64,000 bases of DNA from Adlercreutzia sp. ZJ304 (GTDB lineage: Bacteria; Actinomycetota; Coriobacteriia; Coriobacteriales; Eggerthellaceae), in assembly GCF_011039075.1 (NCBI RefSeq), contig NZ_JAAKEG010000003.1, positions 1 to 64,000 on the forward strand. Reading direction: 5' to 3'. The notes beneath the pieces are model-generated. The model did not search any database. It was not told the DNA's origin and worked only from the letters and a program-made list of their open reading frames with translations. This document shows, in pieces, positions 1-64,000 of this stretch. A program made the translations under genes and the position numbers. How positions within the stretch are numbered: the stretch's first letter is position 1; each line of letters starts with the position of its first letter.

Positions 1-57
1 ACAAACAGGGTTCTCCAATTCTATTTTGATTCGTAATTGGCGTAATTTGGCATTATA

Positions 58-203
58 GACTGTGGAAAGTCGGAAGTTTTGACCATTTTTCGCCTAAAAA
101 GTGACGAATGTAACACACGGTCTGGTTTGATCAGAGTTCCACAACAGCACTTCTTCCCCCTTTGCGATGGATTGAGCATTACACACTTTTCTGTCTATAT
201 GCC
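58..203 (-). repeat. Dispersed intergenic repeat, copy A
   Basis: Two modules lie side by side. Positions 96-203 are the reverse complement of a 108-bp element seen again at 8915-9022 and 53968-54074; shared cores include GTTGTGGAACTCTGA and CCAGACCGTGTGTT. Positions 58-90 (GACTGTGGAAAGTCG to GACCATTTTT) match the right arm of the inverted repeat at 48274-48313. No ORF is carried. The rest of 1-263 shows no gene. The element's nature, MITE-like or a remnant insertion-sequence end, is inference. Confidence 0.8.
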
Positions 204-263
204 ACAATCGTGTATGCGACGTATGTAATGGTAAAAAACCTGATATTATGCAGATCGAAAAGA

Positions 264-290
264 ACAGGAGCCCGGAGGCTCCTGTGAGTT
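264..290 (-). terminator. Terminator after tRNA-Phe
   Basis: A perfect 9-bp stem, ACAGGAGCC and GGCTCCTGT around a 4-nt loop at 264-285, directly follows the 3' end of the tRNA on the minus strand. The transcript then runs into TCTTTTC. The position and the T-rich tail fit an intrinsic terminator. Confidence 0.7.
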
Positions 291-292
291 TC

Positions 293-368
293 TGGTGGTC
301 GGAGGGGGACTTGAACCCTCGGCACGCGGATTTTCAGTCCGCTGCTCTACCAACTGAGCTACCCGACC
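293..368 (-). tRNA. tRNA-Phe (GAA anticodon)
   Basis: Read on the minus strand, the 76-nt sequence folds as a standard cloverleaf. A 7-bp acceptor stem starts GGTCGGG. The D arm is AGCTCAGTTGGTAGAGC, the anticodon loop is CTGAAAA with anticodon GAA, and the T arm contains GGTTCAAGTCC. The discriminator base is A and the CCA end is encoded. GAA specifies phenylalanine. Confidence 0.95.
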
Positions 369-451
369 ATAAGCGAGGATATATTCTAAACGTTTAGCGC
401 GTACTGTGCAAATATTAATAAAGTGAAAGGCGTTGTAGCTTTCTGTGCGGC

Positions 452-940
452 TTAAAAGACCATTGCAATAATAGCGCCTATGGCTATTGCGGGTGCAAAA
501 GGCAGGGCTCCTTTGCCCTCGTCTTTCTGCGCAAAGGGGGTGTGGGGAATAATTAGGGCTAGCGGAATGCTTACAGCGCAAGCTATTAGCAGGCACAAAG
601 CGCTGCGTTGAAGCCCCAAATAAAGAGCACATGCGGCTAGCAGTTTTATGTCGCCTCCACCCATAGAGCTTTTGTTGGTTATAGCCTCGAATGCTAGCGT
701 AAACAGAAGTAAGCCGCCGCCAAATATCAGTGAGGCTGCAATGTTTGTGCTTAAGCTACAAATCGCATCCGGAAGGGAAATCTTGCATATTGCAATTTCG
801 ACAATTTCTCCTGCAAGCCAAACAGCACACATGGCTATAACTATCCAATTGGGAATTAATCTAGCTCGCAAGTCTGTTATGCATGCAGCAACAAGTAACA
901 CCACAAACGCTGCACTTGTAACAACTGCTAATACTTCCAT
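452..940 (-). CDS. Type IV prepilin peptidase (A24 family, short form)
   Basis: This 162-residue, strongly hydrophobic protein has several transmembrane segments. It carries the two aspartates expected of A24 aspartic peptidases: one in ITDLRARLIPN near residue 22, the other in the GGGD motif of SSMGGGDIKLL near residue 95. It lacks the N-terminal methyltransferase domain of PilD and so resembles the small CpaA/TadV peptidases that trim the leader of Flp/Tad pilins at the membrane. It starts 3 nt after the upstream radical SAM gene ends, suggesting co-transcription. No pilin or secretion genes are visible nearby, so its substrate is unknown. Confidence 0.8.
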   Translation of the reverse strand: MEVLAVVTSAAFVVLLVAACITDLRARLIPNWIVIAMCAVWLAGEIVEIAICKISLPDAICSLSTNIAASLIFGGGLLLFTLAFEAITNKSSMGGGDIKLLAACALYLGLQRSALCLLIACAVSIPLALIIPHTPFAQKDEGKGALPFAPAIAIGAIIAMVF

Positions 941-943
941 TCG

Positions 944-2353
944 TTAGTGCTGGCACCCGCCCGAGCCAAAAATAAGCTCGCGTTCTTCGCCGGTTAGCGC
1001 CTCTCTTGCTTGGTCGCGTAAATTGTTCACGCCGATAAAGAATTGGCGCATCATAACCACAACTAGGTAACGCCCGCGGGCGGTTAGCGTAAGTTCTTCG
1101 GAGTTGTCGGTGGCGAAAGCACCGTTTAAGCGCATGAACGCCATTTCTACCGGTAGCCCTTGTTCGACCGACATGCCGAAATCGCGCTTGAAACTGCGCT
1201 TATCAAGCCGCAGACCAAACAGCTGCATCATAAAGCGATAGCGCATGCGGTCGCGTAAGCTAAAGCGAGTGGCACCCATCATAGACATGACACCGCGCTC
1301 TATTGCTGCGTTGTAATCAATTATGCTGAAAGTGTTTACATAAAGTGTGTCGCCTAGGTAAGTAATGCCGCCCGACCCAATAGCTGGGTACTCTTCGAAA
1401 TCTACTACATATTCGTCAATCATGTAAGAATTTGACGTATTGTCGTGCGACTTAGTGCTAGTGTTAGCGTTGGCTTTGGCGCGGGCAGCTTTTCTGCGGT
1501 TGAACGTCCATGCCGAGCCAAACTCGAACAGCCCACGTTCTCCGTGCGGTCCTGCTGTGTCCATGTCAATGCCGGGAATTTCCCCTGTTAGCAATTCGCA
1601 AATGATTTCATAAAAGCGCTTTTCGCGTGAATAATCTACGCGCCCAACAGTGCGTGCCATCGATTTTTGCACGCTAGGGCTAGCCATTAGCGGGTAGAAA
1701 GTTGTTTGGCTGGCTCCCGATTCTATAACGCGCTCTATGTCGTTTATTAGTATGTCTTCAGTTTGCGCTGGGAAGTTGAAAATCATATCCGCGTTCATTG
1801 ACACAAAATATGGACTAGCTTCGCCAATACGCTCTAGAATTTCGCGACCACTACCGTATTTTTCGTAGCGATCCATCTGCTTAAGCAGCCCGTCGTCGAA
1901 ACTTTGCACACCGACGCTTAGGCGCTGCACCCGTCCGTGCAGCTTTTCCAAATAGCTGGGAATAAGGTGGTTCGGGTTTGTTTCGCTAGATACTTCTTTG
2001 ATGCTGGGAAAAACATCGCGTGCTTGGTCGATGGTTTCGCACAATTCGTCAATCAAAATTGTGGGAGTGCCGCCGCCTATATATACGCTTTCAAAATCGT
2101 AACCCAAGTCGCGCAGCATAAGCATTTCCTTGCGCATGTTTTGGAAATATTGGCGTGCTTTGTCTTCGCGAAATGGGAAGCGATTAAAACTGCAATATGG
2201 GCAAAGGCGCTCGCAGAATGGCACATGCATATAAAGCATGTAAGGTTGTCCCGGTTTTGGCGCGGGCATGCGCACATCGTTTGTGGGCGCCAGTTTTAGA
2301 TATTGCTTCGTGCAGCCTCGTACAACTGTGGATAACATTCGCTCAGACAGCAT
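944..2353 (-). CDS. HemN-like radical SAM protein (coproporphyrinogen oxidase family)
   Basis: The protein has about 469 residues. Near its N-terminus the sequence HVPFCERLCPYCSF gives the CxxxCxxC motif that binds the radical-SAM [4Fe-4S] cluster, followed by the SAM-contact motif YIGGGTPT. The overall plan is that of the HemN/HemW/HutW superfamily. True HemN makes protoporphyrinogen, while HemW and HutW relatives handle haem, so the exact reaction cannot be read from sequence. I start at the ATG at 2353, which has a GGGAG site just upstream and lies 3 nt after purD. A longer reading would overlap purD by 28 codons. Confidence 0.75.
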   Translation of the reverse strand: MLSERMLSTVVRGCTKQYLKLAPTNDVRMPAPKPGQPYMLYMHVPFCERLCPYCSFNRFPFREDKARQYFQNMRKEMLMLRDLGYDFESVYIGGGTPTILIDELCETIDQARDVFPSIKEVSSETNPNHLIPSYLEKLHGRVQRLSVGVQSFDDGLLKQMDRYEKYGSGREILERIGEASPYFVSMNADMIFNFPAQTEDILINDIERVIESGASQTTFYPLMASPSVQKSMARTVGRVDYSREKRFYEIICELLTGEIPGIDMDTAGPHGERGLFEFGSAWTFNRRKAARAKANANTSTKSHDNTSNSYMIDEYVVDFEEYPAIGSGGITYLGDTLYVNTFSIIDYNAAIERGVMSMMGATRFSLRDRMRYRFMMQLFGLRLDKRSFKRDFGMSVEQGLPVEMAFMRLNGAFATDNSEELTLTARGRYLVVVMMRQFFIGVNNLRDQAREALTGEERELIFGSGGCQH

Positions 2354-2355
2354 AT

Positions 2356-3630
2356 TTACTCCCAAGCAGATCTGCCCTGAAGCGCCTTTTTGCCTATATC
2401 GTGGCGCAGTTGCTTTCCTTGGAACGAGATTAACTCGCATGCTTCGTAGGCTTTTTCGCGCGCCTGTTCAAATGTGGCGCCTTTGCCCACAACGGTTAGT
2501 ACTCTGCCGCCGGCTGTAACAAGTTCATCGTCGGCATTTCGCGCGGTTCCTGCATGATAGACCGTAACATCTGGAAGCGCTTCGGCTTCTTCTATGCCTA
2601 AGATGACATGACCTTTTTCGTAAGCACCGGGGTAGCCTTCGCTGGCTAGCACTACGCCAACCGCCCAGTCGTCAGACCATTCCAGTTTTATATCTTCGGC
2701 GCGCCCTTCGGCAACAGCCAACATAATTTCAGCCAAGTCGCTCTTTAGTCTTGGAAGCACAACCTGAGTTTCCGGATCGCCAAAACGAACGTTGAATTCA
2801 ACAATTTTCGGACCCTCTTCAGTTAGCATGAAACCACCGTACAGCGTGCCGCGGTAATCTTCGCCAGCTGCTGCTGCGGCGGTTTGCATTATGGCTTCCA
2901 TCTTGGACATTTCTGCATCGGTAACAATTGGCACTGGCGAATATACGCCCATGCCGCCCGTGTTCGGACCGGTATCGCCATCGTAGGCGCGCTTGTGGTC
3001 TTGCGATGGTGCCATTGGGAAACTTTGTCCACCAGTAACGAAAGAAAGCATACTGCATTCAGGACCGCGCATGCACTCTTCTATAACAACGCTGCTTCCG
3101 GCATCTCCAAATGCTCCATCAAAGCATGCGCGCACAGCGTCTTCGGCATCTTCTAGCGTTTCGGCTACTACTACGCCTTTGCCCGCTGCTAGTCCGTCGG
3201 CTTTCACCACAATGGGGGCACCTTTTTCGCGAACATATTCAAGTGCTGGTGCTGCCGACGTAAACGCAGCATAAGCTGCTGTGGGGATGTTGTTTTTAGC
3301 CATGAATTCCTTGGCGAAGTTTTTCGAGCCTTCAAGCTGGGCTCCTGCGGCACCGGGACCAAATACTGCAATTCCTGCTTCGCGCAACGCATCGGCTACG
3401 CCTGCTACTAGTGGTGCTTCTGGTCCTATAACTACCAAACGTATATTGTTGGATTTCGCAAATTCCAGAACAGCTGCTGCATCCATCGGATCGACGGCTA
3501 CATTTTGCGCCACATTGCTTGTACCGCCGTTACCCGGTGCCACAAATAAAGAGTCAGTCATGCTCGATTCGTTAAGCGCTCGTGTTATTGCGTGCTCTCG
3601 CGCTCCGCTTCCTAGAACTAGGATATTCAT
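2356..3630 (-). CDS. purD: Phosphoribosylamine-glycine ligase
   Basis: This 424-residue protein is full length for GAR synthetase, the cytosolic enzyme that joins glycine to phosphoribosylamine with ATP in purine synthesis. The N-terminus [15 protein letters not shown] is the family signature. An ATP-grasp core follows ([12 protein letters not shown] near residue 145) and the hallmark [14 protein letters not shown] lies near residue 290. It is followed at once by the radical SAM gene. purA lies 70 nt upstream on the same strand, so the two purine genes may share a transcript. Confidence 0.95.
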
Positions 3631-3700
3631 GTTAAAGCCTCTTCCATGTACTATTAAACACTTGCGGGTTGAATTCCGCTTTTGCTTAGCTTAAGTTCGC

Positions 3701-5020
3701 TTAGCTTTGCCAATCTTCGCGAATTATTGTCTGGTCGCGATCGGGACCTACGCTAACTATGCTCATAGGAACGCCGCCAAGTTCTTCTAGGTATTCAATG
3801 TAGCGGCGAGTGTTTACGGGCAAATCTTCGTACTTGCGCACGTCCGAAATGTCTTGGTCTTTCCAGCCCGGCAATTCCTCATAAACCGGTTTAGCGTGGA
3901 ATAGAACCGATTGCTGCATGGGGAAGTAGTCGTATTCTTTGCCGTCGCATTCGTAGGCTACGCATACCTTAATGGTGTCGAATGCCGACAACACATCTAG
4001 TTTGGTAAGCGCTACGTTCGTAAGACCATTTACTTGGGCGGCATAGCGCGCTATAACTGCATCGAACCAACCGCAGCGGCGTTTGCGCCCGGTGGTTACG
4101 CCAAATTCGTGCCCTTCTTTGCAGAGCAATTCGCCATCTATTGCATCTTGACCTGTGCCACCGTCTTCGGGGAACTTCAGTTCTGTAGGGAAGGGGCCTC
4201 CACCTACGCGAGTAACGTATGCTTTCTGAATGCCCAGCACGCGGTCTATTTCCTTCGGACCAACGCCAGCGCCTGTGCAGGCACCGCCAGCTACGCAGCT
4301 AGAAGATGTTACATATGGGTATGTGCCATGATCTATATCAAGCATGGTGCCCTGCGCACCTTCGAACAGGATGTTTTTGCCATTGCGCAGTGCCTTGCTT
4401 AAAAGCTGCGCTGTTTCCCATACGTGGTCGCGCAAAATATGAGCGTAGGGCAGGTATTCTTCGCATATTTCAGCAACGGTATAAGTTTGCAGACCATATA
4501 TTTTTTGCAGAATAGGATTCTTTTGCGCCAGCGCGGTTTCCACTTTTAGACGGAAAATCTTTTCGTCAAGCAGGTCTTGCATACGAATGCCGCGACGTGC
4601 CGCTTTATCCTGATAGCATGGTCCTATGCCGCGCTTTGTGGTGCCTATTTCGTGTGCGCCTAAACGCTTTTCTTCGGCGCCATCAAGCACTTTGTGATAC
4701 GGCATTATTAGATGCGCGTCGCAGCTTATGCGCAAACGTTCGCAGCTTATTCCTTCGCTTTCGAGAAGTGCCATTTCTTTTACCAGCACACCCGGGTCTA
4801 CTATAACGCCGTTGCCTATTACGGGTACTGCATGTTCATACATTACACCCGATGGCATTAAGTGAAGCGCCAGTTTCGTGTCGCCATGAATAACCGTATG
4901 ACCTGCATTGTTGCCGCCTTGGAATCGCACTACATAATCGTAGTCGCTGGCAATTAGGTCGGTTATCTTGCCTTTTCCTTCATCGCCCCATTGTGTTCCC
5001 ACAAGCACTGTCGATGGCAT
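3701..5020 (-). CDS. purA: Adenylosuccinate synthetase
   Basis: At 439 residues the length is typical. The enzyme uses GTP to condense IMP with aspartate, the first committed step to AMP. Visible signatures are GTQWGDEGKGKITD at residues 8-21 (GTP loop), NNAGHTV near residue 40, GTTKRGIGP near residue 130 and FEGAQGTMLDIDHGTYPYVT. The C-terminus has the family's VSVGPDRDQTI. It lies between a small membrane protein gene and purD, all on the minus strand. Confidence 0.96.
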   Translation of the reverse strand: MPSTVLVGTQWGDEGKGKITDLIASDYDYVVRFQGGNNAGHTVIHGDTKLALHLMPSGVMYEHAVPVIGNGVIVDPGVLVKEMALLESEGISCERLRISCDAHLIMPYHKVLDGAEEKRLGAHEIGTTKRGIGPCYQDKAARRGIRMQDLLDEKIFRLKVETALAQKNPILQKIYGLQTYTVAEICEEYLPYAHILRDHVWETAQLLSKALRNGKNILFEGAQGTMLDIDHGTYPYVTSSSCVAGGACTGAGVGPKEIDRVLGIQKAYVTRVGGGPFPTELKFPEDGGTGQDAIDGELLCKEGHEFGVTTGRKRRCGWFDAVIARYAAQVNGLTNVALTKLDVLSAFDTIKVCVAYECDGKEYDYFPMQQSVLFHAKPVYEELPGWKDQDISDVRKYEDLPVNTRRYIEYLEELGGVPMSIVSVGPDRDQTIIREDWQS

Positions 5021-5047
5021 CTGATGTCCTTTCGCAGATGGATAAGG

Positions 5048-5389
5048 TTACTTGTTAATTCTAGCTTTGAATGGCGGATTGAAAAGTAGCACAACTACAG
5101 CAAGCGCCAGAATAAGGCCGAAGGCTACTAACACCACCCCAAGTGCGGTGTAAGCCAAGCTGCCGGTAACGCGGCTTTCCATGAAAACAGGAACGCCTAT
5201 TAAAAGTAGAAGTGCGCATAAAAATGTAGACACAGCAATTTTGACGTAGTAATGAATGCGATAGGCTTTTTCGTCGTTTGCGACCGATGCGCTAAGTGCG
5301 TTCGGCGTGTCGGGCGCACTAGATGCGTTTTCTGTTTGCGCTACATTTTCCGCAGATTCAGAAAGCTCTTTTTGTTTTTTCTTACCCAT
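5048..5389 (-). CDS. Small two-TM membrane protein of unknown function
   Basis: This 113-residue protein has a charged, Ser/Ala/Asn-rich cytoplasmic N-terminus of about 45 residues (MGKKKQKELSES). Two hydrophobic segments follow, VKIAVSTFLCALLLLIGVPVF and a second from about residue 78 to 104, then a short basic end, FKARINK. I do not recognise a family. It sits between dnaB and purA with short gaps, in the same direction, so it is probably co-transcribed with them. Confidence 0.7.
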   Translation of the reverse strand: MGKKKQKELSESAENVAQTENASSAPDTPNALSASVANDEKAYRIHYYVKIAVSTFLCALLLLIGVPVFMESRVTGSLAYTALGVVLVAFGLILALAVVVLLFNPPFKARINK

Positions 5390-5403
5390 AATTGTTTCCG
5401 TTT

Positions 5404-6816
5404 TTATAAGCGCGATTCGTCGAAGAAGTCGCCAAATTTGGTGAACTCGGGGTTGAATGCTAGCGTTATGTCGCGTGTGGGACCGTTGCGATGTTTTGCA
5501 ACAATAAGTTCGGCGGTTCCTAAATCTGGTCTACCGTTTTCTTCGGCTTCCATTTCGTCCATAGAGCGGTCGATGAACATAACAATGTCAGCATCTTGTT
5601 CGATAGAGCCGGATTCGCGTAAGTCTGCTAGCATTGGGCGCTTTTTGCCACGCATTTCTACTGCGCGATTTAGCTGTGAAAGCGCTAAAACAGGCATGTT
5701 CATTTCTTTAGCCATAATTTTTAAGCCGCGAGAAATTTCACCAACTTCTACTGCGCGATTACCGTCGCGCCTGACTTGAGGTGGCTGCATTAGCTGTAAG
5801 TAGTCAACTATTATCATGCCTTTTTTATCGGTGCCTATAATGTGACGCAATTCGCGGCGTGCTTTTGCGCGAGCTTCCATGATGGACAAGCCCGGTGTGT
5901 CGTCAATAAACATATCAAGGTTCAGCAACGTGTTAGAAGCGTCGGCGATGGCACCCCAGTCGCCTTCGCTAACTTTACCGCTGCGAATGCGTGACAAGCT
6001 TACACGTGCTTCCGAGCAAAGAATACGCTGGGTTAGCTGCCCTGAGCTCATTTCTAGCGAGAAAAATGCAACTGACGTGCCAAGTTTTGCTGCATTTACG
6101 GCAATATTAAGTGCGAATGAAGTTTTGCCTACGCCGGGGCGTGCAGCTAGAATTGCCAAATCGCCGCCGCGAAGACCATTGAATAGCGCGTCTACATCGG
6201 TAAACCCTGTAGGAACGCCCACCATGTTATTTCCGCGTTGAGAAAGTTGAGTAATTTCCTCGAATGCCTCATTAATAAGTATGTCCATCTTCTGGAAACT
6301 GGACGAAACGCGCTTTTCAGTAACATTGAATAGCGCATGTTCGGCTTCTTCGACAACTTCATTTAAGTCTTCGGGGGCATTGTATGCTAGAGCGTTTATT
6401 TCGGCGGCTGCGCGAATAAGTTCGCGTTGAATAGCTGTGCGCTTCACAATTTGTACGTGGCGCTGCCAGTTAGTCAGGGCGAAAGTATTTGCGTTTAGGT
6501 CAGCAAGATAAATGCGACCTCCTGCAGCTTCAAGCTGACCTTTTGCGTTCAGCTTGTCGGCAAGAGATATGGGGTCAGGAGAAATTCCGTCGCGCACCAT
6601 TTCGAAAATAGAATCGAAAATTATACGGTGCGAAGCTCGGAAAAAGTTTTCTGATTTAAGCGAGATGGCTATTTCGTCAGCTACATTTCCATTTAATATA
6701 CATGCTGCTAAAACAGCCTGTTCTGCTTCTATATCGTTGGGTAGCTGTGCATGTTTTCCAGACGACTCCAATAAGGGAATCGTCTGGAAATTGTCAGTGT
6801 TCTTAGATGTGGGCAC
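5404..6816 (-). CDS. dnaB: Replicative DNA helicase
   Basis: This 470-residue protein is full length for the hexameric DnaB helicase that unwinds the replication fork. The N-terminal primase-interacting domain starts at DIEAEQAVLAACILNG. The RecA-like C-domain has Walker A AARPGVGKTSFALN near residue 230, the DnaB motif FFSLEMSSGQL, Walker B IIVDYLQLM near residue 335, and LALSQLNRAVE. No intein is present. Its start is directly behind the rplI stop, an arrangement common in Gram-positive bacteria. Confidence 0.96.
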   Translation of the reverse strand: MPTSKNTDNFQTIPLLESSGKHAQLPNDIEAEQAVLAACILNGNVADEIAISLKSENFFRASHRIIFDSIFEMVRDGISPDPISLADKLNAKGQLEAAGGRIYLADLNANTFALTNWQRHVQIVKRTAIQRELIRAAAEINALAYNAPEDLNEVVEEAEHALFNVTEKRVSSSFQKMDILINEAFEEITQLSQRGNNMVGVPTGFTDVDALFNGLRGGDLAILAARPGVGKTSFALNIAVNAAKLGTSVAFFSLEMSSGQLTQRILCSEARVSLSRIRSGKVSEGDWGAIADASNTLLNLDMFIDDTPGLSIMEARAKARRELRHIIGTDKKGMIIVDYLQLMQPPQVRRDGNRAVEVGEISRGLKIMAKEMNMPVLALSQLNRAVEMRGKKRPMLADLRESGSIEQDADIVMFIDRSMDEMEAEENGRPDLGTAELIVAKHRNGPTRDITLAFNPEFTKFGDFFDESRL

Positions 6817-7404
6817 CTATTCTGCCGTTTCTTCGACTGGTGCTTCCTCGGTTGCGGTAGCTTCAGCGGTTTTGGCTTCTTCTGTAGGTGCTTCGACAGC
6901 TGCGTCTGTTTCGGCAGCAGCATCGCTAGCTGTAGGCTCAGGCTCGGTGTCAACTTCGGTGTCGGCAGCCACGCTTACATTCACGGTAGCCTTGATGGTG
7001 CGGTAAACATTCACCGACACAGGGAAAACACCGGTAGTTTTGATAGGCTTACCCAGTTCGATGCGACGACGATCTACCTCAATGCCCAAAGATTCTTTAA
7101 TAGCATCGGCAATCATAGGAGCTGTTACAGAACCAAACAGCTGCCCTTCGTCGCCAACCTGAACTTTAACTTTAACGGTGGCACCGTCTAGTTTCTTTAC
7201 CAGCGCCTCAGCGTCAGCTACGCGAACTTCTTCGCGCTTTTCGATATTCTTGCGACGCTGTTCTAGCTGCTTTAGATTGCCCGGGGTAGCTTTTACGGCG
7301 TAACCCTGACGCAGCAGATAGTTGTTCGCGAAACCGCGTGCGACTTCAATAACGTCACCTTCGCCACCACGTCCGCGTACTTCCTTTAGCAATATAACCT
7401 GCAT
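6817..7404 (-). CDS. rplI: 50S ribosomal protein L9, with acidic C-terminal tail
   Basis: The first 150 or so residues are bL9: MQVILLKEVRGRGGEGDVIEV, with the N-domain signature GFANNYLLRQGYA. The family is usually about 150 residues and this one has 195. The extra 45 or so are a low-complexity Ala/Glu/Thr tail (TEEAKTAEATATEEAPVE), probably disordered. The gene is in the order rpsF-ssb-rpsR-rplI-dnaB and its start has an AGGAG site just upstream. Confidence 0.95.
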   Translation of the reverse strand: MQVILLKEVRGRGGEGDVIEVARGFANNYLLRQGYAVKATPGNLKQLEQRRKNIEKREEVRVADAEALVKKLDGATVKVKVQVGDEGQLFGSVTAPMIADAIKESLGIEVDRRRIELGKPIKTTGVFPVSVNVYRTIKATVNVSVAADTEVDTEPEPTASDAAAETDAAVEAPTEEAKTAEATATEEAPVEETAE

Positions 7405-7413
7405 GGCGTTCTC

Positions 7414-7677
7414 CTATCTGTTACGACGGCGATCGCCGCGTCCGCTAATTGCGGGCACCGAATAGGGAACAAGCGCCATAATGCGTGCACGCTTGACGGC
7501 TTGCGCCAAGTCGCGCTGATGTTGGTTACATGCACCTGTTACACGGCGAGGTTTTATCTTGCCGCGGTCGGTTGTATATTTGCGCAGCATTTGAGTGTCT
7601 TTGTAGTCGACATATTCCACGCCGTCTTTGCAGAATTGGCACTGCTTGCGACGAGGCTGCTTAGCGTAATCGGCCAT
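7414..7677 (-). CDS. rpsR: 30S ribosomal protein S18
   Basis: The 87 residues match bS18 of the small subunit platform: a four-cysteine-type N-terminal segment ([10 protein letters not shown]), then the conserved core [16 protein letters not shown] and [20 protein letters not shown]. The order relative to ssb and rplI is the usual one. Confidence 0.96.
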
Positions 7678-7699
7678 ATTAACCTCTTTATCTTCTTTC

Positions 7700-8143
7700 T
7701 TAGAATGGAATGTCTTCGTCGTAAACTGAAGTGTTTGTATCTACAACAGGCATCGCCGGTGCGCTGTATGCGGAAGCGTTATTGTTGTATCCACCTTGGT
7801 TGTCGTTGTTGTTATTACGACTTTGCATAAATTCCAAGTCGTCAACTATAACTTCAATCTTGCTACGCTTTTGACCGTCGCGTTCCCACTGGCTCCAGCG
7901 CAGTTTGCCTTCAATGGCAACTTTCGTGCCTTTTGATAGGAATCGGGATACGCTTTGGGCACGCGTGCCAAACATCGTACAGTCGATAAAGTTGGCGTAG
8001 TCTTCCCATTCGCCGGTTTGATTATTCTTGCGGCGATCGTTTACGGCTACACCCATCGACATAACGGGCATGCCCGACTGTGTTGTGCGCACTTCTGGGT
8101 CGCGTGTAAGGTTTCCGCTTATAACTACACGGTTGATGCTCAT
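7700..8143 (-). CDS. ssb: Single-stranded DNA-binding protein
   Basis: The 147-residue protein starts [19 protein letters not shown] and has the OB fold of SSB over about 110 residues. A Asn/Gly-rich linker follows ([13 protein letters not shown]). It ends in the acidic tip DEDIPF, which in SSBs recruits replication and repair partners. Its place between rpsF and rpsR is the standard one. Confidence 0.96.
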
Positions 8144-8169
8144 TGTCTACCTCTTTCGTTCACGATTCG

Positions 8170-8463
8170 CTAGTCGCGGTCGGGGCGGTTCACGATTATG
8201 TGACGCTCTACCGCATCGTTAATGCGCAGTACGCGATCAAGCTCTGCAATGCTTTGTGGATCGGCGTGAAAATCGACAAGGGTGTAGTCGGCATCGGCTA
8301 AACCGTTTACCTCATAGGCAAGTTTGCGCTTGCCCCACTCGTCAACATTGTCGACAGTGCCCTTTCCTTCAGTGACAGCAGTCTCGATACGCTTCATAAC
8401 ACCCGCACGAGATTCGTCATCGATAGTAGGAGCGACAAAAAACAGCAGTTCATAAGCCTTCAT
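8170..8463 (-). CDS. rpsF: 30S ribosomal protein S6
   Basis: The 97-residue protein matches bS6: MKAYELLFFVAPTIDDE, then GKRKLAYEVNGLADADYTLVDF and DRVLRINDAVERHIIV. A strong GAGGAGGTGA ribosome binding site precedes the ATG. It is the first gene of the minus-strand rpsF-ssb-rpsR-rplI-dnaB block, so the promoter for that block should lie in 8464-8700. Confidence 0.96.
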   Translation of the reverse strand: MKAYELLFFVAPTIDDESRAGVMKRIETAVTEGKGTVDNVDEWGKRKLAYEVNGLADADYTLVDFHADPQSIAELDRVLRINDAVERHIIVNRPDRD

Positions 8464-8914
8464 CAGCTCACCTCCTCTGGTCTAAACGGCCCTGTATAGG
8501 TGTATATTTCTTCACAGGGCAGGACAACTTGTCTATTGTAGCAGAAGACCTAACTGTGTATTATGTTTTTTCTTCTCGTCAAATTTCTTCACTTTCTATC
8601 CAAATCGGCAGAGTTGCAAGCTGGGATAAGAGCGACCCAGCTTGCGTGTCTGTGCTGCTAGGCTCGATCTCGGTCGGTTCTTATGATTATAGTCTTCTAG
8701 TGAATGGCACCGATTTCGAGCCGTGTTTTCACTATAGATAGCAAATCTTACGCCGGCGTATCAGAAATGCGATATCTGTTAACACGCCAGTTCTATCGCT
8801 TTTGTATCTTTTGCAAACTCAATATCGTTACGAATTCGCTTATTTGCGACATTTTTATTGTTCAAACCTTGCAAGTTTCTAGCAAAAACCTTGCATAAAT
8901 CTACTGCGGGTTTT
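8464..8914. other. Gene-free spacer upstream of rpsF
   Basis: No convincing ORF on either strand. On the minus strand TACAAT (8535-8540) could be a -10 hexamer for the rpsF operon, but I see no good -35 partner. The rest looks like ordinary or decayed intergenic sequence. Confidence 0.4.
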
Positions 8915-9022
8915 GGCATATAGGCAGAAAAGTGTGTCTGTTTTAGTCGATTACATATGGATAGGGCGTGCTGTTGTGGAACTCTGACCAAACCAGACCG
9001 TGTGTTGCCTTCGTCACTTTTT
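8915..9022 (+). repeat. Dispersed intergenic repeat, copy B
   Basis: From GGCATATAGGCAGAAAAGTG to the T-run after CTTCGTCAC, this 108-bp stretch closely matches copies at 96-203 (inverted) and 53968-54074 (direct). The best-conserved part is GTGCTGTTGTGGAACTCTGA with CCAAACCAGACCGTGTGTTG. It lies about 50 bp from a broken transposase gene, which may or may not be related. Confidence 0.8.
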
Positions 9023-9067
9023 CTAACTTTTTTGAACTAGTATGCGGATAAGTTGAATCGTAATCTA

Positions 9068-9242
9068 GCGTCAAGGTGTTGAGAGTTTACCCAAAAGCCA
9101 TCCGACAAACACTTTAAGCCATCTTGCGGTGGTGTACGCTAGAGCCTCCGCATAAGCTACATCTCCACCTCTGCTTTCCTGCTTTTGTAAATCCTTTTTT
9201 CTTCATCTTGCCGCCGCAGATTGCACATTTTCTAGTAAACAC
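9068..9242 (-). pseudogene. Transposase N-terminal remnant (zinc ribbon, frameshifted)
   Basis: Minus-strand translation from a GTG at 9242 gives VFTRKCAICGGKMKKKGF, continuing TKAGKQRWRCSLCGGSS. This is the two-CxxC zinc ribbon found at the N-terminus of IS256/IS1249-like transposases. The frame stops at 9114-9116. A +1 frame carries on with LKVFVGWLLGKLSTP before stopping near 9071, so the gene is frameshifted and truncated; no catalytic domain remains. Family placement rests on the zinc ribbon and the GWLLGK stretch and is tentative. Confidence 0.6.
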
Positions 9243-9483
9243 CGCTCACACCTGTTCATAACTGACTTTTTCTTGGAAAAAGCTCGCCTGAGCAGGCATG
9301 TCAAGTGAGAATTAGGCGCACTTTTTGCCTATATGCCCGGTTTTTGCTGCAACTGCCGACATAGCAGAATATAAAAAATTATGTGTACCACAAATAGTAC
9401 ATATGCAAAAAATATAAGAGGTAAATTTTATTAAGGATTGTCGTGCTGTATATGGATTGGAGTTTTGTGGCTATTTGTATAGA

Positions 9484-9611
9484 AAAAAAGAACCCCGCAG
9501 GGTTCTTTTTTGAGTCATATTTTGCCGCCTACGCGGTGTCTTCATTAGAAGACATTTAAGACTAAGTCTTTATTTTGACTCGCAAGTGACAATCTGACTG
9601 GTAATCAGATT
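9484..9611 (-). ncRNA. tracrRNA of the type II-A system
   Basis: On the minus strand, 9583-9606 contains a 21-nt perfect complement to the CRISPR repeat (GATTACCAGTCAGATTGTCAC), then a bulge and CAAAA(T) pairing with the repeat's 5' GTTTTG. Downstream come three small hairpins: AAGAC-TTA-GTCTT, GTCTTC-TAAT-GAAGAC and CCGC-GTAG-GCGG. A terminator follows, AAGAACCC-TGCG-GGGTTCTT with a T-run, ending near 9484. The layout of anti-repeat, nexus, hairpins and terminator is that of a tracrRNA. The RNA is antisense to the cas9 leader and ends near an extended -10. The 5' end at 9611 is predicted. Confidence 0.9.
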
Positions 9612-9617
9612 GGCTAA

Positions 9618-9626
9618 ACTATAGCA
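9618..9626 (-). promoter_or_regulatory. Extended -10 promoter for tracrRNA
   Basis: Read on the minus strand, TGCTATAGT is an extended -10 element (TGn plus TATAGT at 9618-9623). A start about 7 nt downstream would place the tracrRNA 5' end at 9611, just before the anti-repeat. The -35 region is poor, as is allowed for extended -10 promoters. It lies only 22 nt from the cas9 start codon. Confidence 0.55.
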
Positions 9627-9647
9627 CAGGATAGTAGGGAGGAAACT

Positions 9648-12600
9648 ATGAATTTAAGAAATGTTGGAGAATACAACATTGGGCTAGATATCGGTACAGC
9701 TTCGGTAGGCTGGGCTGCTGTGGATCACAAAGGCGATCTATGCTATTTCAACGGTAAGCCTACATGGGGGAGTCGCATTTTTCTGCAAGCAGATAAAGCT
9801 TCAAGTGCGCGTGTTCATAGAGGTCAACGCCGCCGATATGATAGACGTAGATGGAGGCTTAATCTTCTTCAGGAAATTTTTGAAGAAGAAATAAACCAAG
9901 TTGATCCTGAATTTTTTTATAGGCTTAAACAATCCCGACTACTTAAAGAAGACAGGGATGCGGCTCATTCGGATTACATATGGCTGTTATTTAATGATAA
10001 GGATTTCACAGAAAAAGATTATTACGATAAGTTTCCCACCATCTATCATCTTCGTAAATGGCTTATGGAAACCAATGAAAAGGCAGATATTCGTCTTATA
10101 TATCTTGCGTTTCATAATATTGTGAAACATAGGGGGAATTTCTTACAGCAGGATAATCCGACCTTAACATCCAAGAATGCAGATGTGGATAATTCGGTAA
10201 AGCAGCTTTGTGTGGCTGTGCAAAATTGGTGCGAGTTAAATAATATCGATTGTTTTGCAGAAGAAAATATCGACAAGATTATTGACGTATTAAAACGAAC
10301 GAATGCGCATAAATCGGAATTGAAGGAAGCTATTTGGTCGCTGTTCAATATTCAGCCAAATGAAATATTTAGCAAAAAGCAATCCAGCGATATGTCAAAG
10401 GCTATTGCGGGCGCAATAGTTGGTGCTAGTGCAGAAATGGCACATATCTTTTTTATTGCCGGAGAAAAACCAGCAGATGTTAAAACTAAAATTTATCTAT
10501 CTAGCGATGAAGATATAGAGGCTTTTGAAAATATTTGCCCAGACGATGGAATTGATCTATTCAAAGCAATGCAGGGTGTTTATTCGTCGTTTGTGCTGCA
10601 AGAAATATTAAGTCTTAGACGAGGAAAGTCTATATCTGTAAATAAAGTAGCAGAGTATGAGATATATGGTGAAAATCTAAAAACATTAAAATCTCTTGCT
10701 CGGGAATATATATCTAAAAAAGAATACAGTAGATTTTTCAGAGGTCCCCTCTACCCGAAGCTTTATCCGGGAGAAAAAGCGAAATATGACATTAGCGAAG
10801 CAAGTGGTTATACGAAATACAATGCTGTTCATGGGAGAAGCTCTTACGACGATTTCCGCAAAGAAGTTGAAAATCTTTTTGCAGATACGCCGGCGATAGA
10901 TGATATTCGCTACATAGAGATGATGGATGCTTTTAAAGAGGAACGGTTCCTTCGTCGCTTAAAAACGAGTGATAACGGTGCAATTCCATTTCAGCTTCAT
11001 CTTGAAGAAATGGATGAAATTATTGAAATCCAGAAGAAGTTCTATCCATTTTTGGAATCAAAGAAAAGGGAGCTAGATTCTCTCGTAACTTTTCGCATTC
11101 CTTATTATGTTGGTCCACTAACGCAGAAAAATGCCAGAAGGGTTAACGATAAAGAAGATGGTAATTTGCGCTTTGCTTGGTCGGAGCGGCTTCGTGGTAA
11201 AGAAAACGAGAAGATATATCCTTGGAACTGGGAGCAAGTTATAGACAAAAATGCCAGTGCTGAGAAATTTATAACGCGCATGACTGGTACATGCACTTAT
11301 TTACAAGGGGAACCTGTGCTTCCGAAGTGTTCCTTGTTGTACGAAGAATTCTGTGTGTTGAATGAATTGAATGGTGCTCACTATTCTGAGGATGGCGATA
11401 AGGAATACCGGTTTGATTATCGTGATCGTACAGATATGGTCGATGAGTTATTTAAGAACGGCAGCGCTACTTATAAAAAGATAGCGGACTGGATGAATAA
11501 GAGATCCGGACATATGAATGTCCATGTAAGTGGAGCTCAGGGCGAAAGAGGATTTGAATCAAGATTATCGTCATATATTTTCTTCAAAAAAGATATTTTT
11601 AAGGTTGATGAAATTCCGCAGTCTGACTACCCGATGATAGAAGAAATTATTCTCTGGAATACAATTTTTGAGGATAGGGATATTCTTCGCCAAAAGTTGT
11701 ACGAGAAATATGGCGACCGATTGAACGATGAACAGATAAAAAAGATATGTCAAAAACGATTTACTGGATGGGGTAAGCTTTCTCGGAAGTTTTTAACTGA
11801 GATTAAGGCTCAAACCGATAACGGTCCGTATTCCATTATGGATGTTCTTCGCGAGGGAGATCCTAATAACGGGCATGGTGGCAAAGCTATGGTCCTTATG
11901 GAGGCACTTCGCGACGATAAACTTCAGTTTCAAAAATTGGTTGATGTAGAAAATGAAAAGAAATTTGGAGATATTGCAACTCTTGCGTTAGAAGAGTTGC
12001 CCGGGTCGCCTGCGTTAAGACGTGGTATTAATCAAGCGTTGGGCATTATACGAGAGATCGTGAAAATAGCGGGACACGCGCCTGCGAACATTTTTGTTGA
12101 GGTAACACGGTCGGATGATGAGCGTAAAGGACAGCGTACAAAGCGTAGATACGACGATTTGAAAGAGCATATAAAAGCATTTAAGAAGCAGAACCCCGAG
12201 TTTGTAAAAGACGCTTTAGAGAAAGAACTTGCCACTAAGGGACATGCTGACCTTAATGAGAAGTTGACGCTCTATTTTATGCAGGGTGGGAAGTCTTTAT
12301 ATTCGGGTAAGCCACTTGATATAAATAGACTTTCGGAGTACGAAGTGGATCATATTCTGCCGCAGTCTTACATCAAAGATGATAGTTTTGAAAACAAGGC
12401 TCTTGTTTTCAAAGAAGAGAATCAACGGAAGTCTGACCAGATGTTGCTTCCTGCAGATATGCGCAGGGAAATGAAGCCATATTGGGATGCGCTTTATGGG
12501 GCGAATTTGATTGGCGAAAAGAAATATAAGAATCTTCTGCGTGCGGAAATTCACGAAAAACAGCTTAAAGGATTTATTAACAGACAGATTGTTGAAACTA

Positions 12601-13844
12601 GTCAAATCGTAAAAATAGTACAGATGATGCTTGAAGGAATGCTGCCCGAAACAGATGTTTTGTCTGTGAAGGCAGGTTTGTCTCATGAGCTGCGAGAGCG
12701 AAACGGTTTTGTAAAGTGTCGCGAGATTAACGATTTTCACCATGCGCACGACGCATTGCTTACATGTCAGATAGGACGTTTTATCAAACTACGCTATCCA
12801 GATATGTATGAACATCCATTGAAGTATCAGCACGTTATTCGCAAGTTTGTTAAGAATGAAAGCGAAAGAGTAAAGAGGGGGCATGCTCCGTTTAATTCTT
12901 CGTTCCTCATATCTAGTTTTATGAAATCTGGCTTCGACAAAGATACGGGTGAGATTTTAGATAAAGGCGATACTTGGAATGCCGATGCGGAGCTTGATCG
13001 TATTCGTAAATATTTGAACTATAAGCAATGCTATGTTACTCGGATGCCAGAAGAGACTAGCGGAGCGTTTTGGGATGAGACGATTTATTCGCCGCATGAC
13101 TCGAAAAAAGCTAATCAATTAAAGTTGCCACTAAAGAAGGGATTAGATCCTAAGAAATATGGCAGCTACTCTCGTGAACAATTTGCATATTTCTTCATTT
13201 ATGAAGCAGTCAAAAAAGATAAGTCTGTTTTAGAGTTGGCTTCTGTGCCGGTCAGCGTTGCTGCATCTCTTAAATCTGACGAATCAGCTTTGGAAGAATA
13301 TGCAAGGGCAATTTGTGAAGAGAGTGGAACTGAGTTTTCTAGGATTATTCGATCGAAAGTGTTGAAGTATCAACTTATGGATGTTGATGGGTCTAGACTT
13401 TATGTTACAGGTAAGAAAGAAGTGCGCAATGCTGTTGCAGTTGCTTTTAGTTTAGAAGAAGTAGCTATTGCGAAGCGTATAGTAGATGAACGCGAGGGAA
13501 AGATAGTTGAGTCAGTTACTGATGAAGAAGTTTGGCAACTGTTCAACAGAGTTAAAAATTCCTTAATGAAATATTCACCGAGGCTTTCAGATGCTGTGAA
13601 AATTAGCAAATGGGATGAAGAGTTTTCGAAAGCTAACCTTGACGACAAGAAACAGGTTGTAATGAACCTTGCGGCGATTGCGGCTGGCAAAGTTAATATG
13701 ATTGACCTAAGTGTTGTTGGTGGGGGCAAGTGCGTAGGATGTATGAGGCTTGCTTATTCCAAAGTTTTTAGCCAATCCGAAGTCTATCTAGTCGACCAAT
13801 CTATTACAGGTATGTTTGAAAGGCGGACTCGCATTGGCTTTTAG
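9648..13844 (+). CDS. cas9: Cas9 endonuclease (type II-A)
   Basis: This 1398-residue RNA-guided DNA endonuclease has all catalytic parts. RuvC-I is IGLDIGTASVGW with D14, and the Arg-rich bridge helix is RGQRRRYDRRRWRLN. RuvC-II is IFVEVTRSDDERKG with E818. HNH is YEVDHILPQSYIKDDSFENK with D901/H902. RuvC-III is DFHHAHDA at 1029-1036. The C-terminal PAM-interacting end has the typical DQSITGMFERRTRI. The length fits type II-A enzymes. A GGGAGGA site lies 5 nt before the ATG. It is first of a cas9-cas1-cas2-csn2 operon and overlaps cas1. I see no sign of inactivation. Confidence 0.98.
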   Translation: MNLRNVGEYNIGLDIGTASVGWAAVDHKGDLCYFNGKPTWGSRIFLQADKASSARVHRGQRRRYDRRRWRLNLLQEIFEEEINQVDPEFFYRLKQSRLLKEDRDAAHSDYIWLLFNDKDFTEKDYYDKFPTIYHLRKWLMETNEKADIRLIYLAFHNIVKHRGNFLQQDNPTLTSKNADVDNSVKQLCVAVQNWCELNNIDCFAEENIDKIIDVLKRTNAHKSELKEAIWSLFNIQPNEIFSKKQSSDMSKAIAGAIVGASAEMAHIFFIAGEKPADVKTKIYLSSDEDIEAFENICPDDGIDLFKAMQGVYSSFVLQEILSLRRGKSISVNKVAEYEIYGENLKTLKSLAREYISKKEYSRFFRGPLYPKLYPGEKAKYDISEASGYTKYNAVHGRSSYDDFRKEVENLFADTPAIDDIRYIEMMDAFKEERFLRRLKTSDNGAIPFQLHLEEMDEIIEIQKKFYPFLESKKRELDSLVTFRIPYYVGPLTQKNARRVNDKEDGNLRFAWSERLRGKENEKIYPWNWEQVIDKNASAEKFITRMTGTCTYLQGEPVLPKCSLLYEEFCVLNELNGAHYSEDGDKEYRFDYRDRTDMVDELFKNGSATYKKIADWMNKRSGHMNVHVSGAQGERGFESRLSSYIFFKKDIFKVDEIPQSDYPMIEEIILWNTIFEDRDILRQKLYEKYGDRLNDEQIKKICQKRFTGWGKLSRKFLTEIKAQTDNGPYSIMDVLREGDPNNGHGGKAMVLMEALRDDKLQFQKLVDVENEKKFGDIATLALEELPGSPALRRGINQALGIIREIVKIAGHAPANIFVEVTRSDDERKGQRTKRRYDDLKEHIKAFKKQNPEFVKDALEKELATKGHADLNEKLTLYFMQGGKSLYSGKPLDINRLSEYEVDHILPQSYIKDDSFENKALVFKEENQRKSDQMLLPADMRREMKPYWDALYGANLIGEKKYKNLLRAEIHEKQLKGFINRQIVETSQIVKIVQMMLEGMLPETDVLSVKAGLSHELRERNGFVKCREINDFHHAHDALLTCQIGRFIKLRYPDMYEHPLKYQHVIRKFVKNESERVKRGHAPFNSSFLISSFMKSGFDKDTGEILDKGDTWNADAELDRIRKYLNYKQCYVTRMPEETSGAFWDETIYSPHDSKKANQLKLPLKKGLDPKKYGSYSREQFAYFFIYEAVKKDKSVLELASVPVSVAASLKSDESALEEYARAICEESGTEFSRIIRSKVLKYQLMDVDGSRLYVTGKKEVRNAVAVAFSLEEVAIAKRIVDEREGKIVESVTDEEVWQLFNRVKNSLMKYSPRLSDAVKISKWDEEFSKANLDDKKQVVMNLAAIAAGKVNMIDLSVVGGGKCVGCMRLAYSKVFSQSEVYLVDQSITGMFERRTRIGF

Positions 13845-14712
13845 AACAGTATTTATAGAAAGCCCGTGTAGGATTTCGTATAAAAGCGGATATATGGTTG
13901 TTAGAAAAGAGGACGACACCGCCAAAGTTCATCTTTCTGAGATATCTACTGTGGTGCTTCATACAATGCAGGTGTTTATAAGCGCGTATCTTATGGCAGA
14001 GTTATCGAAGAATAAGATATCTCTTGTTGTAAGTGATAATGCGCATAATCCAGTTGGACAGTATCTCCCACTGTATGGAGCACACAACACAAGTAAGCGT
14101 ATTGTTGAGCAGATGGCATGGGGTGAACCCATCAAAAAGCGTGTTTGGCAACATATTGTGAAGGATAAAATTAAAGAGCAGTGGCGTTTTTTACACGAGC
14201 GAGACTATGAAATAGAAGCAGTGCAGCTTTCGAAAGCGATGCAAGAGGTGCGGTCTGGTGATACCACTAACAGGGAAGCCCATGCTGCTCGAATATACTT
14301 TTCGGCATTGTTTGGGTCTGGTTTTACCCGTGAACAAGATATAGCCATTAATGCCGCGTTGAATTACGGGTATGCCATATTGTTGTCTATGGTAAATCGC
14401 GAGATTGTGTCGCGTGGTTTGCTGACGCAAGTTGGAATATGTCACCGTAATGAATACAACCAATTTAATCTTGCGTGCGATTTTATGGAGCCATTTCGTA
14501 TTGCTGTAGATAGGCTCGTAGTAGATAATCTTGCAGTTGAGTTTGATTGCGATATGCGGCGCTTGCTAGGAGACTTATCCAACACGTATGTTAACTATCG
14601 TGACGGTTCTTACAGGCTAGGATCTGTTGTTTCTCAGTACGTTCAGCAGTGTATAAATGCTCTAAATAAGAAGATATCAATTGAAGATATTGAGACAATA
14701 CGACTTCTGTAA
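13834..14712 (+). CDS. cas1: Cas1 spacer integrase
   Basis: About 292 residues. Cas1 is the metal-dependent integrase of the Cas1-Cas2 complex. The N-terminus (L)AFRTVFIESPCRISYKSGYMVV matches type II Cas1 proteins, which usually begin close to the RTVxI strand. I therefore prefer the TTG at 13834, which has AAAGGCGG upstream; a longer reading from the ATG at 13816 is possible. The catalytic region has RIYFSALFG, NAALNYGYAILLSMVNREIVSRGL and the LACDFMEPFR motif. It overlaps the end of cas9 by 11 nt. Confidence 0.95.
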   Translation: MAFRTVFIESPCRISYKSGYMVVRKEDDTAKVHLSEISTVVLHTMQVFISAYLMAELSKNKISLVVSDNAHNPVGQYLPLYGAHNTSKRIVEQMAWGEPIKKRVWQHIVKDKIKEQWRFLHERDYEIEAVQLSKAMQEVRSGDTTNREAHAARIYFSALFGSGFTREQDIAINAALNYGYAILLSMVNREIVSRGLLTQVGICHRNEYNQFNLACDFMEPFRIAVDRLVVDNLAVEFDCDMRRLLGDLSNTYVNYRDGSYRLGSVVSQYVQQCINALNKKISIEDIETIRLL

Positions 14713-14716
14713 CGAT

Positions 14717-15049
14717 ATGCAACAATCTAGGATTCGATATATGAGATTACTAGTGTTCTTTGATTTACCGGTAGAAACTGCGGCACAAAGAAAAGAATAC
14801 CGACTGTTCAGAAAGTATTTGCTAAAAGAAGGTTTTCTGATGCTTCAGGAATCTGTGTACTCGAAGCTGGTCACAAACGATGGAGCAGCAGGTGCATCAA
14901 TTATGCGGCTTCGGAAACATAGACCGTCGGAGGGGCTTGTGCAGGTCCTTAAAGTAACAGAGAAGCAATTTGAAACCATGGATTACATAACAGGAAGCAG
15001 GAAAGCATATGACGAGATAGACACGATGGAGGAGTTTTTAGTTCTATGA
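14717..15049 (+). CDS. cas2: Cas2
   Basis: About 110 residues. The N-terminus QQSRIRYMRLLVFFDLPV aligns with type II-A Cas2, whose proteins commonly begin a few residues before YMRxxxFDLP. I start at the ATG at 14717, 4 nt after cas1. Other starts are the ATG at 14741, and an upstream frame-open start inside cas1 that is unlikely. The ferredoxin-like core includes EYRLFRKYLLKEGFLMLQESVYSKL. Its last bases overlap the csn2 ATG. Confidence 0.95.
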   Translation: MQQSRIRYMRLLVFFDLPVETAAQRKEYRLFRKYLLKEGFLMLQESVYSKLVTNDGAAGASIMRLRKHRPSEGLVQVLKVTEKQFETMDYITGSRKAYDEIDTMEEFLVL

Positions 15050-15807
15050 GGGTTGTTTTCTCGGGACTAGAGCACACTTTAGATATTGATGCTGAGCATA
15101 TTAGTGTGTTGCAAATTGAAAATACTACACTGTTTTCCAGAGTGTGTGAATCGTTGCTATCTGGTAAGGGCAGTGAAGCTGTTGAGCCATATAGCGTTTG
15201 GGGTGATGATGGGAAACGGGTTAATTGCGCGTCAGCCTTTTTGGCTATTATGGACCCATTTGATCTACCATGGAAAAATAGGCAGCTTGGTGGAAAATTA
15301 CATGAGCGAATTCGTCTACTAATGATGGAAGATGATGATATTCGTGCTGAATTAAATGAGTTAAGTAGCGAAATTGGCTCGATAGTGTCATCGTTAGGTT
15401 TTCAGCTTAGATGCGATTATGGATTTACTTTAGAATGGGATATATGTAGTTATCTCAAGAGTTTTGGTTTTGGAGTGGAAGCGCTTGAAGGAGAATCGCT
15501 CTTTGATAATTTAATAAAGTTTTTGGATTTTGTATCTGATATGGGATTAGAAGCCACTCTGCTTTTCGTTAATTTAAAGATTTTTTTGACAGAAAAAGAG
15601 TTGTTTCAAGTATTTGATCATGCTATTTTTTTAGGAACAAAGATGCTTCTTATAGAAAAGTACGATAGTTTTAAACTTCATAATTCAGAGAGGAAAATTG
15701 TTGTTGAGCAGGGTTTACTTGAATATGAAGTATCTTGCCAGTCAGCTTGTTCGTCTTCTTCGCAAAGAAGAATTTGCTCTAACGGTTTTGGAGCAGTGAC
15801 AATCTGA
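15046..15807 (+). CDS. csn2: Csn2, reading into the first CRISPR repeat
   Basis: The 253-residue product fits Csn2, the DNA-end-binding ring protein that defines type II-A and takes part in spacer acquisition. Csn2-like pieces are LDIDAEHISVLQIENTTLF near the N-terminus, TLLFVNLKIFLTEKEL near residue 180 and the late MLLIEKYDSFKL. The family usually ends soon after that motif. Here the frame carries on for about 40 residues, ending in a Ser/Cys-rich tail (SCQSACSSSSQRRICSNG), and stops only at a TGA inside the first repeat (15805-15807). Either the native stop was lost or the leader is coding. Confidence 0.88.
   Translation: MRVVFSGLEHTLDIDAEHISVLQIENTTLFSRVCESLLSGKGSEAVEPYSVWGDDGKRVNCASAFLAIMDPFDLPWKNRQLGGKLHERIRLLMMEDDDIRAELNELSSEIGSIVSSLGFQLRCDYGFTLEWDICSYLKSFGFGVEALEGESLFDNLIKFLDFVSDMGLEATLLFVNLKIFLTEKELFQVFDHAIFLGTKMLLIEKYDSFKLHNSERKIVVEQGLLEYEVSCQSACSSSSQRRICSNGFGAVTI
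15701..15729 (+). promoter_or_regulatory. Possible array promoter inside csn2
   Basis: TTGTTG (15701-15706), a 17-nt spacer and TATGAA (15724-15729) lie about 55 nt before the first repeat, within the csn2 coding sequence. The hexamers match consensus only partly. I list the pair because there is no separate leader between csn2 and the array, so an array promoter would have to be here or further upstream. Confidence 0.3.
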
Positions 15808-17664
15808 CTGGTAATCCAACAGTTTTGCTGTCTGGCTCACCAAGTTCTTCGTTTTGGAGCAGTGACAATCTGACTGGTAATCCAACTCTTGAACCTTTGA
15901 AAACATGATGCAAATCGTTTTGGAGCAGTGACAATCTGACTGGTAATCCAACGCCAACGAGTTACGCAAGCTACGTCACCCAGTTTTGGAGCAGTGACAA
16001 TCTGACTGGTAATCCAACAGTGTGCCTGCTTTTAATGCGCTTAGCGGGTTTTGGAGCAGTGACAATCTGACTGGTAATCCAACTTTTAGTTCGCCATTTT
16101 CAACAATGCCATAGTTTTGGAGCAGTGACAATCTGACTGGTAATCCAACTCTGGAAAACCTCTCTACTGCCGCACCGACGTTTTGGAGCAGTGACAATCT
16201 GACTGGTAATCCAACCTGTTACCGAAGTAGGTAACGGCGGCAACGGTTTTGGAGCAGTGACAATCTGACTGGTAATCCAACTTATTTCAAAGCAGTTGGC
16301 ACCACACGGGGTTTTGGAGCAGTGACAATCTGACTGGTAATCCAACTGTGTACAACTCTTTTTCTGCTTCCTTTAGTTTTGGAGCAGTGACAATCTGACT
16401 GGTAAACCAACCTTAGGAAAAGCCGCTGAACTTCGCTACTGTTTTGGAGCAGTGACAATCTGACTGGTAATCCAACCCCAATTTGATGGCATGTGCTGGT
16501 ATCTGGTTTTGGAGCAGTGACAATCTGACTGGTAATCCAACCTTAGGTAAAGCCGCTGAACTTCGCTACTGTTTTGGAGCAGTGACAATCTGACTGGTAA
16601 TCCAACCAATGCTATATGCAATCTCGGTTTTAACACAGTTTTGGAGCAGTGACAATCTGACTGGTAATCCAACCGCTAGAGACAGGCTATTCCGAAGGGC
16701 AAATGTTTTGGAGCAGTGACAATCTGACTGGTAATCCAACAATTAATGGTACCTTAACGCAGTCTACAATGTTTTGGAGCAGTGACAATCTGACTGGTAA
16801 TCCAACACAGTATAAGCCAAGCGGCCTACTACGCTGGTTTTGGAGCAGTGACAATCTGACTGGTAATCCAACTGCAAAATCACGTCTGACATATCCGTAT
16901 CACGTTTTGGAGCAGTGACAATCTGACTGGTAATCCAACGGCGGCAGCTACGGAATGTATCATATAGAGGTTTTGGAGCAGTGACAATCTGACTGGTAAT
17001 CCAACTTTGAAAAAGTTTACGAAAAGTGCAATGCAGTTTTGGAGCAGTGACAATCTGACTGGTAATCCAACGAACCTAAAGAGGGCAAGCGCCACAAGGT
17101 CGTTTTGGAGCAGTGACAATCTGACTGGTAATCCAACCAACACACGGGACTTTCAGATGCGATGATTGTTTTGGAGCAGTGACAATCTGACTGGTAATCC
17201 AACCGTAGAGGGCACTCACGTCGCTTAGAAGGCGTTTTGGAGCAGTGACAATCTGACTGGTAATCCAACTCTCAAAAAGCAGTTCTTTGCGTGCTTCATG
17301 TTTTGGAGCAGTGACAATCTGACTGGTAATCCAACTTCAAAGCGAGTGAAGGCAACATATACCGGTTTTGGAGCAGTGACAATCTGACTGGTAATCCAAC
17401 GACGCTTACAGTATGCCCGCCGTCTGGCTTGTTTTGGAGCAGTGACAATCTGACTGGTAATCCAACTCTCGGCAAAGCTCAAAATCGCGTGGCGGCGTTT
17501 TGGAGCAGTGACAATCTGACTGGTAATCCAACGGCATATCGGTACTCGTGCGCGCCCTCCCTGTTTTGGAGCAGTGACAATCTGACTGGTAATCCAACTT
17601 ACTCGTCTTCCGATATTTCCGAAACCTCGTTTTGGAGCAGTGGCAATCTGACTAGTAATTCAGC
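15785..17664 (+). CRISPR. Type II-A CRISPR array, 29 repeats and 28 spacers
   Basis: Repeats are 36 bp, starting GTTTTGGAGCAGTGAC and ending GGTAATCCAAC, with spacers of 29-31 bp. The first repeat is 15785-15820. The last, 17629-17664, is degenerate (GTGGCAATC, CTAGTAATTCAGC), so the old, leader-distal end is on the right. The 10th repeat (16376-16411) has a T-to-A change near its 3' end. Spacers 10 (16412-16440) and 12 (16542-16570) differ by one base. The repeat pairs with the tracrRNA anti-repeat at 9583-9606. Short ORFs through the array are by-products of repeat periodicity. Confidence 0.99.
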
Positions 17665-17721
17665 TCTTTAGCACATGGCTGGTCTGTCTCTAATACTTTA
17701 AACAAAGAAAGCTCATATGCA

Positions 17722-18330
17722 ATGGACGGAGTAAGAATATCAAGGCAAGCATCAAAGCATTTCAATGATGCCTTCAAACGTCAGATTGTAGAGCTTCATA
17801 TGACAGGCAAATCTGTGATCGACATATGTAGAGAATACAACCTTAAAGATTCCCCGGTTCACGGTTGGATAAAAAGATATAAGGATGATGGAAGAACCTG
17901 TCACAAAGTGCTTGACACCCGGGCGTATAATCGCTCTATGTCAAAACGAACGGGAAAGATAATCATCCAAGCAGGAGCAAACCCTTGGCCTCATGAACTC
18001 AAGTCGGCTGAGGCCTTATCTGCTGCTGGCTACGCTGTTGAGTTCATCAAGAAAAGTGAGATAGATTACGAACACACTGCGGATATGTTTCTCAACGGAG
18101 TGCTATGAGAGATGAAAGCACCGACGGCCTCGAAGCTGAAATCAATCGAGCGAAATCTTCGTCGAGGTCTTGACCAATCGTCGAACATAGTTTTCGACTC
18201 TCACCGAATGAAAGGTCTGCCAGACACAGCTATCGAACGCGAAGTCAGAGCATGTTCCGACGGTCGCATAAAAGGTCTTGCACATCTTATCTACATCAAC
18301 CGTAAGGGTGTTGTCGTTGACATGAAATAG
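17722..18330 (+). pseudogene. Transposase-HTH / PD-(D/E)xK-like nuclease chimera with in-frame stop
   Basis: Two parts share one frame. Residues 1-55 (FNDAFKRQIVELHMTGKS, ICREYNLKDSPVHGWIKRY) are the helix-turn-helix of IS3-type OrfA proteins. From about residue 73 the sequence MSKRTGKIIIQAGANPWPHE and AEALSAAGYAVEFI, continuing to SSNIVFDSHRMKGLPD and LIYINRKGVVVDMK, resembles the CdiA C-terminal tRNase/PD-(D/E)xK-like toxin domain. A TGA at 18106-18108 interrupts it just before EMKAPT, where relatives have a Trp codon (my recollection); TGG to TGA is the simplest explanation. The stop separates the aspartate from the E-x-K of the presumed active site. Confidence 0.6.
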
Positions 18331-18356
18331 CGTTTACAGCTATTATTCTTGATACA

Positions 18357-18398
18357 AAAGCTCTTGCACGGTGAGCCATCACCTACCGCGAGGGCTTT
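18357..18398 (+). terminator. Double-stem hairpin, probable terminator
   Basis: An outer 11-bp stem (AAAGCTCTTGC with GCGAGGGCTTT, two G-U pairs) encloses an inner 5-bp hairpin GGTGA-GCCA-TCACC. It follows the chimeric remnant by about 30 nt and is trailed by CGTATTTTATC. It could be an intrinsic terminator or another structured RNA. Confidence 0.4.
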
Positions 18399-18493
18399 CG
18401 TATTTTATCTGCCACCCAGCGGACGCGCATTTGCTATAAGCTACGGCGCTTGAGCCTAGCGAGTCGTCCGCCTACCCATGCCACGCGGCTTGC

Positions 18494-19006
18494 TTGCGCA
18501 GAGCCGCTTCGCGTCACTCTAGGTCGCTCCAAGCCCGCTTCGCGTCTTTCGCGGGGCTATACCAAACACCAGATCAAGCCACTCGTATAATTGATTCCAT
18601 TAACCACGCTAAAGAATTCGGAAGTGCCTTGCTTGCAAAACGCGTTTTCGTAGTCATATTTTGGATAGCTGTAGTGGCAATTCCAGTTATAAGCACGCTT
18701 GTTGCCATCTCTCAGTTTCCTCCCGGCATTGATATTCCAATGCATTGGAACGCTCATGGTCAAGTAGACAGATCTGGCTCACCTTGGGAAATGTTTCCTA
18801 TCTCGTTCATCATGTCCGCTTGCAATATCCTGCTGGCTCTCAGCTATGCATTCAGCGATAAGCTTTACGATCTCGGCCTTGTGCACGGAATCAGCCGGAA
18901 AGCGACACGACCAATCCTTTGCGGAACGGCGGTATTCCTGCTTTTAGTGTGGCTTGGGATTCTGGTTTTCTGGATGCAGCAGATCAGTCAAACGACGTTA
19001 ATGTAA
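18494..19006 (+). CDS. DUF1648/SdpI-like membrane protein, possibly 5'-truncated
   Basis: The frame gives up to 170 residues. From about residue 50 it has a transmembrane helix, then FPPGIDIPMHWNAHGQVDRSGSPWEMFPI, the IP-x-HWN-x-G-x-D pattern of the DUF1648/SdpI family; two more helices follow. SdpI relatives confer immunity to, or sense, membrane-active peptides. The first 40 or so residues (RRAASRHSRSLQARF) come from GC-rich, hairpin-prone sequence and may not be native. A TTG at 18629, with GGAAG before it, is a plausible real start. It converges on the mocR gene, with stop codons adjacent. Confidence 0.55.
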   Translation: MRRAASRHSRSLQARFASFAGLYQTPDQATRIIDSINHAKEFGSALLAKRVFVVIFWIAVVAIPVISTLVAISQFPPGIDIPMHWNAHGQVDRSGSPWEMFPISFIMSACNILLALSYAFSDKLYDLGLVHGISRKATRPILCGTAVFLLLVWLGILVFWMQQISQTTLM

Positions 19007-20392
19007 TCAAAACCAAGCGCGGGATAGCGCCTTAATACCGGGTTCAATATCTTCTTCGGGAATGGCGGAGAACCCTATAAGTATGCAACTGCGCATTGTT
19101 GAATGATCGAGCATGCAATACTTTTGCGTGTTATACACCCTTACATTCTCTTTCATTGCCAACTCTATCAGCTCTTCCGGCGTTCTGCCGTCCAGTACAT
19201 CTATAAGCACGTGAAGTCCGGTGCCGTTCTCGCGCACCGCAATTCGCTGCCCCATACAGCGCCAAAGCGAATCAAGCAGCGTTTCGTATTTTCTCTTGTT
19301 TAGCGATTGTATGCGGCGAAGGTGCCTATCCCACTGCCCACTATGCATGAATCGCGCGAGAGTTTCCTGCATAAGCCACGGAACAGCAGAATAAGAGTTT
19401 CCGAATTCATCTTCCCATTTCTTTAACAACTCTAACGGCAGTACCAGATAATTCATGCGAAGTGTTGGTGAAAGCGTCTTTGAAAACGTACCCATATAAA
19501 TAACGCGCCCTTGATGGTCTAGCGATGCAAACGGCGGAGCTGGTCTTTCGCGATATCGAAATTCACGACAGTAATCGTCCTCTAGGATATATGCATCATT
19601 TTCTAGCGCCCATTGCACCATCTTATTGCGCACATCAAGGGGCATGGCTTGACATGTAGGAAACTGACTAGAGGGAGTAACGTAAGCAAGTTTTGCACCA
19701 CTTTGCATAACATCTGAAAGAAATGTTGTCGTGCCATTATCAACGCGGCATGGTTTCACTTCAAATCCGCTACGTTGAAAAGCCTTGCGCGTTCCGTCGT
19801 ATCCGGGGTCTTCCATCAGCACCGTGTCGTGTTTGCGATCGAAAAGCGCCATCAGGTTCTGCACGCTGGGCTGAGTGCCGCCCTGTATTATCACTTGTTC
19901 GGGTATGCAATGGATATCGCGCGACGAATTAAGCCGAAACGCAATCTCGCGCCGCAAAGTTATTTCACCTAGTGGGTCTGTGTATTCATTTATTATTTGC
20001 TTTTCTATACTCATTAGCACATCATCTGTGAAGCTGCGCCAAGCTGAAGTGGGAAACGTGCCCTTTTGCAAATTGCCGTATGTAAAATCGTAAGCGTAGC
20101 ATTTCTTTTCGGGGGTTTGATTGTCAGATGTATCCGATTTCGGAGTAGCGTGCAGTATAGAGGCATCTTGAACAATGTAACCTGAACCGCGCCGGCTGAT
20201 AGCATATCCTTCTTGAACCAGCATGCGATAAGCGCTTTCAACCGTATTGCGCGAACAATCTATTTGTGTAGCCAGTCCGCGAATCGAGGGTAACTTTTGC
20301 CCGGCGGAGATTGCATTATTTTCGATTACCGTGCGAAAATGGTCGAAAATTTGCATGTATAAAGGGGCTGTCGAATTTTCATCAAACTGCAT
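19007..20392 (-). CDS. MocR-type regulator (GntR HTH plus PLP aminotransferase fold)
   Basis: 461 residues. The N-terminal 70 are a GntR-type winged helix (LYMQIFDHFRTVIENNAISAGQKLPSIRGLA, then SRNTVESAYRMLVQEGYAI). The remainder is a fold-type I aminotransferase domain with EDDYCREFRYR near residue 260 and the PLP lysine in MGTFSKTLSPTLR. Such regulators bind PLP or an amine and often control vitamin B6 or amino-compound genes, acting on promoters next to themselves. The target is unknown; the divergent spacer to napG is the nearest candidate. Confidence 0.88.
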   Translation of the reverse strand: MQFDENSTAPLYMQIFDHFRTVIENNAISAGQKLPSIRGLATQIDCSRNTVESAYRMLVQEGYAISRRGSGYIVQDASILHATPKSDTSDNQTPEKKCYAYDFTYGNLQKGTFPTSAWRSFTDDVLMSIEKQIINEYTDPLGEITLRREIAFRLNSSRDIHCIPEQVIIQGGTQPSVQNLMALFDRKHDTVLMEDPGYDGTRKAFQRSGFEVKPCRVDNGTTTFLSDVMQSGAKLAYVTPSSQFPTCQAMPLDVRNKMVQWALENDAYILEDDYCREFRYRERPAPPFASLDHQGRVIYMGTFSKTLSPTLRMNYLVLPLELLKKWEDEFGNSYSAVPWLMQETLARFMHSGQWDRHLRRIQSLNKRKYETLLDSLWRCMGQRIAVRENGTGLHVLIDVLDGRTPEELIELAMKENVRVYNTQKYCMLDHSTMRSCILIGFSAIPEEDIEPGIKALSRAWF

Positions 20393-20699
20393 CTAGTACC
20401 CTTTCGAGTTATCGGGAAGCGCTAGTTGAGCAATAGTAGCGCTGGTTGAGCGCCCGCAGTAAAACTGTCATGGAAGACGGTCAATTGTCCTCCGGAAACT
20501 TTAATCGCTCTGTATGAAACTGTCCCCATAACTTACAAGAAAAGCATCCCTTTAGATTATAGCCAGTATTCCCTACCATCATAGTATGAAAATGGTCTAA
20601 TTATGCGAACACGCATCCACTTGACCATAGCTAATTTAAGGAACGGGTGCAACGTTTGCCCGAGCCTTATTCAAAGGAGAGGAAAAGAGAGGGGAAGTT
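20393..20699. promoter_or_regulatory. Divergent spacer between mocR and napG
   Basis: This 307-nt gene-free region must hold promoters for both directions. AAACTGTC occurs twice in the same orientation (20462-20469 and 20517-20524); MocR proteins often bind direct repeats, so these are candidate sites. TTGAC-CATA-GCTAA near 20620 only loosely resembles an FNR/CRP half-site pair. Nothing here is certain. Confidence 0.3.
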
Positions 20700-21278
20700 T
20701 TGAAGCTAGGTGGCGTAGCCGCCATATGTGCTGCTGGTATTGTTTCCGTAACGGCTGCTTTTAGTGCCGTGAATGCAGAAGCTAAGGCTTTGCATCCGCC
20801 GGGAGCATTGCCTGAAGGCGGGTTTAACTCTCTTTGTATCAAATGCGGAAAGTGTATTGAAGCTTGCCCGTACAAGGCTATTCATGCGGCATCGTTCGAA
20901 TACGGGTCCAGCGTTGGACAACCTGTCATTAATGCGCGTGAACAAGCGTGCCGTCTTTGCGAAGATTTCCCATGTATAGAGGCGTGTCCAACTGGAGCTC
21001 TTTCGCCTGTGGGAGGAAGGCAAGATGTACGCATGGGGCGCGCCGTAATAGACGAGCAGACATGTCTTTCTTTCAAGGGAATGCGCTGTGAGGTCTGCTA
21101 TCGCGCATGTCCGCTAATCGATGTGGCAATTAGCATCGACTATGGTGCGCGCGAAGGCGATGACATACATGCGCTGTTCCGACCAGTCATTCAAGATGCT
21201 TGTGTTGGATGTGGGCTATGTGTTGAGCGGTGTGTTGTTAGTGACCCTGCGCCGGCAATAACAATAGATCCGAATTAG
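20700..21278 (+). CDS. napG: NapG-like periplasmic ferredoxin
   Basis: About 192 residues. A hydrophobic N-terminal export segment (GGVAAICAAGIVSVTAAFSA) precedes four cysteine groups: CIKCGKCIEACPYKA, CRLCEDFPCIEACPTGA, CEVCYRACP and CVGCGLCVERC, enough for four [4Fe-4S] clusters. This is the NapG/MauM pattern. NapG passes electrons from the membrane protein NapH toward periplasmic nitrate reductase. I use the TTG at 20700, which has GAGGGG 7 nt upstream. The usual twin-arginine motif is not visible at this start. It is first of the nap operon. Confidence 0.85.
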   Translation: MKLGGVAAICAAGIVSVTAAFSAVNAEAKALHPPGALPEGGFNSLCIKCGKCIEACPYKAIHAASFEYGSSVGQPVINAREQACRLCEDFPCIEACPTGALSPVGGRQDVRMGRAVIDEQTCLSFKGMRCEVCYRACPLIDVAISIDYGAREGDDIHALFRPVIQDACVGCGLCVERCVVSDPAPAITIDPN

Positions 21279-21423
21279 CCGACTAGTCTGCAAAGCAGGT
21301 AAGGGTCGGCAGGGCAAAGAGCGAAGGGCAAGTGGTACTGAAAGGCGCAAATAGCATTATAAGAGGAACCATAAGCACTACCAATGAGGGAGAGCAAGAG
21401 GGAAGGCGATCAAGGGGGCAATA

Positions 21424-23970
21424 ATGGAGATCTCACGCAGGGCATTCGTTAAAACGACAGCGGTTGCGCTAGCGAGTGCAGCGGCTGCGGGAACCATGTC
21501 GGCACTAGTGGGCTGTTCGGCACCGTCTGGAAGTGGAACAGGTCAAACGACAGTGGCTGGCGCTACGCGTACCGTGGGCGTTTGCCGTTTCTGCGGCTGC
21601 GGTTGCGGCGTAATTGTAGAGTCAAAGGACGGAAAGATCGTTGCTGTTACAGGCGATCCCGACAATCAATCGAATAGGGGACTGAATTGCGTTAAAGGCT
21701 ATTATCTAGCCAGCGTTTTATACGGCGAAGATCGTTTGACCGAGCCGCTAATTCGCGATGACAAGAGCACCAAGGGCACCGATGGGGGTCTTCGCAAGGC
21801 TACTTGGGATGAAGCTCTCGAACTGGTTTCCAGCAAACTAAAAGAGACATGGAAAAAAGATAAGAGCCGCCTTGCGTTCTGGGGAAGTGGACAGCAGCCC
21901 ATTGTTGAGGGTTACTGTACTGCGAAATTCTGGAAGGCAGGTCTGCTTTCCAACAACATTGATCCTAACGCTCGTCTTTGTATGGCTAGTGCCGTTGTTG
22001 GCTTTATGAATATTTTCCAAACTGACGAGCCTGCTGGTTCTTATACCGACATTGACGAGACTGATACCTTTGTTACATGGGGCGCAAATATGGCAGAGGC
22101 GCACCCCATGTTATATTCACGCTTAACTGCACGAAAGATTAACGGAACCGGCGTTAAGCACTACGATCTAACTACGCTGAAGACGCGCACTTCTGCTAGT
22201 GCCGATAAGGTGCTTATGTTCAAGCCGGGTTCCGATTTGGCAATTGCTAATGCCATTGCCAACTATCTTGTGCAAAACAATCTATACGATCAGGCTTTTG
22301 TAACCGATCATTTACAGTTCAAGCAGGGTACCGAAAATATCGGAAACGCTTTTGAAGATGGCTACGATGCAAGCGATGTTGGTAAGTCGGTAGATGCTGT
22401 TCAAAGCATTAGCTTCGAAGAGTACGCTGCACGCCTTGCGCCTTACACGTTGGAATATGCCGAGCAAATTTCGGGTGTACCAGCTGCTGATATCAAAGAA
22501 TTGGCAGAGGTATTTGCAGACAAGAGTCGCAAGGTGCTCTCGCTGTGGACTATGGGCGTGAATCAGCACAACCGCGGTACATGGATGAATCATTGTATCT
22601 ACAACATTCACTTACTGACCGGGCGCTATGCGAAACCCGGTGACGGTGCATTTTCACTGACCGGTCAACCTACCGCTTGTGGTACAGCGCGTGAAGTTGG
22701 CACGTTTAGCCACCGCCTTCCAGCCGACCTGCTGGTAGCGCAAGAGCCGCATCGTCGCTACACAGAGGCTATCTGGAATCTTCCCGAGGGATATTTGGAT
22801 GCCATCCAGAAGCCCGGCATGCATACCGTGAAAATCTTCCGCGAAATGTCGAAGGGCAACATTGACTTTTTATGGACAGCGCACAACAACTGGGCTGTTT
22901 CCATGCCAAACTTAACGCGCTTCCTTGGCAGGGGCGACAAAAAGGGCATCAACGATACTTTCATTGTGGTAAGTGAGGTTTATCCGACGCTTTCAACGCA
23001 GTATGCCGACGTTGTACTTCCGGCTGCCATGTGGGTCGAGCGCGAAGGGCAGTTCGGAAATGCAGAGCGTCGTACAGCGGTGTTTGAGAAGGCGGTCGAT
23101 CCGCCGGGCAATGCCAAGTGGGATCTCTGGATGCTTATGGAAATTGCTGCGCGTACACTTGATGGCGAAAAAATTGGCAGCAAGGGCGCTTTTGAGGCGC
23201 TGTTCGGTGATTGGTACGATACCGAGACGCACGATTTCAAGGGTGACCAGCGCGAAGTGTCTCGTAACATTTGGGAGGAATATCGCACATTCTCAAATCC
23301 CGATCTAAACGAAAAAGCTGCGCTTATCAATAAGGAAGCCAAGCTGAAAATGGAGAACAAGCAGCTTGCGCCCTATGATGCCTACATCGACGACCATGGC
23401 TTAACGTGGCCCGTTCGTGAAGTGGACGGCAAGTGGCTTGCCACAAAGTGGCGTTTCTGCGACGGCAAGCAGGAGGACGGCTTCGATGAAATAGGCATCC
23501 AACAGTATGGCAAGCAAGACTTAGCGGGCGGTGTCAGCTTCTACAAGAGTGGAAACGCTCGCCCGTCTGTAGTGTTCCGTCCCTACGAGCCGCCGGCTGA
23601 AATGCCTAGCGCTGAATACCCGTTTGTCTTCTGCACCGGTCGCTTGCTTGAGCATTGGCATACGGGCTCAATGTCGCGCCGCATAGCCGAACTTGATCGT
23701 GCACTTCCCGAAGCGTTGCTCGACATGAATCCTGAGGATTGCGCCGAGCTGGGCTTAAAGGATGGCGACATGGTTCGTTTAAGTTCGCGCTATGGCGAGT
23801 GCGAGATAAAGGTATCGACGGCAGGGCGTACAAGTCCGCCACACGGTCTTGTGTTCGCGCCGTTCTTTGCAGAAGAAGCTCTTATCAATTTGGTGGTGCA
23901 GGATGTTTACTGCCCGCTTTCAAAAGAGCCAGATTATAAGAAGACATGCGTTGCTATCGAGAAGCTGTAG
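21424..23970 (+). CDS. napA: Periplasmic nitrate reductase, molybdopterin subunit
   Basis: 848 residues. A Tat signal with SRRAFVK is followed by an Ala-rich stretch ending in VGC. The [4Fe-4S] site is CRFCGCGCGV with the distal Cys in GLNCVKGYYLASVLYG. The molybdenum-ligand Cys lies in LCMASAVVGFM. The C-terminal molybdopterin dinucleotide domain includes FCTGRLLEHWHTGSMSRR. All agree with NapA, which reduces nitrate to nitrite outside the cytoplasm. Partner genes (napG, B, D and H) surround it. GC-rich NapA relatives can be assimilatory, but the nap context argues for the respiratory type. Confidence 0.93.
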   Translation: MEISRRAFVKTTAVALASAAAAGTMSALVGCSAPSGSGTGQTTVAGATRTVGVCRFCGCGCGVIVESKDGKIVAVTGDPDNQSNRGLNCVKGYYLASVLYGEDRLTEPLIRDDKSTKGTDGGLRKATWDEALELVSSKLKETWKKDKSRLAFWGSGQQPIVEGYCTAKFWKAGLLSNNIDPNARLCMASAVVGFMNIFQTDEPAGSYTDIDETDTFVTWGANMAEAHPMLYSRLTARKINGTGVKHYDLTTLKTRTSASADKVLMFKPGSDLAIANAIANYLVQNNLYDQAFVTDHLQFKQGTENIGNAFEDGYDASDVGKSVDAVQSISFEEYAARLAPYTLEYAEQISGVPAADIKELAEVFADKSRKVLSLWTMGVNQHNRGTWMNHCIYNIHLLTGRYAKPGDGAFSLTGQPTACGTAREVGTFSHRLPADLLVAQEPHRRYTEAIWNLPEGYLDAIQKPGMHTVKIFREMSKGNIDFLWTAHNNWAVSMPNLTRFLGRGDKKGINDTFIVVSEVYPTLSTQYADVVLPAAMWVEREGQFGNAERRTAVFEKAVDPPGNAKWDLWMLMEIAARTLDGEKIGSKGAFEALFGDWYDTETHDFKGDQREVSRNIWEEYRTFSNPDLNEKAALINKEAKLKMENKQLAPYDAYIDDHGLTWPVREVDGKWLATKWRFCDGKQEDGFDEIGIQQYGKQDLAGGVSFYKSGNARPSVVFRPYEPPAEMPSAEYPFVFCTGRLLEHWHTGSMSRRIAELDRALPEALLDMNPEDCAELGLKDGDMVRLSSRYGECEIKVSTAGRTSPPHGLVFAPFFAEEALINLVVQDVYCPLSKEPDYKKTCVAIEKL

Positions 23971-23999
23971 AGCCGATAAGCCGATAAGGGGTAAGGGAA

Positions 24000-24320
24000 A
24001 TGAAGAAGAAAACTATTATCGCGGCGCTTCTGGCAGCAGTTATGTCGGTAAGTGTCGTAGCGGGATGCTCTAGTGGCACACAAAGCGCTGCTAGCGTGTT
24101 AGATGGTCAACCAGCACCTATGCCTGCGAACCATAACGGGCGCTACACAGATCTTGGACCTGATGGCTGCTATGGCTGTCATGGCGCAAACGAGAAAGCG
24201 AATCCGCAGCTTGTTGGCGCTGTCATAGTTCCTGAAGACCACTATTCTCGGGGAATGTACGCAACTATGAAAATTGATGCCGGCTACAACCAATGCATCA
24301 CATGTCACCCGCAAGGCTAG
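24000..24320 (+). CDS. napB: NapB-like dihaem cytochrome c lipoprotein
   Basis: 106 residues. A lipoprotein signal ends in VVAGCSSG. The mature part has two CxxCH haem sites, CYGCHGANEKANPQL and QCITCHPQG, with PEDHYSRG between them, as in NapB. NapB feeds electrons to NapA. This version is shorter than proteobacterial NapB and is membrane-tethered by lipid, which suits a monoderm cell that has no periplasm proper. It follows napA by 29 nt. Confidence 0.85.
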   Translation: MKKKTIIAALLAAVMSVSVVAGCSSGTQSAASVLDGQPAPMPANHNGRYTDLGPDGCYGCHGANEKANPQLVGAVIVPEDHYSRGMYATMKIDAGYNQCITCHPQG

Positions 24321-24367
24321 CAGTTTTAGCGACCAAGATACAACGATATGTGAAATGAGGGGCTGAC

Positions 24368-24622
24368 ATGGTGATCTCATCGCTTGTGATTGAGACTGAA
24401 CCTAAGAAGACGCGTAGTGTGGAACATGCACTTTCTGCCATGAATGGCGTGGAGGTGCATGAAACACAAGGCGAAAAGCTGATAGTTACGATCGAGGCTG
24501 ACAGTTCTAACGCATCGCATGAAATCGCAAGTTCATTCATTGGGGTTGATGGTGTAACTGGCATCAGCTTGGTGTACTTGAATTGCGAAGACGAAGCATT
24601 GGGTGCGCAGGAAAGCGTCTAG
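24368..24622 (+). CDS. napD: NapD-like maturation chaperone
   Basis: 84 residues. MVISSLVIETEPKKTRSVEHALSAMNGVEVHETQGEKLIVTIEA gives the ferredoxin-like fold pattern of NapD. It includes the late G-V-x-S-x-x-LVY-like strand (VTGISLVYLNCED). NapD binds the NapA Tat signal in the cytoplasm until the cofactor is inserted. Length and position in the nap operon agree. Confidence 0.85.
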   Translation: MVISSLVIETEPKKTRSVEHALSAMNGVEVHETQGEKLIVTIEADSSNASHEIASSFIGVDGVTGISLVYLNCEDEALGAQESV

Positions 24623-24644
24623 TGCGCGAAGGAGTAGGCTAAGA

Positions 24645-25625
24645 GTGGCAGAGCAAGAACAATCAAAGGTCGGCAAAAAGGCGAAAGCTAAGTGGACTAT
24701 CGCACGTAGATGCGTGCAAGTTGCTATGCTTGTCGTATTTTGTCTACCGTTACTCATAGCTGGGTGGAGCCTTTTTGGTGGTTCCATAGGTGAAGATGTT
24801 GCGGTTTCAACCCCTGCTCAAGGCATCTTTTTTGGAAGTCTTGCCGCATCGGAGATTGCTGGCATATCTATACTTGACCCATTTGCTACCTTGCAAGCAG
24901 CATTGGCTGCAAAAACGTTTTCATTGGGCATGCTGTTAGGCATTCTGCCTGTGCTAATCGTTTATGGCGTAGTGCGTGGTCGCGCATTTTGTGGCTGGGT
25001 GTGTCCTGTAAATCTTCTTTGCGAAGGCGTTGACTGGCTTCGCAACAAACTTGGTATCAGCGTTTCTGAGCACGTAATTCCGCGGCAAGCGAAGATATAT
25101 GTTGCTTTGGGCATTTTGGTACTTTCTGCCATATTTGCATTCCCTGTGTTTGAGGCGTTTTCGCCCATTGCGGCAATCAACAGAGGGCTTCTATTTGGCT
25201 CACTTGCCGGAAGCTTTACGCTGATAGCCATCGTTATAGCTGAACTTTTCTGGGCTAAGCGTGTGTGGTGTCGTGCTATATGCCCTGTTGGAGGTCTTTA
25301 TCAAGTTATCGGTAAAGTGGGGCTTGTAAACGTGCGTATCGATCATGAGAAGTGCATCGATTGCGACGTTTGCAAGAAGGCATGCCTCGCCGATCCCGTA
25401 ATACTTAATCCGGCACTTGAAGGTGTAGATGTTATCGTGCGCGCGGGCGACTGTATGGCATGCGGTGCATGCGTGGATGCATGCCCTACAGGGGCGCTGC
25501 GTATGGGTGTTGGGCGTGCGCGTAAACCGCAAAGCAATCAGAAGGCTAAGTCTGAAGGCAAGGCTTCTGATCTTGCGAACAAAGAGGTTATTGTCGAGAC
25601 GATCGACGCTGCTTCCGTAGGGTGA
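24645..25625 (+). CDS. napH: NapH-like membrane quinol dehydrogenase ferredoxin
   Basis: About 326 residues from a GTG preceded by AAGGAG; an upstream reading from 24603 would overlap napD. It has four or more transmembrane segments. The membrane cysteine motif FCGWVCPVNLLCEG recurs as WCRAICPVGG. Two C-terminal ferredoxin motifs follow, CIDCDVCKKACLADP and CMACGACVDACPTGA. NapH, with NapG, takes electrons from menaquinol. There is no napC in the window, so NapGH is the probable route to NapA. Confidence 0.88.
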   Translation: MAEQEQSKVGKKAKAKWTIARRCVQVAMLVVFCLPLLIAGWSLFGGSIGEDVAVSTPAQGIFFGSLAASEIAGISILDPFATLQAALAAKTFSLGMLLGILPVLIVYGVVRGRAFCGWVCPVNLLCEGVDWLRNKLGISVSEHVIPRQAKIYVALGILVLSAIFAFPVFEAFSPIAAINRGLLFGSLAGSFTLIAIVIAELFWAKRVWCRAICPVGGLYQVIGKVGLVNVRIDHEKCIDCDVCKKACLADPVILNPALEGVDVIVRAGDCMACGACVDACPTGALRMGVGRARKPQSNQKAKSEGKASDLANKEVIVETIDAASVG

Positions 25626-25724
25626 TGTTCTGCGTAGCAGCGTCGGTATGTCTTGATGACAATAGCAAGGAAGGGCTGCGGTTTTCCGCAGTCAGAAAAA
25701 GTGGATGAAAGGAGAGGAGGAAGC

Positions 25725-26966
25725 ATGAGAAAGAGGAAGAAGGCAGGTTTGGCGATTGCATCTATTAGTGCGATCGCATTGGTGGTCGGACTTGCGGCAT
25801 GTGCGCCGCAGGCTAACACGACTGGCTCCTTCGAATCCGAGAACATGCCAGCCGAAGATCAATTCGGTGTCGTTGAAGCGGCGGAATGGGCAGGGCTCTA
25901 CCCCGATCAATACGACACGTACATGAAGAATCTCGAGAATTCGCCGCAGTCTGGGAAGCATAACTACCTAGAGCTGTATCCGGCGCTCAATACCATGTAC
26001 AAAGGCTACGCATTTGCGCTCGGCTACGATGAGGCATCGTCGCATCTCTACACGTTAGAGAGCGTCAAGAACACGCCGCGTACCGTCAAAAAAGAGCAGC
26101 TTGCGAACTGCATTACGTGTAAGACACCGCAGTTCACAGCTCTTGTGAATGCTGATGGCGACGAGGTTTATAAGCAGAAGTTCAACGATTTGATTGGCGA
26201 TTTTACCGAGCCGGTTAGTTGCTACAATTGTCACACAAACGATCCGAAGTCGCTCAGTCTGCCAAATAAGTACTGGACTAACAGTATTGGTAAAGACATC
26301 GACAGGATTCAGATGAGCGCGCAGGTTTGCGGTCAGTGCCACAACGAGTACTACTTCAATCCCGAGACGAAGGCAACGACAAACCCATACAGTGGGCTTG
26401 CGGGCATGACTCCCGACGCTATTCTGAAGTACTACGACGACATGGGCTTTACGGATTGGACACATCCCGAGACAGAAGCCAAGATGATCAAGGTGCAGCA
26501 CCCCGAGTTCGAGACGAACTATGGTGGAAAAATGTCACCGATGGCAAAGCAGGGTTATGCGTGTGCCGATTGCCATATGGGCACATCGGTAGACGACACG
26601 GGGGCTACGTTCACGAACCACAATTGGACGAATCCTACCCAGAACCCCGAGCTAATAGAGTCCAACTGCTCGACATGCCATGATGACATTACTGCTAAGG
26701 TTAGTGCCATTCAAGCGCAGGAAGAAGAGCGCGTGACGGCAATCAGCGAGAAGATTGCGAAATACGTTGGCGAGCTGGCGGCAAAGAAGGGTTCGCTTGA
26801 CGCTGCCACCCTTGAGCGTGCACAGTACATTCAACGTGCGGCACAGTTCTACTGGGATTTTGTGATGGTTGAAAACAGCGAAGGCGCACATAACTCCGAG
26901 CTAACATGGAGCACACTTGACAAGTCCGAGGCGCTCGTAGATGAGGGCCTCGCGCTCCTTGCGTAA
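25725..26966 (+). CDS. nrfA: Ammonia-forming cytochrome c nitrite reductase
   Basis: 413 residues with a strong GGAGAGGAGG site. A lipoprotein-type signal (VVGLAACAP) is followed by five haem sites. The first is the diagnostic CxxCK in NCITCKTPQ, whose lysine ligates the active-site haem. The others are CYNCH, CGQCH, CADCH and CSTCH. Active-site surroundings such as KYWTNSIG and HPEFETNYGG, and QGYACADCHMG, match NrfA. It reduces nitrite to ammonium with six electrons. It is followed by nrfH and shares the island with nap genes, giving a nitrate-to-ammonium route. Confidence 0.95.
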   Translation: MRKRKKAGLAIASISAIALVVGLAACAPQANTTGSFESENMPAEDQFGVVEAAEWAGLYPDQYDTYMKNLENSPQSGKHNYLELYPALNTMYKGYAFALGYDEASSHLYTLESVKNTPRTVKKEQLANCITCKTPQFTALVNADGDEVYKQKFNDLIGDFTEPVSCYNCHTNDPKSLSLPNKYWTNSIGKDIDRIQMSAQVCGQCHNEYYFNPETKATTNPYSGLAGMTPDAILKYYDDMGFTDWTHPETEAKMIKVQHPEFETNYGGKMSPMAKQGYACADCHMGTSVDDTGATFTNHNWTNPTQNPELIESNCSTCHDDITAKVSAIQAQEEERVTAISEKIAKYVGELAAKKGSLDAATLERAQYIQRAAQFYWDFVMVENSEGAHNSELTWSTLDKSEALVDEGLALLA

Positions 26967-27008
26967 GCGAAGCCGAAACGGACATCGATTACAGAAAGGA
27001 GGTAGCAC

Positions 27009-27791
27009 ATGAGCGAGGATAACAAGAAGGTGAACGAAGGCGTAAATGAGACATCGGAAGAGGCTGTGGCTAACACCGTTGTTGTAAATGAAGGTGCAGA
27101 TGCTTCACCAGAGAACAAGACTGAAGCTGCTCCTGCAGCACCGAATTCTAAGGCTGCAAAGCGTCGCAAGCGCGGTATCACGATAGGTGTTATCTGTGCG
27201 ATAGTTATAGTTGCTGGTGCAGGCTTTTGGGTGTGGCACGAGCAACCTAGCTTCTGCAATGCTATATGTCACTCGCCGATGGACCCGGCGCTTGAAACCT
27301 ACGAGGGCAAAAGTGGCGAATCTGGCGTTGACAAATGGGGCAACTCAGTTGAAGACATGGGCACCCTTATGGTAGTTCAACATAAGGAAAGTGCTGACAT
27401 GGTGTGCCTTGATTGCCATGTACCTACCATCGATCAGCAGATGGGTGAGGTGGTGCATTGGGTTGGTGGCACATACGACTACCCGCTTAACGAGTGCTCT
27501 TTGACCGACCTTAACGCATACAGGAAACTGCCGAACGCGGATGAGTTCTGTCTGAACGAAGGCTGCCACAACATGACGCGTGACGATTTAGCGCGCGCCA
27601 CGGGCGGTCAGAAGTATAATCCGCATGTTACTATCGCGGATCACAGACAGCTTGAGTGCAGCGATTGTCACAAGGCTCATCGTCAGTCGGTAATGGCTTG
27701 CACGCGTTGTCACGACGAGGCGAAAGTTCCAGAAGGCTGGCTGTCGGCGGAGCAGTCCGCAGAGATTACCAGCGCGAACTTCAACTCTTAG
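27009..27791 (+). CDS. nrfH: NrfH/NapC-type membrane multihaem cytochrome
   Basis: 260 residues. A soluble, acidic N-terminus of about 55 residues precedes a transmembrane helix (GITIGVICAIVIVAGAGFWVW). Five haem-type motifs follow: CNAICH, CLDCH, CLNEGCH, CSDCH and CTRCH. Two are non-canonical, CX3CH (first) and CX4CH (third); both are plain in the sequence. NrfH oxidises menaquinol and donates to NrfA. Proteobacterial NrfH has four haems and a shorter N-terminus. It is last of its transcript, with a terminator 27 nt after the stop. Confidence 0.88.
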   Translation: MSEDNKKVNEGVNETSEEAVANTVVVNEGADASPENKTEAAPAAPNSKAAKRRKRGITIGVICAIVIVAGAGFWVWHEQPSFCNAICHSPMDPALETYEGKSGESGVDKWGNSVEDMGTLMVVQHKESADMVCLDCHVPTIDQQMGEVVHWVGGTYDYPLNECSLTDLNAYRKLPNADEFCLNEGCHNMTRDDLARATGGQKYNPHVTIADHRQLECSDCHKAHRQSVMACTRCHDEAKVPEGWLSAEQSAEITSANFNS

Positions 27792-27817
27792 TACGGAAGC
27801 TATTTTTAGCTTATTTG

Positions 27818-27850
27818 AAAAGGCGGCATCATTTTAGATGTCGCCTTTTT
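27818..27850 (+). terminator. Terminator after nrfH
   Basis: AAAAGGCGGCATC and GATGTCGCCTTTTT form a 13-bp stem (one G-U pair) around a 6-nt loop, followed by T residues. It separates the nap-nrf transcript from the ccm operon. Confidence 0.85.
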
Positions 27851-27869
27851 AGTGGTTTGTCGGGCTTGG

Positions 27870-27891
27870 CGAAATTGTCATGCAAATTTCG
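27870..27891. promoter_or_regulatory. Palindromic operator candidate before ccm genes
   Basis: CGAAATT-GTCATGCA-AATTTCG is a perfect 7-bp inverted repeat with an 8-nt centre, between the nrfH terminator and ccmE. Its size suits a dimeric repressor or activator site. The regulator is unknown. Confidence 0.4.
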
Positions 27892-28040
27892 ATACAACTG
27901 TCGCTTTCCAATAGTCTTCGGGCTGGGTTAGTCTATCATGAAGGAAAAACATCCTTTCACGGGCATTTTTATGCAAGATTTGTATCGAATGAAGCCAATT
28001 CATCTATTTGAAAGTGGGCGTGATTCTGATTAACGCGAAG

Positions 28041-28691
28041 ATGAAAAAACGTCTGATTGCTGTATCTGGCGTAGTTGTGATAGCCATTGTGTTGGCATTG
28101 GCATTTGTGGGTTCTGGTACTGCTGCGAAGACTATGTCAGTAGCCGAAGCTGCAGAGAATCCGCAGGCTGGTCAAAAGGTTCAAGTTTCGGGCAATGTTG
28201 TACCGAACTCTTACGACACTTCGAAAAACGTTCTAACATTCAAGATATACGATCCAAATGGTTCGCCCGAACAGCAGTTATCCGTGCGTTATGAAGGTGC
28301 GGCTGCATCTACGTTCGGAAACGACGTGACTGCCATATGCACGGGGCGCATCGGCGATGACGGAACCCTGATGTGTACCGAGCTTGTGACGAAATGCCCA
28401 TCCAAGTATGAAAATGCCGACAGTGCACTTACGGTAGAGCGCCTTTTAGAATACGGCAATGAGGTTACTGGTAAAGTTGTTAAGGTTGCTGGAGAAATTG
28501 AGCCAGATACGATGAAGGCTGCGGGGCAATCAGAACGTTTCTACATTAAAGGCAACGGAGAATCTCGCATTGCTGTGGTATTTGATGGACCGCTGTCTGA
28601 TGAAATTGTCAGCGGTGCACGTGTCGTTCTAACAGGATCGGTTGACGAGTCTGGTAAATTCCAAGCGACTGATGTCGCATTAGAAGGTTAG
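28041..28691 (+). CDS. ccmE: CcmE-like haem chaperone, Cys-type, with second OB domain
   Basis: About 216 residues from the ATG at 28041; starts at 28008 or 28020 add up to 11 residues. One N-terminal transmembrane helix is followed by an OB-fold domain (GQKVQVSGNVVPNSYD, then LSVRYEGAAASTFG). It ends in KCPSKYEN. In this branch of CcmE the haem-binding residue is a cysteine rather than the E. coli histidine. A second OB-like stretch (GKVVKVAGEIEP, then SGARVVLTGSVDESG) follows. CcmE carries haem to CcmF for attachment to apocytochromes. It heads the ccm operon. Confidence 0.85.
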   Translation: MKKRLIAVSGVVVIAIVLALAFVGSGTAAKTMSVAEAAENPQAGQKVQVSGNVVPNSYDTSKNVLTFKIYDPNGSPEQQLSVRYEGAAASTFGNDVTAICTGRIGDDGTLMCTELVTKCPSKYENADSALTVERLLEYGNEVTGKVVKVAGEIEPDTMKAAGQSERFYIKGNGESRIAVVFDGPLSDEIVSGARVVLTGSVDESGKFQATDVALEG

Positions 28692-28699
28692 GCGCTTTT

Positions 28700-30907
28700 A
28701 TGTCTATAGTCGGTCTGCTCGGTATACTTGTAGCTTTCGCTGCTTGCGTGGTTTCCTTGCTGTGCTTGGGAATAGCGCATGTTCAACATTTACGCATAGA
28801 CAAGGCATCAGCTGGTTCGGCTGAAGCTGCGCGTGCGCGTTCCGTATCCGACACGCTGGCATTTGGAGGTCGCTTGGCAGCTATAGTGGCTGCTTGCGCA
28901 CTCACTTTGTGCTGCGCCGTGCTTGTATGGTGCTTTTTCTCAGGCGATGTAACGCTTGATTACGTTGTTCGCAATCGTTCTGACGCTACGGGTGAGTTGG
29001 CTTGGCTTTTCAAGCTGGCTGGTCTTTGGGCTGGTCGTGCAGGTAGTTTGCTATTTTGGGCATGGCTTATCTCGGTGTTTGGTGTCATATTAGTGTTTGC
29101 TACTCGCAAAAATATCCGTCCTCTCGACAACGGAGCGCTGGCTATTGCGCAGCTAGTGCTTGTGGCATTTGTAGGAGTGCTGCTGTTCTCGCCCGATAAC
29201 ATGCCGTTTGCTCTTCTCGACCCAGCATACTTCGACGAAAATGGTCAGCTTAAAGCTCAGGCATCTGTATTAGGTATGAATACGCTGCTTGAACATTGGG
29301 CTATGGCTATTCATCCGCCTACGCTATTTATCGGATATGCTGGTCTGACCATTCCATTTGCATACGCCATTTCTGCGCTTATAGTAAACGACGATTCCGA
29401 TGCGTGGGTTTGCGCCTCTACGCCTTATCTCATGTTTTCGTGGCTACTGCTAGGAGCCGGAATAGGGCTTGGTGCGGTGTGGGCTTATGTTGTGCTCGGC
29501 TGGGGCGGCTATTGGGGCTGGGACCCGGTTGAGAACGCCAGTCTTCTGCCTTGGCTTGTCGGTGTGGCTTTAATCCATTCATTTACGGTTTATCGCCAGC
29601 GCGGTGCATTCAAGCGCTGGTCGGTCATGTGCGCTTGTATCACTTTTTCGTTTGTGGTGCTGGGAACGTTTATAACAAGAAGTGGCATTGTGCAATCAGT
29701 GCATGCTTTCGAAGGCGATTCTGTATCGCTTGTGCTGTTTGCGGTGCTTATCGTGGCATCATTGGCTGCAGGTGCAGTTGGGCTTATTGTGCGGCACAAG
29801 AGTTTCGGTGTTTCGACAACTAATAAGTCTGACACTCTTAAAGCTGCCTCTGTCTCTGCTCCGATTAAAGAAGCGAAGGAAGATGATATAGAGTCGCTAG
29901 TCTCTCGCGATGCGGCATATTACGTAAACAATCTCGTTATGGTGGCATTCGCCGTTCTACTAGCCTACATGACTGTTTCATCTGCCCTGCCATCATTTTT
30001 GCCATTTGGAGGTCAATCTTTATCGGCAGGAACATACAACGCTATTGCGCGTCCGCTTGGAGTACTCTACTGCGCGCTAATTGCTGTATGTCCTCTGCTC
30101 GGATGGAGGCGCACGCAAGGCAAGGCATTCTTTAAGAATGCGCTTATTCCGGGTGTATGTGCGTTGGTTGTGTTCGCAGTTCTTATGGCATACTTCTGCA
30201 CCTATTTACTTCCAAGCTACGAGGCTATATTGGCTGGTGGAGGAAGTGCTGCGGAAGGACTGCTTGAGCAAGGAGCACCCGCATACTATAACGCTATAGC
30301 GGTAGTGGGGCTCTTAGTAGCCAGTTTGCTGTTCTTCAATTCGGTATTTATGCTTGTAAAAGCGCTTCGCAAAGGTAGCGCGCTGCGCCCTAGGCTTTCG
30401 CGCATTGGCGGAGCAATTGCGCATGCAGCTATGGGTATTATTCTTGTCGGACTTATAGGCTCGTCCATGTACGTGACTGAGACTAATCAATATCTTCAGT
30501 ACGATGCCGATACCAAATCCGCCGAAACGCTTAAAATACAGGATTTTGAACTTGTCTACACTGGTGAAGATGTTTTCGAATCTGACAATGGCGACGATGT
30601 TGACTATGTGGTACATTTTGATGTCTATAGAGGCGGACAATACGTTGGAAGTGTGTCACCTGCTGTGCAAATGGTGAAGTCAACGCAGCAACAGAAACTT
30701 GAGGCTAGTGTTATAGGCTTTCCTCTGGAAGACCTATTCGTGGTCTATCGCGGCATGAGCGCCGATGGCGAGTATGCGATGGATGTGCGAGTAAATCCGT
30801 TAATCAGCTTCGTGTGGGTTGGTTTTGGTCTTCTTATGTTGGGAAGTTTGCTGGCTCTTTTTGCTAGGCGCACACGTCGGGCAGAAGTGGATACAGCGCA
30901 TGCCTGA
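28700..30907 (+). CDS. ccmF: CcmF cytochrome c haem lyase
   Basis: 735 residues with many transmembrane helices. The tryptophan-rich haem-handling motif WGGYWGWDPVENASLLPWL lies near residue 275. Flanking histidines in LEHWAMAIHPPTLFIGY and ALIHSFTVYRQRG fit CcmF/NrfE. It joins haem to the cysteines of CxxCH (and the NrfA CxxCK) on the outer face of the membrane. It starts 8 nt after ccmE and overlaps ccmA by 8 nt. Confidence 0.94.
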   Translation: MSIVGLLGILVAFAACVVSLLCLGIAHVQHLRIDKASAGSAEAARARSVSDTLAFGGRLAAIVAACALTLCCAVLVWCFFSGDVTLDYVVRNRSDATGELAWLFKLAGLWAGRAGSLLFWAWLISVFGVILVFATRKNIRPLDNGALAIAQLVLVAFVGVLLFSPDNMPFALLDPAYFDENGQLKAQASVLGMNTLLEHWAMAIHPPTLFIGYAGLTIPFAYAISALIVNDDSDAWVCASTPYLMFSWLLLGAGIGLGAVWAYVVLGWGGYWGWDPVENASLLPWLVGVALIHSFTVYRQRGAFKRWSVMCACITFSFVVLGTFITRSGIVQSVHAFEGDSVSLVLFAVLIVASLAAGAVGLIVRHKSFGVSTTNKSDTLKAASVSAPIKEAKEDDIESLVSRDAAYYVNNLVMVAFAVLLAYMTVSSALPSFLPFGGQSLSAGTYNAIARPLGVLYCALIAVCPLLGWRRTQGKAFFKNALIPGVCALVVFAVLMAYFCTYLLPSYEAILAGGGSAAEGLLEQGAPAYYNAIAVVGLLVASLLFFNSVFMLVKALRKGSALRPRLSRIGGAIAHAAMGIILVGLIGSSMYVTETNQYLQYDADTKSAETLKIQDFELVYTGEDVFESDNGDDVDYVVHFDVYRGGQYVGSVSPAVQMVKSTQQQKLEASVIGFPLEDLFVVYRGMSADGEYAMDVRVNPLISFVWVGFGLLMLGSLLALFARRTRRAEVDTAHA

Positions 30908-31613
30908 TGCTATCCGGGTAGAGGGCGTTTGTAAGACCTTCGGAACACGAAAGGCTGTCGATGATATCAGCTTCGTGCTTCCCGAAGGTGCATTTCTTAC
31001 TATTTTTGGACCAAACGGTGCGGGCAAAACCACTTTGCTATCTATGCTTTCCACTCTTTCGCGACCAAGTAAGGGCACAATTTATATATGCGGAATTGAT
31101 GCGAAGGAGGAATCCGAATCCGTTCGCGCCTCTATTGGTGTGGTTTCGCATAGCTCTATGCTCTATCCCGATCTTACGGCAGAGGAAAACCTTGTGCTGT
31201 ATGGTCGTCTTTATGGTGTGCCCGATGTGAAAAATCGCGCGGTCAACTTATTAGATGCGGTTGGGCTCAAACATAGAAGGCTAGATCAGGTGCGCACGTT
31301 TTCGCGCGGAATGATTCAGCGTGTATCTATTGCCCGCGCGTTAATGAACGACCCTAGGGTTGTGTTGTTTGACGAGCCTTATTCTGGGCTAGACCCGCAC
31401 GCTACTCAGGTGTTTGACAACTTGATATCAGATGTTCGCAAAGACCGCACGTTTGTCATGGTTAGCCACGACCTAAAGAAGGGAATGCAGCTTGCCGATC
31501 ATGTGCTCTTGATGGCGCGCGGGCGTGCAGTATGTTTTGGTCGTAAAGATAAGTTAGAGCCAGATGAACTTAACCATCTGTATGAGCAGACGATCGGGGG
31601 CGGTGTTGCATGA
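30900..31613 (+). CDS. ccmA: CcmA haem-exporter ATP-binding protein
   Basis: 237 residues from the ATG overlapping the ccmF stop. Walker A is GPNGAGKTTLL, the ABC signature is FSRGMIQRVSIARAL, Walker B is RVVLFDEPYSGLD, and the switch His lies in MVSHDLKKG. In System I, CcmA powers the CcmBCD complex that loads haem on CcmE and releases it. It overlaps ccmB by 4 nt. Confidence 0.93.
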   Translation: MPDAIRVEGVCKTFGTRKAVDDISFVLPEGAFLTIFGPNGAGKTTLLSMLSTLSRPSKGTIYICGIDAKEESESVRASIGVVSHSSMLYPDLTAEENLVLYGRLYGVPDVKNRAVNLLDAVGLKHRRLDQVRTFSRGMIQRVSIARALMNDPRVVLFDEPYSGLDPHATQVFDNLISDVRKDRTFVMVSHDLKKGMQLADHVLLMARGRAVCFGRKDKLEPDELNHLYEQTIGGGVA

Positions 31614-32347
31614 GCCGCACGACCGATACACCATTGAAGGTTGAACGTAAGCATCCGTCTTCTTTTTCGCAGTACAAGGTGCTGCTTACTAAGGATTTGC
31701 TTCGCGAGGTTCGCACGAAAGAAATGCTTGTGTCGATGGGTGTCTATGCTCTGCTCGTAATTGTTGTATTTGGCGTGGCACTCGGATTCGCTGCCCCGGG
31801 AACCGATTTTCTGGAAGTCTCAGGCGGTCTTTTATGGGTAATGGTAGTGTTCACTTCGCTGCTTGGTTTGAATCGTTCGTTTTCGGTCGAGAAAGAGTGT
31901 GGGTGTTTAGAAGGTCTGCTGCTTGCGCCGATGGATCGAGGTGTAATCTTTCTAGCAAAGGCTACTTCTAACCTAATCTTTTTGCTTATTGTTGAAGTTA
32001 TTGCGGTGCCGCTTTTCTGGCTATTCTTCTCATCTGTTGCCTTGCCAGCAGAAACCGCGCCGCTAATCGCGCTTCCGCTGCTTGTGGGTTCGGTAGGTAT
32101 TGCAGGCGTAGGAACGCTTTTGTCAACCATTACTACTAATGTCAAAGGCAAAGATGTAATGCTGGCGCTATTGTTTATCCCCGTCGTATTTCCGCTGCTG
32201 TATGCTTGTGTGGCTGCTACTGTAGCAGTTCTTGTCGGGGGCGATGTTATGGCTGAATCGTTTGCCACACCGCTTGCGCTGGCAGCATTATACGATGTGG
32301 TAATGATACTTATAAGTTGGTTCCTTTACGATTTCGTCGTGTCATAA
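31610..32347 (+). CDS. ccmB: CcmB membrane protein
   Basis: 245 residues with six hydrophobic segments. It starts KVLLTKDLLREVRTKEML, the usual CcmB opening, and has SVEKECGCLEGLLLAPMDRG near residue 90. It is the permease partner of CcmA. Gene order and the ATGA overlap with ccmA support the call. Confidence 0.92.
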   Translation: MSRTTDTPLKVERKHPSSFSQYKVLLTKDLLREVRTKEMLVSMGVYALLVIVVFGVALGFAAPGTDFLEVSGGLLWVMVVFTSLLGLNRSFSVEKECGCLEGLLLAPMDRGVIFLAKATSNLIFLLIVEVIAVPLFWLFFSSVALPAETAPLIALPLLVGSVGIAGVGTLLSTITTNVKGKDVMLALLFIPVVFPLLYACVAATVAVLVGGDVMAESFATPLALAALYDVVMILISWFLYDFVVS

Positions 32348-32378
32348 TCGGGCTGTTGTTGCTCGGGAGGGGTGGACT

Positions 32379-33152
32379 ATGGCAGATTCGAAAAAGCGGA
32401 CAGCGCACAAACTGCCTGAAGCTGGGCAGTGGCCAGATGTGCTTTCACCATGGGTGATTGTGGCTGGCATTATATTAACTACACTCGGGTTTCTTATGGC
32501 ATTTTTTGTGGTGCCGCCCGTCAGTGGAGCCACAGTGAACGGAGCTGAACTTGTTGGTGACACGGTAGTTTCTAACAAGTTGCTCATGTCGCAGAAGATT
32601 TTCTATTTCCATATGCCGGTGGCTATAACGTCGTTTGCGGCACTTGCATTTGCAGCTTATTACTGCGTAAGGTTCCTTATTACACGCGAACTCCGATTCG
32701 ACACTTGTGCGCGCATTGCGATGGAAGTGGCGCTGCTATTCACTGTAATGACTATGATTACAGGCGAGATGTGGACGCGTTTCGAATGGGGAGTATGGTG
32801 GACATGGGATCCGCGCCTTACCACTTATCTTATCTTGATGTTAATTGTGATTGCCTACATCGTGCTTCGAAATATGGTCGATGATCCTATTAGGCGTGCC
32901 GCTTTCGCATCGGTTGTGGGTGTGATTGCATTTATAGACGTGCCAATTTGCTTTATGGTTACTCGTCTTATTCCGTCGTCGGTGCATCCGGTGGTCACGC
33001 GCGCAGGTGGTATGACACCCGAGATGGGGCTTTGTATAGCACTTGTTGGAGTTGGCATGATGTGTGTGGCATTCGCTTTGTACAGGGCGCGCTTTCGGCA
33101 GGTAAGATTCGCGGAACGAGTGGATGCGCTGAAGGAAAGACTTGATGATTAG
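32379..33152 (+). CDS. ccmC: CcmC haem-handling membrane protein
   Basis: 257 residues with six predicted helices. The haem-handling WWD motif is GVWWTWDPRLTTYL near residue 142. Histidines in YFHMPVA and in SSVHPVV agree with CcmC, which attaches haem to CcmE. It is followed by a ccmD-like small gene. Confidence 0.94.
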   Translation: MADSKKRTAHKLPEAGQWPDVLSPWVIVAGIILTTLGFLMAFFVVPPVSGATVNGAELVGDTVVSNKLLMSQKIFYFHMPVAITSFAALAFAAYYCVRFLITRELRFDTCARIAMEVALLFTVMTMITGEMWTRFEWGVWWTWDPRLTTYLILMLIVIAYIVLRNMVDDPIRRAAFASVVGVIAFIDVPICFMVTRLIPSSVHPVVTRAGGMTPEMGLCIALVGVGMMCVAFALYRARFRQVRFAERVDALKERLDD

Positions 33153-33194
33153 CTTGTATAAGTGGCAGCCTTTTGCTGAGAAAGGGAATACAAA

Positions 33195-33377
33195 ATGAAC
33201 CCCGTTTTGGAAGAAATATATAGCACGATAATTCCGTCCGCACCGTATCTGATTGCAGCTTATGCGCTGCTATGGGTTGCGCTGCTTGTCTACATTCTGA
33301 TAATTGTGCGCGGTCAGAAGCGCGCCGAGAAACAGCTCGAACTCATCGAAGAAGATGTTAAGGGTCGGACGCTTTGA
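33195..33377 (+). CDS. ccmD: CcmD-like small membrane protein
   Basis: 60 residues with one transmembrane helix (PYLIAAYALLWVALLVYILI) and a charged cytoplasmic end (RGQKRAEKQLELIEEDVKG). Size, topology and position after ccmC fit CcmD, which helps release haem-loaded CcmE. Confidence 0.8.
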   Translation: MNPVLEEIYSTIIPSAPYLIAAYALLWVALLVYILIIVRGQKRAEKQLELIEEDVKGRTL

Positions 33378-33483
33378 AATACTTTGTTTGTGTCGGATGT
33401 TAGGATTCGCCCTCTGATATGGGTTTTGTTGTTAAAATTCGTACAGCAATAACAGTGTTTAGCAACAAAAGAACGGAGCGATT

Positions 33484-34218
33484 ATGAAGCAATTTATAGC
33501 AGAGGATTCATTCTGGGAACTTTTCCCCGATGCTCAAATTGGTATAGTCGTTGCGCATGGAATGAAGGCAGATAATAAGCTAACGGAAGATAAGAAAAAG
33601 GAATTGAGTAAGCTTCTTGCAGAGGCGAATCATAAAGCTGATCAGCATTTAGAATCCAATACGATCTCGCAGAATAAGGTGGTATCTGTTTGGCGAGATG
33701 CTTTTCAGAAGTTCAAAACCAAGAAAGGCGCTAGATGCTCAATTGAGAATCTTCTCAAGCGAGTATTAAAAGGCAATCCTGTTCAAAGTATCAACCCTGT
33801 TGTTGATGTATACAACACCGTATCTTTAACTTACGCCCTGCCAGTAGGCGGTGAAGATATCGATTCAATTGAGGGAAACCTCCGGTTGCGCATAACTGAA
33901 GGAGGCGATGCCTTCAAGCCTTTAGGGGAAGATGAAGATGCTCCAACTTTGGAAGGCGAGCTTTGCTATATGGACGATGCTGGCGCGGTTTGCCGTTGTT
34001 GGAACTGGCGGGATGGAGTACGCACCGCACTTTCCGATGATTCCCAAAAAGCATTTCTAATCATAGAATCGGTAGATCCTTCTCGTGCAGCCGATCTTAG
34101 TGCCGCATTAGAACAGCTTGCAGATATGGTGAAAGAGTATTTAGATGCTGATATTTTCGCGAAAGAAATTATTACATCTAAGAACAGGAGCATGATAATA
34201 GACGATATGTCATCCTGA
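33484..34218 (+). CDS. B3/B4 tRNA-binding domain protein
   Basis: 244 residues. The middle section (NLLKRVLKGNPVQSINPVVDVYNTVSLTYALPVGGEDID) is the B3/B4 fold known from the beta subunit of phenylalanyl-tRNA synthetase; single-domain versions occur widely. They are thought to edit or bind aminoacyl-tRNA or amino acids, but the role is not settled. A separate promoter region lies in the 106-nt gap after ccmD. Confidence 0.8.
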   Translation: MKQFIAEDSFWELFPDAQIGIVVAHGMKADNKLTEDKKKELSKLLAEANHKADQHLESNTISQNKVVSVWRDAFQKFKTKKGARCSIENLLKRVLKGNPVQSINPVVDVYNTVSLTYALPVGGEDIDSIEGNLRLRITEGGDAFKPLGEDEDAPTLEGELCYMDDAGAVCRCWNWRDGVRTALSDDSQKAFLIIESVDPSRAADLSAALEQLADMVKEYLDADIFAKEIITSKNRSMIIDDMSS

Positions 34219-34247
34219 TGCGTCATACATGCTGATATGCTGGGCAG

Positions 34248-34895
34248 ATGAAAAAGGTTATAAGAAATATACTTATATCTGTGCTAGTAATTTGCGTTGT
34301 AGTTTTTGCTATCTTTTTTGGAATAAGTCAATACGTGGTGAATTCTACTCGCGACAATGTGCACACCATTGCTCAGATAGAAGAATCGGGAGAACATGTA
34401 GACGCCATTTTGGTGTTAGGTGCTAGCGTATATGTTGATGGCACTCCGTCTGATATTCTCGCAGATCGTCTAGAAGTGGCATGCGATCTTTATTTTGCTG
34501 ATGTTGCTCCTGCAATAATCGTATCGGGAGACAACACAGATTCCCACTATAACGAATCGGATGCCATGAAAGATTACTGCGTGGAATTAGGAGTGCCTGC
34601 TGGCAACATTTATGTGGATCATGCGGGTTATGACACGTATGCCTCTGTCTGGCGCGCTAAGTATGTTTATGGGGCACAAAGCGTGGTTATAGTTACGCAG
34701 GCATATCATCTTTACAGAGCGCTTTCTATAGCTGAGGGGCTTGATATGCGGGCACTGGGAGTTGCGGCAGATAAGGGAGAATACAACAATCAAACAATGT
34801 ATAGCATGCGCGAAAACGTGGCGCGTGTAAAAGATTTTTTCCAAACGCTTTTTCATGTTGAACCGGCGGATGTAGTTCAGCCTATAAAGCGCTAA
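34248..34895 (+). CDS. SanA/YdcF-like DUF218 membrane protein
   Basis: 215 residues. An N-terminal helix (LISVLVICVVVFAIFFGIS) is followed by the DUF218 fold. Visible pieces are DAILVLGASVYVDGTPSDILADRL, IIVSGDN, YNESDAMKDYCVELGVPAGNI and VIVTQAYHLYRAL. SanA-type proteins affect envelope barrier properties; the biochemical activity is unknown. Confidence 0.85.
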   Translation: MKKVIRNILISVLVICVVVFAIFFGISQYVVNSTRDNVHTIAQIEESGEHVDAILVLGASVYVDGTPSDILADRLEVACDLYFADVAPAIIVSGDNTDSHYNESDAMKDYCVELGVPAGNIYVDHAGYDTYASVWRAKYVYGAQSVVIVTQAYHLYRALSIAEGLDMRALGVAADKGEYNNQTMYSMRENVARVKDFFQTLFHVEPADVVQPIKR

Positions 34896-35024
34896 TGCGG
34901 CAATTTCGGCAATTTCGCCGTTTGGACGTTTGAACATTTGCAATAGCGAAATTTTTGCTGTTTGGTGCCCGTTTTTCGCTCAAAAGTATAAACTCAAACA
35001 ACTAAGTACGTCGAAAGGAATGTA

Positions 35025-35945
35025 ATGTATAAAGTACATTGTCTGAATAATATTTCAGCAAAAGGGTTAGATCTTCTAACCGACGAATACGAGCTTGTGG
35101 ACGATCCGACACAGGCTGATGTTTTCCTAGTGCGTTCTGCAAATATGCACGAAATGGATATTCCGGCTAATTTGAAGGCTGTGGCGCGCGCGGGTGCTGG
35201 TGTTAACAACATTCCGCTGGAAGCGCTGGCTGAAGCTGGTATCCCGGTATTCAATACCCCCGGTGCAAACGCCAATGCCGTAAAAGAGCTGGTGCTGGCA
35301 GGTATGCTTCTAGCAAGCCGTGACATTGTGGGTGGCATTGAGTGGGTGCGCGAAAATGCCGACGATCCAAATGTGGGCAAGGCAGCAGAAAAGGCTAAGA
35401 AGGCATTTGCAGGTGGCGAAATAAGCGGTAAAACGCTAGGTGTTATCGGTCTTGGCGCTATAGGAAAGCTGGTTGTTCCGGCTGCTCAAGCGCTAGGCAT
35501 GAAAGTTGTTGGTTATGATCCGTTCATGGACGCACAAAAAGCAGCTGCAATTTCAGCTGATATGCGCTTCACTGCCGATTTGGACGATTTGCTGGGTGCA
35601 TCTGACTTCATAACTATTCATGTACCTGCTACTGATAGCACTCGCGGTATGATAGATGCGCATGCCATAAATCAGATGAAAGACGGTGCTGTATTCCTGA
35701 ATTTCTCGCGCGATGTGTTGGTTGATGATGCTGCTATGACGGAAGCTTTGCAGTCTGGCAAGATTCGTCACTACGTTACCGATTTCGCAAATCCGGCTGT
35801 GGTAAAAATGGAGAACGCTATTGTATTGCCGCATTTGGGTGCATCTACCGAGGAAGCAGAAGATAATTGTGCAATTATGGCAGTGCAAGAAATTATGGAA
35901 TACCTATCAACTGGCAAGAAAACGCACTGTGTAAATATAAAGTAG
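35025..35945 (+). CDS. serA: 3-phosphoglycerate dehydrogenase-like protein without ACT domain
   Basis: 306 residues. The D-2-hydroxyacid dehydrogenase fold has the NAD motif GVIGLGAIGKLVVPAAQALG near residue 147. The catalytic Arg lies in FLNFSRDVLVD and the catalytic His in VLPHLGAST near residue 275. The N-terminal RSANMHEMDIPANLKAVARAGAGVNNIP resembles SerA. Most SerA proteins have a serine-sensing ACT domain after this point; here the protein ends. The substrate is therefore an inference. A strong hairpin terminator follows. Confidence 0.75.
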   Translation: MYKVHCLNNISAKGLDLLTDEYELVDDPTQADVFLVRSANMHEMDIPANLKAVARAGAGVNNIPLEALAEAGIPVFNTPGANANAVKELVLAGMLLASRDIVGGIEWVRENADDPNVGKAAEKAKKAFAGGEISGKTLGVIGLGAIGKLVVPAAQALGMKVVGYDPFMDAQKAAAISADMRFTADLDDLLGASDFITIHVPATDSTRGMIDAHAINQMKDGAVFLNFSRDVLVDDAAMTEALQSGKIRHYVTDFANPAVVKMENAIVLPHLGASTEEAEDNCAIMAVQEIMEYLSTGKKTHCVNIK

Positions 35946-35971
35946 AGCTAACAGAGCAGCTTTAGATATGC

Positions 35972-36022
35972 AAAGGTGTGCAGGCTGGTATGCAGGGTAT
36001 GCGAACCGGTGTGCACACCTTT
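35972..36022. terminator. Bidirectional terminator between serA-like gene and luxR
   Basis: AAAGGTGTGCA (35972-35982) pairs perfectly with TGCACACCTTT (36012-36022). T-rich sequence follows on the plus side. It lies between convergent genes and can serve both. Confidence 0.75.
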
Positions 36023-36036
36023 AATTTTGCGCTAGA

Positions 36037-37827
36037 TTAGAATCCGTGATACAAGACTTCTTCTTCAAGATACGCAGCGTCTGCATCCATTTTTGATTCA
36101 GCTGTGCTAGAAGCTGCGTGCGGACGCGGCCTATCTTCCACCATAGTTAATAATTCTTGCTGTGTATGTATATTTAGCTTCTTATATATATGATTGATGT
36201 GCGTTTTTGCGGTGCTTTTTGATACGCACAACTTTTCCTCAATAAAGACTGCTTTATGCCCCTTTGCCAGCAAGAACAGCACTTCCGTTTCGCGACGGCT
36301 TAGTAAATACTGGTCGGCAATTTGCGTGCATCGTTTGTAGAAACTGCCTTTTTGACGCTGAGGCTTCTTAGATGCAGCAGCTGTTTCATTAGATGAATTC
36401 AATGATTCGGATGAATCCAGATTATCTGTAGAACCTGTCGTTGCCAATTTAGTCTCGGAATCTTCCATGTCAAAATCGTCTGGATGATTTGGGTTGGCAG
36501 CATCGGCCTGCTCGTCGGTGGTGGCAGTTCCGTGCGCTGCGGCGCTATCTAGTACCATCTGGTTCAGCTTTGTGGCATCTTCCACAAAGTCTGTGTTTAG
36601 CATACGTAAAACATTGCGTTTGCGTGGCATAAATGCACCGGCAATCATCAGACAAATAATGGATGCCATAGCTAGCCCTGTCCATCGCAAGTTGGTCCAT
36701 TCGTCGTATACCCCGATGCGCATCGTAATTAACGATCCAGCAACTACACCTGCTATAAGAAGACCGCAGCCTATGCCAAACACGAAAATTGGCGACAGTC
36801 TAAATTCTTGCGCCATATCTGAAAACAACACCCAAAGCAGCGTAAGAAAAACACTAAACCCTAGCGCTAGTAGAAAAATGGCGCTCAATTGATAAGCGCT
36901 GTTAAACAGTGTAACTCCTAGCATTCCTATGCCCACAATAGGAAGCATAAAACGAAATAGGGTGTCCCAGTGTGCTTCATTTTTCAGAAGTCCTACTGCG
37001 GTGATAAAAAGAATAGCGCACAAGGCACATGCGGCTCCCACCAATAGATTGCCAGCCATATCCGGTGTGCAGAATGCGCTGTGTATGCATATGCTGCCAA
37101 TAACCCATAGAGAAATGCCGAATATAAACATAGGAACGCCCAATTGCAGCAAAAATTTAAGTCGGCTTACGCGCAGCGCGTGGAATATAGGCATTTCACG
37201 CCGTCTGTAATAGGGAATTGGTGTCAAATGCCACAGCACAATTGCGGTTATTAACACAAGTGCTATTTCAATTGAAATGGAAATTACGGCGGGTATCCAG
37301 TTAACAAGTGCAATTGAAATTACAAGACCTATTACCATGCCGAAAGCCGAATTCAAGGTAATGGTCGTAAATTCATATCTTGCGAATGCAGTACACCACA
37401 AGCAAGTTAATACACCCGACCCTATGCCGGCTAGTAGGCTTCCTAGGCAGGCGATAGTTATGCTGGCGTTTGCTGTGTCTAACATACCGCATAATGCCAA
37501 CATTGCCGTACCGACAATGCATAGTATTCCCGACAATATAAGCACATTGCGACCAACGTAAAATCTTAGGAAATATTGATTAGTTAACCCCATCCATAGT
37601 AGGCAAATTGCAAGTGCACATATATATGCAAGGTGGATGGTTATGGTTACATCGTTGGAAACAGAAGCTAAAAATGCGTTGTCGCGCATTAATAGCATGG
37701 GCATACCAAACGGTGCCGAAAAAACCCATGCAATGAAAGCAGCAAGCCCTACTCCTAGCGCTGAAAGATCACCAGAAGTTTCAGCGCTGTTAGAATTACG
37801 ACCGAAACTTAAAGTTATATGTGGCAA
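36037..37827 (-). CDS. 12-TM membrane regulator with LuxR helix-turn-helix
   Basis: 596 residues. The first 400 or so hold about twelve hydrophobic segments in an MFS-like arrangement. A Ser/Asn/Asp-rich linker (residues about 425-500) follows. A C-terminal LuxR domain follows, SRRETEVLFLLAKGHKAVFIEEK with SKSTAKTHINHIYKKLNIHTQQELL. This architecture is characteristic of Eggerthellaceae, where copies flank reductase and dehydroxylase loci and are thought to sense the substrate at the membrane. The divergent molybdoenzyme operon is its likely target, and a palindrome lies between them at 37910-37928. Confidence 0.85.
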   Translation of the reverse strand: MPHITLSFGRNSNSAETSGDLSALGVGLAAFIAWVFSAPFGMPMLLMRDNAFLASVSNDVTITIHLAYICALAICLLWMGLTNQYFLRFYVGRNVLILSGILCIVGTAMLALCGMLDTANASITIACLGSLLAGIGSGVLTCLWCTAFARYEFTTITLNSAFGMVIGLVISIALVNWIPAVISISIEIALVLITAIVLWHLTPIPYYRRREMPIFHALRVSRLKFLLQLGVPMFIFGISLWVIGSICIHSAFCTPDMAGNLLVGAACALCAILFITAVGLLKNEAHWDTLFRFMLPIVGIGMLGVTLFNSAYQLSAIFLLALGFSVFLTLLWVLFSDMAQEFRLSPIFVFGIGCGLLIAGVVAGSLITMRIGVYDEWTNLRWTGLAMASIICLMIAGAFMPRKRNVLRMLNTDFVEDATKLNQMVLDSAAAHGTATTDEQADAANPNHPDDFDMEDSETKLATTGSTDNLDSSESLNSSNETAAASKKPQRQKGSFYKRCTQIADQYLLSRRETEVLFLLAKGHKAVFIEEKLCVSKSTAKTHINHIYKKLNIHTQQELLTMVEDRPRPHAASSTAESKMDADAAYLEEEVLYHGF

Positions 37828-37909
37828 GTTGAAAACCCCAATTCAACCTGAAGCATTAGTACCCAATAAAAGCATCTGAACAGGCATTATATAGTTGAAC
37901 ATCATAAAA

Positions 37910-37928
37910 ATCAACCTGTCGGGTTGAT
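37910..37928. promoter_or_regulatory. Palindromic operator candidate between luxR and molybdoenzyme
   Basis: ATCAACC-TGTCG-GGTTGAT is a perfect 7-bp inverted repeat with a 5-nt centre, 83 nt upstream of the regulator start and 221 nt upstream of the molybdoenzyme start. Its size fits a LuxR-type dimer site; it could also act as a hairpin in a transcript. Confidence 0.45.
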
Positions 37929-38031
37929 GCTAAATTTTCGAAAAACAAATCAGAGGTACGACGTAAAAATCCATTCGTATATTAAGTTGATAGCAGCCGT
38001 TAACACGGTGTCTTATTTACGGCTTCAAGCG

Positions 38032-38061
38032 AATGCTTTTTAGCTAGGGATAAAAAGCATT
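38032..38061 (+). promoter_or_regulatory. Perfect hairpin in the molybdoenzyme leader
   Basis: AATGCTTTTTA and TAAAAAGCATT form an 11-bp perfect stem around GCTAGGGA. A weaker GCCGT/ACGGC stem lies just upstream (about 37996-38023). In RNA these would give a structured 5' leader; in DNA, an operator. I do not recognise the molybdenum-cofactor riboswitch here. Confidence 0.45.
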
Positions 38062-38148
38062 AGTGTCTCAAGACATAGACCACTGTTAAGAGGCAGGCTT
38101 GTAGTTTTGGTTCCATTAAGTAATGGAGACGTGAGAAAGAAGGAAAGA

Positions 38149-40470
38149 ATGGCATACGGTAAAGAATGGCGTGTCGAGCGTTCTGACGGCACCGTCGCTA
38201 CCCGCTCCAACACTTGGTCGCCCCCGGGATCTCACCCGGTAGGGTATGGCGTTAAGGTTATTACCAAGGATGGCGAGCTTATCCGCATCGAGGGTGACGA
38301 CGACAACCCAATTACTACGGGTCGTGTGAACGCTATGAATTTGGCGCTGCGCGAGTACACCTATGCGCCTTCACGCATCATTCACCCGATGAAGCGTGCT
38401 ATTGAGGATCGCGGCAAGGATAAGTGGGAGCAGACCACTTGGGACGAAGCTATCGACACCATCTGCGAGAAGGTTCGTTACTTCCAGAACACCTATGGTC
38501 CCGAGTCCATCGTTTGCTTTGGCGGCACCGGTCGTGAAGCTTGCATCTTCTACTATGCTCTAACGTTCTCGGTTCTGCAGTCACCTAACTGCTGCTACAC
38601 GCAGTCTGGTTGGTCTTGCTATGGTCCGCGTTGCTCTATCTCTGACTATGTGCTTGGCGCTGGCTATCCTGAGCTTGACTATGCTGGTCATCTGCCCGGC
38701 AGCTATCATGACCCGGCTTACACTCTGTCTAAGTGGGTTGTGGTTTGGGGTAAAGAGCCTCTGCCTTCCAACGGTGACGGCTTCTTTGGTCACTGCCTAG
38801 TTGACATGATGAAGCTTGGCACTCATATCATTTCTGTTGACCCGCGTATCACTTGGGTTGGCGCACATGATGGCAACATCAACCTGCAGGTTCGTCCTCA
38901 GACCGACACCGCTCTGGCTCTGGGCATCATGAACCTCATGTTCGAGAACGACGAGTACGACAAAGAATTCGCTGAGAAGTGGATTTATGGTCTTGATGAG
39001 GTCAAGGCTCGTGCAGCTGAGTACCCGGTTGACAAGGTTGCTGCTATTACTACTGTTCCTGCTGAGGACATCAAGCGTGCTGCTCACATCATCGGCACCG
39101 AGCGTCCTATCGGTTGGGCATGGGGTCTAGCATTCGACCAGAACAAGAACGGCGTACAGCTGTCTCAGGCATTCATCGTTCTGGCTGCTCTGGCTGGCTC
39201 TATCGACCGTCCTGGTGGTCTAACTCTTGGTCCTCCGTCTGCTCTGCTTGGCAAGTGGCGTATGAACCAGCGTGGCGCTATGAGCGACGAAGTTTGGGAG
39301 AAGCGTATCGGCGCTGCTGCATGGCCCGGACTGTCCACTGGTATGGCTACAACTCAGCCTGACGAAACTCTGAACACCATGGAATCTGACGAGCCCTATG
39401 CTCTGAAGATGGGTTGGTTCAACAGCTCCAACTTCCTAACCCCAACCTGCTCCGCTCAGCCGAAGCGTTGGCACAAGGCTCTGCAGAAGCTAGAGTTTGT
39501 TGTTATCCAAGATCTAACCATGACCCCGACAGCTATGGCTGTTGGCGACTACTTCCTGCCGATGGCTACATGGGCAGAGCACACCGGTATCGTGCTTACC
39601 CACTATGGCCGCAACACCGTGTTCATGGGCCCCATGAACAAGGCTCTGCAGGTTGGCGAGTGCGTATCTGACGTTCAGATCTGCTTGCTGTTCGGTCAGC
39701 GTTTGAACCCCGAGTGGTATCCGTGGTACAAGCCGGCTGACGAGCATCATGTTGATTGGGATCTGCTCGAGCAGGCTACCCAAGACTTCTACAGCGATCA
39801 GCTGAAGGAACTTGGCTACGACTGGAATAGCTTCCAAGAGCTCGGCATTTATCAGCCTGGTGCACATGGCTTCGAGTATGAGAAGTATGAGAAGGGTCTG
39901 CTCCGCTTCGACGGCGAGCCCGGCTTTAACACCATTACTGGCCAAATCGAAGCTTACTCGATTCTTTATGAATCATGGGGCGAGGATCCGCTACCTTACT
40001 ACGAGGAGCCCAACTACAGCCCCTACAGCGACCTGCGTACCGACGAAGAGAAGAAGCAATATCCGCTTATCACCACGTCTGGTTCTCGTCGCTACAGCTC
40101 GTTCCACTCAGAGCATCGTCATGTTCCGTCTCTACGTCAGATCGATCCGTGGCCGTGGGTACAGATCAATCCTGAGACTGCTAAGGAATATGACATCACT
40201 GAGGGCGACTGGGTTGAGGTCTACAACATGTTTGGTGAGGCTCGCTTCAAGGCAGAAATCACTCCAGTTATGAAGCCGGGCATTCTGAACTGCGCTCATG
40301 GTTGGTGGTTCCCTGAGCAGGACGGCGAAGAGCCCAACCTGTTCGGTGTTTGGAAGTCCAACTTCAACAGCCTTGTTCCTCACATGAATATCGGCAAGCT
40401 CGGCTTCGGCGCACCGTACAAGGGTGTTATGTGCAACGCTCGCCGTGTTCGCAGCCTCGACCAAGACTAA
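38149..40470 (+). CDS. Molybdopterin oxidoreductase lacking the N-terminal [4Fe-4S] site
   Basis: 773 residues from the ATG with AAGGA upstream. The fold is that of the DMSO reductase superfamily: RIIHPMKRAIEDRGKDKWEQ, TWDEAIDTICEKV, WGKEPLPSNGDG and a C-terminal cofactor domain with TTSGSRRYSSFHSEHRHVPSLR. Relatives in this clade begin CTWSPPGCHPVGCGV and later GRLC. Here the aligned residues are N21, S28, Y33 and N61, so no cluster can bind. Candidate metal ligands lie in GWSCYGPRCSISDY near residue 160. There is no Tat signal, so it is cytoplasmic. The codons are strongly biased (GCT, GTT, CTG, CGT), suggesting very high expression. Substrate unknown. Confidence 0.88.
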   Translation: MAYGKEWRVERSDGTVATRSNTWSPPGSHPVGYGVKVITKDGELIRIEGDDDNPITTGRVNAMNLALREYTYAPSRIIHPMKRAIEDRGKDKWEQTTWDEAIDTICEKVRYFQNTYGPESIVCFGGTGREACIFYYALTFSVLQSPNCCYTQSGWSCYGPRCSISDYVLGAGYPELDYAGHLPGSYHDPAYTLSKWVVVWGKEPLPSNGDGFFGHCLVDMMKLGTHIISVDPRITWVGAHDGNINLQVRPQTDTALALGIMNLMFENDEYDKEFAEKWIYGLDEVKARAAEYPVDKVAAITTVPAEDIKRAAHIIGTERPIGWAWGLAFDQNKNGVQLSQAFIVLAALAGSIDRPGGLTLGPPSALLGKWRMNQRGAMSDEVWEKRIGAAAWPGLSTGMATTQPDETLNTMESDEPYALKMGWFNSSNFLTPTCSAQPKRWHKALQKLEFVVIQDLTMTPTAMAVGDYFLPMATWAEHTGIVLTHYGRNTVFMGPMNKALQVGECVSDVQICLLFGQRLNPEWYPWYKPADEHHVDWDLLEQATQDFYSDQLKELGYDWNSFQELGIYQPGAHGFEYEKYEKGLLRFDGEPGFNTITGQIEAYSILYESWGEDPLPYYEEPNYSPYSDLRTDEEKKQYPLITTSGSRRYSSFHSEHRHVPSLRQIDPWPWVQINPETAKEYDITEGDWVEVYNMFGEARFKAEITPVMKPGILNCAHGWWFPEQDGEEPNLFGVWKSNFNSLVPHMNIGKLGFGAPYKGVMCNARRVRSLDQD

Positions 40471-40490
40471 CTCGAAAGGAAGTGAATTAA

Positions 40491-40847
40491 ATGGCACAGA
40501 AATACGCTTTGCTAGTTGATTACACGTACTTCTCTGGCAATCATGCAGCCGAGATCGCTTGCAAAGAAGAGCTAGGCCTTCCTCTCGAGCAGTGGGGTAT
40601 CAAAGAGGTTCAGGTCGGTCCTTTCAAGAAGGGTGAAGGGAACGACGGTGACGCTTGGGAATGGTTCTACATCCCTTGCCCAACCTCTATCTTCTCCGAG
40701 CACTGGGGAACTGACGGCGACAAAGCTGGTCAGCGTCCGTTAGCTGTTCAAGTTGAAGAGTCTGCCTCTATGTACTATGGTACGCTCGAGGAAATGCAGG
40801 CCAAGATGGCGGAATTCGACCGCCCGATGGTTCTGTTCCAGCTCTAA
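40491..40847 (+). CDS. Ferredoxin-like subunit that has lost its Fe-S cysteines
   Basis: 118 residues. The framework MAQKYALLVDYTYFSGNHAAEIACKEE aligns with electron-transfer subunits of molybdoenzymes that read DYxxCxGCHxCExACK. Here F14, N17 and A20 replace three cysteines and only C24 stays. Later RPLAVQVEESASMYYG aligns with a KPxCVxHCxAxCMxYG pattern, giving A85, E89 and S93. The IFSEHW segment replaces the LCxxC pair. The shape seems kept but the clusters lost, implying a structural role. It starts 20 nt after the large subunit gene and has the same codon bias. Confidence 0.8.
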   Translation: MAQKYALLVDYTYFSGNHAAEIACKEELGLPLEQWGIKEVQVGPFKKGEGNDGDAWEWFYIPCPTSIFSEHWGTDGDKAGQRPLAVQVEESASMYYGTLEEMQAKMAEFDRPMVLFQL

Positions 40848-40866
40848 AGTTCTTTAGGCATTGTTT

Positions 40867-40913
40867 GGCACCTTCGGTTAGATTTTGAAATATAATTCGT
40901 AATCGAAGGTGCC
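40867..40913 (+). promoter_or_regulatory. 10-bp perfect hairpin with TATAAT in its loop
   Basis: GGCACCTTCG (40867-40876) and CGAAGGTGCC (40904-40913) pair perfectly. The 27-nt loop holds TATAAT (40891-40896). It may shape expression or stability between the second and third genes of the operon, or be a promoter whose -10 sits in the loop. No good -35 is seen at 17 nt. Confidence 0.45.
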
Positions 40914-40938
40914 GCATTGAGGACCGTAGGAGGTCAAG

Positions 40939-41214
40939 ATGACCAAAGAAGAGTTTTTGGCGATGCCCGCAAATGAAGCCGCTGATAAGCTGAACGAGCT
41001 TATCGCTGGTGGCAAGTCTAAGGACGAGGCTCTGGCTGAATGTGGGGTTGCTGCTCCTGACCTGATGAAGGCTCAGATTTTTTGGGTAAAGGATAAGTAT
41101 ATTGCTCGCGCTTGGGGTGGCTACACTTCAACCAAGCGTACCGGCAACGAAGCTAATGACACTGGCATCGGTGTTGGCGATAGCGATCCTTCCAAGGGCT
41201 ACGTTGGCGTGTAA
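40939..41214 (+). CDS. Small protein of unknown function in molybdoenzyme operon
   Basis: 91 residues. The N-terminal half is helical and acidic (EEFLAMPANEAADKLNELIAGGKSKDEALAECGV). The second half is Gly/Thr/Asp-rich (WGGYTSTKRTGNEANDTGIGVGDSDPSKGYVGV). There is no signal peptide or cysteine motif. It has a strong AGGAGG site and the same codon bias as its two upstream neighbours. I do not recognise it. It may be a third subunit or a dedicated maturation factor. Confidence 0.75.
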   Translation: MTKEEFLAMPANEAADKLNELIAGGKSKDEALAECGVAAPDLMKAQIFWVKDKYIARAWGGYTSTKRTGNEANDTGIGVGDSDPSKGYVGV

Positions 41215-41238
41215 GCGTTTTATTTAGCTCATTACTTT

Positions 41239-41269
41239 AGGGGTTCGTCTTTTGGCGAACCCCTTTTTT
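41239..41269 (+). terminator. Terminator of the molybdoenzyme operon
   Basis: AGGGGTTCG and CGAACCCCT form a perfect 9-bp stem around an 8-nt loop, followed by six T residues. A textbook intrinsic terminator. Confidence 0.92.
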
Positions 41270-41319
41270 ATAGACATTTAAGAATAGATAGTGAAATGCG
41301 TGGTAAATAGCTTTCTAGC

Positions 41320-41328
41320 TGGTATAAT
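41320..41328 (+). promoter_or_regulatory. Extended -10 promoter for the LRR-VWA-MoxR cassette
   Basis: TGGTATAAT is an exact extended -10 element, about 35 nt upstream of the first ATG of the cassette (41364) and after the terminator of the previous operon. The -35 position is poor. Confidence 0.55.
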
Positions 41329-41363
41329 TTCAATAAAACGTGCACCGATACGGAGGTTTGTTT

Positions 41364-41708
41364 ATGGCAACCGAGGAAGAAATTTTAGCCGAGATAGAAG
41401 AACTAGGTCGTCTAACTGAAGAGCAAGAAGACATCTTGTATAACATATCTTTGAAACAGGATGAACTTGGTCGCGAGTCTACAAATATACTGTTGGAAAA
41501 AGTGGTCGATAGCCCTGTTTATCAACCGATGATAGATCGTGAATATCTGACATACGATGTATTCAATCATGGCAGCAAACATGAAATAGCATGTCTTTAT
41601 GTAACGCTTAAAGGTATTCGCTATTGCATCTTGCATGCCGATGAATTATCGCGGCGGCGCAAACTGAATCCTGCTGGTGCTCCTTGGGATAGCACTCCTG
41701 TTGCGTAA
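41364..41708 (+). CDS. Small coiled-coil protein heading the MoxR-VWA cassette
   Basis: 114 residues from the ATG with GGAGG 7 nt upstream. The first 45 residues are acidic heptad-like helix (EEEILAEIEELGRLTEEQEDILYNIS). The rest (YLTYDVFNHGSKHEIACLYVTLKGIRYCI) may be a small beta domain. I do not recognise a family. It is the first gene after the promoter and probably belongs functionally with the next three. Confidence 0.7.
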   Translation: MATEEEILAEIEELGRLTEEQEDILYNISLKQDELGRESTNILLEKVVDSPVYQPMIDREYLTYDVFNHGSKHEIACLYVTLKGIRYCILHADELSRRRKLNPAGAPWDSTPVA

Positions 41709-41776
41709 CTAGTTTGTGGGGGCGCACGACGGACGCGCTGCTTGGAAACATAACCAAACCCGACAGAAGGCAAGAA

Positions 41777-44035
41777 ATGGGTGTTAGCCTAGGTGTCGAT
41801 CTTAGCGACCTAGATGTTTGCTTTGGTGGTTTTTCGCCTACTTTAATGGGTGATGAAATACAGGCTCTAGCTAAAGCTGAAGAATCGGAAGAACGTCTTC
41901 GTAAGCGCAGGGCTGTGTTGGAACGTGCGGCTGCTGTAGAGGCTGCACGTGCGTCTGAAATGTGGGAACATACCGATTCTCAGGGAAATGTCTGGAATTA
42001 CGTTGTTTTAGACGGCACAGAAGTGCGGCTTGAACGCTGCATAAAGTTAGCAAACGCTAATCTGAAAGTGCCTGCGATCGTTGAAGAAAAACCTGTTGCG
42101 GCACTTGCAGATGACGTGTGCGCTAATCTTGCCAACTTGCATTCTGTGGAGCTGCCAGATTCTATAGTGTCTATTGGGTATTGCGCATTCAGAAATTGTG
42201 CCGAATTGCGTTGTGCAGTTCTGCCAACTGATGTAACTGAATACGACTCTGGATGGTTTAGAAACTGTCAGCGACTGGAAGACTTAACGCTGCCGGGTCG
42301 ATTAGATCGCCTAAACCCCAATGTTTTCGATAACGCAAATATAAAACGTTTGCACATAGGTGTTGGTACTAGGGAAATATATCCCGGAACTTTCGGTAAA
42401 GGAAATTTATCTGAAATAGATATTGACACGCAAAATCCTTATTTAGAAACCGACGGCATAGCTATATATACGAAGAACAGGCTTGGACTTGTGGCGGTTG
42501 CGTTAAAAGTGCAAAGCTATGAAGTAGACGCAAATTGTGTGGCTATTGGGCGCAAAGCCATGAATGGAATGAGCGAACTGCGAAGTGTGCACTTGCCAGA
42601 AGGCATAAGCGCCATAGGTGAACATGCTTTTGCGCATACGCAGTTGCGTAAATTTGTGGCACCTAATGCGCTTCGCGAAATATTAGAGCGTGCTTTTTTC
42701 GATTGTCCGGAATTGTACGAAGTTCGATTAAACGATGGTTTACAGCATATAGGGAAACATGCTTTTACAAGAACTGCAATTCGCGAATTGCAACTTCCTG
42801 CGTCTATCGATCATATTGGGCATCCCATTACGGATGGGACGCATATAATCTATGCGGGCGAGCATGCCTCGTTTGGCATTAAAGTCGGCGCGAAGTTAAA
42901 AATAGATAAGCAAGGGGCACTCCTTCGCGAGTGCGCTGATGGAATGCATTTAGAATGGCTGATAGACCCCGATGCGCATTATCTGAAAGTTCCAGAGGGC
43001 GTTGTTTGTATAGATGAACGGGCGCTTTTGAATCATAAATGTATTGAAGAGGTGGAACTGGCATCATCTGTGCGCGAAATAGGAAGCGCTGCGTTTAAGG
43101 GTTGCGCCAACTTGCAACGCGTGGTGCTGCACGAAGGTTTGCAGCGCATAGGCAGCGATGCTTTTTTGGATACAGCAATAGAGTCTCTTTACATTCCTGA
43201 GACGCTGGAAAGTATAGGCACAATGGCGCTTGTAACGCAGGGTGCACATAGCGGCAGAGCGGCAACAAGTTTGCGAAAAGTTAGTGTTAGCGCTAAGAAC
43301 CCGCATTTCCGCATAGAAAGCGGAATGCTTTTGACGGCATTAGGCGACGGAAAATGGCAAGTTGTGCACTATATGGACGAACAGCCTAATGTTGCCATTC
43401 CGCATTGCGTTGTAGAAATTGCTCCATATGCGTTTAGTGGGGCAAGCAATTTGTGCGAATTGCGCATGGATAGCAGCCTAGTAGATATCGGCATACGTGC
43501 TTTTGCTGTCAATTGTTTGGTTCGCTTACTTTATATAGACATGGCAGAAGCGTTAGAAGGGCACAGTTCATTCGAAATACGTTTCCCAGATACAGACCGC
43601 GGTCAACACCAGCAATTTGTAGCTTTTACGTCTGTTGGCGGCTTTAGCATACCAACTTTGCTGGAGCACTACGATAATGCAATTGCGAATACCAGCAATT
43701 TTGACGCAGTACAAAGCGGTGATGGACTTAATCTTTATGAACAAGCCACGCGAATTTTAGAGCGCTTGCGCGACCCGGTGTTTTTAACGGATGTAAACAG
43801 GCAAATGCTAGAGCGCATTTTGCGGCAGCATCTTTTCGATATTTGCATTGCAGTTGCCAAGCATGATGACAGAGCGGCGATAGACGCACTAGTGGATTTA
43901 GGGTATCTGAATGCCAGCAATATAAGCGCGGCAATAGATAAAGTTGGTGCTGTGCAAGATGCCGCTATGACCGGATATATGCTAGAAGTACGGCGTTGCC
44001 GCTTTGGGCGCGCCGAGCTAGATTTCGACTTGTAG
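41777..44035 (+). CDS. Cytoplasmic BspA-type leucine-rich-repeat protein
   Basis: About 752 residues from the ATG with AAGG upstream; an alternative TTG at 41714 adds 21. No signal peptide. From residue 100 to about 580 it is a run of LRR_5 repeats, such as VELPDSIVSIGYCAFRNC, VHLPEGISAIGEHAFAHT, VRLNDGLQHIGKHAFTRT and VVLHEGLQRIGSDAFLDT. The last 150 residues are helical and Ala-rich, without repeats. LRR_5 proteins are usually exported; a cytoplasmic one beside VWA and MoxR genes is unusual and suggests a recognition or scaffold role. Confidence 0.85.
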   Translation: MGVSLGVDLSDLDVCFGGFSPTLMGDEIQALAKAEESEERLRKRRAVLERAAAVEAARASEMWEHTDSQGNVWNYVVLDGTEVRLERCIKLANANLKVPAIVEEKPVAALADDVCANLANLHSVELPDSIVSIGYCAFRNCAELRCAVLPTDVTEYDSGWFRNCQRLEDLTLPGRLDRLNPNVFDNANIKRLHIGVGTREIYPGTFGKGNLSEIDIDTQNPYLETDGIAIYTKNRLGLVAVALKVQSYEVDANCVAIGRKAMNGMSELRSVHLPEGISAIGEHAFAHTQLRKFVAPNALREILERAFFDCPELYEVRLNDGLQHIGKHAFTRTAIRELQLPASIDHIGHPITDGTHIIYAGEHASFGIKVGAKLKIDKQGALLRECADGMHLEWLIDPDAHYLKVPEGVVCIDERALLNHKCIEEVELASSVREIGSAAFKGCANLQRVVLHEGLQRIGSDAFLDTAIESLYIPETLESIGTMALVTQGAHSGRAATSLRKVSVSAKNPHFRIESGMLLTALGDGKWQVVHYMDEQPNVAIPHCVVEIAPYAFSGASNLCELRMDSSLVDIGIRAFAVNCLVRLLYIDMAEALEGHSSFEIRFPDTDRGQHQQFVAFTSVGGFSIPTLLEHYDNAIANTSNFDAVQSGDGLNLYEQATRILERLRDPVFLTDVNRQMLERILRQHLFDICIAVAKHDDRAAIDALVDLGYLNASNISAAIDKVGAVQDAAMTGYMLEVRRCRFGRAELDFDL

Positions 44036-44037
44036 AA

Positions 44038-45675
44038 ATGTGGGGCGCTATGATAGATGCTGTTGACGAAAAGTTACGCCGCCGCGCAGAAGAAGACCGG
44101 CTAGCTGCAGACATATTGGAGGAATGTCGCGTTCAGCTGATGCTAAAGTTCCGCTTTCTAGATTTGGCGCTTTGGCGAATGTCGCTTCAGCCGGTGCGGG
44201 CTGGCGGTGCGTATCCGCTGGCTACGAACGGGCACATAGTGGCGCTTGAGGCTTTGCGTGTTATAGCCAGATTCAATCAGTCGTTCAATGAAGTTGTGCG
44301 CGACTACTTGCATATGGTTCTACACTGCATATTTAGGCATCCGTACAACGCCGATCATAAAGACCGCGAGGCGTGGAATTTAACTTGCGACATTATTGTT
44401 GAAAGTGTGGCTATGGATATGTGCGCTGGTCGCTTTTCCAGCGAAGACGATACGGCGCGCAAAGAGGCGCTAAGCAAGATTAGGCTAATGGCGGGCGACA
44501 TGCTGCCGGGAAAAGTATATTCGCTTGTTCATAATATGGTGCAAACTCCTGCGGGGCAGCAGTATCGCGGGCTTGGGCGTAGCACCCTAAATGAATGGCA
44601 TGCGCTGTTTGAGCGCGACGAACATGCTGCTTGGCCCGCTATGGGCGATACGGACAATAAATCCGTTGAGAATGTTCCGGAAAAATATTCAGAGGATGAA
44701 AGCAGTAATAATGAACAAGCTGCATCTTCTGTTGAAGAATTGCTAAATGCCGAGCAGCTTCCTGAAAGCATGCGCGAGCAGATGCAAGATCTAGAAAGTC
44801 GCGGGGAAGACGAGGGAAGCGAAGGTGGCGGCGAAGACGACTCTGCTGAAACCGAATTGGCTGCAGAGCAGATGCCTTATTCGCACGAAGATCAAGGCGC
44901 AGATCCTATGGGCAATTTCCAAGATAATGAAGAGCGAGAAGATGACGCAAAGGAATGGGAAGAAATAAGCAAGCAAATAGCGATGAATTTGGACACTTTT
45001 AGCAAGGAGTGGGGCGAAGAGACAAATAGCTTCATGCAAAATTTATCGCTTGTTAACCGCAAACAGTACGACTACTCCGAATTTTTGCGGCAATTTATGG
45101 TGCAAAACGAAGAAATACTAGTAAACCCCGATGAGTTTGACTATGTCTATTACACCTACGGGATAGATTTGTATGGAAATATGCCGCTAATTGAGCCGCT
45201 GGAATATAAGGAAACCGACCGTATTCGCGATTTTGTTATAGCGATAGACACGTCGGAGTCGGTTAAGGGCGATTTGGTGCGTCGTTTTGTGCAACATACT
45301 TTCGACATTCTGAAAAGTTCGCAAGACTATGCGACCGATGTAAACATACATGTAATACAAAGCGATTCTCGCTTGCAGGAGGATATGGTTATACGCGATA
45401 TGCGCGATGTTGATGCGCTGATGGAGCGCTTTAAGGTGCGTGGTTTTGGTGGAACCGATTTTCGCCCTGTGTTTGACTATGTGCAGGGCATGCGCGACTC
45501 CGGCAAGCTTACCGATATGCGCGGATTGATATATTTTACAGATGGGCTGGGCACATTCCCGGATGCTCCGCCCGATTTTGATGCAGCGTTTGTTTTTGTG
45601 GAAGATGAGGCGCGCGAAATTCCTGCCGTGCCGCCTTGGGCAATTAAGCTAGTTGTAAAGGAAGAGACGTTATGA
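44038..45675 (+). CDS. DUF2201-type VWA protein
   Basis: About 545 residues; the ATG at 44050, behind GGGG, is an alternative start. The N-terminal third resembles the metallopeptidase-like domain of DUF2201, with spaced histidines in YLHMVLHCIFRHPYNADH near residue 100. A long Glu/Asp/Ser-rich linker (about 215-320) follows. The C-terminal VWA domain has the MIDAS motif VIAIDTSESVKGD near residue 402 and GGTDFRPVFDYV. Such proteins pair with MoxR ATPases in protein-complex or metal-centre assembly. Its last codons overlap the MoxR start. Confidence 0.82.
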   Translation: MWGAMIDAVDEKLRRRAEEDRLAADILEECRVQLMLKFRFLDLALWRMSLQPVRAGGAYPLATNGHIVALEALRVIARFNQSFNEVVRDYLHMVLHCIFRHPYNADHKDREAWNLTCDIIVESVAMDMCAGRFSSEDDTARKEALSKIRLMAGDMLPGKVYSLVHNMVQTPAGQQYRGLGRSTLNEWHALFERDEHAAWPAMGDTDNKSVENVPEKYSEDESSNNEQAASSVEELLNAEQLPESMREQMQDLESRGEDEGSEGGGEDDSAETELAAEQMPYSHEDQGADPMGNFQDNEEREDDAKEWEEISKQIAMNLDTFSKEWGEETNSFMQNLSLVNRKQYDYSEFLRQFMVQNEEILVNPDEFDYVYYTYGIDLYGNMPLIEPLEYKETDRIRDFVIAIDTSESVKGDLVRRFVQHTFDILKSSQDYATDVNIHVIQSDSRLQEDMVIRDMRDVDALMERFKVRGFGGTDFRPVFDYVQGMRDSGKLTDMRGLIYFTDGLGTFPDAPPDFDAAFVFVEDEAREIPAVPPWAIKLVVKEETL

Positions 45676-48041
45676 TGAACATCACTCAGGCGAAGCAGCA
45701 AATTAAAGATACGGTAGAGGCGTATTTGCAGCGCGATGAAGCTGGCGTTTTCGCCATAGCGCCTGTACATCAGCGTCCTGTGTTTTTGCTGGGTGCGCCG
45801 GGAATTGGCAAAACTGCCATTATGGAGCAAGTGGCGCGCGAACTGGGAATTGGTTTGGTGTCTTACTCTATGACGCACCACACGCGCCAAAGTGCTCTAG
45901 GTTTGCCGCGCATTGAGCGCCGCAGCTTTGAGGGCTTAGATTTTGAAGCATCGGAATATACGATGAGCGAAATAGTGGCTGCAATATACGACTATATGGA
46001 GCGTACTGGGCTTAGAAGCGGCATTCTGTTTTTGGATGAAATTAACTGCGTTTCCGAAACGCTGTATCCGTCTATGCTGCAATTCTTGCAATTCAAAACG
46101 TTTGGCAAGCATAAGGTGCCGGCGGGTTGGGTTGTTGTGTGCGCGGGCAATCCGCCGGAATACAACCGTAGTGTGCACGAATTTGACATAGTAACGCTTG
46201 ACCGTCTTCGCGAAATAGATGTGCAACCCGACTATAGTGCGTGGCGCGAATATGCTGTGGGACGGGGTCTGCATCCGGCTGTTACCACTTTTTTGGAAGC
46301 GAAGAAAGATTGCTTCTATAAGGTTGAGAGCAAGCCAGGCGGTGGTAAGTCGTTTGTGACGGCGCGTGGTTGGGAAGATTTAGCTGACCTTATTGCGCTG
46401 TACGAGCGCATGGAAAAGCCCGTCGATCGCGATTTGTTCGAGCAGTTCTTGCGCGATGATGAGGTATGCGATCAATTCAGTGTGTACTATGCGCTGTTCC
46501 AAAAGTATCGCAGCGATTATCAGGTAGATTCCATTTTGGCAGGCGAAGCTAGCGATACTATTCGCGCACGGGCGCGTGACGCTGCATTTGACGAGCGAGT
46601 AGCGCTTTTAGGTCTGCTGTTTGATGCGCTTGGCGACAGTTGTGCTGACACGTTGCAGCTGGAAGATGTTTGCATGCGTTTGCGAGATGTTCTGCGTGAA
46701 GCTAAGCCGGAACTGTTAGATGGGGCTTCCGCTGATGAGGCGCTTGGTGGGCGAATTGCGCATATTGAATCTGACCTTGCCCGTCGAGAAGATGCTGGTA
46801 CGGTATCGATTTCTGAAATAAAACGCGAGCGATTGGTTATAGGAATACTGAAGGCGTTTTTGGCTGAGTGCGTATTGCAGCAGACTCCAAGTGGTCAAGC
46901 AGCTTTTCGCACTATAGAGGCTGCATACAAAGCAGAAGTAGCGAAAGTTCAGCCGGCGATAAATGAGGCTAGCGCCAAGATGGATCGCGCTTTTGAATTT
47001 GTTGATGGCACAATGGGCAATCGCGAAATGCTGGTGTTTTTGGCAGAACTGACTACGCGGCGTGCTACTACTCAATTTGTATCGCACTACGGAAACGATA
47101 TGTATTACAAGTTCAACGAAAATTTGCAGGTTGATGCTTCGCGTGCAGGGCTATATGACAGAGTGGAAAAATTAAACAATCTGGATGAGGGCGATGCTGA
47201 GGCTGCCAAGCCTGCTGCAGCCACCGGACCTGCTGAAGTTGCCAAGCCTGTTGCAGCCGCCGGGGCTACCGAAGTTGCCAAGCCTGTTGTAGCCACCGGG
47301 GCTGCCACACAAGCAGTTTCCGCTTCTGTATCTAAATCTTCCACAGACACGGCTGCGCTGGCGGAGCACTACGCCAACAAAGAATTCGAATATGGCTTTG
47401 CGTCGGTATGTAAAATGCTGCTTCCCGCAAGCGAATTGAAAGGCAAGCGCGTGTTAGATGTAGGCAGTAGGCGCGGGCGCGGGGTGTACAAGCTAAGCAG
47501 CATGGTCGGCAACGAAGGTCATGCGATTGGCATAGATTGGAGTCCGTCTTATGTGCAGGAATCTATTGATGGCATGAGCCGCGCTTGGCACGATAGCGGG
47601 CTTAAGGGCAACAATATGGAATTTCACGTGGCTTACCCGGAGGATTTAATTTCTGCGGGAATTGGCACGTCTACGATAGATGCCGTGTACATAAATAATG
47701 TTGTAACTCTGTTGTACGATCAGCAGCAGGCATTGCGTGAATTTGGGCGCGTGTTGAAGCCGGGCGGGCTGTTAATACTGGAAACGGTGTTTGCCGACCG
47801 CAGCCGCAATGAAGCTGTCGTGGAAGCCGCGCGTGAAATTGGCAACAGCATTCAGGCTGCACACACTGAAGCTGAAAACTTGGCATGGTTAGAAGCTGCT
47901 GGTTTTGACACGCCAAGTATTGAAGATGAATACGAGGTAGCTGCCAATTTAGGATACAAAGCAGGTGAAACTGTAGATACCGTTTTAGATGATGAAGACG
48001 TGCACTATAAAGCGGTAAGTTTATACGTGCGTAAAAAATAG
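45672..48041 (+). CDS. MoxR AAA+ ATPase fused to a SAM-dependent methyltransferase
   Basis: 789 residues in three parts. Residues 1-505 are a MoxR-type AAA+ ATPase: Walker A GAPGIGKTAIMEQ near residue 40, Walker B GILFLDEINCV near 118, sensor VVCAGNPPEYNRSV, and an Arg region DRLREIDVQPDY. Residues 507-560 are an Ala/Pro/Val linker with three near repeats of AEVAKPVxAxGA. Residues 570-789 are a class I methyltransferase with motif I RVLDVGSRRGRGVYKLSSMVG near 593 and GRVLKPGGLLILET, somewhat like the ArsM group. The frame is continuous, so the fusion is real in this sequence. Confidence 0.85.
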   Translation: MMNITQAKQQIKDTVEAYLQRDEAGVFAIAPVHQRPVFLLGAPGIGKTAIMEQVARELGIGLVSYSMTHHTRQSALGLPRIERRSFEGLDFEASEYTMSEIVAAIYDYMERTGLRSGILFLDEINCVSETLYPSMLQFLQFKTFGKHKVPAGWVVVCAGNPPEYNRSVHEFDIVTLDRLREIDVQPDYSAWREYAVGRGLHPAVTTFLEAKKDCFYKVESKPGGGKSFVTARGWEDLADLIALYERMEKPVDRDLFEQFLRDDEVCDQFSVYYALFQKYRSDYQVDSILAGEASDTIRARARDAAFDERVALLGLLFDALGDSCADTLQLEDVCMRLRDVLREAKPELLDGASADEALGGRIAHIESDLARREDAGTVSISEIKRERLVIGILKAFLAECVLQQTPSGQAAFRTIEAAYKAEVAKVQPAINEASAKMDRAFEFVDGTMGNREMLVFLAELTTRRATTQFVSHYGNDMYYKFNENLQVDASRAGLYDRVEKLNNLDEGDAEAAKPAAATGPAEVAKPVAAAGATEVAKPVVATGAATQAVSASVSKSSTDTAALAEHYANKEFEYGFASVCKMLLPASELKGKRVLDVGSRRGRGVYKLSSMVGNEGHAIGIDWSPSYVQESIDGMSRAWHDSGLKGNNMEFHVAYPEDLISAGIGTSTIDAVYINNVVTLLYDQQQALREFGRVLKPGGLLILETVFADRSRNEAVVEAAREIGNSIQAAHTEAENLAWLEAAGFDTPSIEDEYEVAANLGYKAGETVDTVLDDEDVHYKAVSLYVRKK

Positions 48042-48156
48042 ACAGCAAAGATGACAGGGCGGGGAGGCAGCACTTAGCTTGAAAAGCGATTAAACATGTG
48101 TAATCCAAAAAATCAATTGCATAACGCCCGATTACGTACTTATGGAAGGTTTTCCC

Positions 48157-48313
48157 ACAAAAATGGTCAAAACTTCCAGCTTTTCACAGTCAGAAAGGGC
48201 AAATAGCTCTCATTGGTGCGTCGCCAAATGCTGTTTGCCCAGTGTCCTCCACAATTCAGTTAAGCAATTCGGTCTTTCGACTGTGGAAAGTCGAACTTTT
48301 TGACCATTTTTGT
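48157..48313. repeat. Inverted-repeat element with ~40-bp arms
   Basis: The left arm (48157-48197, ACAAAAATGGTCAAAACTTC onward) and right arm (48274-48313, CTTTCGACTGTGGAAAGTCG onward) are near-perfect inverted copies around a 76-nt centre. The right arm matches positions 58-90 of this window. No ORF is inside. The rest of 48042-48443 shows no gene. It looks like a MITE-type element; transposition is not shown. Confidence 0.75.
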
Positions 48314-48443
48314 CAATTTATTTTCCTCGCACGATTTAGGGGATGACATTAACTCCGCTGTCATCTCCCCTAAACAAGCTAGACGATTGAGATTCGCGTA
48401 TATATGATGCAATGTAGCGATTTTTTGAGAAAAGAGGTGCCTG

Positions 48444-48902
48444 ATGGGTTCGTATGAGAAAGAACAAGAGCTAATAGCTGAGGGTAAAGCGCAGCGTGGA
48501 CAGACGGCGCTGGACTATTTTGCCGAATTGGATGCAGCGTTGCCCGAGGAAGCCTCGCGCCTGTCGCATCGCCCAGATTACAGCAAGACGCTGTTTGCGC
48601 CCGAAAATGACGACGTGTATCGCGAATTTTGCGCTTACGTCGATTTGCCCGAGCCGCGCTTTTTCGACGCAATAGAAAACCCTATGCAAGTAGATGGGCA
48701 CACAGCGGCTGAAATCTATTTCGCTATGAAAAGCAGCAATGATCGCATAATACAAATAGATGGCGCTGCCGTTTATAACATGATGATTAACTTGCGCAAT
48801 AAACCCGAAATATATAACAAGGTGCTTAAATTTCGCCCAACGTGCTATCAGGCAGGTTGTGGTGCAAAAGATGCAGCATTTGATGCCGGTTATTACGATT
48901 AA
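48444..48902 (+). CDS. Protein of unknown function
   Basis: 152 residues, soluble, acidic. There are no membrane segments and no family I recognise. The N-terminus is charged (MGSYEKEQELIAEGKAQRG). The middle has YSKTLFAPENDDVYREFCAYVDLPEPRF, and the C-terminus has RPTCYQAGCGAKDAAFDAGYY with two cysteines. An AGAGG site precedes the ATG. It stands alone between the inverted-repeat element and the trigger factor gene. Confidence 0.65.
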   Translation: MGSYEKEQELIAEGKAQRGQTALDYFAELDAALPEEASRLSHRPDYSKTLFAPENDDVYREFCAYVDLPEPRFFDAIENPMQVDGHTAAEIYFAMKSSNDRIIQIDGAAVYNMMINLRNKPEIYNKVLKFRPTCYQAGCGAKDAAFDAGYYD

Positions 48903-48989
48903 CTTTAACTATGCAGCAGTCTTGTAATGCCTAATGATGGTATGTGTGAGATACTATCTTGAGCAGAAATTTTCAAGTTAGGAGCTGTT

Positions 48990-50297
48990 TTGCAGGTTAA
49001 GGATATTGCTCGAGAAGATGATGGCACCCAGCAAGAAGCGGTGCTTACTATAGTCGCGTCTGCTGATGAAGTGAAGGCGGCAACTGATGAATTCTTCAAA
49101 CAGATAAGCCAGCGCGAAATACCGGGCTTTCGGAAAGGTAAAGCTCCTCGTGCGGTGCTGGAGCAGCAGGTAGGCGGGCACGCGAATGCTATGGGCGGCG
49201 TGGCTGAGGTTCTTATTAACGAGAATGCGTTTGCCGCAATTGATGGCACGGGTGTCATATTTTTGGATGAGCCTTCGTTTAATGTTGATGAAGTACCCGA
49301 AGAAGGTGCGACTTTTACGTTCACCGTTTCGGGACCAGTTGCACCAGTAATGCAACTTACAAGCTATGATCCGGTTGCTATAGAAATGCCTTCCGAAGAA
49401 GTTACGGAAGACGATGTAGAGCAGCAAATAAAACAGATACAAGACCACTATCATACATTCCAAGATATAGAAGATGCTGATCATACTGCTGAAATGGGCG
49501 ACTATGTGCGAGCAGTTATGACTATATCGAAGAACGCTGATGGCAGATTGGTGTCGGGTATACGCAATACCAAGCGCATGATTGGCTTGGGCGAGGGCAC
49601 TATGCCGAAATCCTTTGACGAAAGACTGATCGGTGCGAAAGCTGGCGACGATTTAGAGTTCGATTTTGAGGCGAAGAATGCGGACGGCACATCCGACTAT
49701 GGCGATGGCGACCTTCATGCAGAAGTGCATATAGAGGGCTTTCGCAAGATGGTTCTTCCCGAATTGGATGATGCGTTTGCGGCAAAGTTGGGTTGCGCCG
49801 ACATGGAAGACCTGCGTAAGCAAATGCGCACAAATATAGGCATGCAGAAGGCACAAGAGCTTCCCAAACTAAAGGTTGACCGCGCTATTGATGCAGCCAC
49901 ACAGCGCTTAGATGGCGAGGTGCCTGATTATTTTGTAGATTTCGTTCGTCAGGATGTCGGGCATGAATTCATGCAGAATTTGAAAGAGCAAGGGGTAGAT
50001 CTGCAGCAGTGGATGCTGCAGAATTCTGTAGATGGCGACGCTATGAAAGAAGATATTGCACGCGAAGCCGAGCGCAGAGCTGCTATAGACTGCACGCTAG
50101 AGGCTATATTTGCGCACAATAACTGGGAAATAACCGATGCCGATATAGATGAATTATTCGAAGGCGAGAAGGATGCACAGGCTACGCGCAAATCTTGGGA
50201 GGATGCGAATCGCACAGCTGATTTGTACAAGATGGCACGCAGATCTAAGGCGGCTCAATGGCTTGCCGATACAGCAGAGGTAACAGTTGTTGAATAG
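48990..50297 (+). CDS. tig: Trigger factor
   Basis: 435 residues from a TTG with AGGAG seven nt upstream. The ribosome-binding domain carries GFRKGKAPRAVLEQQ near residue 48. The PPIase domain (GDYVRAVMTISKNADG to EVHIEGFRKMVLPELDDAFAAKLG) and a helical C-terminal arm follow. It binds nascent chains at the exit tunnel. A second PPIase follows, but clpP/clpX, often next to tig, are not here. Confidence 0.93.
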   Translation: MQVKDIAREDDGTQQEAVLTIVASADEVKAATDEFFKQISQREIPGFRKGKAPRAVLEQQVGGHANAMGGVAEVLINENAFAAIDGTGVIFLDEPSFNVDEVPEEGATFTFTVSGPVAPVMQLTSYDPVAIEMPSEEVTEDDVEQQIKQIQDHYHTFQDIEDADHTAEMGDYVRAVMTISKNADGRLVSGIRNTKRMIGLGEGTMPKSFDERLIGAKAGDDLEFDFEAKNADGTSDYGDGDLHAEVHIEGFRKMVLPELDDAFAAKLGCADMEDLRKQMRTNIGMQKAQELPKLKVDRAIDAATQRLDGEVPDYFVDFVRQDVGHEFMQNLKEQGVDLQQWMLQNSVDGDAMKEDIAREAERRAAIDCTLEAIFAHNNWEITDADIDELFEGEKDAQATRKSWEDANRTADLYKMARRSKAAQWLADTAEVTVVE

Positions 50298-50342
50298 CCC
50301 TAGCGGATATTTGCTAAGCGATCATACAAAGGAGAAATGAAC

Positions 50343-50864
50343 ATGCAGATAGGGTCTACAGTAACACTTATTTATACAGGCAAAACTGACGAAGGCGAAG
50401 TGTTTGGTTACGCCGATGCTGAAAATCCGATGAAATTCCAAACCGGAATGGATATGGTTATAGATGGCTTTGAGCGCGAAATTCTAGCTATGGAAGGCAT
50501 TGCTGGCGAAAAAAAGACTTTCACAGTTGACCAATATGATGCCTATGGTGAATATTTAGACAATTTTGTACAACAGGTTCCGCTAGAGCAAGTGCCTAGG
50601 GGCAATGTGAAAGTTGGTCAGCGCATATGGATGTCTTCCAGCGATGATGGTGTACCTATGCCCGTTACGGTGCAAGCTGTAGAGAACGGCGTGGTAACGT
50701 TTGATATGAATCATCCGCTTGCGGGGAAAGATTTAACTTTCGAAATTGAGATTATCGAAATAGAGGATGCGCCGGAAAACTTTGTAAGCGCCAAGGAAAA
50801 AGCTGAACATATGAAACAGCAAAGCAAACTGCTAGGCGGCGATCAAGGCAACGACTTTAGATAA
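50343..50864 (+). CDS. SlyD-like FKBP peptidyl-prolyl isomerase
   Basis: About 173 residues. MQIGSTVTLIYTGKTDEGEVFGYA, then NPMKFQTGMDMVIDGFEREILAMEGIAGEKKTF, fits FKBP type. The flap insert (EYLDNFVQQVPLEQVP...VGQRIWMSSSDDGVP) is as in SlyD. It lacks the His-rich metal tail. I prefer the ATG at 50343, 8 nt after AAAGGAG; the ATG at 50337 is too close to that site. Likely co-expressed with tig, 46 nt upstream. Confidence 0.88.
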   Translation: MQIGSTVTLIYTGKTDEGEVFGYADAENPMKFQTGMDMVIDGFEREILAMEGIAGEKKTFTVDQYDAYGEYLDNFVQQVPLEQVPRGNVKVGQRIWMSSSDDGVPMPVTVQAVENGVVTFDMNHPLAGKDLTFEIEIIEIEDAPENFVSAKEKAEHMKQQSKLLGGDQGNDFR

Positions 50865-50874
50865 AGATAAAAAG

Positions 50875-50899
50875 AAGGGACTTCTGTTACAGTCCCTTT
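50875..50899 (+). terminator. Terminator after FKBP gene
   Basis: AAGGGACT (50875-50882) and AGTCCCTT (50891-50898) form a perfect 8-bp stem with an 8-nt loop; only three T residues follow, so strength is uncertain. Confidence 0.6.
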
Positions 50900-50936
50900 G
50901 GAAGAGCTGGCTATTTTGAGGCGGCTGAGCGTTCTT

Positions 50937-50981
50937 CTCTATTCCCAATTTTTACTATTTTTTGAGATTTTGGGAATAGAG
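50937..50981. repeat. 12-bp perfect inverted repeat
   Basis: CTCTATTCCCAA and TTGGGAATAGAG are exact inverted copies separated by a 21-nt T-rich stretch, between convergent genes. It may be a terminator for the minus-strand XRE gene or a trace of a mobile element. Confidence 0.5.
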
Positions 50982-51055
50982 ATTCGGATTCTCGCATGAA
51001 TTCCTATTTCGAGAAACGAAAGTAATTCAAAACATGAAATAGCGCCTGCGTCGAT

Positions 51056-51658
51056 CTACTTCTTCTGAGAAATGAAGAAGCCCTTTATCACGAGAAGGGC
51101 GAAGCAGACAATTCCTGCATACGGTTGCCTAGAGGCAATGAATGCCACAACACTTACGATTGAGAGAGCCATGCCCGCAGCAAGCAGGTGTCTGCTCCAT
51201 GTTGGCTTGCCTAAGTTGGTTGCGAGCAGCTCGAACGCACCTTCCAGAACCGTGGCACAGACAAGCGCCACGAACACGGCTTTAAGCCAAAAACTGACAC
51301 CTGTAAGGTCAAGCAATGCCACCGCAGCGGTAGAATCCGCGCCGTTGCCGAAGATGGGTATGAATAAAAGTACAACAAGGAGCACATCGAGCGCACCGCA
51401 AATGAGGGAACGATACCTGCTGGCAAATTCCTTCTTCTCTTCTTCTGCTGCCACGATGATATCGTTTGGACATATGAGCTCGTCTATCGACACGCAGAAG
51501 AATCGGGAAAGTTCCTTGAGCGAATCGATGCTAGGGTAGCCTCTGCCGGATTCCCATTTCGATACCGCCGTTCTGGAAACGTAAAGGGCGCAGGCGAGTT
51601 CCTCCTGCGTGAGCGATTTGCTCTTCCTTAGCTCTTGCAGTTTCTCGCTGAACTCCAT
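51056..51658 (-). CDS. XRE-family regulator with C-terminal membrane domain
   Basis: 200 residues from the ATG that has GGAGG 6 nt upstream. The first 60 are a Cro/CI-type HTH (FSEKLQELRKSKSLTQEELACALYVSRTAVSKWESGRGYPSIDSL). A linker and four hydrophobic segments follow. This membrane-tethered arrangement is common in Gram-positive bacteria next to transporter or phosphatase genes. The start is 3 nt after the PAP2 gene stop. Confidence 0.85.
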   Translation of the reverse strand: MEFSEKLQELRKSKSLTQEELACALYVSRTAVSKWESGRGYPSIDSLKELSRFFCVSIDELICPNDIIVAAEEEKKEFASRYRSLICGALDVLLVVLLFIPIFGNGADSTAAVALLDLTGVSFWLKAVFVALVCATVLEGAFELLATNLGKPTWSRHLLAAGMALSIVSVVAFIASRQPYAGIVCFALLVIKGFFISQKK

Positions 51659-51660
51659 CT

Positions 51661-52347
51661 TTATACCTCCGTATCCGGCTTGACCTTTCTGCGATCTGCG
51701 AATGCAACAGCCGACAGGTACATCATGAACAACCCGATTGCCAGCAGAATAGCCCCAACGATATCCGTTGCCCAATGAACGCCTGCGACCAGCCGCCCGA
51801 GTACCATGAGAACCGAAAATGTAGCTGTAAATACCGTTGTGGCACCCCTAAGAACCGAGCTTTTCGCCCTACGGTCAACTTGGTACTTCAGCGTCGGCAT
51901 GACGCTTAGGACCAAAAGCGTTGTAGAAGAAGGATACGATGCCTCCATCATTGAGTCTATGGGTATGGGACGATAATTAATGGGAATTATCTCGAAGACC
52001 ACATATCCAAAGATGACGAGGATGTAATAGACGCCCAGCAAAAGAAGATCTGCATCTACTTGAAACAGACTCTTGCGCCTGATCAGCTGCACGGCACCCA
52101 GCGCACCGAAGCACAAACAGACTGCGATTGGCACGATGCCAAGCCAATCCGTAATCAGATAAACAAACATATGCACACCCGTCAGTTCATGAAACCACGT
52201 ATTGAACGTTGCGAAGCCGATGTTTGTCCCGTTCTGACCAATAGGCTGCACGTCTACACATTGGATCAGCGCGGTCCATAGCGCGAAGGCAACCAGCAGC
52301 GCCAGCCCTGCAAGCAATTCTCTTCTTCCTTGTGTTTTATTTGACAT
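51661..52347 (-). CDS. PAP2-like membrane protein with altered active site
   Basis: About 228 residues with six predicted helices, from the ATG behind AAGGAAG. Third PAP2 motif GRLVAGVHWATDIVGA is intact, with the nucleophile His. The second motif, usually PSxH, reads YPSSTT, so the acid His is Thr. The Lys of the first motif (KX6RP) appears to be Glu (EIIPINYRP). It may be a binding protein rather than a phosphatase. It is probably in an operon with the XRE gene, which follows it. Confidence 0.75.
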   Translation of the reverse strand: MSNKTQGRRELLAGLALLVAFALWTALIQCVDVQPIGQNGTNIGFATFNTWFHELTGVHMFVYLITDWLGIVPIAVCLCFGALGAVQLIRRKSLFQVDADLLLLGVYYILVIFGYVVFEIIPINYRPIPIDSMMEASYPSSTTLLVLSVMPTLKYQVDRRAKSSVLRGATTVFTATFSVLMVLGRLVAGVHWATDIVGAILLAIGLFMMYLSAVAFADRRKVKPDTEV

Positions 52348-52543
52348 GCGTGTCACTTCCTTTTGTCAGATTTTGATATGGGACCGAAGGTAGTAGGCAT
52401 TGGTGGGACCGAAAAGAGCCGCAATGTCACATTGTCGACACGTTCTGTGTCGTGCGCTGGGACCGGGCAGCTGGCACCGTAGTGGCAGCGGGCAGCTGTG
52501 CGGGCAACGGAGAATCATATGGTAGTTGGGCTTTGTTGTATCT

Positions 52544-52589
52544 ATGTCATCTCGACATGACATCTAAGATGCTGATATTCCATCTTAGA
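52544..52589. promoter_or_regulatory. Two abutting palindromes, likely operators
   Basis: ATGTCAT-CTCGAC-ATGACAT (52544-52563) has perfect 7-bp arms. TCTAAGATG-CTGATATTC-CATCTTAGA (52563-52589) has perfect 9-bp arms. They share one base and lie between the minus-strand PAP2-XRE pair and the plus-strand zinc-ribbon gene. The rest of 52348-52634 shows no gene. Confidence 0.5.
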
Positions 52590-52634
52590 ATGGTAGCAGT
52601 CGCGAGAATACGGGAATAAACTTTCCTTGAAGGT

Positions 52635-52997
52635 ATGAAAGATATGATTGGTCAGAACATTCTCTCGCTTGAGGCATTGCGCTTCAACGTGTCGAGGATG
52701 CCGTTGCGCAGTTTGAAAGGTTTGGGTGTGCGGTTAGCGAAAGGGTTCCGACCGATCCTGAGTGAGAGGATCTTGACTGTGGGATGTTGCAGCGTTTGTG
52801 GAACTGAGCTGGAGAAAGGGTACCTTTTCAGCACGAAGGATGGCGCTTTCAGCTTTGCCGACGAGGTGCCGGGCGCGTTGAATAACGCGCGGAATGCCCC
52901 GGGATTCACGGAAGTGACCAGCCTCAAGGTTGGTGGGCGCACCTCTGTACCCGCAGAGATATGTCGGAAATGCGGAACGCTTCTGATCAGGTGTTAG
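52635..52997 (+). CDS. Zinc-ribbon protein (DUF6487-like)
   Basis: 120 residues. Two cysteine pairs, CCSVCGTELEKGYLFST and ICRKCGTLLIRC, would hold one zinc ion; the layout resembles the small DUF6487 zinc ribbons. The N-terminal 40 residues are basic (RFNVSRMPLRSLKGLGVRLAKGF). An internal ATG at 52644 is better spaced from AAGG. It overlaps the following methyltransferase gene by 37 nt if that gene's first start is used. Confidence 0.6.
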   Translation: MKDMIGQNILSLEALRFNVSRMPLRSLKGLGVRLAKGFRPILSERILTVGCCSVCGTELEKGYLFSTKDGAFSFADEVPGALNNARNAPGFTEVTSLKVGGRTSVPAEICRKCGTLLIRC

Positions 52998-53809
52998 AAG
53001 GGATGCGTCAATTCGACACGCTGCTCAGCGCCGAAAGCAGGACCTTGTACATACCCTTGCTTGGCAAGGCGAGCACCAGCAAGCAGGGAATCATTCTTGA
53101 CGATAAGAAGGCTGAGGAAATCTGTGATTTGTTCGACCTTTCCCTCCCCGCAAGTTCGAGGTCAAAGTGGCTTTCCTACTATATGGCTATGAGGGCGAAG
53201 GTGTTCGACGACTGGGTAAGCGATCAGCTTCGTCGTTTTCCAGAGGCTCTTGTGGTGCAGATTGGGTGCGGATTGGACAGCCGATGTCTTCGGGTTGCCG
53301 AGCAACGCAGAAAGTGGATTGACTGCGATTTGGCTGGCGTCATACAGGAGCGGAGGCGGTTCTATGACGAGTCCGACACCTACTCGCTTCGGGTGCTCGA
53401 CGCGACAGAGCCCGATGATTTACTCGGGCTTCCGGTTTCCGATTGCGCGATAGTCGCGCTGGAGGGCCTCAGCATGTATCTCAATCAGAACGAATTGACC
53501 ATGCTTCTTTCCATTATGCGGGAGAAGTACCCATCGATTCGAGTGCTGATGGATATATACACCAAGTTCGGGGCTCGAGCGTCTCGCATCAAGAATCCGG
53601 TGAAAGATGTTGGCGTAGATCGTGTCTACGGTGTGGATGATATCGATGTGCTTGTAAAGAAGACAGGATACGGAGAACTTAAAGAGGTCAGCATGACGCC
53701 TGCGAAATTAGTTAATGAGCTGAAGACGCCGGACAGGCAGATGTTTGCTGTGCTCTTCTCAGGGAAATTCGCCAGAAGCGCCTATCGCCTCTACGAATTC
53801 GGGTCATAA
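52961..53809 (+). CDS. LCM-family SAM methyltransferase
   Basis: Up to 282 residues. LLGKASTSKQGIILDDKKAEEICD, RAKVFDDWVSDQL, then QIGCGLDSRCLR (SAM motif) and WIDCDLAGVIQERRRFY, and VALEGLSMYLNQNELTMLL are typical of leucine-carboxyl-methyltransferase-like (PPM/LCM) enzymes, which methylate small molecules in bacteria. The start is uncertain: ATG 52961 lies inside the upstream gene; GTG 52991 or ATG 53003 are alternatives. Confidence 0.82.
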   Translation: MSEMRNASDQVLEGMRQFDTLLSAESRTLYIPLLGKASTSKQGIILDDKKAEEICDLFDLSLPASSRSKWLSYYMAMRAKVFDDWVSDQLRRFPEALVVQIGCGLDSRCLRVAEQRRKWIDCDLAGVIQERRRFYDESDTYSLRVLDATEPDDLLGLPVSDCAIVALEGLSMYLNQNELTMLLSIMREKYPSIRVLMDIYTKFGARASRIKNPVKDVGVDRVYGVDDIDVLVKKTGYGELKEVSMTPAKLVNELKTPDRQMFAVLFSGKFARSAYRLYEFGS

Positions 53810-53967
53810 TTGGTTTTTTGCTAAGAGCGATAGAGCGTGCGAACCGCCAAGCTTCGCATGCATCCACTTCACGTCATCCTGCATCCCTTTGAGCATTAAC
53901 CCTAGGGATAGACCCCCGGGTTTTGTCTTCAGGATTGATAATAAAGCTATTGCGTGATACAAATTCA

Positions 53968-54074
53968 GGCATATAGACAAAAAAGTGTGTAAGGCTCAGT
54001 CCATCGCAAAGGGGTAATGAGTGCTGTTGTGGAACTCTGACCAAACCAGACCGTGTGTTGCCTTCGTCACTTTT
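53968..54074 (+). repeat. Dispersed intergenic repeat, copy C
   Basis: GGCATATAGACAAAAAAGTG through CTTCGTCACTTTTCC matches copy B (8915-9022) in the same direction and copy A (96-203) inverted. The copy C middle (TCAGTCCATCGCAAAGGGG) is closer to A than to B. No coding capacity. Confidence 0.82.
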
Positions 54075-54228
54075 CCTTAAAAAACTTTCTGCAAGCTTGT
54101 AATTGGGCGTTATGCAATTAATTCTTTGGGCTGTAAGTGCTTAATCGTCCTTCAAGCTAGGCTCAATCTTTTGCAGTTACTTTAGGAAGAATTGCAGTTA
54201 GGTTGCAGTTAAGTCTAGAAGTGACTAA

Positions 54229-54414
54229 TTTGCAGCAAATGGCTATTCGGGCGATAACAATGGCGCAAACCGAGTGGTACGTGCGTTGCAATCGTTAGCC
54301 CAAACAGGCGATCTTAATGCACCTGTGTTGACGCTTTTGCTTGGTGTGGCGTTTGCAGGCATAGGCGCTGCAGTATTGTATGCATCGAAGCGCCGCCGCG
54401 AAAATGATATGTGA
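54229..54414 (+). pseudogene. C-terminal remnant of an LAxTG surface protein
   Basis: The open stretch after a stop at 54226-54228 encodes about 61 residues ending RALQSLAQTGDLNAPVLTLL, then GVAFAGIGAAVLYASKRRREN. LAQTG, a hydrophobic helix and a basic tail form a complete sortase cell-wall sorting signal. There is no start codon with a binding site, no signal peptide and no mature domain, so only the 3' end of a surface-protein gene remains. Confidence 0.7.
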
Positions 54415-54418
54415 TAGC

Positions 54419-54449
54419 AAAAAAGAAAGCCCCGCGGGGCTTTCTTTTT
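54419..54449. terminator. Bidirectional terminator
   Basis: AAAAAGAAAGCCCC and GGGGCTTTCTTTTT form a 14-bp perfect stem around GC, with A/T runs on both sides. It serves both the remnant surface gene and the convergent trigger-factor-like gene. Confidence 0.9.
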
Positions 54450-54463
54450 ATATATGAATGCGT

Positions 54464-55240
54464 CTATAGCGTTACGAATGCCTCGGGGAATTGCTTGTTA
54501 GCGTCTAACACATCGGCGCTGGTGTCTCCATAGCGCAGCCACTCAGGGTCGGTTTCCTTGCGCTTAATCATGGCGTTTTCCATAATTTCTTTTAGCGCCT
54601 TTGTCTTTAACGCATACGCTTCCATTTGCTCTAAGCGCCCATCTAGCTCTATCTGGCGGCGCTTTTCAGCTTTCTCTTCAATGCTATTACCGGGAATAAT
54701 GGCATAAAAGTCTTCCGCTTCTAGCGTAAGACCAGCATGCGTGGCATATGCCTCTAGCGCAGAATCTTCTTTCAAGCTTTCAATTGTGCGCTCGCGCACA
54801 TCGACATAAACCTGCTCCACCGATATGCCGCGCTGATTTGCAAATTGCTCTACCGTCATACCTTGGCGCGTTACCATATCTTCTAGGCGATAATTCGCAG
54901 CATATATAGACTCTTCCAGAATTTCTGGAGGAATTTCTTCTACAAGACGTGTGGCAAGTTCGCGGCAGATTGCATCTTGGTCTGCCAATTCCTGAACCTC
55001 GCGGTTGTCTTTGTACATGTTGTAACGGATGAAGATTAGTAGCTCTTCAACGGTTTTGAAATCGTCAGTGTGCTCTGCTACCCATTTATCGGTTAACTTA
55101 GCAGTTTGCCCCTCTTTCGCCACGTTTAATTGCAGCCAACGCAGAGCTGTTTGCTTTACTACATCTTCAGGAATACGCACTTCTTCACATACTGCGTAAA
55201 CCGGCTCGTATGACGTAAGCGTAAAGCGCGGAGTTGCCAT
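54464..55240 (-). CDS. Stand-alone trigger-factor C-domain-like protein
   Basis: 258 residues. The section ELATRLVEEIPPEILEESIYAANYRLEDMVTRQGMTVEQFANQRGISVEQV reproduces the substrate-binding arm of trigger factor. There is no ribosome-binding signature and no PPIase domain. The rest is helical and charged, and no signal peptide is present. It could be a cytosolic holdase; the role is inferred from similarity of pattern only. Full tig is at 48990-50297. Confidence 0.7.
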   Translation of the reverse strand: MATPRFTLTSYEPVYAVCEEVRIPEDVVKQTALRWLQLNVAKEGQTAKLTDKWVAEHTDDFKTVEELLIFIRYNMYKDNREVQELADQDAICRELATRLVEEIPPEILEESIYAANYRLEDMVTRQGMTVEQFANQRGISVEQVYVDVRERTIESLKEDSALEAYATHAGLTLEAEDFYAIIPGNSIEEKAEKRRQIELDGRLEQMEAYALKTKALKEIMENAMIKRKETDPEWLRYGDTSADVLDANKQFPEAFVTL

Positions 55241-55314
55241 TTTATCGCCCCCAAAATATCGCGAATAACTAAGCAGCTATTGTACAATAGCTGCGACATA
55301 CCAACGACGGAGAA

Positions 55315-56571
55315 ATGCCTGTTACGTCGTTTCTTCGAGCAATGTTAGGAGGCGCTTTGACCTCGGAAGTTACTACTCAGCTGGTGCAGCGCAGACAATG
55401 GATTCGAGATCAGCTGGATAAATGTGTGGCTTTTTGGTTAGAACACGGTATTGATAGCGAAAATGGCGGTGTGTACACCTGTTTAGATCGCAAAGGCGAA
55501 ATTTATTCCACCGATAAAAGTGTATGGATGCAGGGGCGTTGTGCTTGGACGTTTTCGTATCTATGTCATGTGTATGGCAGCAAACCTGAATGGTTGCACG
55601 CGGCGAAAAGCTGTTTAGATTTTCTTGAGGACTACTGCATTAACCGAGATGCGGGTGGCAGGTTGTATTTCACTGTTACTGCCGAAGGGAAGCCGCTTCG
55701 TCAGCGTCGCTATAACTTCTCGGAAGGTTTTTATTGCATTGGTAATGCCGAATACTATGGCGTTACTGGCGAAGTAGAGCATCTTCAGCGGGCACGGCGT
55801 GCATACAAGCTAATTTACGATTTGAATAACGGTTTAATTGCCGATCCAACAGGTATGGGTCCGAAAACTATTGCCGAAACCCGCGCGGGGCGCTCTCTTG
55901 GCGATTCGATGATATTCCTGAACATAATAGGCATAATGCGCCGCGTAGACCCTGCGAATACTGCCGAATACGACCGTCATGCGCGCGAATGCACCGAGCG
56001 TATTGTGAAAGAACACTACAGACCAGAACTTGGGTGTACGCTTGAAAGTGTGAACCTAGATGGACAGCCCGAACTGTGGTACACAGCGGGGCGCGTTGTA
56101 AATCCCGGGCACGATATAGAGTGCAGTTGGTTTATGATGGATGAGGCGAATTATCGTGGTGATAAGCAGCTGCACAAAACGGCAGAAGATATTTTCCGTT
56201 TGGCGATAGAAGCCGGCTGGGATAAGGAATTTGGCGGACTTCTCTACTTTATCGACGCGAAAGGTTTGCCGCCCGAGGCATATGAACACGATATGAAGCT
56301 TTGGTGGCCGCATAACGAGATTATGATAGCTTCTTCCAAGGCTTATCGCGATACGGGCGATGAATACTATCTGAACTGGTTGTTCCGCACGCTAGACTAT
56401 TGCAAAGAGTATTTTGCCGATGACGAATATGGCGAATGGTACGGATATTTACGTCGCGATGGGCAACCGACTATGCCTCCTACGAAAGGGTCTACATTCA
56501 AAGGACCGTTTCATGTTCCACGTGCGCTATGTATGACCGAGCAGATCTTAACCGAGATAATAGGAGACTAG
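55315..56571 (+). CDS. AGE-family sugar epimerase/isomerase
   Basis: 418 residues. An (alpha/alpha)6-barrel pattern with ENGGVYTCLDRKGEIYSTDKSVWMQGRCAWTFS, then RQRRYNFSEGFYCIGNAEY, NPGHDIECSWFMM and KLWWPHNEIMIAS fits the N-acylglucosamine 2-epimerase family, with its catalytic histidines in PGHDIE and WPHNE. Family members act on GlcNAc/ManNAc, mannose or cellobiose, and the substrate cannot be chosen here. A ROK protein starts 2 nt after its stop. Confidence 0.87.
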   Translation: MPVTSFLRAMLGGALTSEVTTQLVQRRQWIRDQLDKCVAFWLEHGIDSENGGVYTCLDRKGEIYSTDKSVWMQGRCAWTFSYLCHVYGSKPEWLHAAKSCLDFLEDYCINRDAGGRLYFTVTAEGKPLRQRRYNFSEGFYCIGNAEYYGVTGEVEHLQRARRAYKLIYDLNNGLIADPTGMGPKTIAETRAGRSLGDSMIFLNIIGIMRRVDPANTAEYDRHARECTERIVKEHYRPELGCTLESVNLDGQPELWYTAGRVVNPGHDIECSWFMMDEANYRGDKQLHKTAEDIFRLAIEAGWDKEFGGLLYFIDAKGLPPEAYEHDMKLWWPHNEIMIASSKAYRDTGDEYYLNWLFRTLDYCKEYFADDEYGEWYGYLRRDGQPTMPPTKGSTFKGPFHVPRALCMTEQILTEIIGD

Positions 56572-56572
56572 A

Positions 56573-57946
56573 ATGAATTACTTGGGAATAGATTACGAGA
56601 TTAAAAATGTTCCAGTGCTCGACAAAGATTTCATTCCGTTTGGCGTTTGGATGCGCGAATACTTGAAAGGTGCCAAGCATCCAATTGCCATAGCGGTAGA
56701 GCGCGAAGATGGACTTATTTCGGTGCGTGAGAGTTTTATTCGCGGACAGGAATTTGCCGAGGCAAATTTGCGCTATGTTGAGCGCCTTATAAAGTTTGAA
56801 CTGTGGAGCATAGGTGGCTTCAAGGTGTATGTATGCGGATGCGACGACATTGCGCAGCAGCTTGCCGAAATGTATTCGCCTGACGGTGAGCGTAAGTTTG
56901 ATTACGGCTTTGTGGGTGATGTGTACGAAAAACCGCTGCAGGTTGTGGCGGTGTCGAAGGAAGATTTCCCTGCGGCTAATGAATCGGCCAAGCAGATAGG
57001 CGGACATATGGATGGGTGCCGCATTGGGTTTGATGCGGGCGGCTCCGATCGCAAAGTGTCGGCTGTGGTAGATGGCGAGGCTATCTATTCTGAGGAAGTT
57101 GTATGGTTTCCAAAGGTAACGGAAGACCCTGAGTATCACTTTAACGAAATAGTTACCGCCTTCAAGACGGCAGCTTCTAAAATGCCGCGCGTAGATGCGA
57201 TAGGCGTGTCTTCTGCTGGTACTTTTGTGGGGAACAGCCCTATGGTGGCATCATTGTTTATTAAGGTGCCGCGCGATCGTCGCGAAGAGGTAAAAAGCAT
57301 TTACGACCGTGCCGGTGCGGAAATAGGCAACGTGCCCTTAGTGGTGGCAAACGATGGCGACGTTACAGCGCTTGCTGGTTTTATGAGTGCTGGTCAAGGC
57401 TCAATTTTGGGCATTGCTATGGGTACGTCTGAAGCAGTTGGATATGTTAACGCTGAAGGCAATGTGTTAGGGTGGATAAACGAGCTAGCTTTTGCGCCTG
57501 TGGATTTGTCGCCTAAAGCCATGCAGGACGAATGGTCTACCGACTTTGGTGTGGGTTGCAAATATTTCAGCCAAGATGCAGTTATTAAGTTGGCACCGGC
57601 TGCGAATATAGTGCTTGATCCGGAACTGTCACCTGCTGAGAAGCTAAAAGTGGTTCAGGCGCTAGCGAACGAAGGAAATCAGGATGCTCTTGATATCTAT
57701 CGTTCAATTGGTTGCTATTTGGCTCATACGCTGGTGCTGTACAGTCAATTCTACGAGATAAAAACTTTGCTGGTGTTGGGTCGTGTGGCTTCAGGCGATG
57801 GCGGCGATTTGCTAATAAGCGAATGTAATCGCATTTTGGCTGAGGAATATCCCGAACTTGATGCCCAGATAACTGTAACGCTTCCAGACGAAAAGATGCG
57901 TCGTGTGGGTCAATCGGTAGCGGCTGCTAGTTTGCCCGAGCTGTAA
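56573..57946 (+). CDS. ROK/ASKHA-family protein with extra N-terminal domain
   Basis: 457 residues. From residue 150 it has the sugar-kinase ATPase fold: CRIGFDAGGSDRKVSAVVDGE (phosphate 1), VDAIGVSSAGTFVGNSPM, VVANDGDVTALAGF (catalytic Asp), and GSILGIAMGTSEAVGYVN (phosphate 2). ROK kinases have about 300 residues; the first 150 here are an additional unknown domain. The tight link to the AGE epimerase suggests it phosphorylates the same sugar. No HTH is present. Confidence 0.8.
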   Translation: MNYLGIDYEIKNVPVLDKDFIPFGVWMREYLKGAKHPIAIAVEREDGLISVRESFIRGQEFAEANLRYVERLIKFELWSIGGFKVYVCGCDDIAQQLAEMYSPDGERKFDYGFVGDVYEKPLQVVAVSKEDFPAANESAKQIGGHMDGCRIGFDAGGSDRKVSAVVDGEAIYSEEVVWFPKVTEDPEYHFNEIVTAFKTAASKMPRVDAIGVSSAGTFVGNSPMVASLFIKVPRDRREEVKSIYDRAGAEIGNVPLVVANDGDVTALAGFMSAGQGSILGIAMGTSEAVGYVNAEGNVLGWINELAFAPVDLSPKAMQDEWSTDFGVGCKYFSQDAVIKLAPAANIVLDPELSPAEKLKVVQALANEGNQDALDIYRSIGCYLAHTLVLYSQFYEIKTLLVLGRVASGDGGDLLISECNRILAEEYPELDAQITVTLPDEKMRRVGQSVAAASLPEL

Positions 57947-58019
57947 GTTAGCAAAGTTCGGCGTTACTGCTTGGCGCTGCCTGTTTGGTAGTTGGCTTTT
58001 GCTGTTCTATATATTGCCG

Positions 58020-60317
58020 CTACCATTCGCCATCTTCTAGGCGAACGCGGTCGGGCACTTCCAGAATAGCCAGTATGATTCCTGCGCCACCGCATACTAT
58101 GGCAGCTATTAAATTGAACATCATTAATGGCGCATTCGAAAGAAAAACATTTGCTATGCTGCCGCCTATAATCAGGGCGGCAGCTGCGCATGCGCCCAGT
58201 ATGTCGAACAATTTTGTGCCCCGGCGACATAGAAGCGAGAAAGCGCCTGCTGCGGCAATCCAGCTAACCGCTACAAGCCATGTTGCGGGGTTTGATACGG
58301 TTAACAGCAATGTTTGCGTTATGGTGTTTCCGGCAATGTCGGCGTTTGCTGCTGTCAGTACGCTTGTCATTACATCCCACATTCCAAGGTCGCCCGTTCC
58401 AAGGGCTGCAAATGCTATAGCACTAACTACTGCAAATCCTGCTGCTGCCAGTGCTTCCCGAACGTCTAACATAACGGCTGCCATAATAGGCGATATGGCA
58501 GCAAAGCCTACCGCGCCAAACAGTGGCTGCAGCATTGTGGCAAGACACATTTCATCGCTGCTTCTTCCGAACAGCCACCACCAAGCGCCGGTAACTACAA
58601 GCATGATAAATCCTAGTGCCCATGCGTGATTAAAAAGTAGCATTATGCTAAACGCAGCATAAGCGACGGGCATACCAAAGCGCGGTTTCCACGCGCATAA
58701 TCCTGTTAGTACAACAAGAATTGCCCAGAAGGCTGGGGCGATGCTGCTTAGAAGCCCAAGCGAATCCGATATGCTAAAACGGCAATTTAGAAGCGAAACC
58801 ACGCCCATCATAGCGCCTGCTAGCCCTGCGAAAGCATGCATTAGAATAGAAGATCCGCGCTTTCCTAGTTTATCTATCAGGGGTACGCCGTCGCCAAAAG
58901 CCTCGCGCTCGCTATCTGCGGCTTCTTCTGCCTCGTTTTCGCCTTCTATCACTTTAGCCAGCTGTTTTTTGCCCGCTTTAGCATCTCCGAGAAGCGCAGA
59001 CATGCCACTTGCGAACTGTTTTACCGTGTCGAAACGCCCTTCTGGTTCTGGGTCTAGCGCTTGGAAGATCATATCGTCCACCGCCTCATCTATGTCAGCC
59101 CAACACTGTGATGGCAATACAAGCTCGGCGTTTTCTATTGCGGCTTCGGCTTCGCGTAGTGTTTTGGCGCGGAAGGGGTTTTGACCCGAAAGCATTTCGT
59201 AGGTAAGGCTGGCAAGTGCCCATTCGTCGGTGCGAACATCCAGCGCGCGGCGGCGCATTTGTTCTAGTGGCATATAGCCTATTGTGCCGCCACCAGTAGT
59301 GCCGTGCCCTCCTGAATCCATTAGGGCAGACAGACCGAAATCGGCTACTTTAATGGCACCTTTTTTGCTGATTATTACATTTTCAGGTTTTATATCTAAA
59401 TGTAGCAGTTTCGCGCTATGTGCTACTTCCAATGCGTGGGATACCGCTTCGAATACGGCTGCAATTATATCTAGCGTTATATCGTTTTGCAGGTCGTTCA
59501 TTATGTGGGCAAGCGTTTTGCCTTCTACGTATTCCATAATTACATAGACGAAATCGCCGTCAACCACGCAGTCGTACACGGTGACAATATTGGGGTCGTT
59601 CAGGTGTGCGGCAGAGCGCGCTTCGGTAAGACCCGGTATGTTGTCGTAGAAAGCAGGGTCTAGGCTGTTAGCCTCGGGCGCGGCGGCATTGTGTTCGTTG
59701 CGAAAGTTTGCGCCGCCTGTTGTTCGCCGTTTTCCGCGCTTGTTTTGCGTGCCGATAACTGGCAATACGGGCGATTCCGTGCCATCCACAATATTAATTA
59801 CCGGTAGGTTTTTATCAGATTGACGCGGTTCTACAGGAATCAAATCGTCCAAGTCTATCTTCACGCCGTTGCCATCTACCGCATCTATTTGCGCGTTGCC
59901 TGCGCCGTTTATTACACCGGGAAGCTGCTCGGCTAGTGCGGCTACATCATTGTCAGCTGCATTTCCTATTGGCGAAAAGATAGCGCGCTTTGTTTCTGTT
60001 CTTGCCGCACGTGTGGCGCTTGGCGTGCGTGCGCGTTTCGCTTTGCGCTTGTCGCGCTTGTCTAAGAAAGATGGGTCTTCGGGAAGATCGGCGCTGCTTG
60101 TTACCTGCAAATCGTCTGGAAGTATGGCACCCGGGCGTACTTTCATGCTAGCTTGAGCGCGTGCACGTTCCAAATCGTCTGCTGATATTTCAATTTTCTT
60201 GATAGCTACATCGCGTTTTAACAGAGTGTCGTATGCGTGAAAAACCGTAGCGTAACCACCACGACCTGCGCGTTCAATTACTCGATACCTATCTAAGATG
60301 ACTTGCTGGTTTAGCAT
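58020..60317 (-). CDS. Ser/Thr protein kinase with large N-lobe insertion and membrane domain
   Basis: 765 residues. The kinase starts YRVIERAGRGGYATVFHAYD with the ATP lysine in VAIKKIEI near residue 42. About 190 basic, disordered-looking residues then intervene before the helix-C region (LTEARSAAHLNDPNIVTVYD near 240). LHLDIKPENVI and VADFGLSALMD follow near 300. After residue 460 there are about eight hydrophobic segments and no PASTA repeats. Membrane anchoring and a long N-lobe insert are both unusual. The motifs for catalysis are intact. Confidence 0.88.
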   Translation of the reverse strand: MLNQQVILDRYRVIERAGRGGYATVFHAYDTLLKRDVAIKKIEISADDLERARAQASMKVRPGAILPDDLQVTSSADLPEDPSFLDKRDKRKAKRARTPSATRAARTETKRAIFSPIGNAADNDVAALAEQLPGVINGAGNAQIDAVDGNGVKIDLDDLIPVEPRQSDKNLPVINIVDGTESPVLPVIGTQNKRGKRRTTGGANFRNEHNAAAPEANSLDPAFYDNIPGLTEARSAAHLNDPNIVTVYDCVVDGDFVYVIMEYVEGKTLAHIMNDLQNDITLDIIAAVFEAVSHALEVAHSAKLLHLDIKPENVIISKKGAIKVADFGLSALMDSGGHGTTGGGTIGYMPLEQMRRRALDVRTDEWALASLTYEMLSGQNPFRAKTLREAEAAIENAELVLPSQCWADIDEAVDDMIFQALDPEPEGRFDTVKQFASGMSALLGDAKAGKKQLAKVIEGENEAEEAADSEREAFGDGVPLIDKLGKRGSSILMHAFAGLAGAMMGVVSLLNCRFSISDSLGLLSSIAPAFWAILVVLTGLCAWKPRFGMPVAYAAFSIMLLFNHAWALGFIMLVVTGAWWWLFGRSSDEMCLATMLQPLFGAVGFAAISPIMAAVMLDVREALAAAGFAVVSAIAFAALGTGDLGMWDVMTSVLTAANADIAGNTITQTLLLTVSNPATWLVAVSWIAAAGAFSLLCRRGTKLFDILGACAAAALIIGGSIANVFLSNAPLMMFNLIAAIVCGGAGIILAILEVPDRVRLEDGEW

Positions 60318-60482
60318 TCAATCCTGCCGCTGTAGTGTGTTTTACCTGTATTTAGTGGCTGTTTCAAAGTATATGCTACCATAGCCGCCGCTCTATGGAA
60401 AAGTACAGCAGCCGCATAGGAATCAAGGAATGGCGGCGCGTTGCGATATACTAGGTCGGTTAACTATTTTAAGGAGTTTAGC

Positions 60483-61763
60483 ATGCTGGATGTGAAGTTT
60501 GTTCGCGATAACTTAGATGCCGTATGTACTGCGATGAAAAACCGCAATACGTCTTTTGATGCAGATTTGTTTAGTGCGCTAGATTCCAAGCGTCGAGAAG
60601 CAATTGCCAAAGAGGAATCGTTGCAGGCTGAACGCAATGCCATATCAAAGCAAATCGGCGGCATGATGAAGGAAGGGCGCACTGACGAAGCTGAGCAGGC
60701 GAAAGAGCGCGTGCGCGTTATAAATGAAGAACTTGACCGGGCGGCTGAAGTTCGCGAGCAAATAGATGCCGATTTGCGTAACTTGCTGCTAGCTACTCCT
60801 AATATGCCCGATACCACAACACCTATCGGTGCAGATGAAAACGATAATCCGGAGGTGCGTCGTTGGGGCACGCCTCGCAACTTCGATTTCGACTATAAGC
60901 CGCACTGGGATTTGGGAAGCGATTTGAACATAATCGATTTCGAGCGCGGCGTGAAACTTGCGGAAAGCCGCTTTTATGTATTGGGTGGTGCAGGCGCTAG
61001 GCTTGAGCGCGCATTGATTAGCTTCATGCTTGATCAGCATACAAGCCGCGGATATAAAGAATGGTGGGTGCCGGCGCTGGCAAACAAAGATACGCTTACA
61101 GGCACCGCGCAGCTTCCGAAGTTTGAAGAGGATTTGTATAAGACAACTGAGGGGCTATATCTAATTCCCACAGCTGAAGTGCAGCTGACAAATTTGCATG
61201 CTGGGGAAATCTTAGATGCTAAGCAGTTACCGCTGCGCTACTGCGCATTCACGCCATGCTTCCGCGAAGAAGCGGGCAGCGCGGGGCGTGATACGCGCGG
61301 CATAATACGTGTTCACCAGTTCAGCAAAGTGGAAATGGTGAAGTATGCTACTCCTGAACAAGGGTGGGACGAACTTGAAAGCATGGTAGCCGATGCCGAG
61401 AATATTCTTCAGACGCTAGAGTTGCCGTATCGTGTTATAACGCTGTGCACAGGCGATATAGGATTCTCAGCCGCAAAAACTTACGATGTTGAAGTATGGA
61501 TGCCAAGTTACAACGGCTACAAAGAGATCTCTAGCTGCTCTTGTTGTACCGATTTCCAGGCGCGTCGCGCGAATATCCGCTATCGCGATCCGGAGAATTT
61601 CAAGGGAACACGTCTTGCATATACACTAAACGGCAGCGGTCTTGCTGTGGGTAGGTGCATGGCGGCAATTATAGAAAATTATCAAAACGCCGACGGTACA
61701 ATAACTGTACCAAAAGCGTTGGTGCCCTACATGGGCGGCTTAGAGGTTATAAAGTCTGAATAG
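60483..61763 (+). CDS. serS: Seryl-tRNA synthetase
   Basis: 426 residues from the ATG with AAGGAG upstream. The N-terminal coiled-coil arm spans about residues 30-105. Class II motif 2 is FREEAGSAGRDTRGIIRVHQFSKVE, and motif 3 is LNGSGLAVGRCMAAIIENYQ. KEISSCSCCTDFQARR is typical of SerS. It charges tRNA-Ser. It is followed by two genes in the same direction with 2- and 24-nt gaps. Confidence 0.96.
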   Translation: MLDVKFVRDNLDAVCTAMKNRNTSFDADLFSALDSKRREAIAKEESLQAERNAISKQIGGMMKEGRTDEAEQAKERVRVINEELDRAAEVREQIDADLRNLLLATPNMPDTTTPIGADENDNPEVRRWGTPRNFDFDYKPHWDLGSDLNIIDFERGVKLAESRFYVLGGAGARLERALISFMLDQHTSRGYKEWWVPALANKDTLTGTAQLPKFEEDLYKTTEGLYLIPTAEVQLTNLHAGEILDAKQLPLRYCAFTPCFREEAGSAGRDTRGIIRVHQFSKVEMVKYATPEQGWDELESMVADAENILQTLELPYRVITLCTGDIGFSAAKTYDVEVWMPSYNGYKEISSCSCCTDFQARRANIRYRDPENFKGTRLAYTLNGSGLAVGRCMAAIIENYQNADGTITVPKALVPYMGGLEVIKSE

Positions 61764-61765
61764 AA

Positions 61766-62719
61766 ATGCTAGCCTCCACGCGAACAAACGCGGAGCAACC
61801 CAAAGATGCCGTCGATCAAACTTCGGTTATGGTGGCGTTGGAAGAAGATGCGGGCGACATAGGTGATTTGCCGCCCGATGTTGGCGCCGATGAAGAGCAG
61901 TCGGAAGATTCTCAGGGTTCTTTGCCGCTAAATCCTGAGAAGCGCAAAGAACACATAGACCGCATAAATCAGATAGAGCGCAGCCGCAAAAAGCGCCATC
62001 GCAAAAAAATAATACGCCGCATCATGTGGGTCATAGTGTTTGCGCTAATAGCTGCTTTGGTGGCATCTGTGGCTCTGTTTAGCGTTTTTCGATGGTACAC
62101 ATTTGATGATGTTGCTGATATGGTGGGCACATGGCAGCTTGAAGGCAGCGGAATGCAGGTGGAAATTAGCGACACAACAATACGCTTGAATGAAGATGTG
62201 GCGTATAAGTATTCAATTAATCCTACAGACAAAACGATATCTTTCAAGTTTGGCAATATGGCAGGACAGGGGCGATATCGTTTTTCGCTAGACCGCCAAC
62301 AGCTTTCTATAACCGATGGCGAATTCGATTTTTGGAGCACGCTTTTCGAGGACATTCCATGGACGGTAGCTGCGTTGTTTAGCGAATGGTTTGGAATGGG
62401 ACAACTTACGCCCGGTATTGGCGATGGTGTTACAGCCCTTACGAAGCCGCTGGATGTGCCGGCGAATGATTCTGCAGCGAATGACACCGGTGCGTTAGAT
62501 CCTACATTAGACGGTCAAAATTCGGGACAAGAAAATGGTGCCTCAGATGCGACGAATGCTAGCGATGCGGATGGGGCAGGTGATTCGTCAGATGCCGATA
62601 GAGCGGCTAATCCCGATGAAAAAGGCGACGGATCGCATTCTGAATCTTCCGATGATTCGGCTAGTTCCAATGTGCGCGATGTTGACGCATTAGATGTTCC
62701 CTCCGATGTGAGCGCATAG
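61766..62719 (+). CDS. Single-pass membrane protein with acidic tail, unknown function
   Basis: 317 residues. The cytoplasmic N-terminus is acidic to residue 60, then highly basic (RKKRHRKKIIRR). A transmembrane helix (IMWVIVFALIAALVASVALF) is followed by an outside domain that starts DMVGTWQLEGSGMQVEIS and GRYRFSLDRQQLSITDGEFDFW, a lipocalin-like strand pattern. The last 90 residues are Ser/Asp/Asn/Gly-rich and probably disordered. I do not recognise a family. Confidence 0.7.
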   Translation: MLASTRTNAEQPKDAVDQTSVMVALEEDAGDIGDLPPDVGADEEQSEDSQGSLPLNPEKRKEHIDRINQIERSRKKRHRKKIIRRIMWVIVFALIAALVASVALFSVFRWYTFDDVADMVGTWQLEGSGMQVEISDTTIRLNEDVAYKYSINPTDKTISFKFGNMAGQGRYRFSLDRQQLSITDGEFDFWSTLFEDIPWTVAALFSEWFGMGQLTPGIGDGVTALTKPLDVPANDSAANDTGALDPTLDGQNSGQENGASDATNASDADGAGDSSDADRAANPDEKGDGSHSESSDDSASSNVRDVDALDVPSDVSA

Positions 62720-62743
62720 GCGCACAATGTTAGGCTGCTAGCG

Positions 62744-63178
62744 GTGGAAGATTTTGTCAACATTGAATCTGTGGTAGTTGGTGAAGGTCGGTTATCTTTA
62801 GAAGTTGTGCTGGCACCGGGCATTCCTCATACTACTGATGCGCGCATGGCGAAGATGGCATGTTGCCGCTGTTCGGCGCTGCCGATTCACACATGCATAA
62901 ACAAAGCGGGTCCAACATTTGGTAGCGTTATTGACCGCACGTCGCTTCCACATTTGTTGGAGCATTTAATCATAGATGCGCAAGTGCACAATTCTCGCAC
63001 TAAGCCTTCACAAAGATTTGTGGGAACTACAAATTGGGTTGATGAGGGGGCGGGGCGCGCTCATATTGAAGTAAACTTCTATGATGACCTAATAGCATTG
63101 CGTGCTGTGAAGGATGCGGTCGCGGTTTTGAACGATATACTTTCTGAATACGGAACAATAAGAGGCGGTAGACAATGA
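62744..63178 (+). CDS. Cyanophycin-synthetase N-domain-like protein
   Basis: 144 residues from a GTG. FVNIESVVVGEGRLSLEV and SLPHLLEHLIIDAQVHN, with FVGTTNWVDEGAGRAHIEVNFYDD, resemble the N-terminal domain of cyanophycin synthetases, where HLLEHL is a hallmark. No ATP-grasp or Mur-ligase domain follows. It contains CCRCSALPIHTC, a possible metal site. Its stop overlaps the next gene by 4 nt (ATGA). Function unknown. Confidence 0.6.
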   Translation: MEDFVNIESVVVGEGRLSLEVVLAPGIPHTTDARMAKMACCRCSALPIHTCINKAGPTFGSVIDRTSLPHLLEHLIIDAQVHNSRTKPSQRFVGTTNWVDEGAGRAHIEVNFYDDLIALRAVKDAVAVLNDILSEYGTIRGGRQ

Positions 63179-64000
63179 CTGCGCATTTGGAATTTGACAG
63201 ATCAGACGACAAGGTTGCTAATCGCATACATAAGATGCGCTCGTCTCCGGTGCGCGACTTGTTTAGTGCCGCTACGCGCGACGACGTTATTTCGCTTTCG
63301 GGTGGCATGCCCGATGTGCGCTTGTTGCCGGTTGAAGAAGTTGACCGCGCCATTGAAGCGGCAATGCACAGCCCAAAAGACCGCGCAGAGGCGCTGCAGT
63401 ATGGCTCGACCGAGGGGCGCCCCGGCATGCGCAGCGTGGTATGCGACTTAGTTCGCGATGTAGGCATACGCTGTAAACCCGAGAATGTGCTGCTAACTTC
63501 TGGTGCGCAAGAAGCGCTAGATTTAATAGGTAAAACATTTATTGATGCAGGCGACATAATTATTACGGAAGGACCTACATATTTAACTGCTTTGCAGGCA
63601 TTTTCAGCATACGAGCCTGAAGTTCACTTTGTGGAGTGCGACGAAGGTGGCATGCGTATGGATTTGCTGGAAGCCGAACTTGAGCGCATAGGACACAATA
63701 ACCCTAGGCTGAAATTTGCGTATGTAATTCCCAATTTCCAGAACCCTAGTGGCGTTACTATGACACCCGAGCGCCGTCGGCGTTTGGTTGAACTTTCGCA
63801 CGAATACAACTTCATAATTGTGGAAGATGATCCATACGGGCGCATTCGTTTTGAAGGCGGTCATCAAATTCCATGCAAAGCTTTAGATGATGAAGTTGTG
63901 TATCTGGGCACCATTTCAAAGATATTTGCACCCGGATTGCGCGTGGGCTGGGTAGTTGCACCGCGGCATGTGTTGTCAAAGCTGTCGTTGGTAAAGCAGG
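63175..64000 (+). CDS. PLP aminotransferase (class I/II fold), partial at window end
   Basis: 275 residues are visible before the window ends. LFSAATRDDVISLSGGMPDVRLLP, YGSTEGRPGMRSVV, LLTSGAQEALDLIGKTFID, YVIPNFQNPSGVTM and EDDPYGRIRFEG are followed by the PLP lysine in LGTISKIFAPGLRVGWV. It resembles 2-aminoadipate/branched-chain type aminotransferases and the C-domain of MocR proteins. No GntR domain precedes it. The ATG overlaps the preceding stop. Confidence 0.9.
   Translation, partial: MTAHLEFDRSDDKVANRIHKMRSSPVRDLFSAATRDDVISLSGGMPDVRLLPVEEVDRAIEAAMHSPKDRAEALQYGSTEGRPGMRSVVCDLVRDVGIRCKPENVLLTSGAQEALDLIGKTFIDAGDIIITEGPTYLTALQAFSAYEPEVHFVECDEGGMRMDLLEAELERIGHNNPRLKFAYVIPNFQNPSGVTMTPERRRRLVELSHEYNFIIVEDDPYGRIRFEGGHQIPCKALDDEVVYLGTISKIFAPGLRVGWVVAPRHVLSKLSLVKQ

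Follow-up and report, generated by a model that had tools for sequence, protein, structure and literature searches.

How does a molybdenum enzyme receive its electrons when the iron-sulfur sites that usually deliver them have gone from both of its subunits? This question is raised by an operon in a 64,000-nucleotide stretch of DNA from Adlercreutzia sp. ZJ304 (hereafter the window), whose genome is about 2.0 Mb. The operon has the order large subunit, partner, a third gene called P3 and a terminator-like hairpin, with a regulator upstream on the other strand (window positions):

36037..37827, minus strand: divergent LuxR-type regulator of 596 aa with a long N-terminal part (LuxR DNA-binding domain, Pfam)
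38149..40470, plus strand: large (Mo-bisPGD) subunit, ATG to stop, 773 aa, Gp HcdhA orthologue by sequence
40491..40847, plus strand: small partner subunit (118 aa), homologous to partners of the 2x[4Fe-4S] type but lacking the cluster cysteines
40939..41214, plus strand: P3, the third operon gene, 91 aa
41239..41264, plus strand: terminator-like hairpin of 11 pairs with a T run at the operon end, a pattern match only (the region has 4 such patterns, where shuffled sequence would give 2.8)

The mechanical reading frame of the large subunit opens at TTG 38107. ATG 38149 is preferred as the start because a purine-rich stretch precedes it and it agrees with the start of the orthologues. In Pfam, two molybdopterin domains score above cut-off, and the Fe4S4 domain stays below it (14 vs 22.7 bits). 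No Tat-like N-terminus is seen by eye. Among solved structures, acetylene hydratase (PDB 2e7z) is the nearest by sequence. It also ranked first in a fold search with the predicted model (TM 0.49, rmsd 16.6), a result of use for ranking only; the model has a mean pLDDT of 59 and is too weak for pockets or distances.

The original prediction held that both subunits had lost their cluster cysteines. Both proteins are indeed found where it placed them, and N21, S28, Y33 and N61 of the large subunit and F14, N17, A20, A85, E89 and S93 of the partner read as it said. Alignment with paralogues of the family and with acetylene hydratase bears out that conserved cluster columns are lost in both subunits. 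At the level of sequence, its corollary that the usual electron path is removed is also supported.

Former cluster sites and a presumed metal ligand

The positions of the large subunit that matter here are the following:

38230..38340, plus strand: former [4Fe-4S] region, from paralogue columns and the profile alignment with acetylene hydratase (CDINC...CMK)
38230-38232, plus strand: S28, former cluster column
38245-38247, plus strand: Y33, former cluster column
38329-38331, plus strand: N61, former cluster column
38335-38337, plus strand: M63, column basic in paralogues
38338-38340, plus strand: N64, former cluster column
38617..38619, plus strand: C157, presumed Mo ligand, Cys in 65 of 65 aligned rows

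Columns were counted over these 65 rows, namely 21 orthologues, 4 intermediates and 40 Cys-bearing paralogues. The outgroup L011 and L206 (1/3 columns filled, one internal stop) were dropped from the 67 rows of the tree for this purpose, and L217, a split match, had been removed before the tree. The paralogues come only from the source genome, G. pamelaeae, Ellagibacter and four other genomes; the source genome itself holds nine Cys-bearing relatives of the large subunit (L002-L010, 38-51% identity). It was found that columns 33, 61 and 64 are Cys in 40/40 paralogues each, and column 28 is Cys in 35 and Asp in 5 of them. In the paralogues, where C33, C61 and C64 thus always go with C or D at 28, the motif departs from the usual one, yet four candidate ligands are left. 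S28, Y33, N61 and N64 are invariant across 33 orthologous large subunits. Column 63 is basic in the paralogues (R 39/40, K 1/40) and is M in 31 and L in 2 of the 33 orthologues. In the profile alignment, these columns land on CDINC and CMK of acetylene hydratase, so that position 63 stands at the Lys of that enzyme. In its family, this Lys lies between cluster and pterin. Of the four cluster positions first proposed, S28, Y33 and N61 thus stand, and N21 falls away, its column being variable in the 40 paralogues (C 14, S 13, T 6, N 4, others 3); N64 and the missing basic residue at 63 had been passed over. C157 presumably corresponds to the metal-ligand Cys of acetylene hydratase. In addition, C132, C148, C162, C434, C512 and C715 are near-invariant in the orthologue clade and uncommon outside it.

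A similar loss is seen in the partner:

40530..40757, plus strand: former ligand positions F14, N17, A20, (C24 kept), F68, H71, A85 and E89, from the partner alignment

Columns 14, 17, 20, 24, 68, 71, 85 and 89 are Cys in 34/34 paralogues used. Seven of these eight have lost it in the source protein, and none of the seven is Cys in any of 41 orthologous partners; C24 is kept in 41/41 and replaced by T in the deep relative L140. The set of 34 leaves out L011, which belongs to another family, and L198, L199, L200, L212 and L217, excluded because their reading frames had odd lengths (Cys counts as read: 9, 9, 5, 10 and 4). F14, N17, A20, A85 and E89 of the original prediction are confirmed as former ligand columns, the case for S93 is weaker (Cys in just 22/34), and F68 and H71 had been overlooked. 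Pfam gives no hit to the partner up to E 1, and NCBIfam a weak one to a DMSO-reductase B subunit (E 0.03). Its predicted model is poor (mean pLDDT 56), too weak for pockets or distances or to confirm the ferredoxin framework named in the original prediction.

Orthology, distribution and descent

A counterpart of this operon has been studied in Gordonibacter. According to the text of Bae et al. (PMC11585353), the enzyme Unk-9 was renamed Gp Hcdh, hydrocaffeic acid (HCA) dehydroxylase, and consists of a 770-aa catalytic subunit and an 'accessory subunit'. Its carriers are given there as Gordonibacter, P. hongkongensis RC2/2 A, E. isourolithinifaciens DSM 104140 and R. massiliensis. Its regulator shares 44% identity and 60% similarity with E. 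lenta HcdR, and the enzyme has 17% identity and 29% similarity to the 1193-aa E. lenta Hcdh (PMC11585353). The strain of that study is G. pamelaeae 3C; the genome compared here is that of 7-10-1-b. The orthologues of the large subunit are 770 aa long in G. pamelaeae 7-10-1-b (89.8% global identity to the source copy; partner 93.3%), Gordonibacter 28C, P. hongkongensis and two Raoultibacter, and 771 aa in Ellagibacter. P. hongkongensis holds three large subunits with at least about 38% identity to the source copy, of 770, 750 and up to 839 aa. One genome, which we take to be that of E. lenta DSM 2243, has a 1193-aa Tat-type enzyme about 7 kb from a regulator that is 45.0% identical and 60.6% similar to the one near the G. 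pamelaeae copy. The 1193-aa enzyme has 17.1% identity and 27.1% similarity to the G. pamelaeae copy, and its distance from the regulator agrees with the report that hcdR is not directly adjacent to hcdh (Dong et al., PMC9734109, as far as that text was covered). From the length of 770 aa, the species list, the regulator identity and the 17% to E. lenta Hcdh, the operon is, by sequence, an orthologue of Gp Hcdh. R. massiliensis by name is not among the named orthologue loci.

Several properties of the Gordonibacter enzyme are described in the main text of the same paper. It dehydroxylates HCA when assayed with dithionite and methyl viologen, shows a kcat of 28.3 per min and a Km of 0.24 mM, contains equimolar Mo, one per protein, and was purified in active form under air; deletion of hcdh in G. 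urolithinfaciens abolishes HCA-driven ATP production, and both Gp Hcdh genes are the top two expressed genes of G. pamelaeae 3C in the MLVS human gut metatranscriptome cohort (PMC11585353). Dehydroxylation driven by viologen and dithionite means that the reaction consumes electrons. The cluster sites are likewise lost from both subunits of the Gordonibacter orthologue itself, and its purification under air fits the absence of clusters. The main text reports Mo and does not contain the word 'iron', the metal figure being in the supplement (PMC11585353). No statement on cluster loss in both subunits was found in the passages covered of PMC11585353 and related texts. Enzymes of the Gordonibacter type are described, in the parts of the literature covered, with 4Fe-4S or iron-sulfur partners (PMC12771579, PMC11887054, PMC7028382).

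The Cys-less partner occurs in 38/138 genomes of the family, with orthologues read at 41 loci, counted as listed genomes with a partner of at least 74% identity; the range is 74-100%, and Cys-bearing relatives reach at most 45%. In a class-wide sample it occurs in 37/396 genomes (rows at E 1e-56 or below, the next match being 4e-28); five of these lie outside the family but within its order. Two peptide patterns, run over the named genome collection, gave 41 loci from 84 pattern matches, all labelled Coriobacteriia or lower, or simply uncultured bacterium or actinobacterium. Among the named loci are several Gordonibacter, P. hongkongensis RC2/2 A, E. isourolithinifaciens DSM 104140 and R. timonensis; Adlercreutzia murintestinalis DSM 112345 also holds an orthologue. 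The deep relatives L139 and L140, with about 69% identity in the large subunit, show the same large-subunit changes.

Across 33 large subunits, 433/773 positions are invariant. By a simple Nei-Gojobori script, applied to the named orthologues, dN/dS against the source copy is about 0.07-0.09 for the large subunit and 0.02-0.03 for the partner at 89-94% identity, and about 0.14 and 0.05-0.08 in two orthologues at 83-87%. For the G. pamelaeae copy the values are about 0.07 and 0.03. Among close orthologues the partner is thus under tighter constraint than the large subunit. The cluster-less state is maintained under strong purifying selection and is not decay. A pseudogene was considered and rejected on the dN/dS values and the presence in many genera. 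Recent transfer is not favoured either, in view of pS values of 0.42-0.60 (large subunits of six named orthologues, 89-97% identity) and of recurring downstream genes: a 773-aa neighbour in 20/39 loci and the next two in 14 and 13, rough counts, as the ORFs were called automatically, many of them being spurious and antisense, and many loci are cut short.

In a 67-row tree built by a quick method, the orthologues form a group of 21 rows on one side of a branch with support 100. Their sister clade, L218-L221, comes from two Raoultibacter and two other genomes and is about 54% identical; the joint clade has support 99 by the same quick method. The large subunits of L218-L221 have E28, W33, N61 and G or M at 64, and their partners keep all eight Cys. 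Among the nearest outer branches are D28 forms with at least 10 partner Cys. A sister clade that lacks the large-subunit sites and retains the partner cysteines makes stepwise loss probable, in which, judging from these sequences, the large-subunit sites were probably lost first and the partner sites second.

P3 accompanies both groups. It lies behind 40/41 orthologous partners, the remaining locus stopping at a contig end, and a P3-like gene lies behind all four sister operons. P3 has no Pfam or NCBIfam match, and its identification as a known chaperone or redox carrier was rejected for this lack of a family match. It is the least conserved of the three proteins, with 58% identity in G. pamelaeae, against 90% and 93% for large subunit and partner, and 33% in L140, against 71% and 62%. 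At E 0.001, P3 matches occur in 44/138 family genomes. A second P3 family exists elsewhere in the genomes of Gordonibacter and others; around one stand-alone homologue in G. pamelaeae (L222) no recognisable molybdoenzyme operon was found.

Candidate electron routes

We think it likely, on comparison with the Gordonibacter enzyme, that the operon encodes a hydrocaffeic acid (3,4-dihydroxyphenylpropionate) dehydroxylase, a cytoplasmic Mo-bisPGD reductase without Fe-S clusters that is served directly by a soluble two-electron donor. A cluster-free two-electron reductase is the most likely chemistry; the substrate in the source organism, suggested by the 90% identity, is less certain than the chemistry. 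The regulator of the source organism has 32.9% identity to that of G. pamelaeae and 28.6% to that of E. lenta, and the MFS transporter that adjoins some orthologues is on another contig in the source genome; with such a regulator and transporter position, inducer and substrate could differ here. In the proposed route, two electrons would pass to Mo(VI) directly from a reduced soluble donor, candidates being NAD(P)H, flavodoxin or a flavoprotein. The donor would dock either at the funnel of the active site or above the emptied cluster pocket, on the model of the cluster-free reductases DorA, TorA and BisC. Direct use of NADPH reportedly has a precedent in the biotin sulfoxide reductase of Rhodobacter, said to be the work of Pollock and Barber in 2001. 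The partner would be a structural or docking subunit and no longer a wire, a role suggested by its tight constraint in the absence of the usual cluster sites, and P3 might either help to dock the donor or assist in assembly.

Relocation of the clusters is the least weak of the alternatives, though improbable: C132, C148, C149, C162 or other cysteines would bind an Fe-S cluster or form a dithiol/disulfide relay. Indeed, C132 is present in 21/21 orthologue rows, 2/40 paralogues and 0/4 intermediates, C162 in 21/21, 5/40 and 1/4, and C148 in 20/21, 1/40 and 0/4. C149 is found in 21/21 orthologues, 4/4 intermediates and 11/40 paralogues, and C63 of the partner in 38/41. The clade-specific cysteines (C132, C148, C162, C434, C512, C715 and partner C63) could, from their distribution, bind something new. 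However, the spacing of C132, C148, C149 and C162 corresponds to no cluster motif known to us, and C63 is not invariant and is accompanied by C24 only. The purification of an active orthologue under air, as described in the main text, also speaks against relocation (PMC11585353).

Less probable again is a third protein, either P3 or an unlinked carrier, that replaces the wire with a redox centre of its own. Its presence behind 40/41 orthologous partners and in 4/4 sister operons, two groups without the large-subunit sites, would suit P3 to such a role, but P3 has no Cys set, family match or recognisable cofactor motif, and is the least conserved of the three.

The original prediction had offered, as one of two branches, a reaction with no net external electrons by a hydratase, transhydroxylase or isomerase. 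Loss of the wiring sites from both subunits would agree with this, and so would the redox-neutral chemistry of acetylene hydratase, the closest solved structure by sequence. Nevertheless, we now regard it as very unlikely. Where acetylene hydratase has an Asp behind its second cluster Cys, the large subunit has His29, as do all 40 paralogues used, and the claim is contradicted by the 90%-identical orthologue, which, according to the main text, reductively dehydroxylates its substrate with viologen electrons from dithionite and supports ATP formation (PMC11585353). What survives of the reactions offered by the original prediction is the other branch, in which electrons come directly from another donor. 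Finally, a non-catalytic remnant or scaffold, which ligand loss from both subunits might suggest, is hardly credible in the face of strong purifying selection, the retained Cys presumed to bind the metal and an orthologue described as active with one Mo (PMC11585353).

The preferred reading, a cluster-free reductase with a soluble donor, can be widened, though tentatively and with a little less than an even chance of being right in all its parts. The enzyme would then be a respiration-linked Cys-ligand molybdoreductase, cluster-free in both subunits, that arose by stepwise loss with P3 gained en route, is fed by a soluble donor or by new active-site cysteines, and represents a second independent invention of the cluster-free molybdoreductase. 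Since the genes of the Gordonibacter enzyme rank first among those expressed by G. pamelaeae 3C in one gut cohort and the enzyme is linked to ATP formation (PMC11585353, main text), an unremarked lack of Fe-S wiring leaves a gap in what is understood of an enzyme already under study. It raises a testable question, namely which donor hands electrons to a buried Mo when no cluster chain leads there, and how the reaction is coupled to energy conservation. The series of intact forms, Asp variants, loss in the large subunit and loss in both amounts to a natural experiment on the purpose of the clusters. A cluster-free enzyme may also be more oxygen-tolerant and easier to express.

Comparison with known systems

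Gp Hcdh is the closest system. The two are alike in their two-subunit make-up, a nearby LuxR regulator and identical lost sites, at the identities given above; the source organism differs by its divergent regulator and the absence of an adjacent MFS transporter. The Gordonibacter-type catechol dehydroxylases (Dodh, Cldh, Eadh) are alike in family, size, gene order and partner length, but these paralogues, whose rows were compared as a family and not enzyme by enzyme, keep the Cys sets that the source pair lacks. The source enzyme shares with this type the absence of a Tat signal (by eye), a size within about 740-790 aa and closest likeness to acetylene hydratase. It departs from it in the 4Fe-4S partner, with 7/8 ligand columns lost and no Pfam match. 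The half-way sister clade shares the large-subunit site loss and the P3-like gene, and differs in a partner with eight Cys.

Acetylene hydratase is redox-neutral and has one subunit. It keeps the cluster cysteines and, in the CMK region, the Lys behind the last of them, both absent from the source protein, where S28-H29, Y33 and N61 stand at the columns of C-D, C and C.

Pyrogallol-phloroglucinol transhydroxylase has a cluster-less large subunit and an aromatic-ring substrate, and its small subunit keeps the clusters. It is a distant profile match whose best stretch covers part of the chain. In the text covered, it is placed in the Ser-ligand group (PMC10100899); the source pair has, by its sequence, neither a Ser ligand nor an Fe-S small subunit. 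The original prediction saw the source pair as one step beyond this enzyme, a comparison that holds for the pattern of the sister clade but fails on the metal ligand, since the source enzyme keeps C157.

DorA, TorA and BisC are not known to have a ferredoxin-like partner, nor TorA and BisC a cluster. DorA too lacks an Fe-S cluster, and the three are Mo-bisPGD reductases like the source enzyme, but are assigned to the Ser-ligand group in the text covered (PMC10100899). The source protein has C157 instead at the presumed ligand column. Thus, on this comparison, cluster loss in the Cys-ligand branch would be independent of that in the Ser-ligand enzymes DorA, TorA and BisC.

Copies and neighbours of the cluster-free operon

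In two genomes the cluster-free operon is present in two or three copies, some of them broken at contig ends. Adlercreutzia sp. ZJ473 carries the copies L110, L118 and L138, and another genome, G085, carries L073 and L097. Its neighbours recur at frequencies that are a rough guide, since they rest on automatic ORF calls and many loci are cut short: among 39 orthologous loci, an MFS transporter (~570 aa) is close by in 12, a 196-aa protein with no Pfam match in 11 (loci with these neighbours include L065, L072-L074, L063 and L140), and the 789-aa protein described next in 13.

Window 45672-48041, protein of 789 aa, methyltransferase-like at its C-terminus and weakly ATPase-like at its N-terminus

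Arsenite methyltransferase models match this C-terminus below cut-off. In the window's genome, the counterpart of the MFS transporter sits on a different contig (L236, 71%). Elsewhere in the window, a Cas9 gene (1398 aa, 9648-13844) sits in a stretch with a G+C of 0.41, below that of the flanking DNA. The region 20700-33152 holds a NapA that resembles periplasmic nitrate reductase, together with Fer4 proteins, an NrfA-like cytochrome c552, a protein resembling cytochrome c3, and a Ccm operon for cytochrome maturation.

P3 outside the operon

P3, the 91-aa product of the third gene, also has a stand-alone homologue.

L222 5889-6122, P3 homologue of 77 aa (~39%), G. pamelaeae

No molybdoenzyme operon is recognisable around it, and its relatives are present in several family genomes.

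Cluster sites in related molybdoenzymes

Half-way sister molybdoenzymes were found in four genomes, two of them from Raoultibacter.

L218 3801-6489, half-way molybdoenzyme locus
L219 7152-9768, half-way molybdoenzyme locus
L220 7330-9946, half-way molybdoenzyme locus
L221 736-3354, half-way molybdoenzyme locus

In all four, the large subunit has lost its cluster sites, the partner retains all eight Cys, and a P3-like gene lies 3' of the partner. Among 40 Cys-bearing paralogues of the large subunit, five (L002, L003, L190, L195 and L225) have Asp in place of Cys at position 28, the first conserved cluster column, and their clusters are possibly Asp-ligated.

Follow-up and report, generated by a model that had tools for sequence, protein, structure and literature searches.

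An LRR-VWA-MoxR cassette with a fused methyltransferase and its linkage to a Mo/W enzyme in Eggerthellaceae

Four adjacent genes in a 64,000-nucleotide stretch of DNA from Adlercreutzia sp. ZJ304 (the window) encode a small protein, an LRR protein, a VWA protein and a fusion of a MoxR-type ATPase with a methyltransferase, and follow the genes of a Mo/W enzyme on the same strand. The locus raises the question whether these products serve the enzyme next to them, and a sequence-only reading had left two answers: maturation of the adjoining molybdoenzyme, or a defence or stress system. CoxD (MoxR-type) and CoxE (VWA) assemble the active site of the molybdoenzyme CO dehydrogenase (PMC3471820, PMC4240915), the AAA+ ATPase and the VWA protein completing the metal site once the molybdoenzyme has folded (PMC4240915). 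This pair resembles the cassette in that a MoxR-type AAA+ protein and a VWA protein are encoded beside a molybdoenzyme, but its client, CO dehydrogenase, has a CuSMoO2 site, and LRR protein, small protein and fused methyltransferase are absent from it. MoxR-vWA ternary conflict systems also join MoxR and vWA to a third component, described as of the VMAP, iSTAND, FtsH and beta-propeller kinds, LRR not being among them (PMC7159879, Kaur et al.); in the cassette, by contrast, the third component carries LRR_5 and the context is not one of defence.

Cassette genes, domains and transcription boundaries

Pfam matches and open reading frame positions bore out the four adjacent genes, with the coordinates and domains proposed from the letters. 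All are on the plus strand. The first, here called small (41364-41708), encodes 114 amino acids homologous to residues 3-103 of the LRR proteins of clade C (see below), where this domain is fused at the front; small is a free-standing homologue of that N-terminal domain. A relationship to the N-terminal part of ElaD/SseL was considered and rejected (17.5 bits, below the cut-off of 27). The LRR protein (41777-44035; LRR_5, E = 7.5e-60) lies in a reading frame that extends to a TTG at 41714. Translation probably starts at the ATG at 41777, giving 752 amino acids, since an AGAAGG ribosome site stands directly 5′ of this codon, sequence conservation sets in at about the same point and residues 1-52 of the model have a pLDDT below 50. 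In the LRR model (pLDDT 86), the LRR solenoid is preceded by a helix and strands at the N-terminus and followed by a helical repeat at the C-terminus, and BspA-type LRR structures ranked top in a fold search.

The VWA protein (44050-45675) matches DUF2201 (PF09967; E = 4.6e-12, 46.6 bits against a gathering cut-off of 26.4), its sole Pfam match at E ≤ 0.1; a match to a CoxE-type profile was not obtained, nor was a sequence match in the PDB. It is laid out as an N-terminal domain, an acidic linker and a C-terminal VWA domain, and the model (pLDDT 75) gives a mainly helical N-terminal domain, a linker of low confidence and a VWA fold (Z = 13.5 in a comparison that took in the VWA half only). The MIDAS is intact, with DTSES, T469 and D498 invariant. 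Residues 88-97 of the N-terminal domain form an invariant HxxxHxxxxH, a metalloprotease-like motif minus its glutamate, which may be a metal site.

The last gene (45672-48041), with matches to AAA_5 and Methyltransf_31, encodes the fusion. Its MoxR-type AAA+ domain (45672-47111; AAA_5, E = 3.8e-7) has intact Walker A (GAPGIGKT) and Walker B (LFLDEIN) motifs, and scored 25.8 bits with the bpMoxR profile, for which the cut-off is 27. Across the clades, Walker and MIDAS residues vary little or not at all; intact Walker motifs and an adjoining VWA protein with an intact MIDAS are traits shared with CoxD/CoxE. The C-terminal domain (47364-48041; Methyltransf_31, E = 9.3e-15) is an ArsM-like SAM methyltransferase, to which the solved arsenite methyltransferase 8xt7 matches over residues 580-711 of the fusion protein. 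Profiles of the ArsM and DVU_1556 families are the closest, but the domain scores 55-60 bits against curated cut-offs of 155-263 (55.4 bits for the DVU_1556 family, short of 155), and differs from these enzymes in its RRG motif I and its fusion to MoxR. This motif I is an unusual yet conserved variant, D-x-x-[CS]-RRG-[KR]-G, mostly CRRGxG. Downstream, at 48444-48902, follows a gene for a 152-residue protein without a family match, which is kept in several relatives at varying positions.

Between the enzyme genes and the cassette lies a strong intrinsic terminator on the plus strand (41239-41264; AGGGGTTCG...CGAACCCCT-TTTTT), because of which the cassette is probably a transcription unit of its own, separate from the adjoining molybdoenzyme genes. 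A hairpin with a T-rich stretch, diverged in sequence, was found at the matching place in 17 clade A loci using a permissive scan. An extended -10 element (TGG-TATAAT) is present at about 41320, where the promoter scanner listed no site.

The adjoining Mo/W enzyme

The enzyme unit comprises three plus-strand genes. The alpha subunit (38149-40470) has the Molybdopterin and Molydop_binding domains of a cytoplasmic, acetylene-hydratase-like bis-MGD Mo/W enzyme. It is followed by p118 (40491-40847), a beta subunit identified by paralogue alignment as a Cys-poor relative of ferredoxin-like small subunits and conserved beside alpha, and by p88 (40939-41214), a conserved small protein that occurs after p118. 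The closest solved relative of alpha is acetylene hydratase 2e7z (222 bits). A conserved Cys in the GWSCYG motif of alpha aligns with the Cys in MYMCIG of 2e7z, which we take to be the metal ligand of acetylene hydratase. Gut catechol dehydroxylases are also nearest to acetylene hydratase (PMC7028382), so alpha probably belongs to the broad group that holds both.

Membership of this bis-MGD group and the aligned ligand Cys are the features in common with acetylene hydratase and the catechol dehydroxylases; the enzyme of the window differs from them in having no Fe-S cysteines in alpha, few cysteines in beta and a partner subunit of about 118 amino acids. Paralogues of alpha carry the Fe-S pattern C...C...C...LCxRC, and in clade A (the subclade of the window) all four positions are replaced, by S/N, S, Y and N. 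Likewise, p118 has two cysteines in the window and 2-4 across clade A, versus 8-10, in a ferredoxin-like pattern, in the paralogues; comparison of p118 with solved structures gave chance matches only. With the Fe-S cysteines gone from alpha and nearly all gone from p118, the sequences suggest that electron transfer via Fe-S clusters has been lost, and non-redox chemistry is the natural reading for the clade A enzyme.

The coordinated loss of alpha and beta Fe-S cysteines in this highly conserved molybdoenzyme emerged from 38149-40847 of the window considered together with the loci L122, L124, L126 and L210. L124/L125 is an apparent intermediate, in which most alpha ligands are lost and the beta subunit of L124 still has nine cysteines. 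Genome G000 (C29: L122, L123) carries three or more additional alpha paralogues of about 50% identity, with Fe-S small subunits and without the cassette. Elsewhere in the window, a second molybdoenzyme, which contains Fe-S, is encoded with a Fer4 protein at 21424-25622, cytochrome c maturation genes (CcmF, ABC, CcmB) occupy 28700-32344, and a membrane LuxR-type regulator on the minus strand (36037-37827) adjoins the molybdoenzyme genes, which it probably regulates.

Linkage within the family and beyond

Co-occurrence of the genes in other genomes, on which the sequence-only reading had staked its proposal, was found. The VWA protein is present in 92 of 138 Eggerthellaceae genomes, spread over 31 of 48 genera, and in 110 of 398 genomes sampled from the class; about 120 regions were read, and the genomes include metagenome-assembled ones. 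As the genomes are related, such counts do not represent independent events, and an independent-pairs test of methyltransferase against molybdoenzyme presence had few informative pairs. In clade A, the order alpha-p118-p88-small-LRR-VWA-MoxR:methyltransferase occurs together in 23 loci (in L064 the enzyme genes are downstream, and a few loci end at a contig edge), and five further contigs stop within p118-p88-small. Every one of the 34 genomes that encode the alpha subunit also has small. Within the clade, amino acid identity is 82-97% for alpha, even between genera, 54-95% for p88, 62-82% for MoxR, 47-71% for VWA and 35-63% for the LRR protein.

The same reading had expected constant presence beside molybdoenzymes if the cassette served maturation. 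Two subclades do lie beside two different molybdoenzymes, a metalloenzyme linkage like that of CoxD/CoxE, but the linkage is not constant. While 27 genomes have alpha and a clade A or C set, seven have alpha alone and 12 the set alone, contig ends or membership of clade C accounting for most of the latter. Nine genomes contain, between them, ten alpha-p118-p88(-small) units that lack an adjoining cassette: in two of these genomes a cassette is located elsewhere, and in seven there is a distant paralogue, a fragment or nothing (the one without any part of the machine is 56% complete). Given these nine genomes, a strict need of the enzyme for the machine is unlikely, or the need is met in trans by another set. 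Conversely, L044 has small-LRR-VWA-MoxR:methyltransferase with an opposite-strand gene upstream, and in one genus (L034, L035, L037) the clade A set adjoins a radical-SAM gene, with the enzyme unit elsewhere (L116, L117). In one genome (L113) alpha-p118-p88-small is followed by a stand-alone methyltransferase, and MoxR, VWA and LRR do not adjoin; its retention there ties the methyltransferase to the enzyme, its cofactor or its substrate. The trp/HisRS genes at L035/L037 and HypF/HypD beside L075/L076 were considered as alternative clients and set aside, as they look like housekeeping neighbours.

Clade B, seen in 11 loci and with a VWA protein of about 42% identity, adjoins another molybdoenzyme paralogue, which comes with a small subunit of its own and a Zn-ribbon protein. 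The clade's loci also encode MFS transporters or a sigma-54 activator, after which come LRR-VWA-MoxR, a trigger-factor-like protein and, in most loci, a stand-alone methyltransferase and p193. The clade B enzyme has kept its Fe-S cysteines, so Fe-S loss is not general. The trigger-factor-like protein (L080:12350-13189, 279 amino acids) covers trigger-factor positions 106-287 only, without the ribosome-binding part. In most clade C loci a radical-SAM protein is encoded upstream. The clade has no methyltransferase, and most of its members carry the small domain as an N-terminal fusion to the LRR protein; one member (L073) is located after an enzyme of the DMSO-reductase type and the Fe-S subunit of that enzyme. 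In a MoxR tree, built by a quick method with SH-aLRT support only, clade C and the L034/L035/L037 group are nested inside clade A, which implies that the neighbour was switched at least twice. In clade D, from Eggerthella-type genomes, single copies occur without a linked molybdoenzyme, and a divergent LRR protein is encoded on the opposite strand beside VWA-MoxR.

Outside the family, searching species genomes with the MoxR alignment recovered close relatives in Lachnospiraceae, other Bacillota and Anaerobiospirillum. LRR-like proteins, detected by a regular expression, are enriched near VWA-MoxR (25/165 near versus 7/184 far), and Pfam places LRR_5 among the same-strand neighbours in 30 of 84 cases, the next family, overlapping LRR_8 aside, reaching 3 of 84. 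By a crude test, 42 of 47 of these LRR proteins are without a strongly hydrophobic N-terminus and thus look cytoplasmic. These wider trios have no molybdoenzyme and, like clade D, are mostly without a nearby methyltransferase or radical-SAM gene. Among the open-licence papers searched, no description of the LRR-VWA-MoxR ternary combination was found, and nothing relevant turned up on LRR/BspA with MoxR, on DUF2201 or on Eggerthella with MoxR.

A candidate client machine and its rivals

We lean modestly towards a client-dedicated AAA+ machine for maturation or re-activation, acting like CoxD/CoxE, with the LRR protein as its adaptor. The MoxR ATPase would form the ring motor, assisted by the VWA protein as a co-chaperone that depends on its MIDAS; the LRR protein, a probable adaptor, would carry or recognise the client together with small, its detached N-terminal domain; and the methyltransferase would be an accessory modifying enzyme. 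From the linkage, we infer that in clade A the client is the adjoining two-subunit Fe-S-free Mo/W enzyme, which the machine would open or reshape with ATP to allow loading, modification or re-activation of its metal centre. Without Fe-S wires, reduction by that route is closed to an enzyme, which makes loading or re-activation by opening the protein attractive; since the clade B enzyme keeps its cysteines, missing wires cannot be the general reason for the machine. The invariable presence of small with alpha and its fusion to the LRR protein in clade C tie client unit and machine together. The low identity of the LRR protein beside the high identity of alpha counts against a simple adaptor of a conserved client. 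A fuller proposal is offered tentatively, at rather less than an even chance: LRR_5, DUF2201-VWA and MoxR would form a ternary AAA+ client machine of an undescribed kind that is widespread among gut members of the Bacillota and Coriobacteriia; in Eggerthellaceae it would have become dedicated to loading or re-activating a non-redox Fe-S-free Mo/W enzyme, the methyltransferase being part of maturation.

The trios in Bacillota and the single-copy clade D, without a linked molybdoenzyme, would suit a general LRR-VWA-MoxR module for proteostasis or regulation with targets other than the molybdoenzyme, the linkage being an inherited, lineage-specific operon neighbourhood. The switch of neighbour to radical SAM in two lineages speaks for such a module too, as does the ease of chance adjacency in genomes rich in molybdoenzymes. 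We nevertheless regard it as unlikely, because linkage to one orthologous unit lasts over many genera while flanking genes vary, and because clade B provides a second case of linkage, with another molybdoenzyme. Less probable still is a role in maturation or modification for a radical-SAM or other SAM-dependent pathway, in which MoxR-VWA would serve a SAM enzyme and the molybdoenzyme, methyltransferase and radical-SAM protein would be alternative partners. Most clade A, B and C sets do include a SAM-using enzyme, be it a fused methyltransferase, a separate one or a radical-SAM protein, but most clade D and Bacillota trios have neither nearby, and the genome with a methyltransferase beside the molybdoenzyme has it there without MoxR.

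Defence, the other answer of the sequence-only reading, would make the cassette an anti-phage MoxR-vWA ternary conflict system in which the LRR protein acts as sensor and the methyltransferase as effector. Such ternary systems exist (PMC7159879), and the LRR protein is the fastest-evolving component of the cassette; against this, there is no VMAP, iSTAND, FtsH or beta-propeller partner, the neighbours are housekeeping or respiratory genes, and the set is present in most genera of the family instead of in scattered islands. No defence-island signal appeared in the neighbourhood survey, and the PADLOC matches among the cassette genes and ten tested neighbours were all generic (kinase, HTH, AAA and methyltransferase), none being specific. 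We therefore consider a conflict system very improbable. As a conserved machine is kept beside a Mo/W enzyme whose Fe-S sites are lost in both subunits, a helper that loads or re-activates the adjoining enzyme is the more likely function of the Eggerthellaceae machine. Maturation of the adjacent molybdoenzyme is accordingly favoured for clade A; given the unlinked enzyme units, the two lineages beside radical-SAM genes and the wider trios without a molybdoenzyme, it does not fit the family as a whole.

In the gut, Eggerthellaceae rely on large molybdoenzyme sets to convert drugs and dietary compounds, and the maturation of single enzymes is poorly known. The present work points to a highly conserved Mo/W enzyme with Fe-S sites lost in both subunits. 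If the proposed reading is true, enzyme maturation would become testable in these bacteria through a conserved AAA+ machine that has an LRR adaptor and is tied to one enzyme, and the MoxR-VWA family would extend past the partner types so far described.
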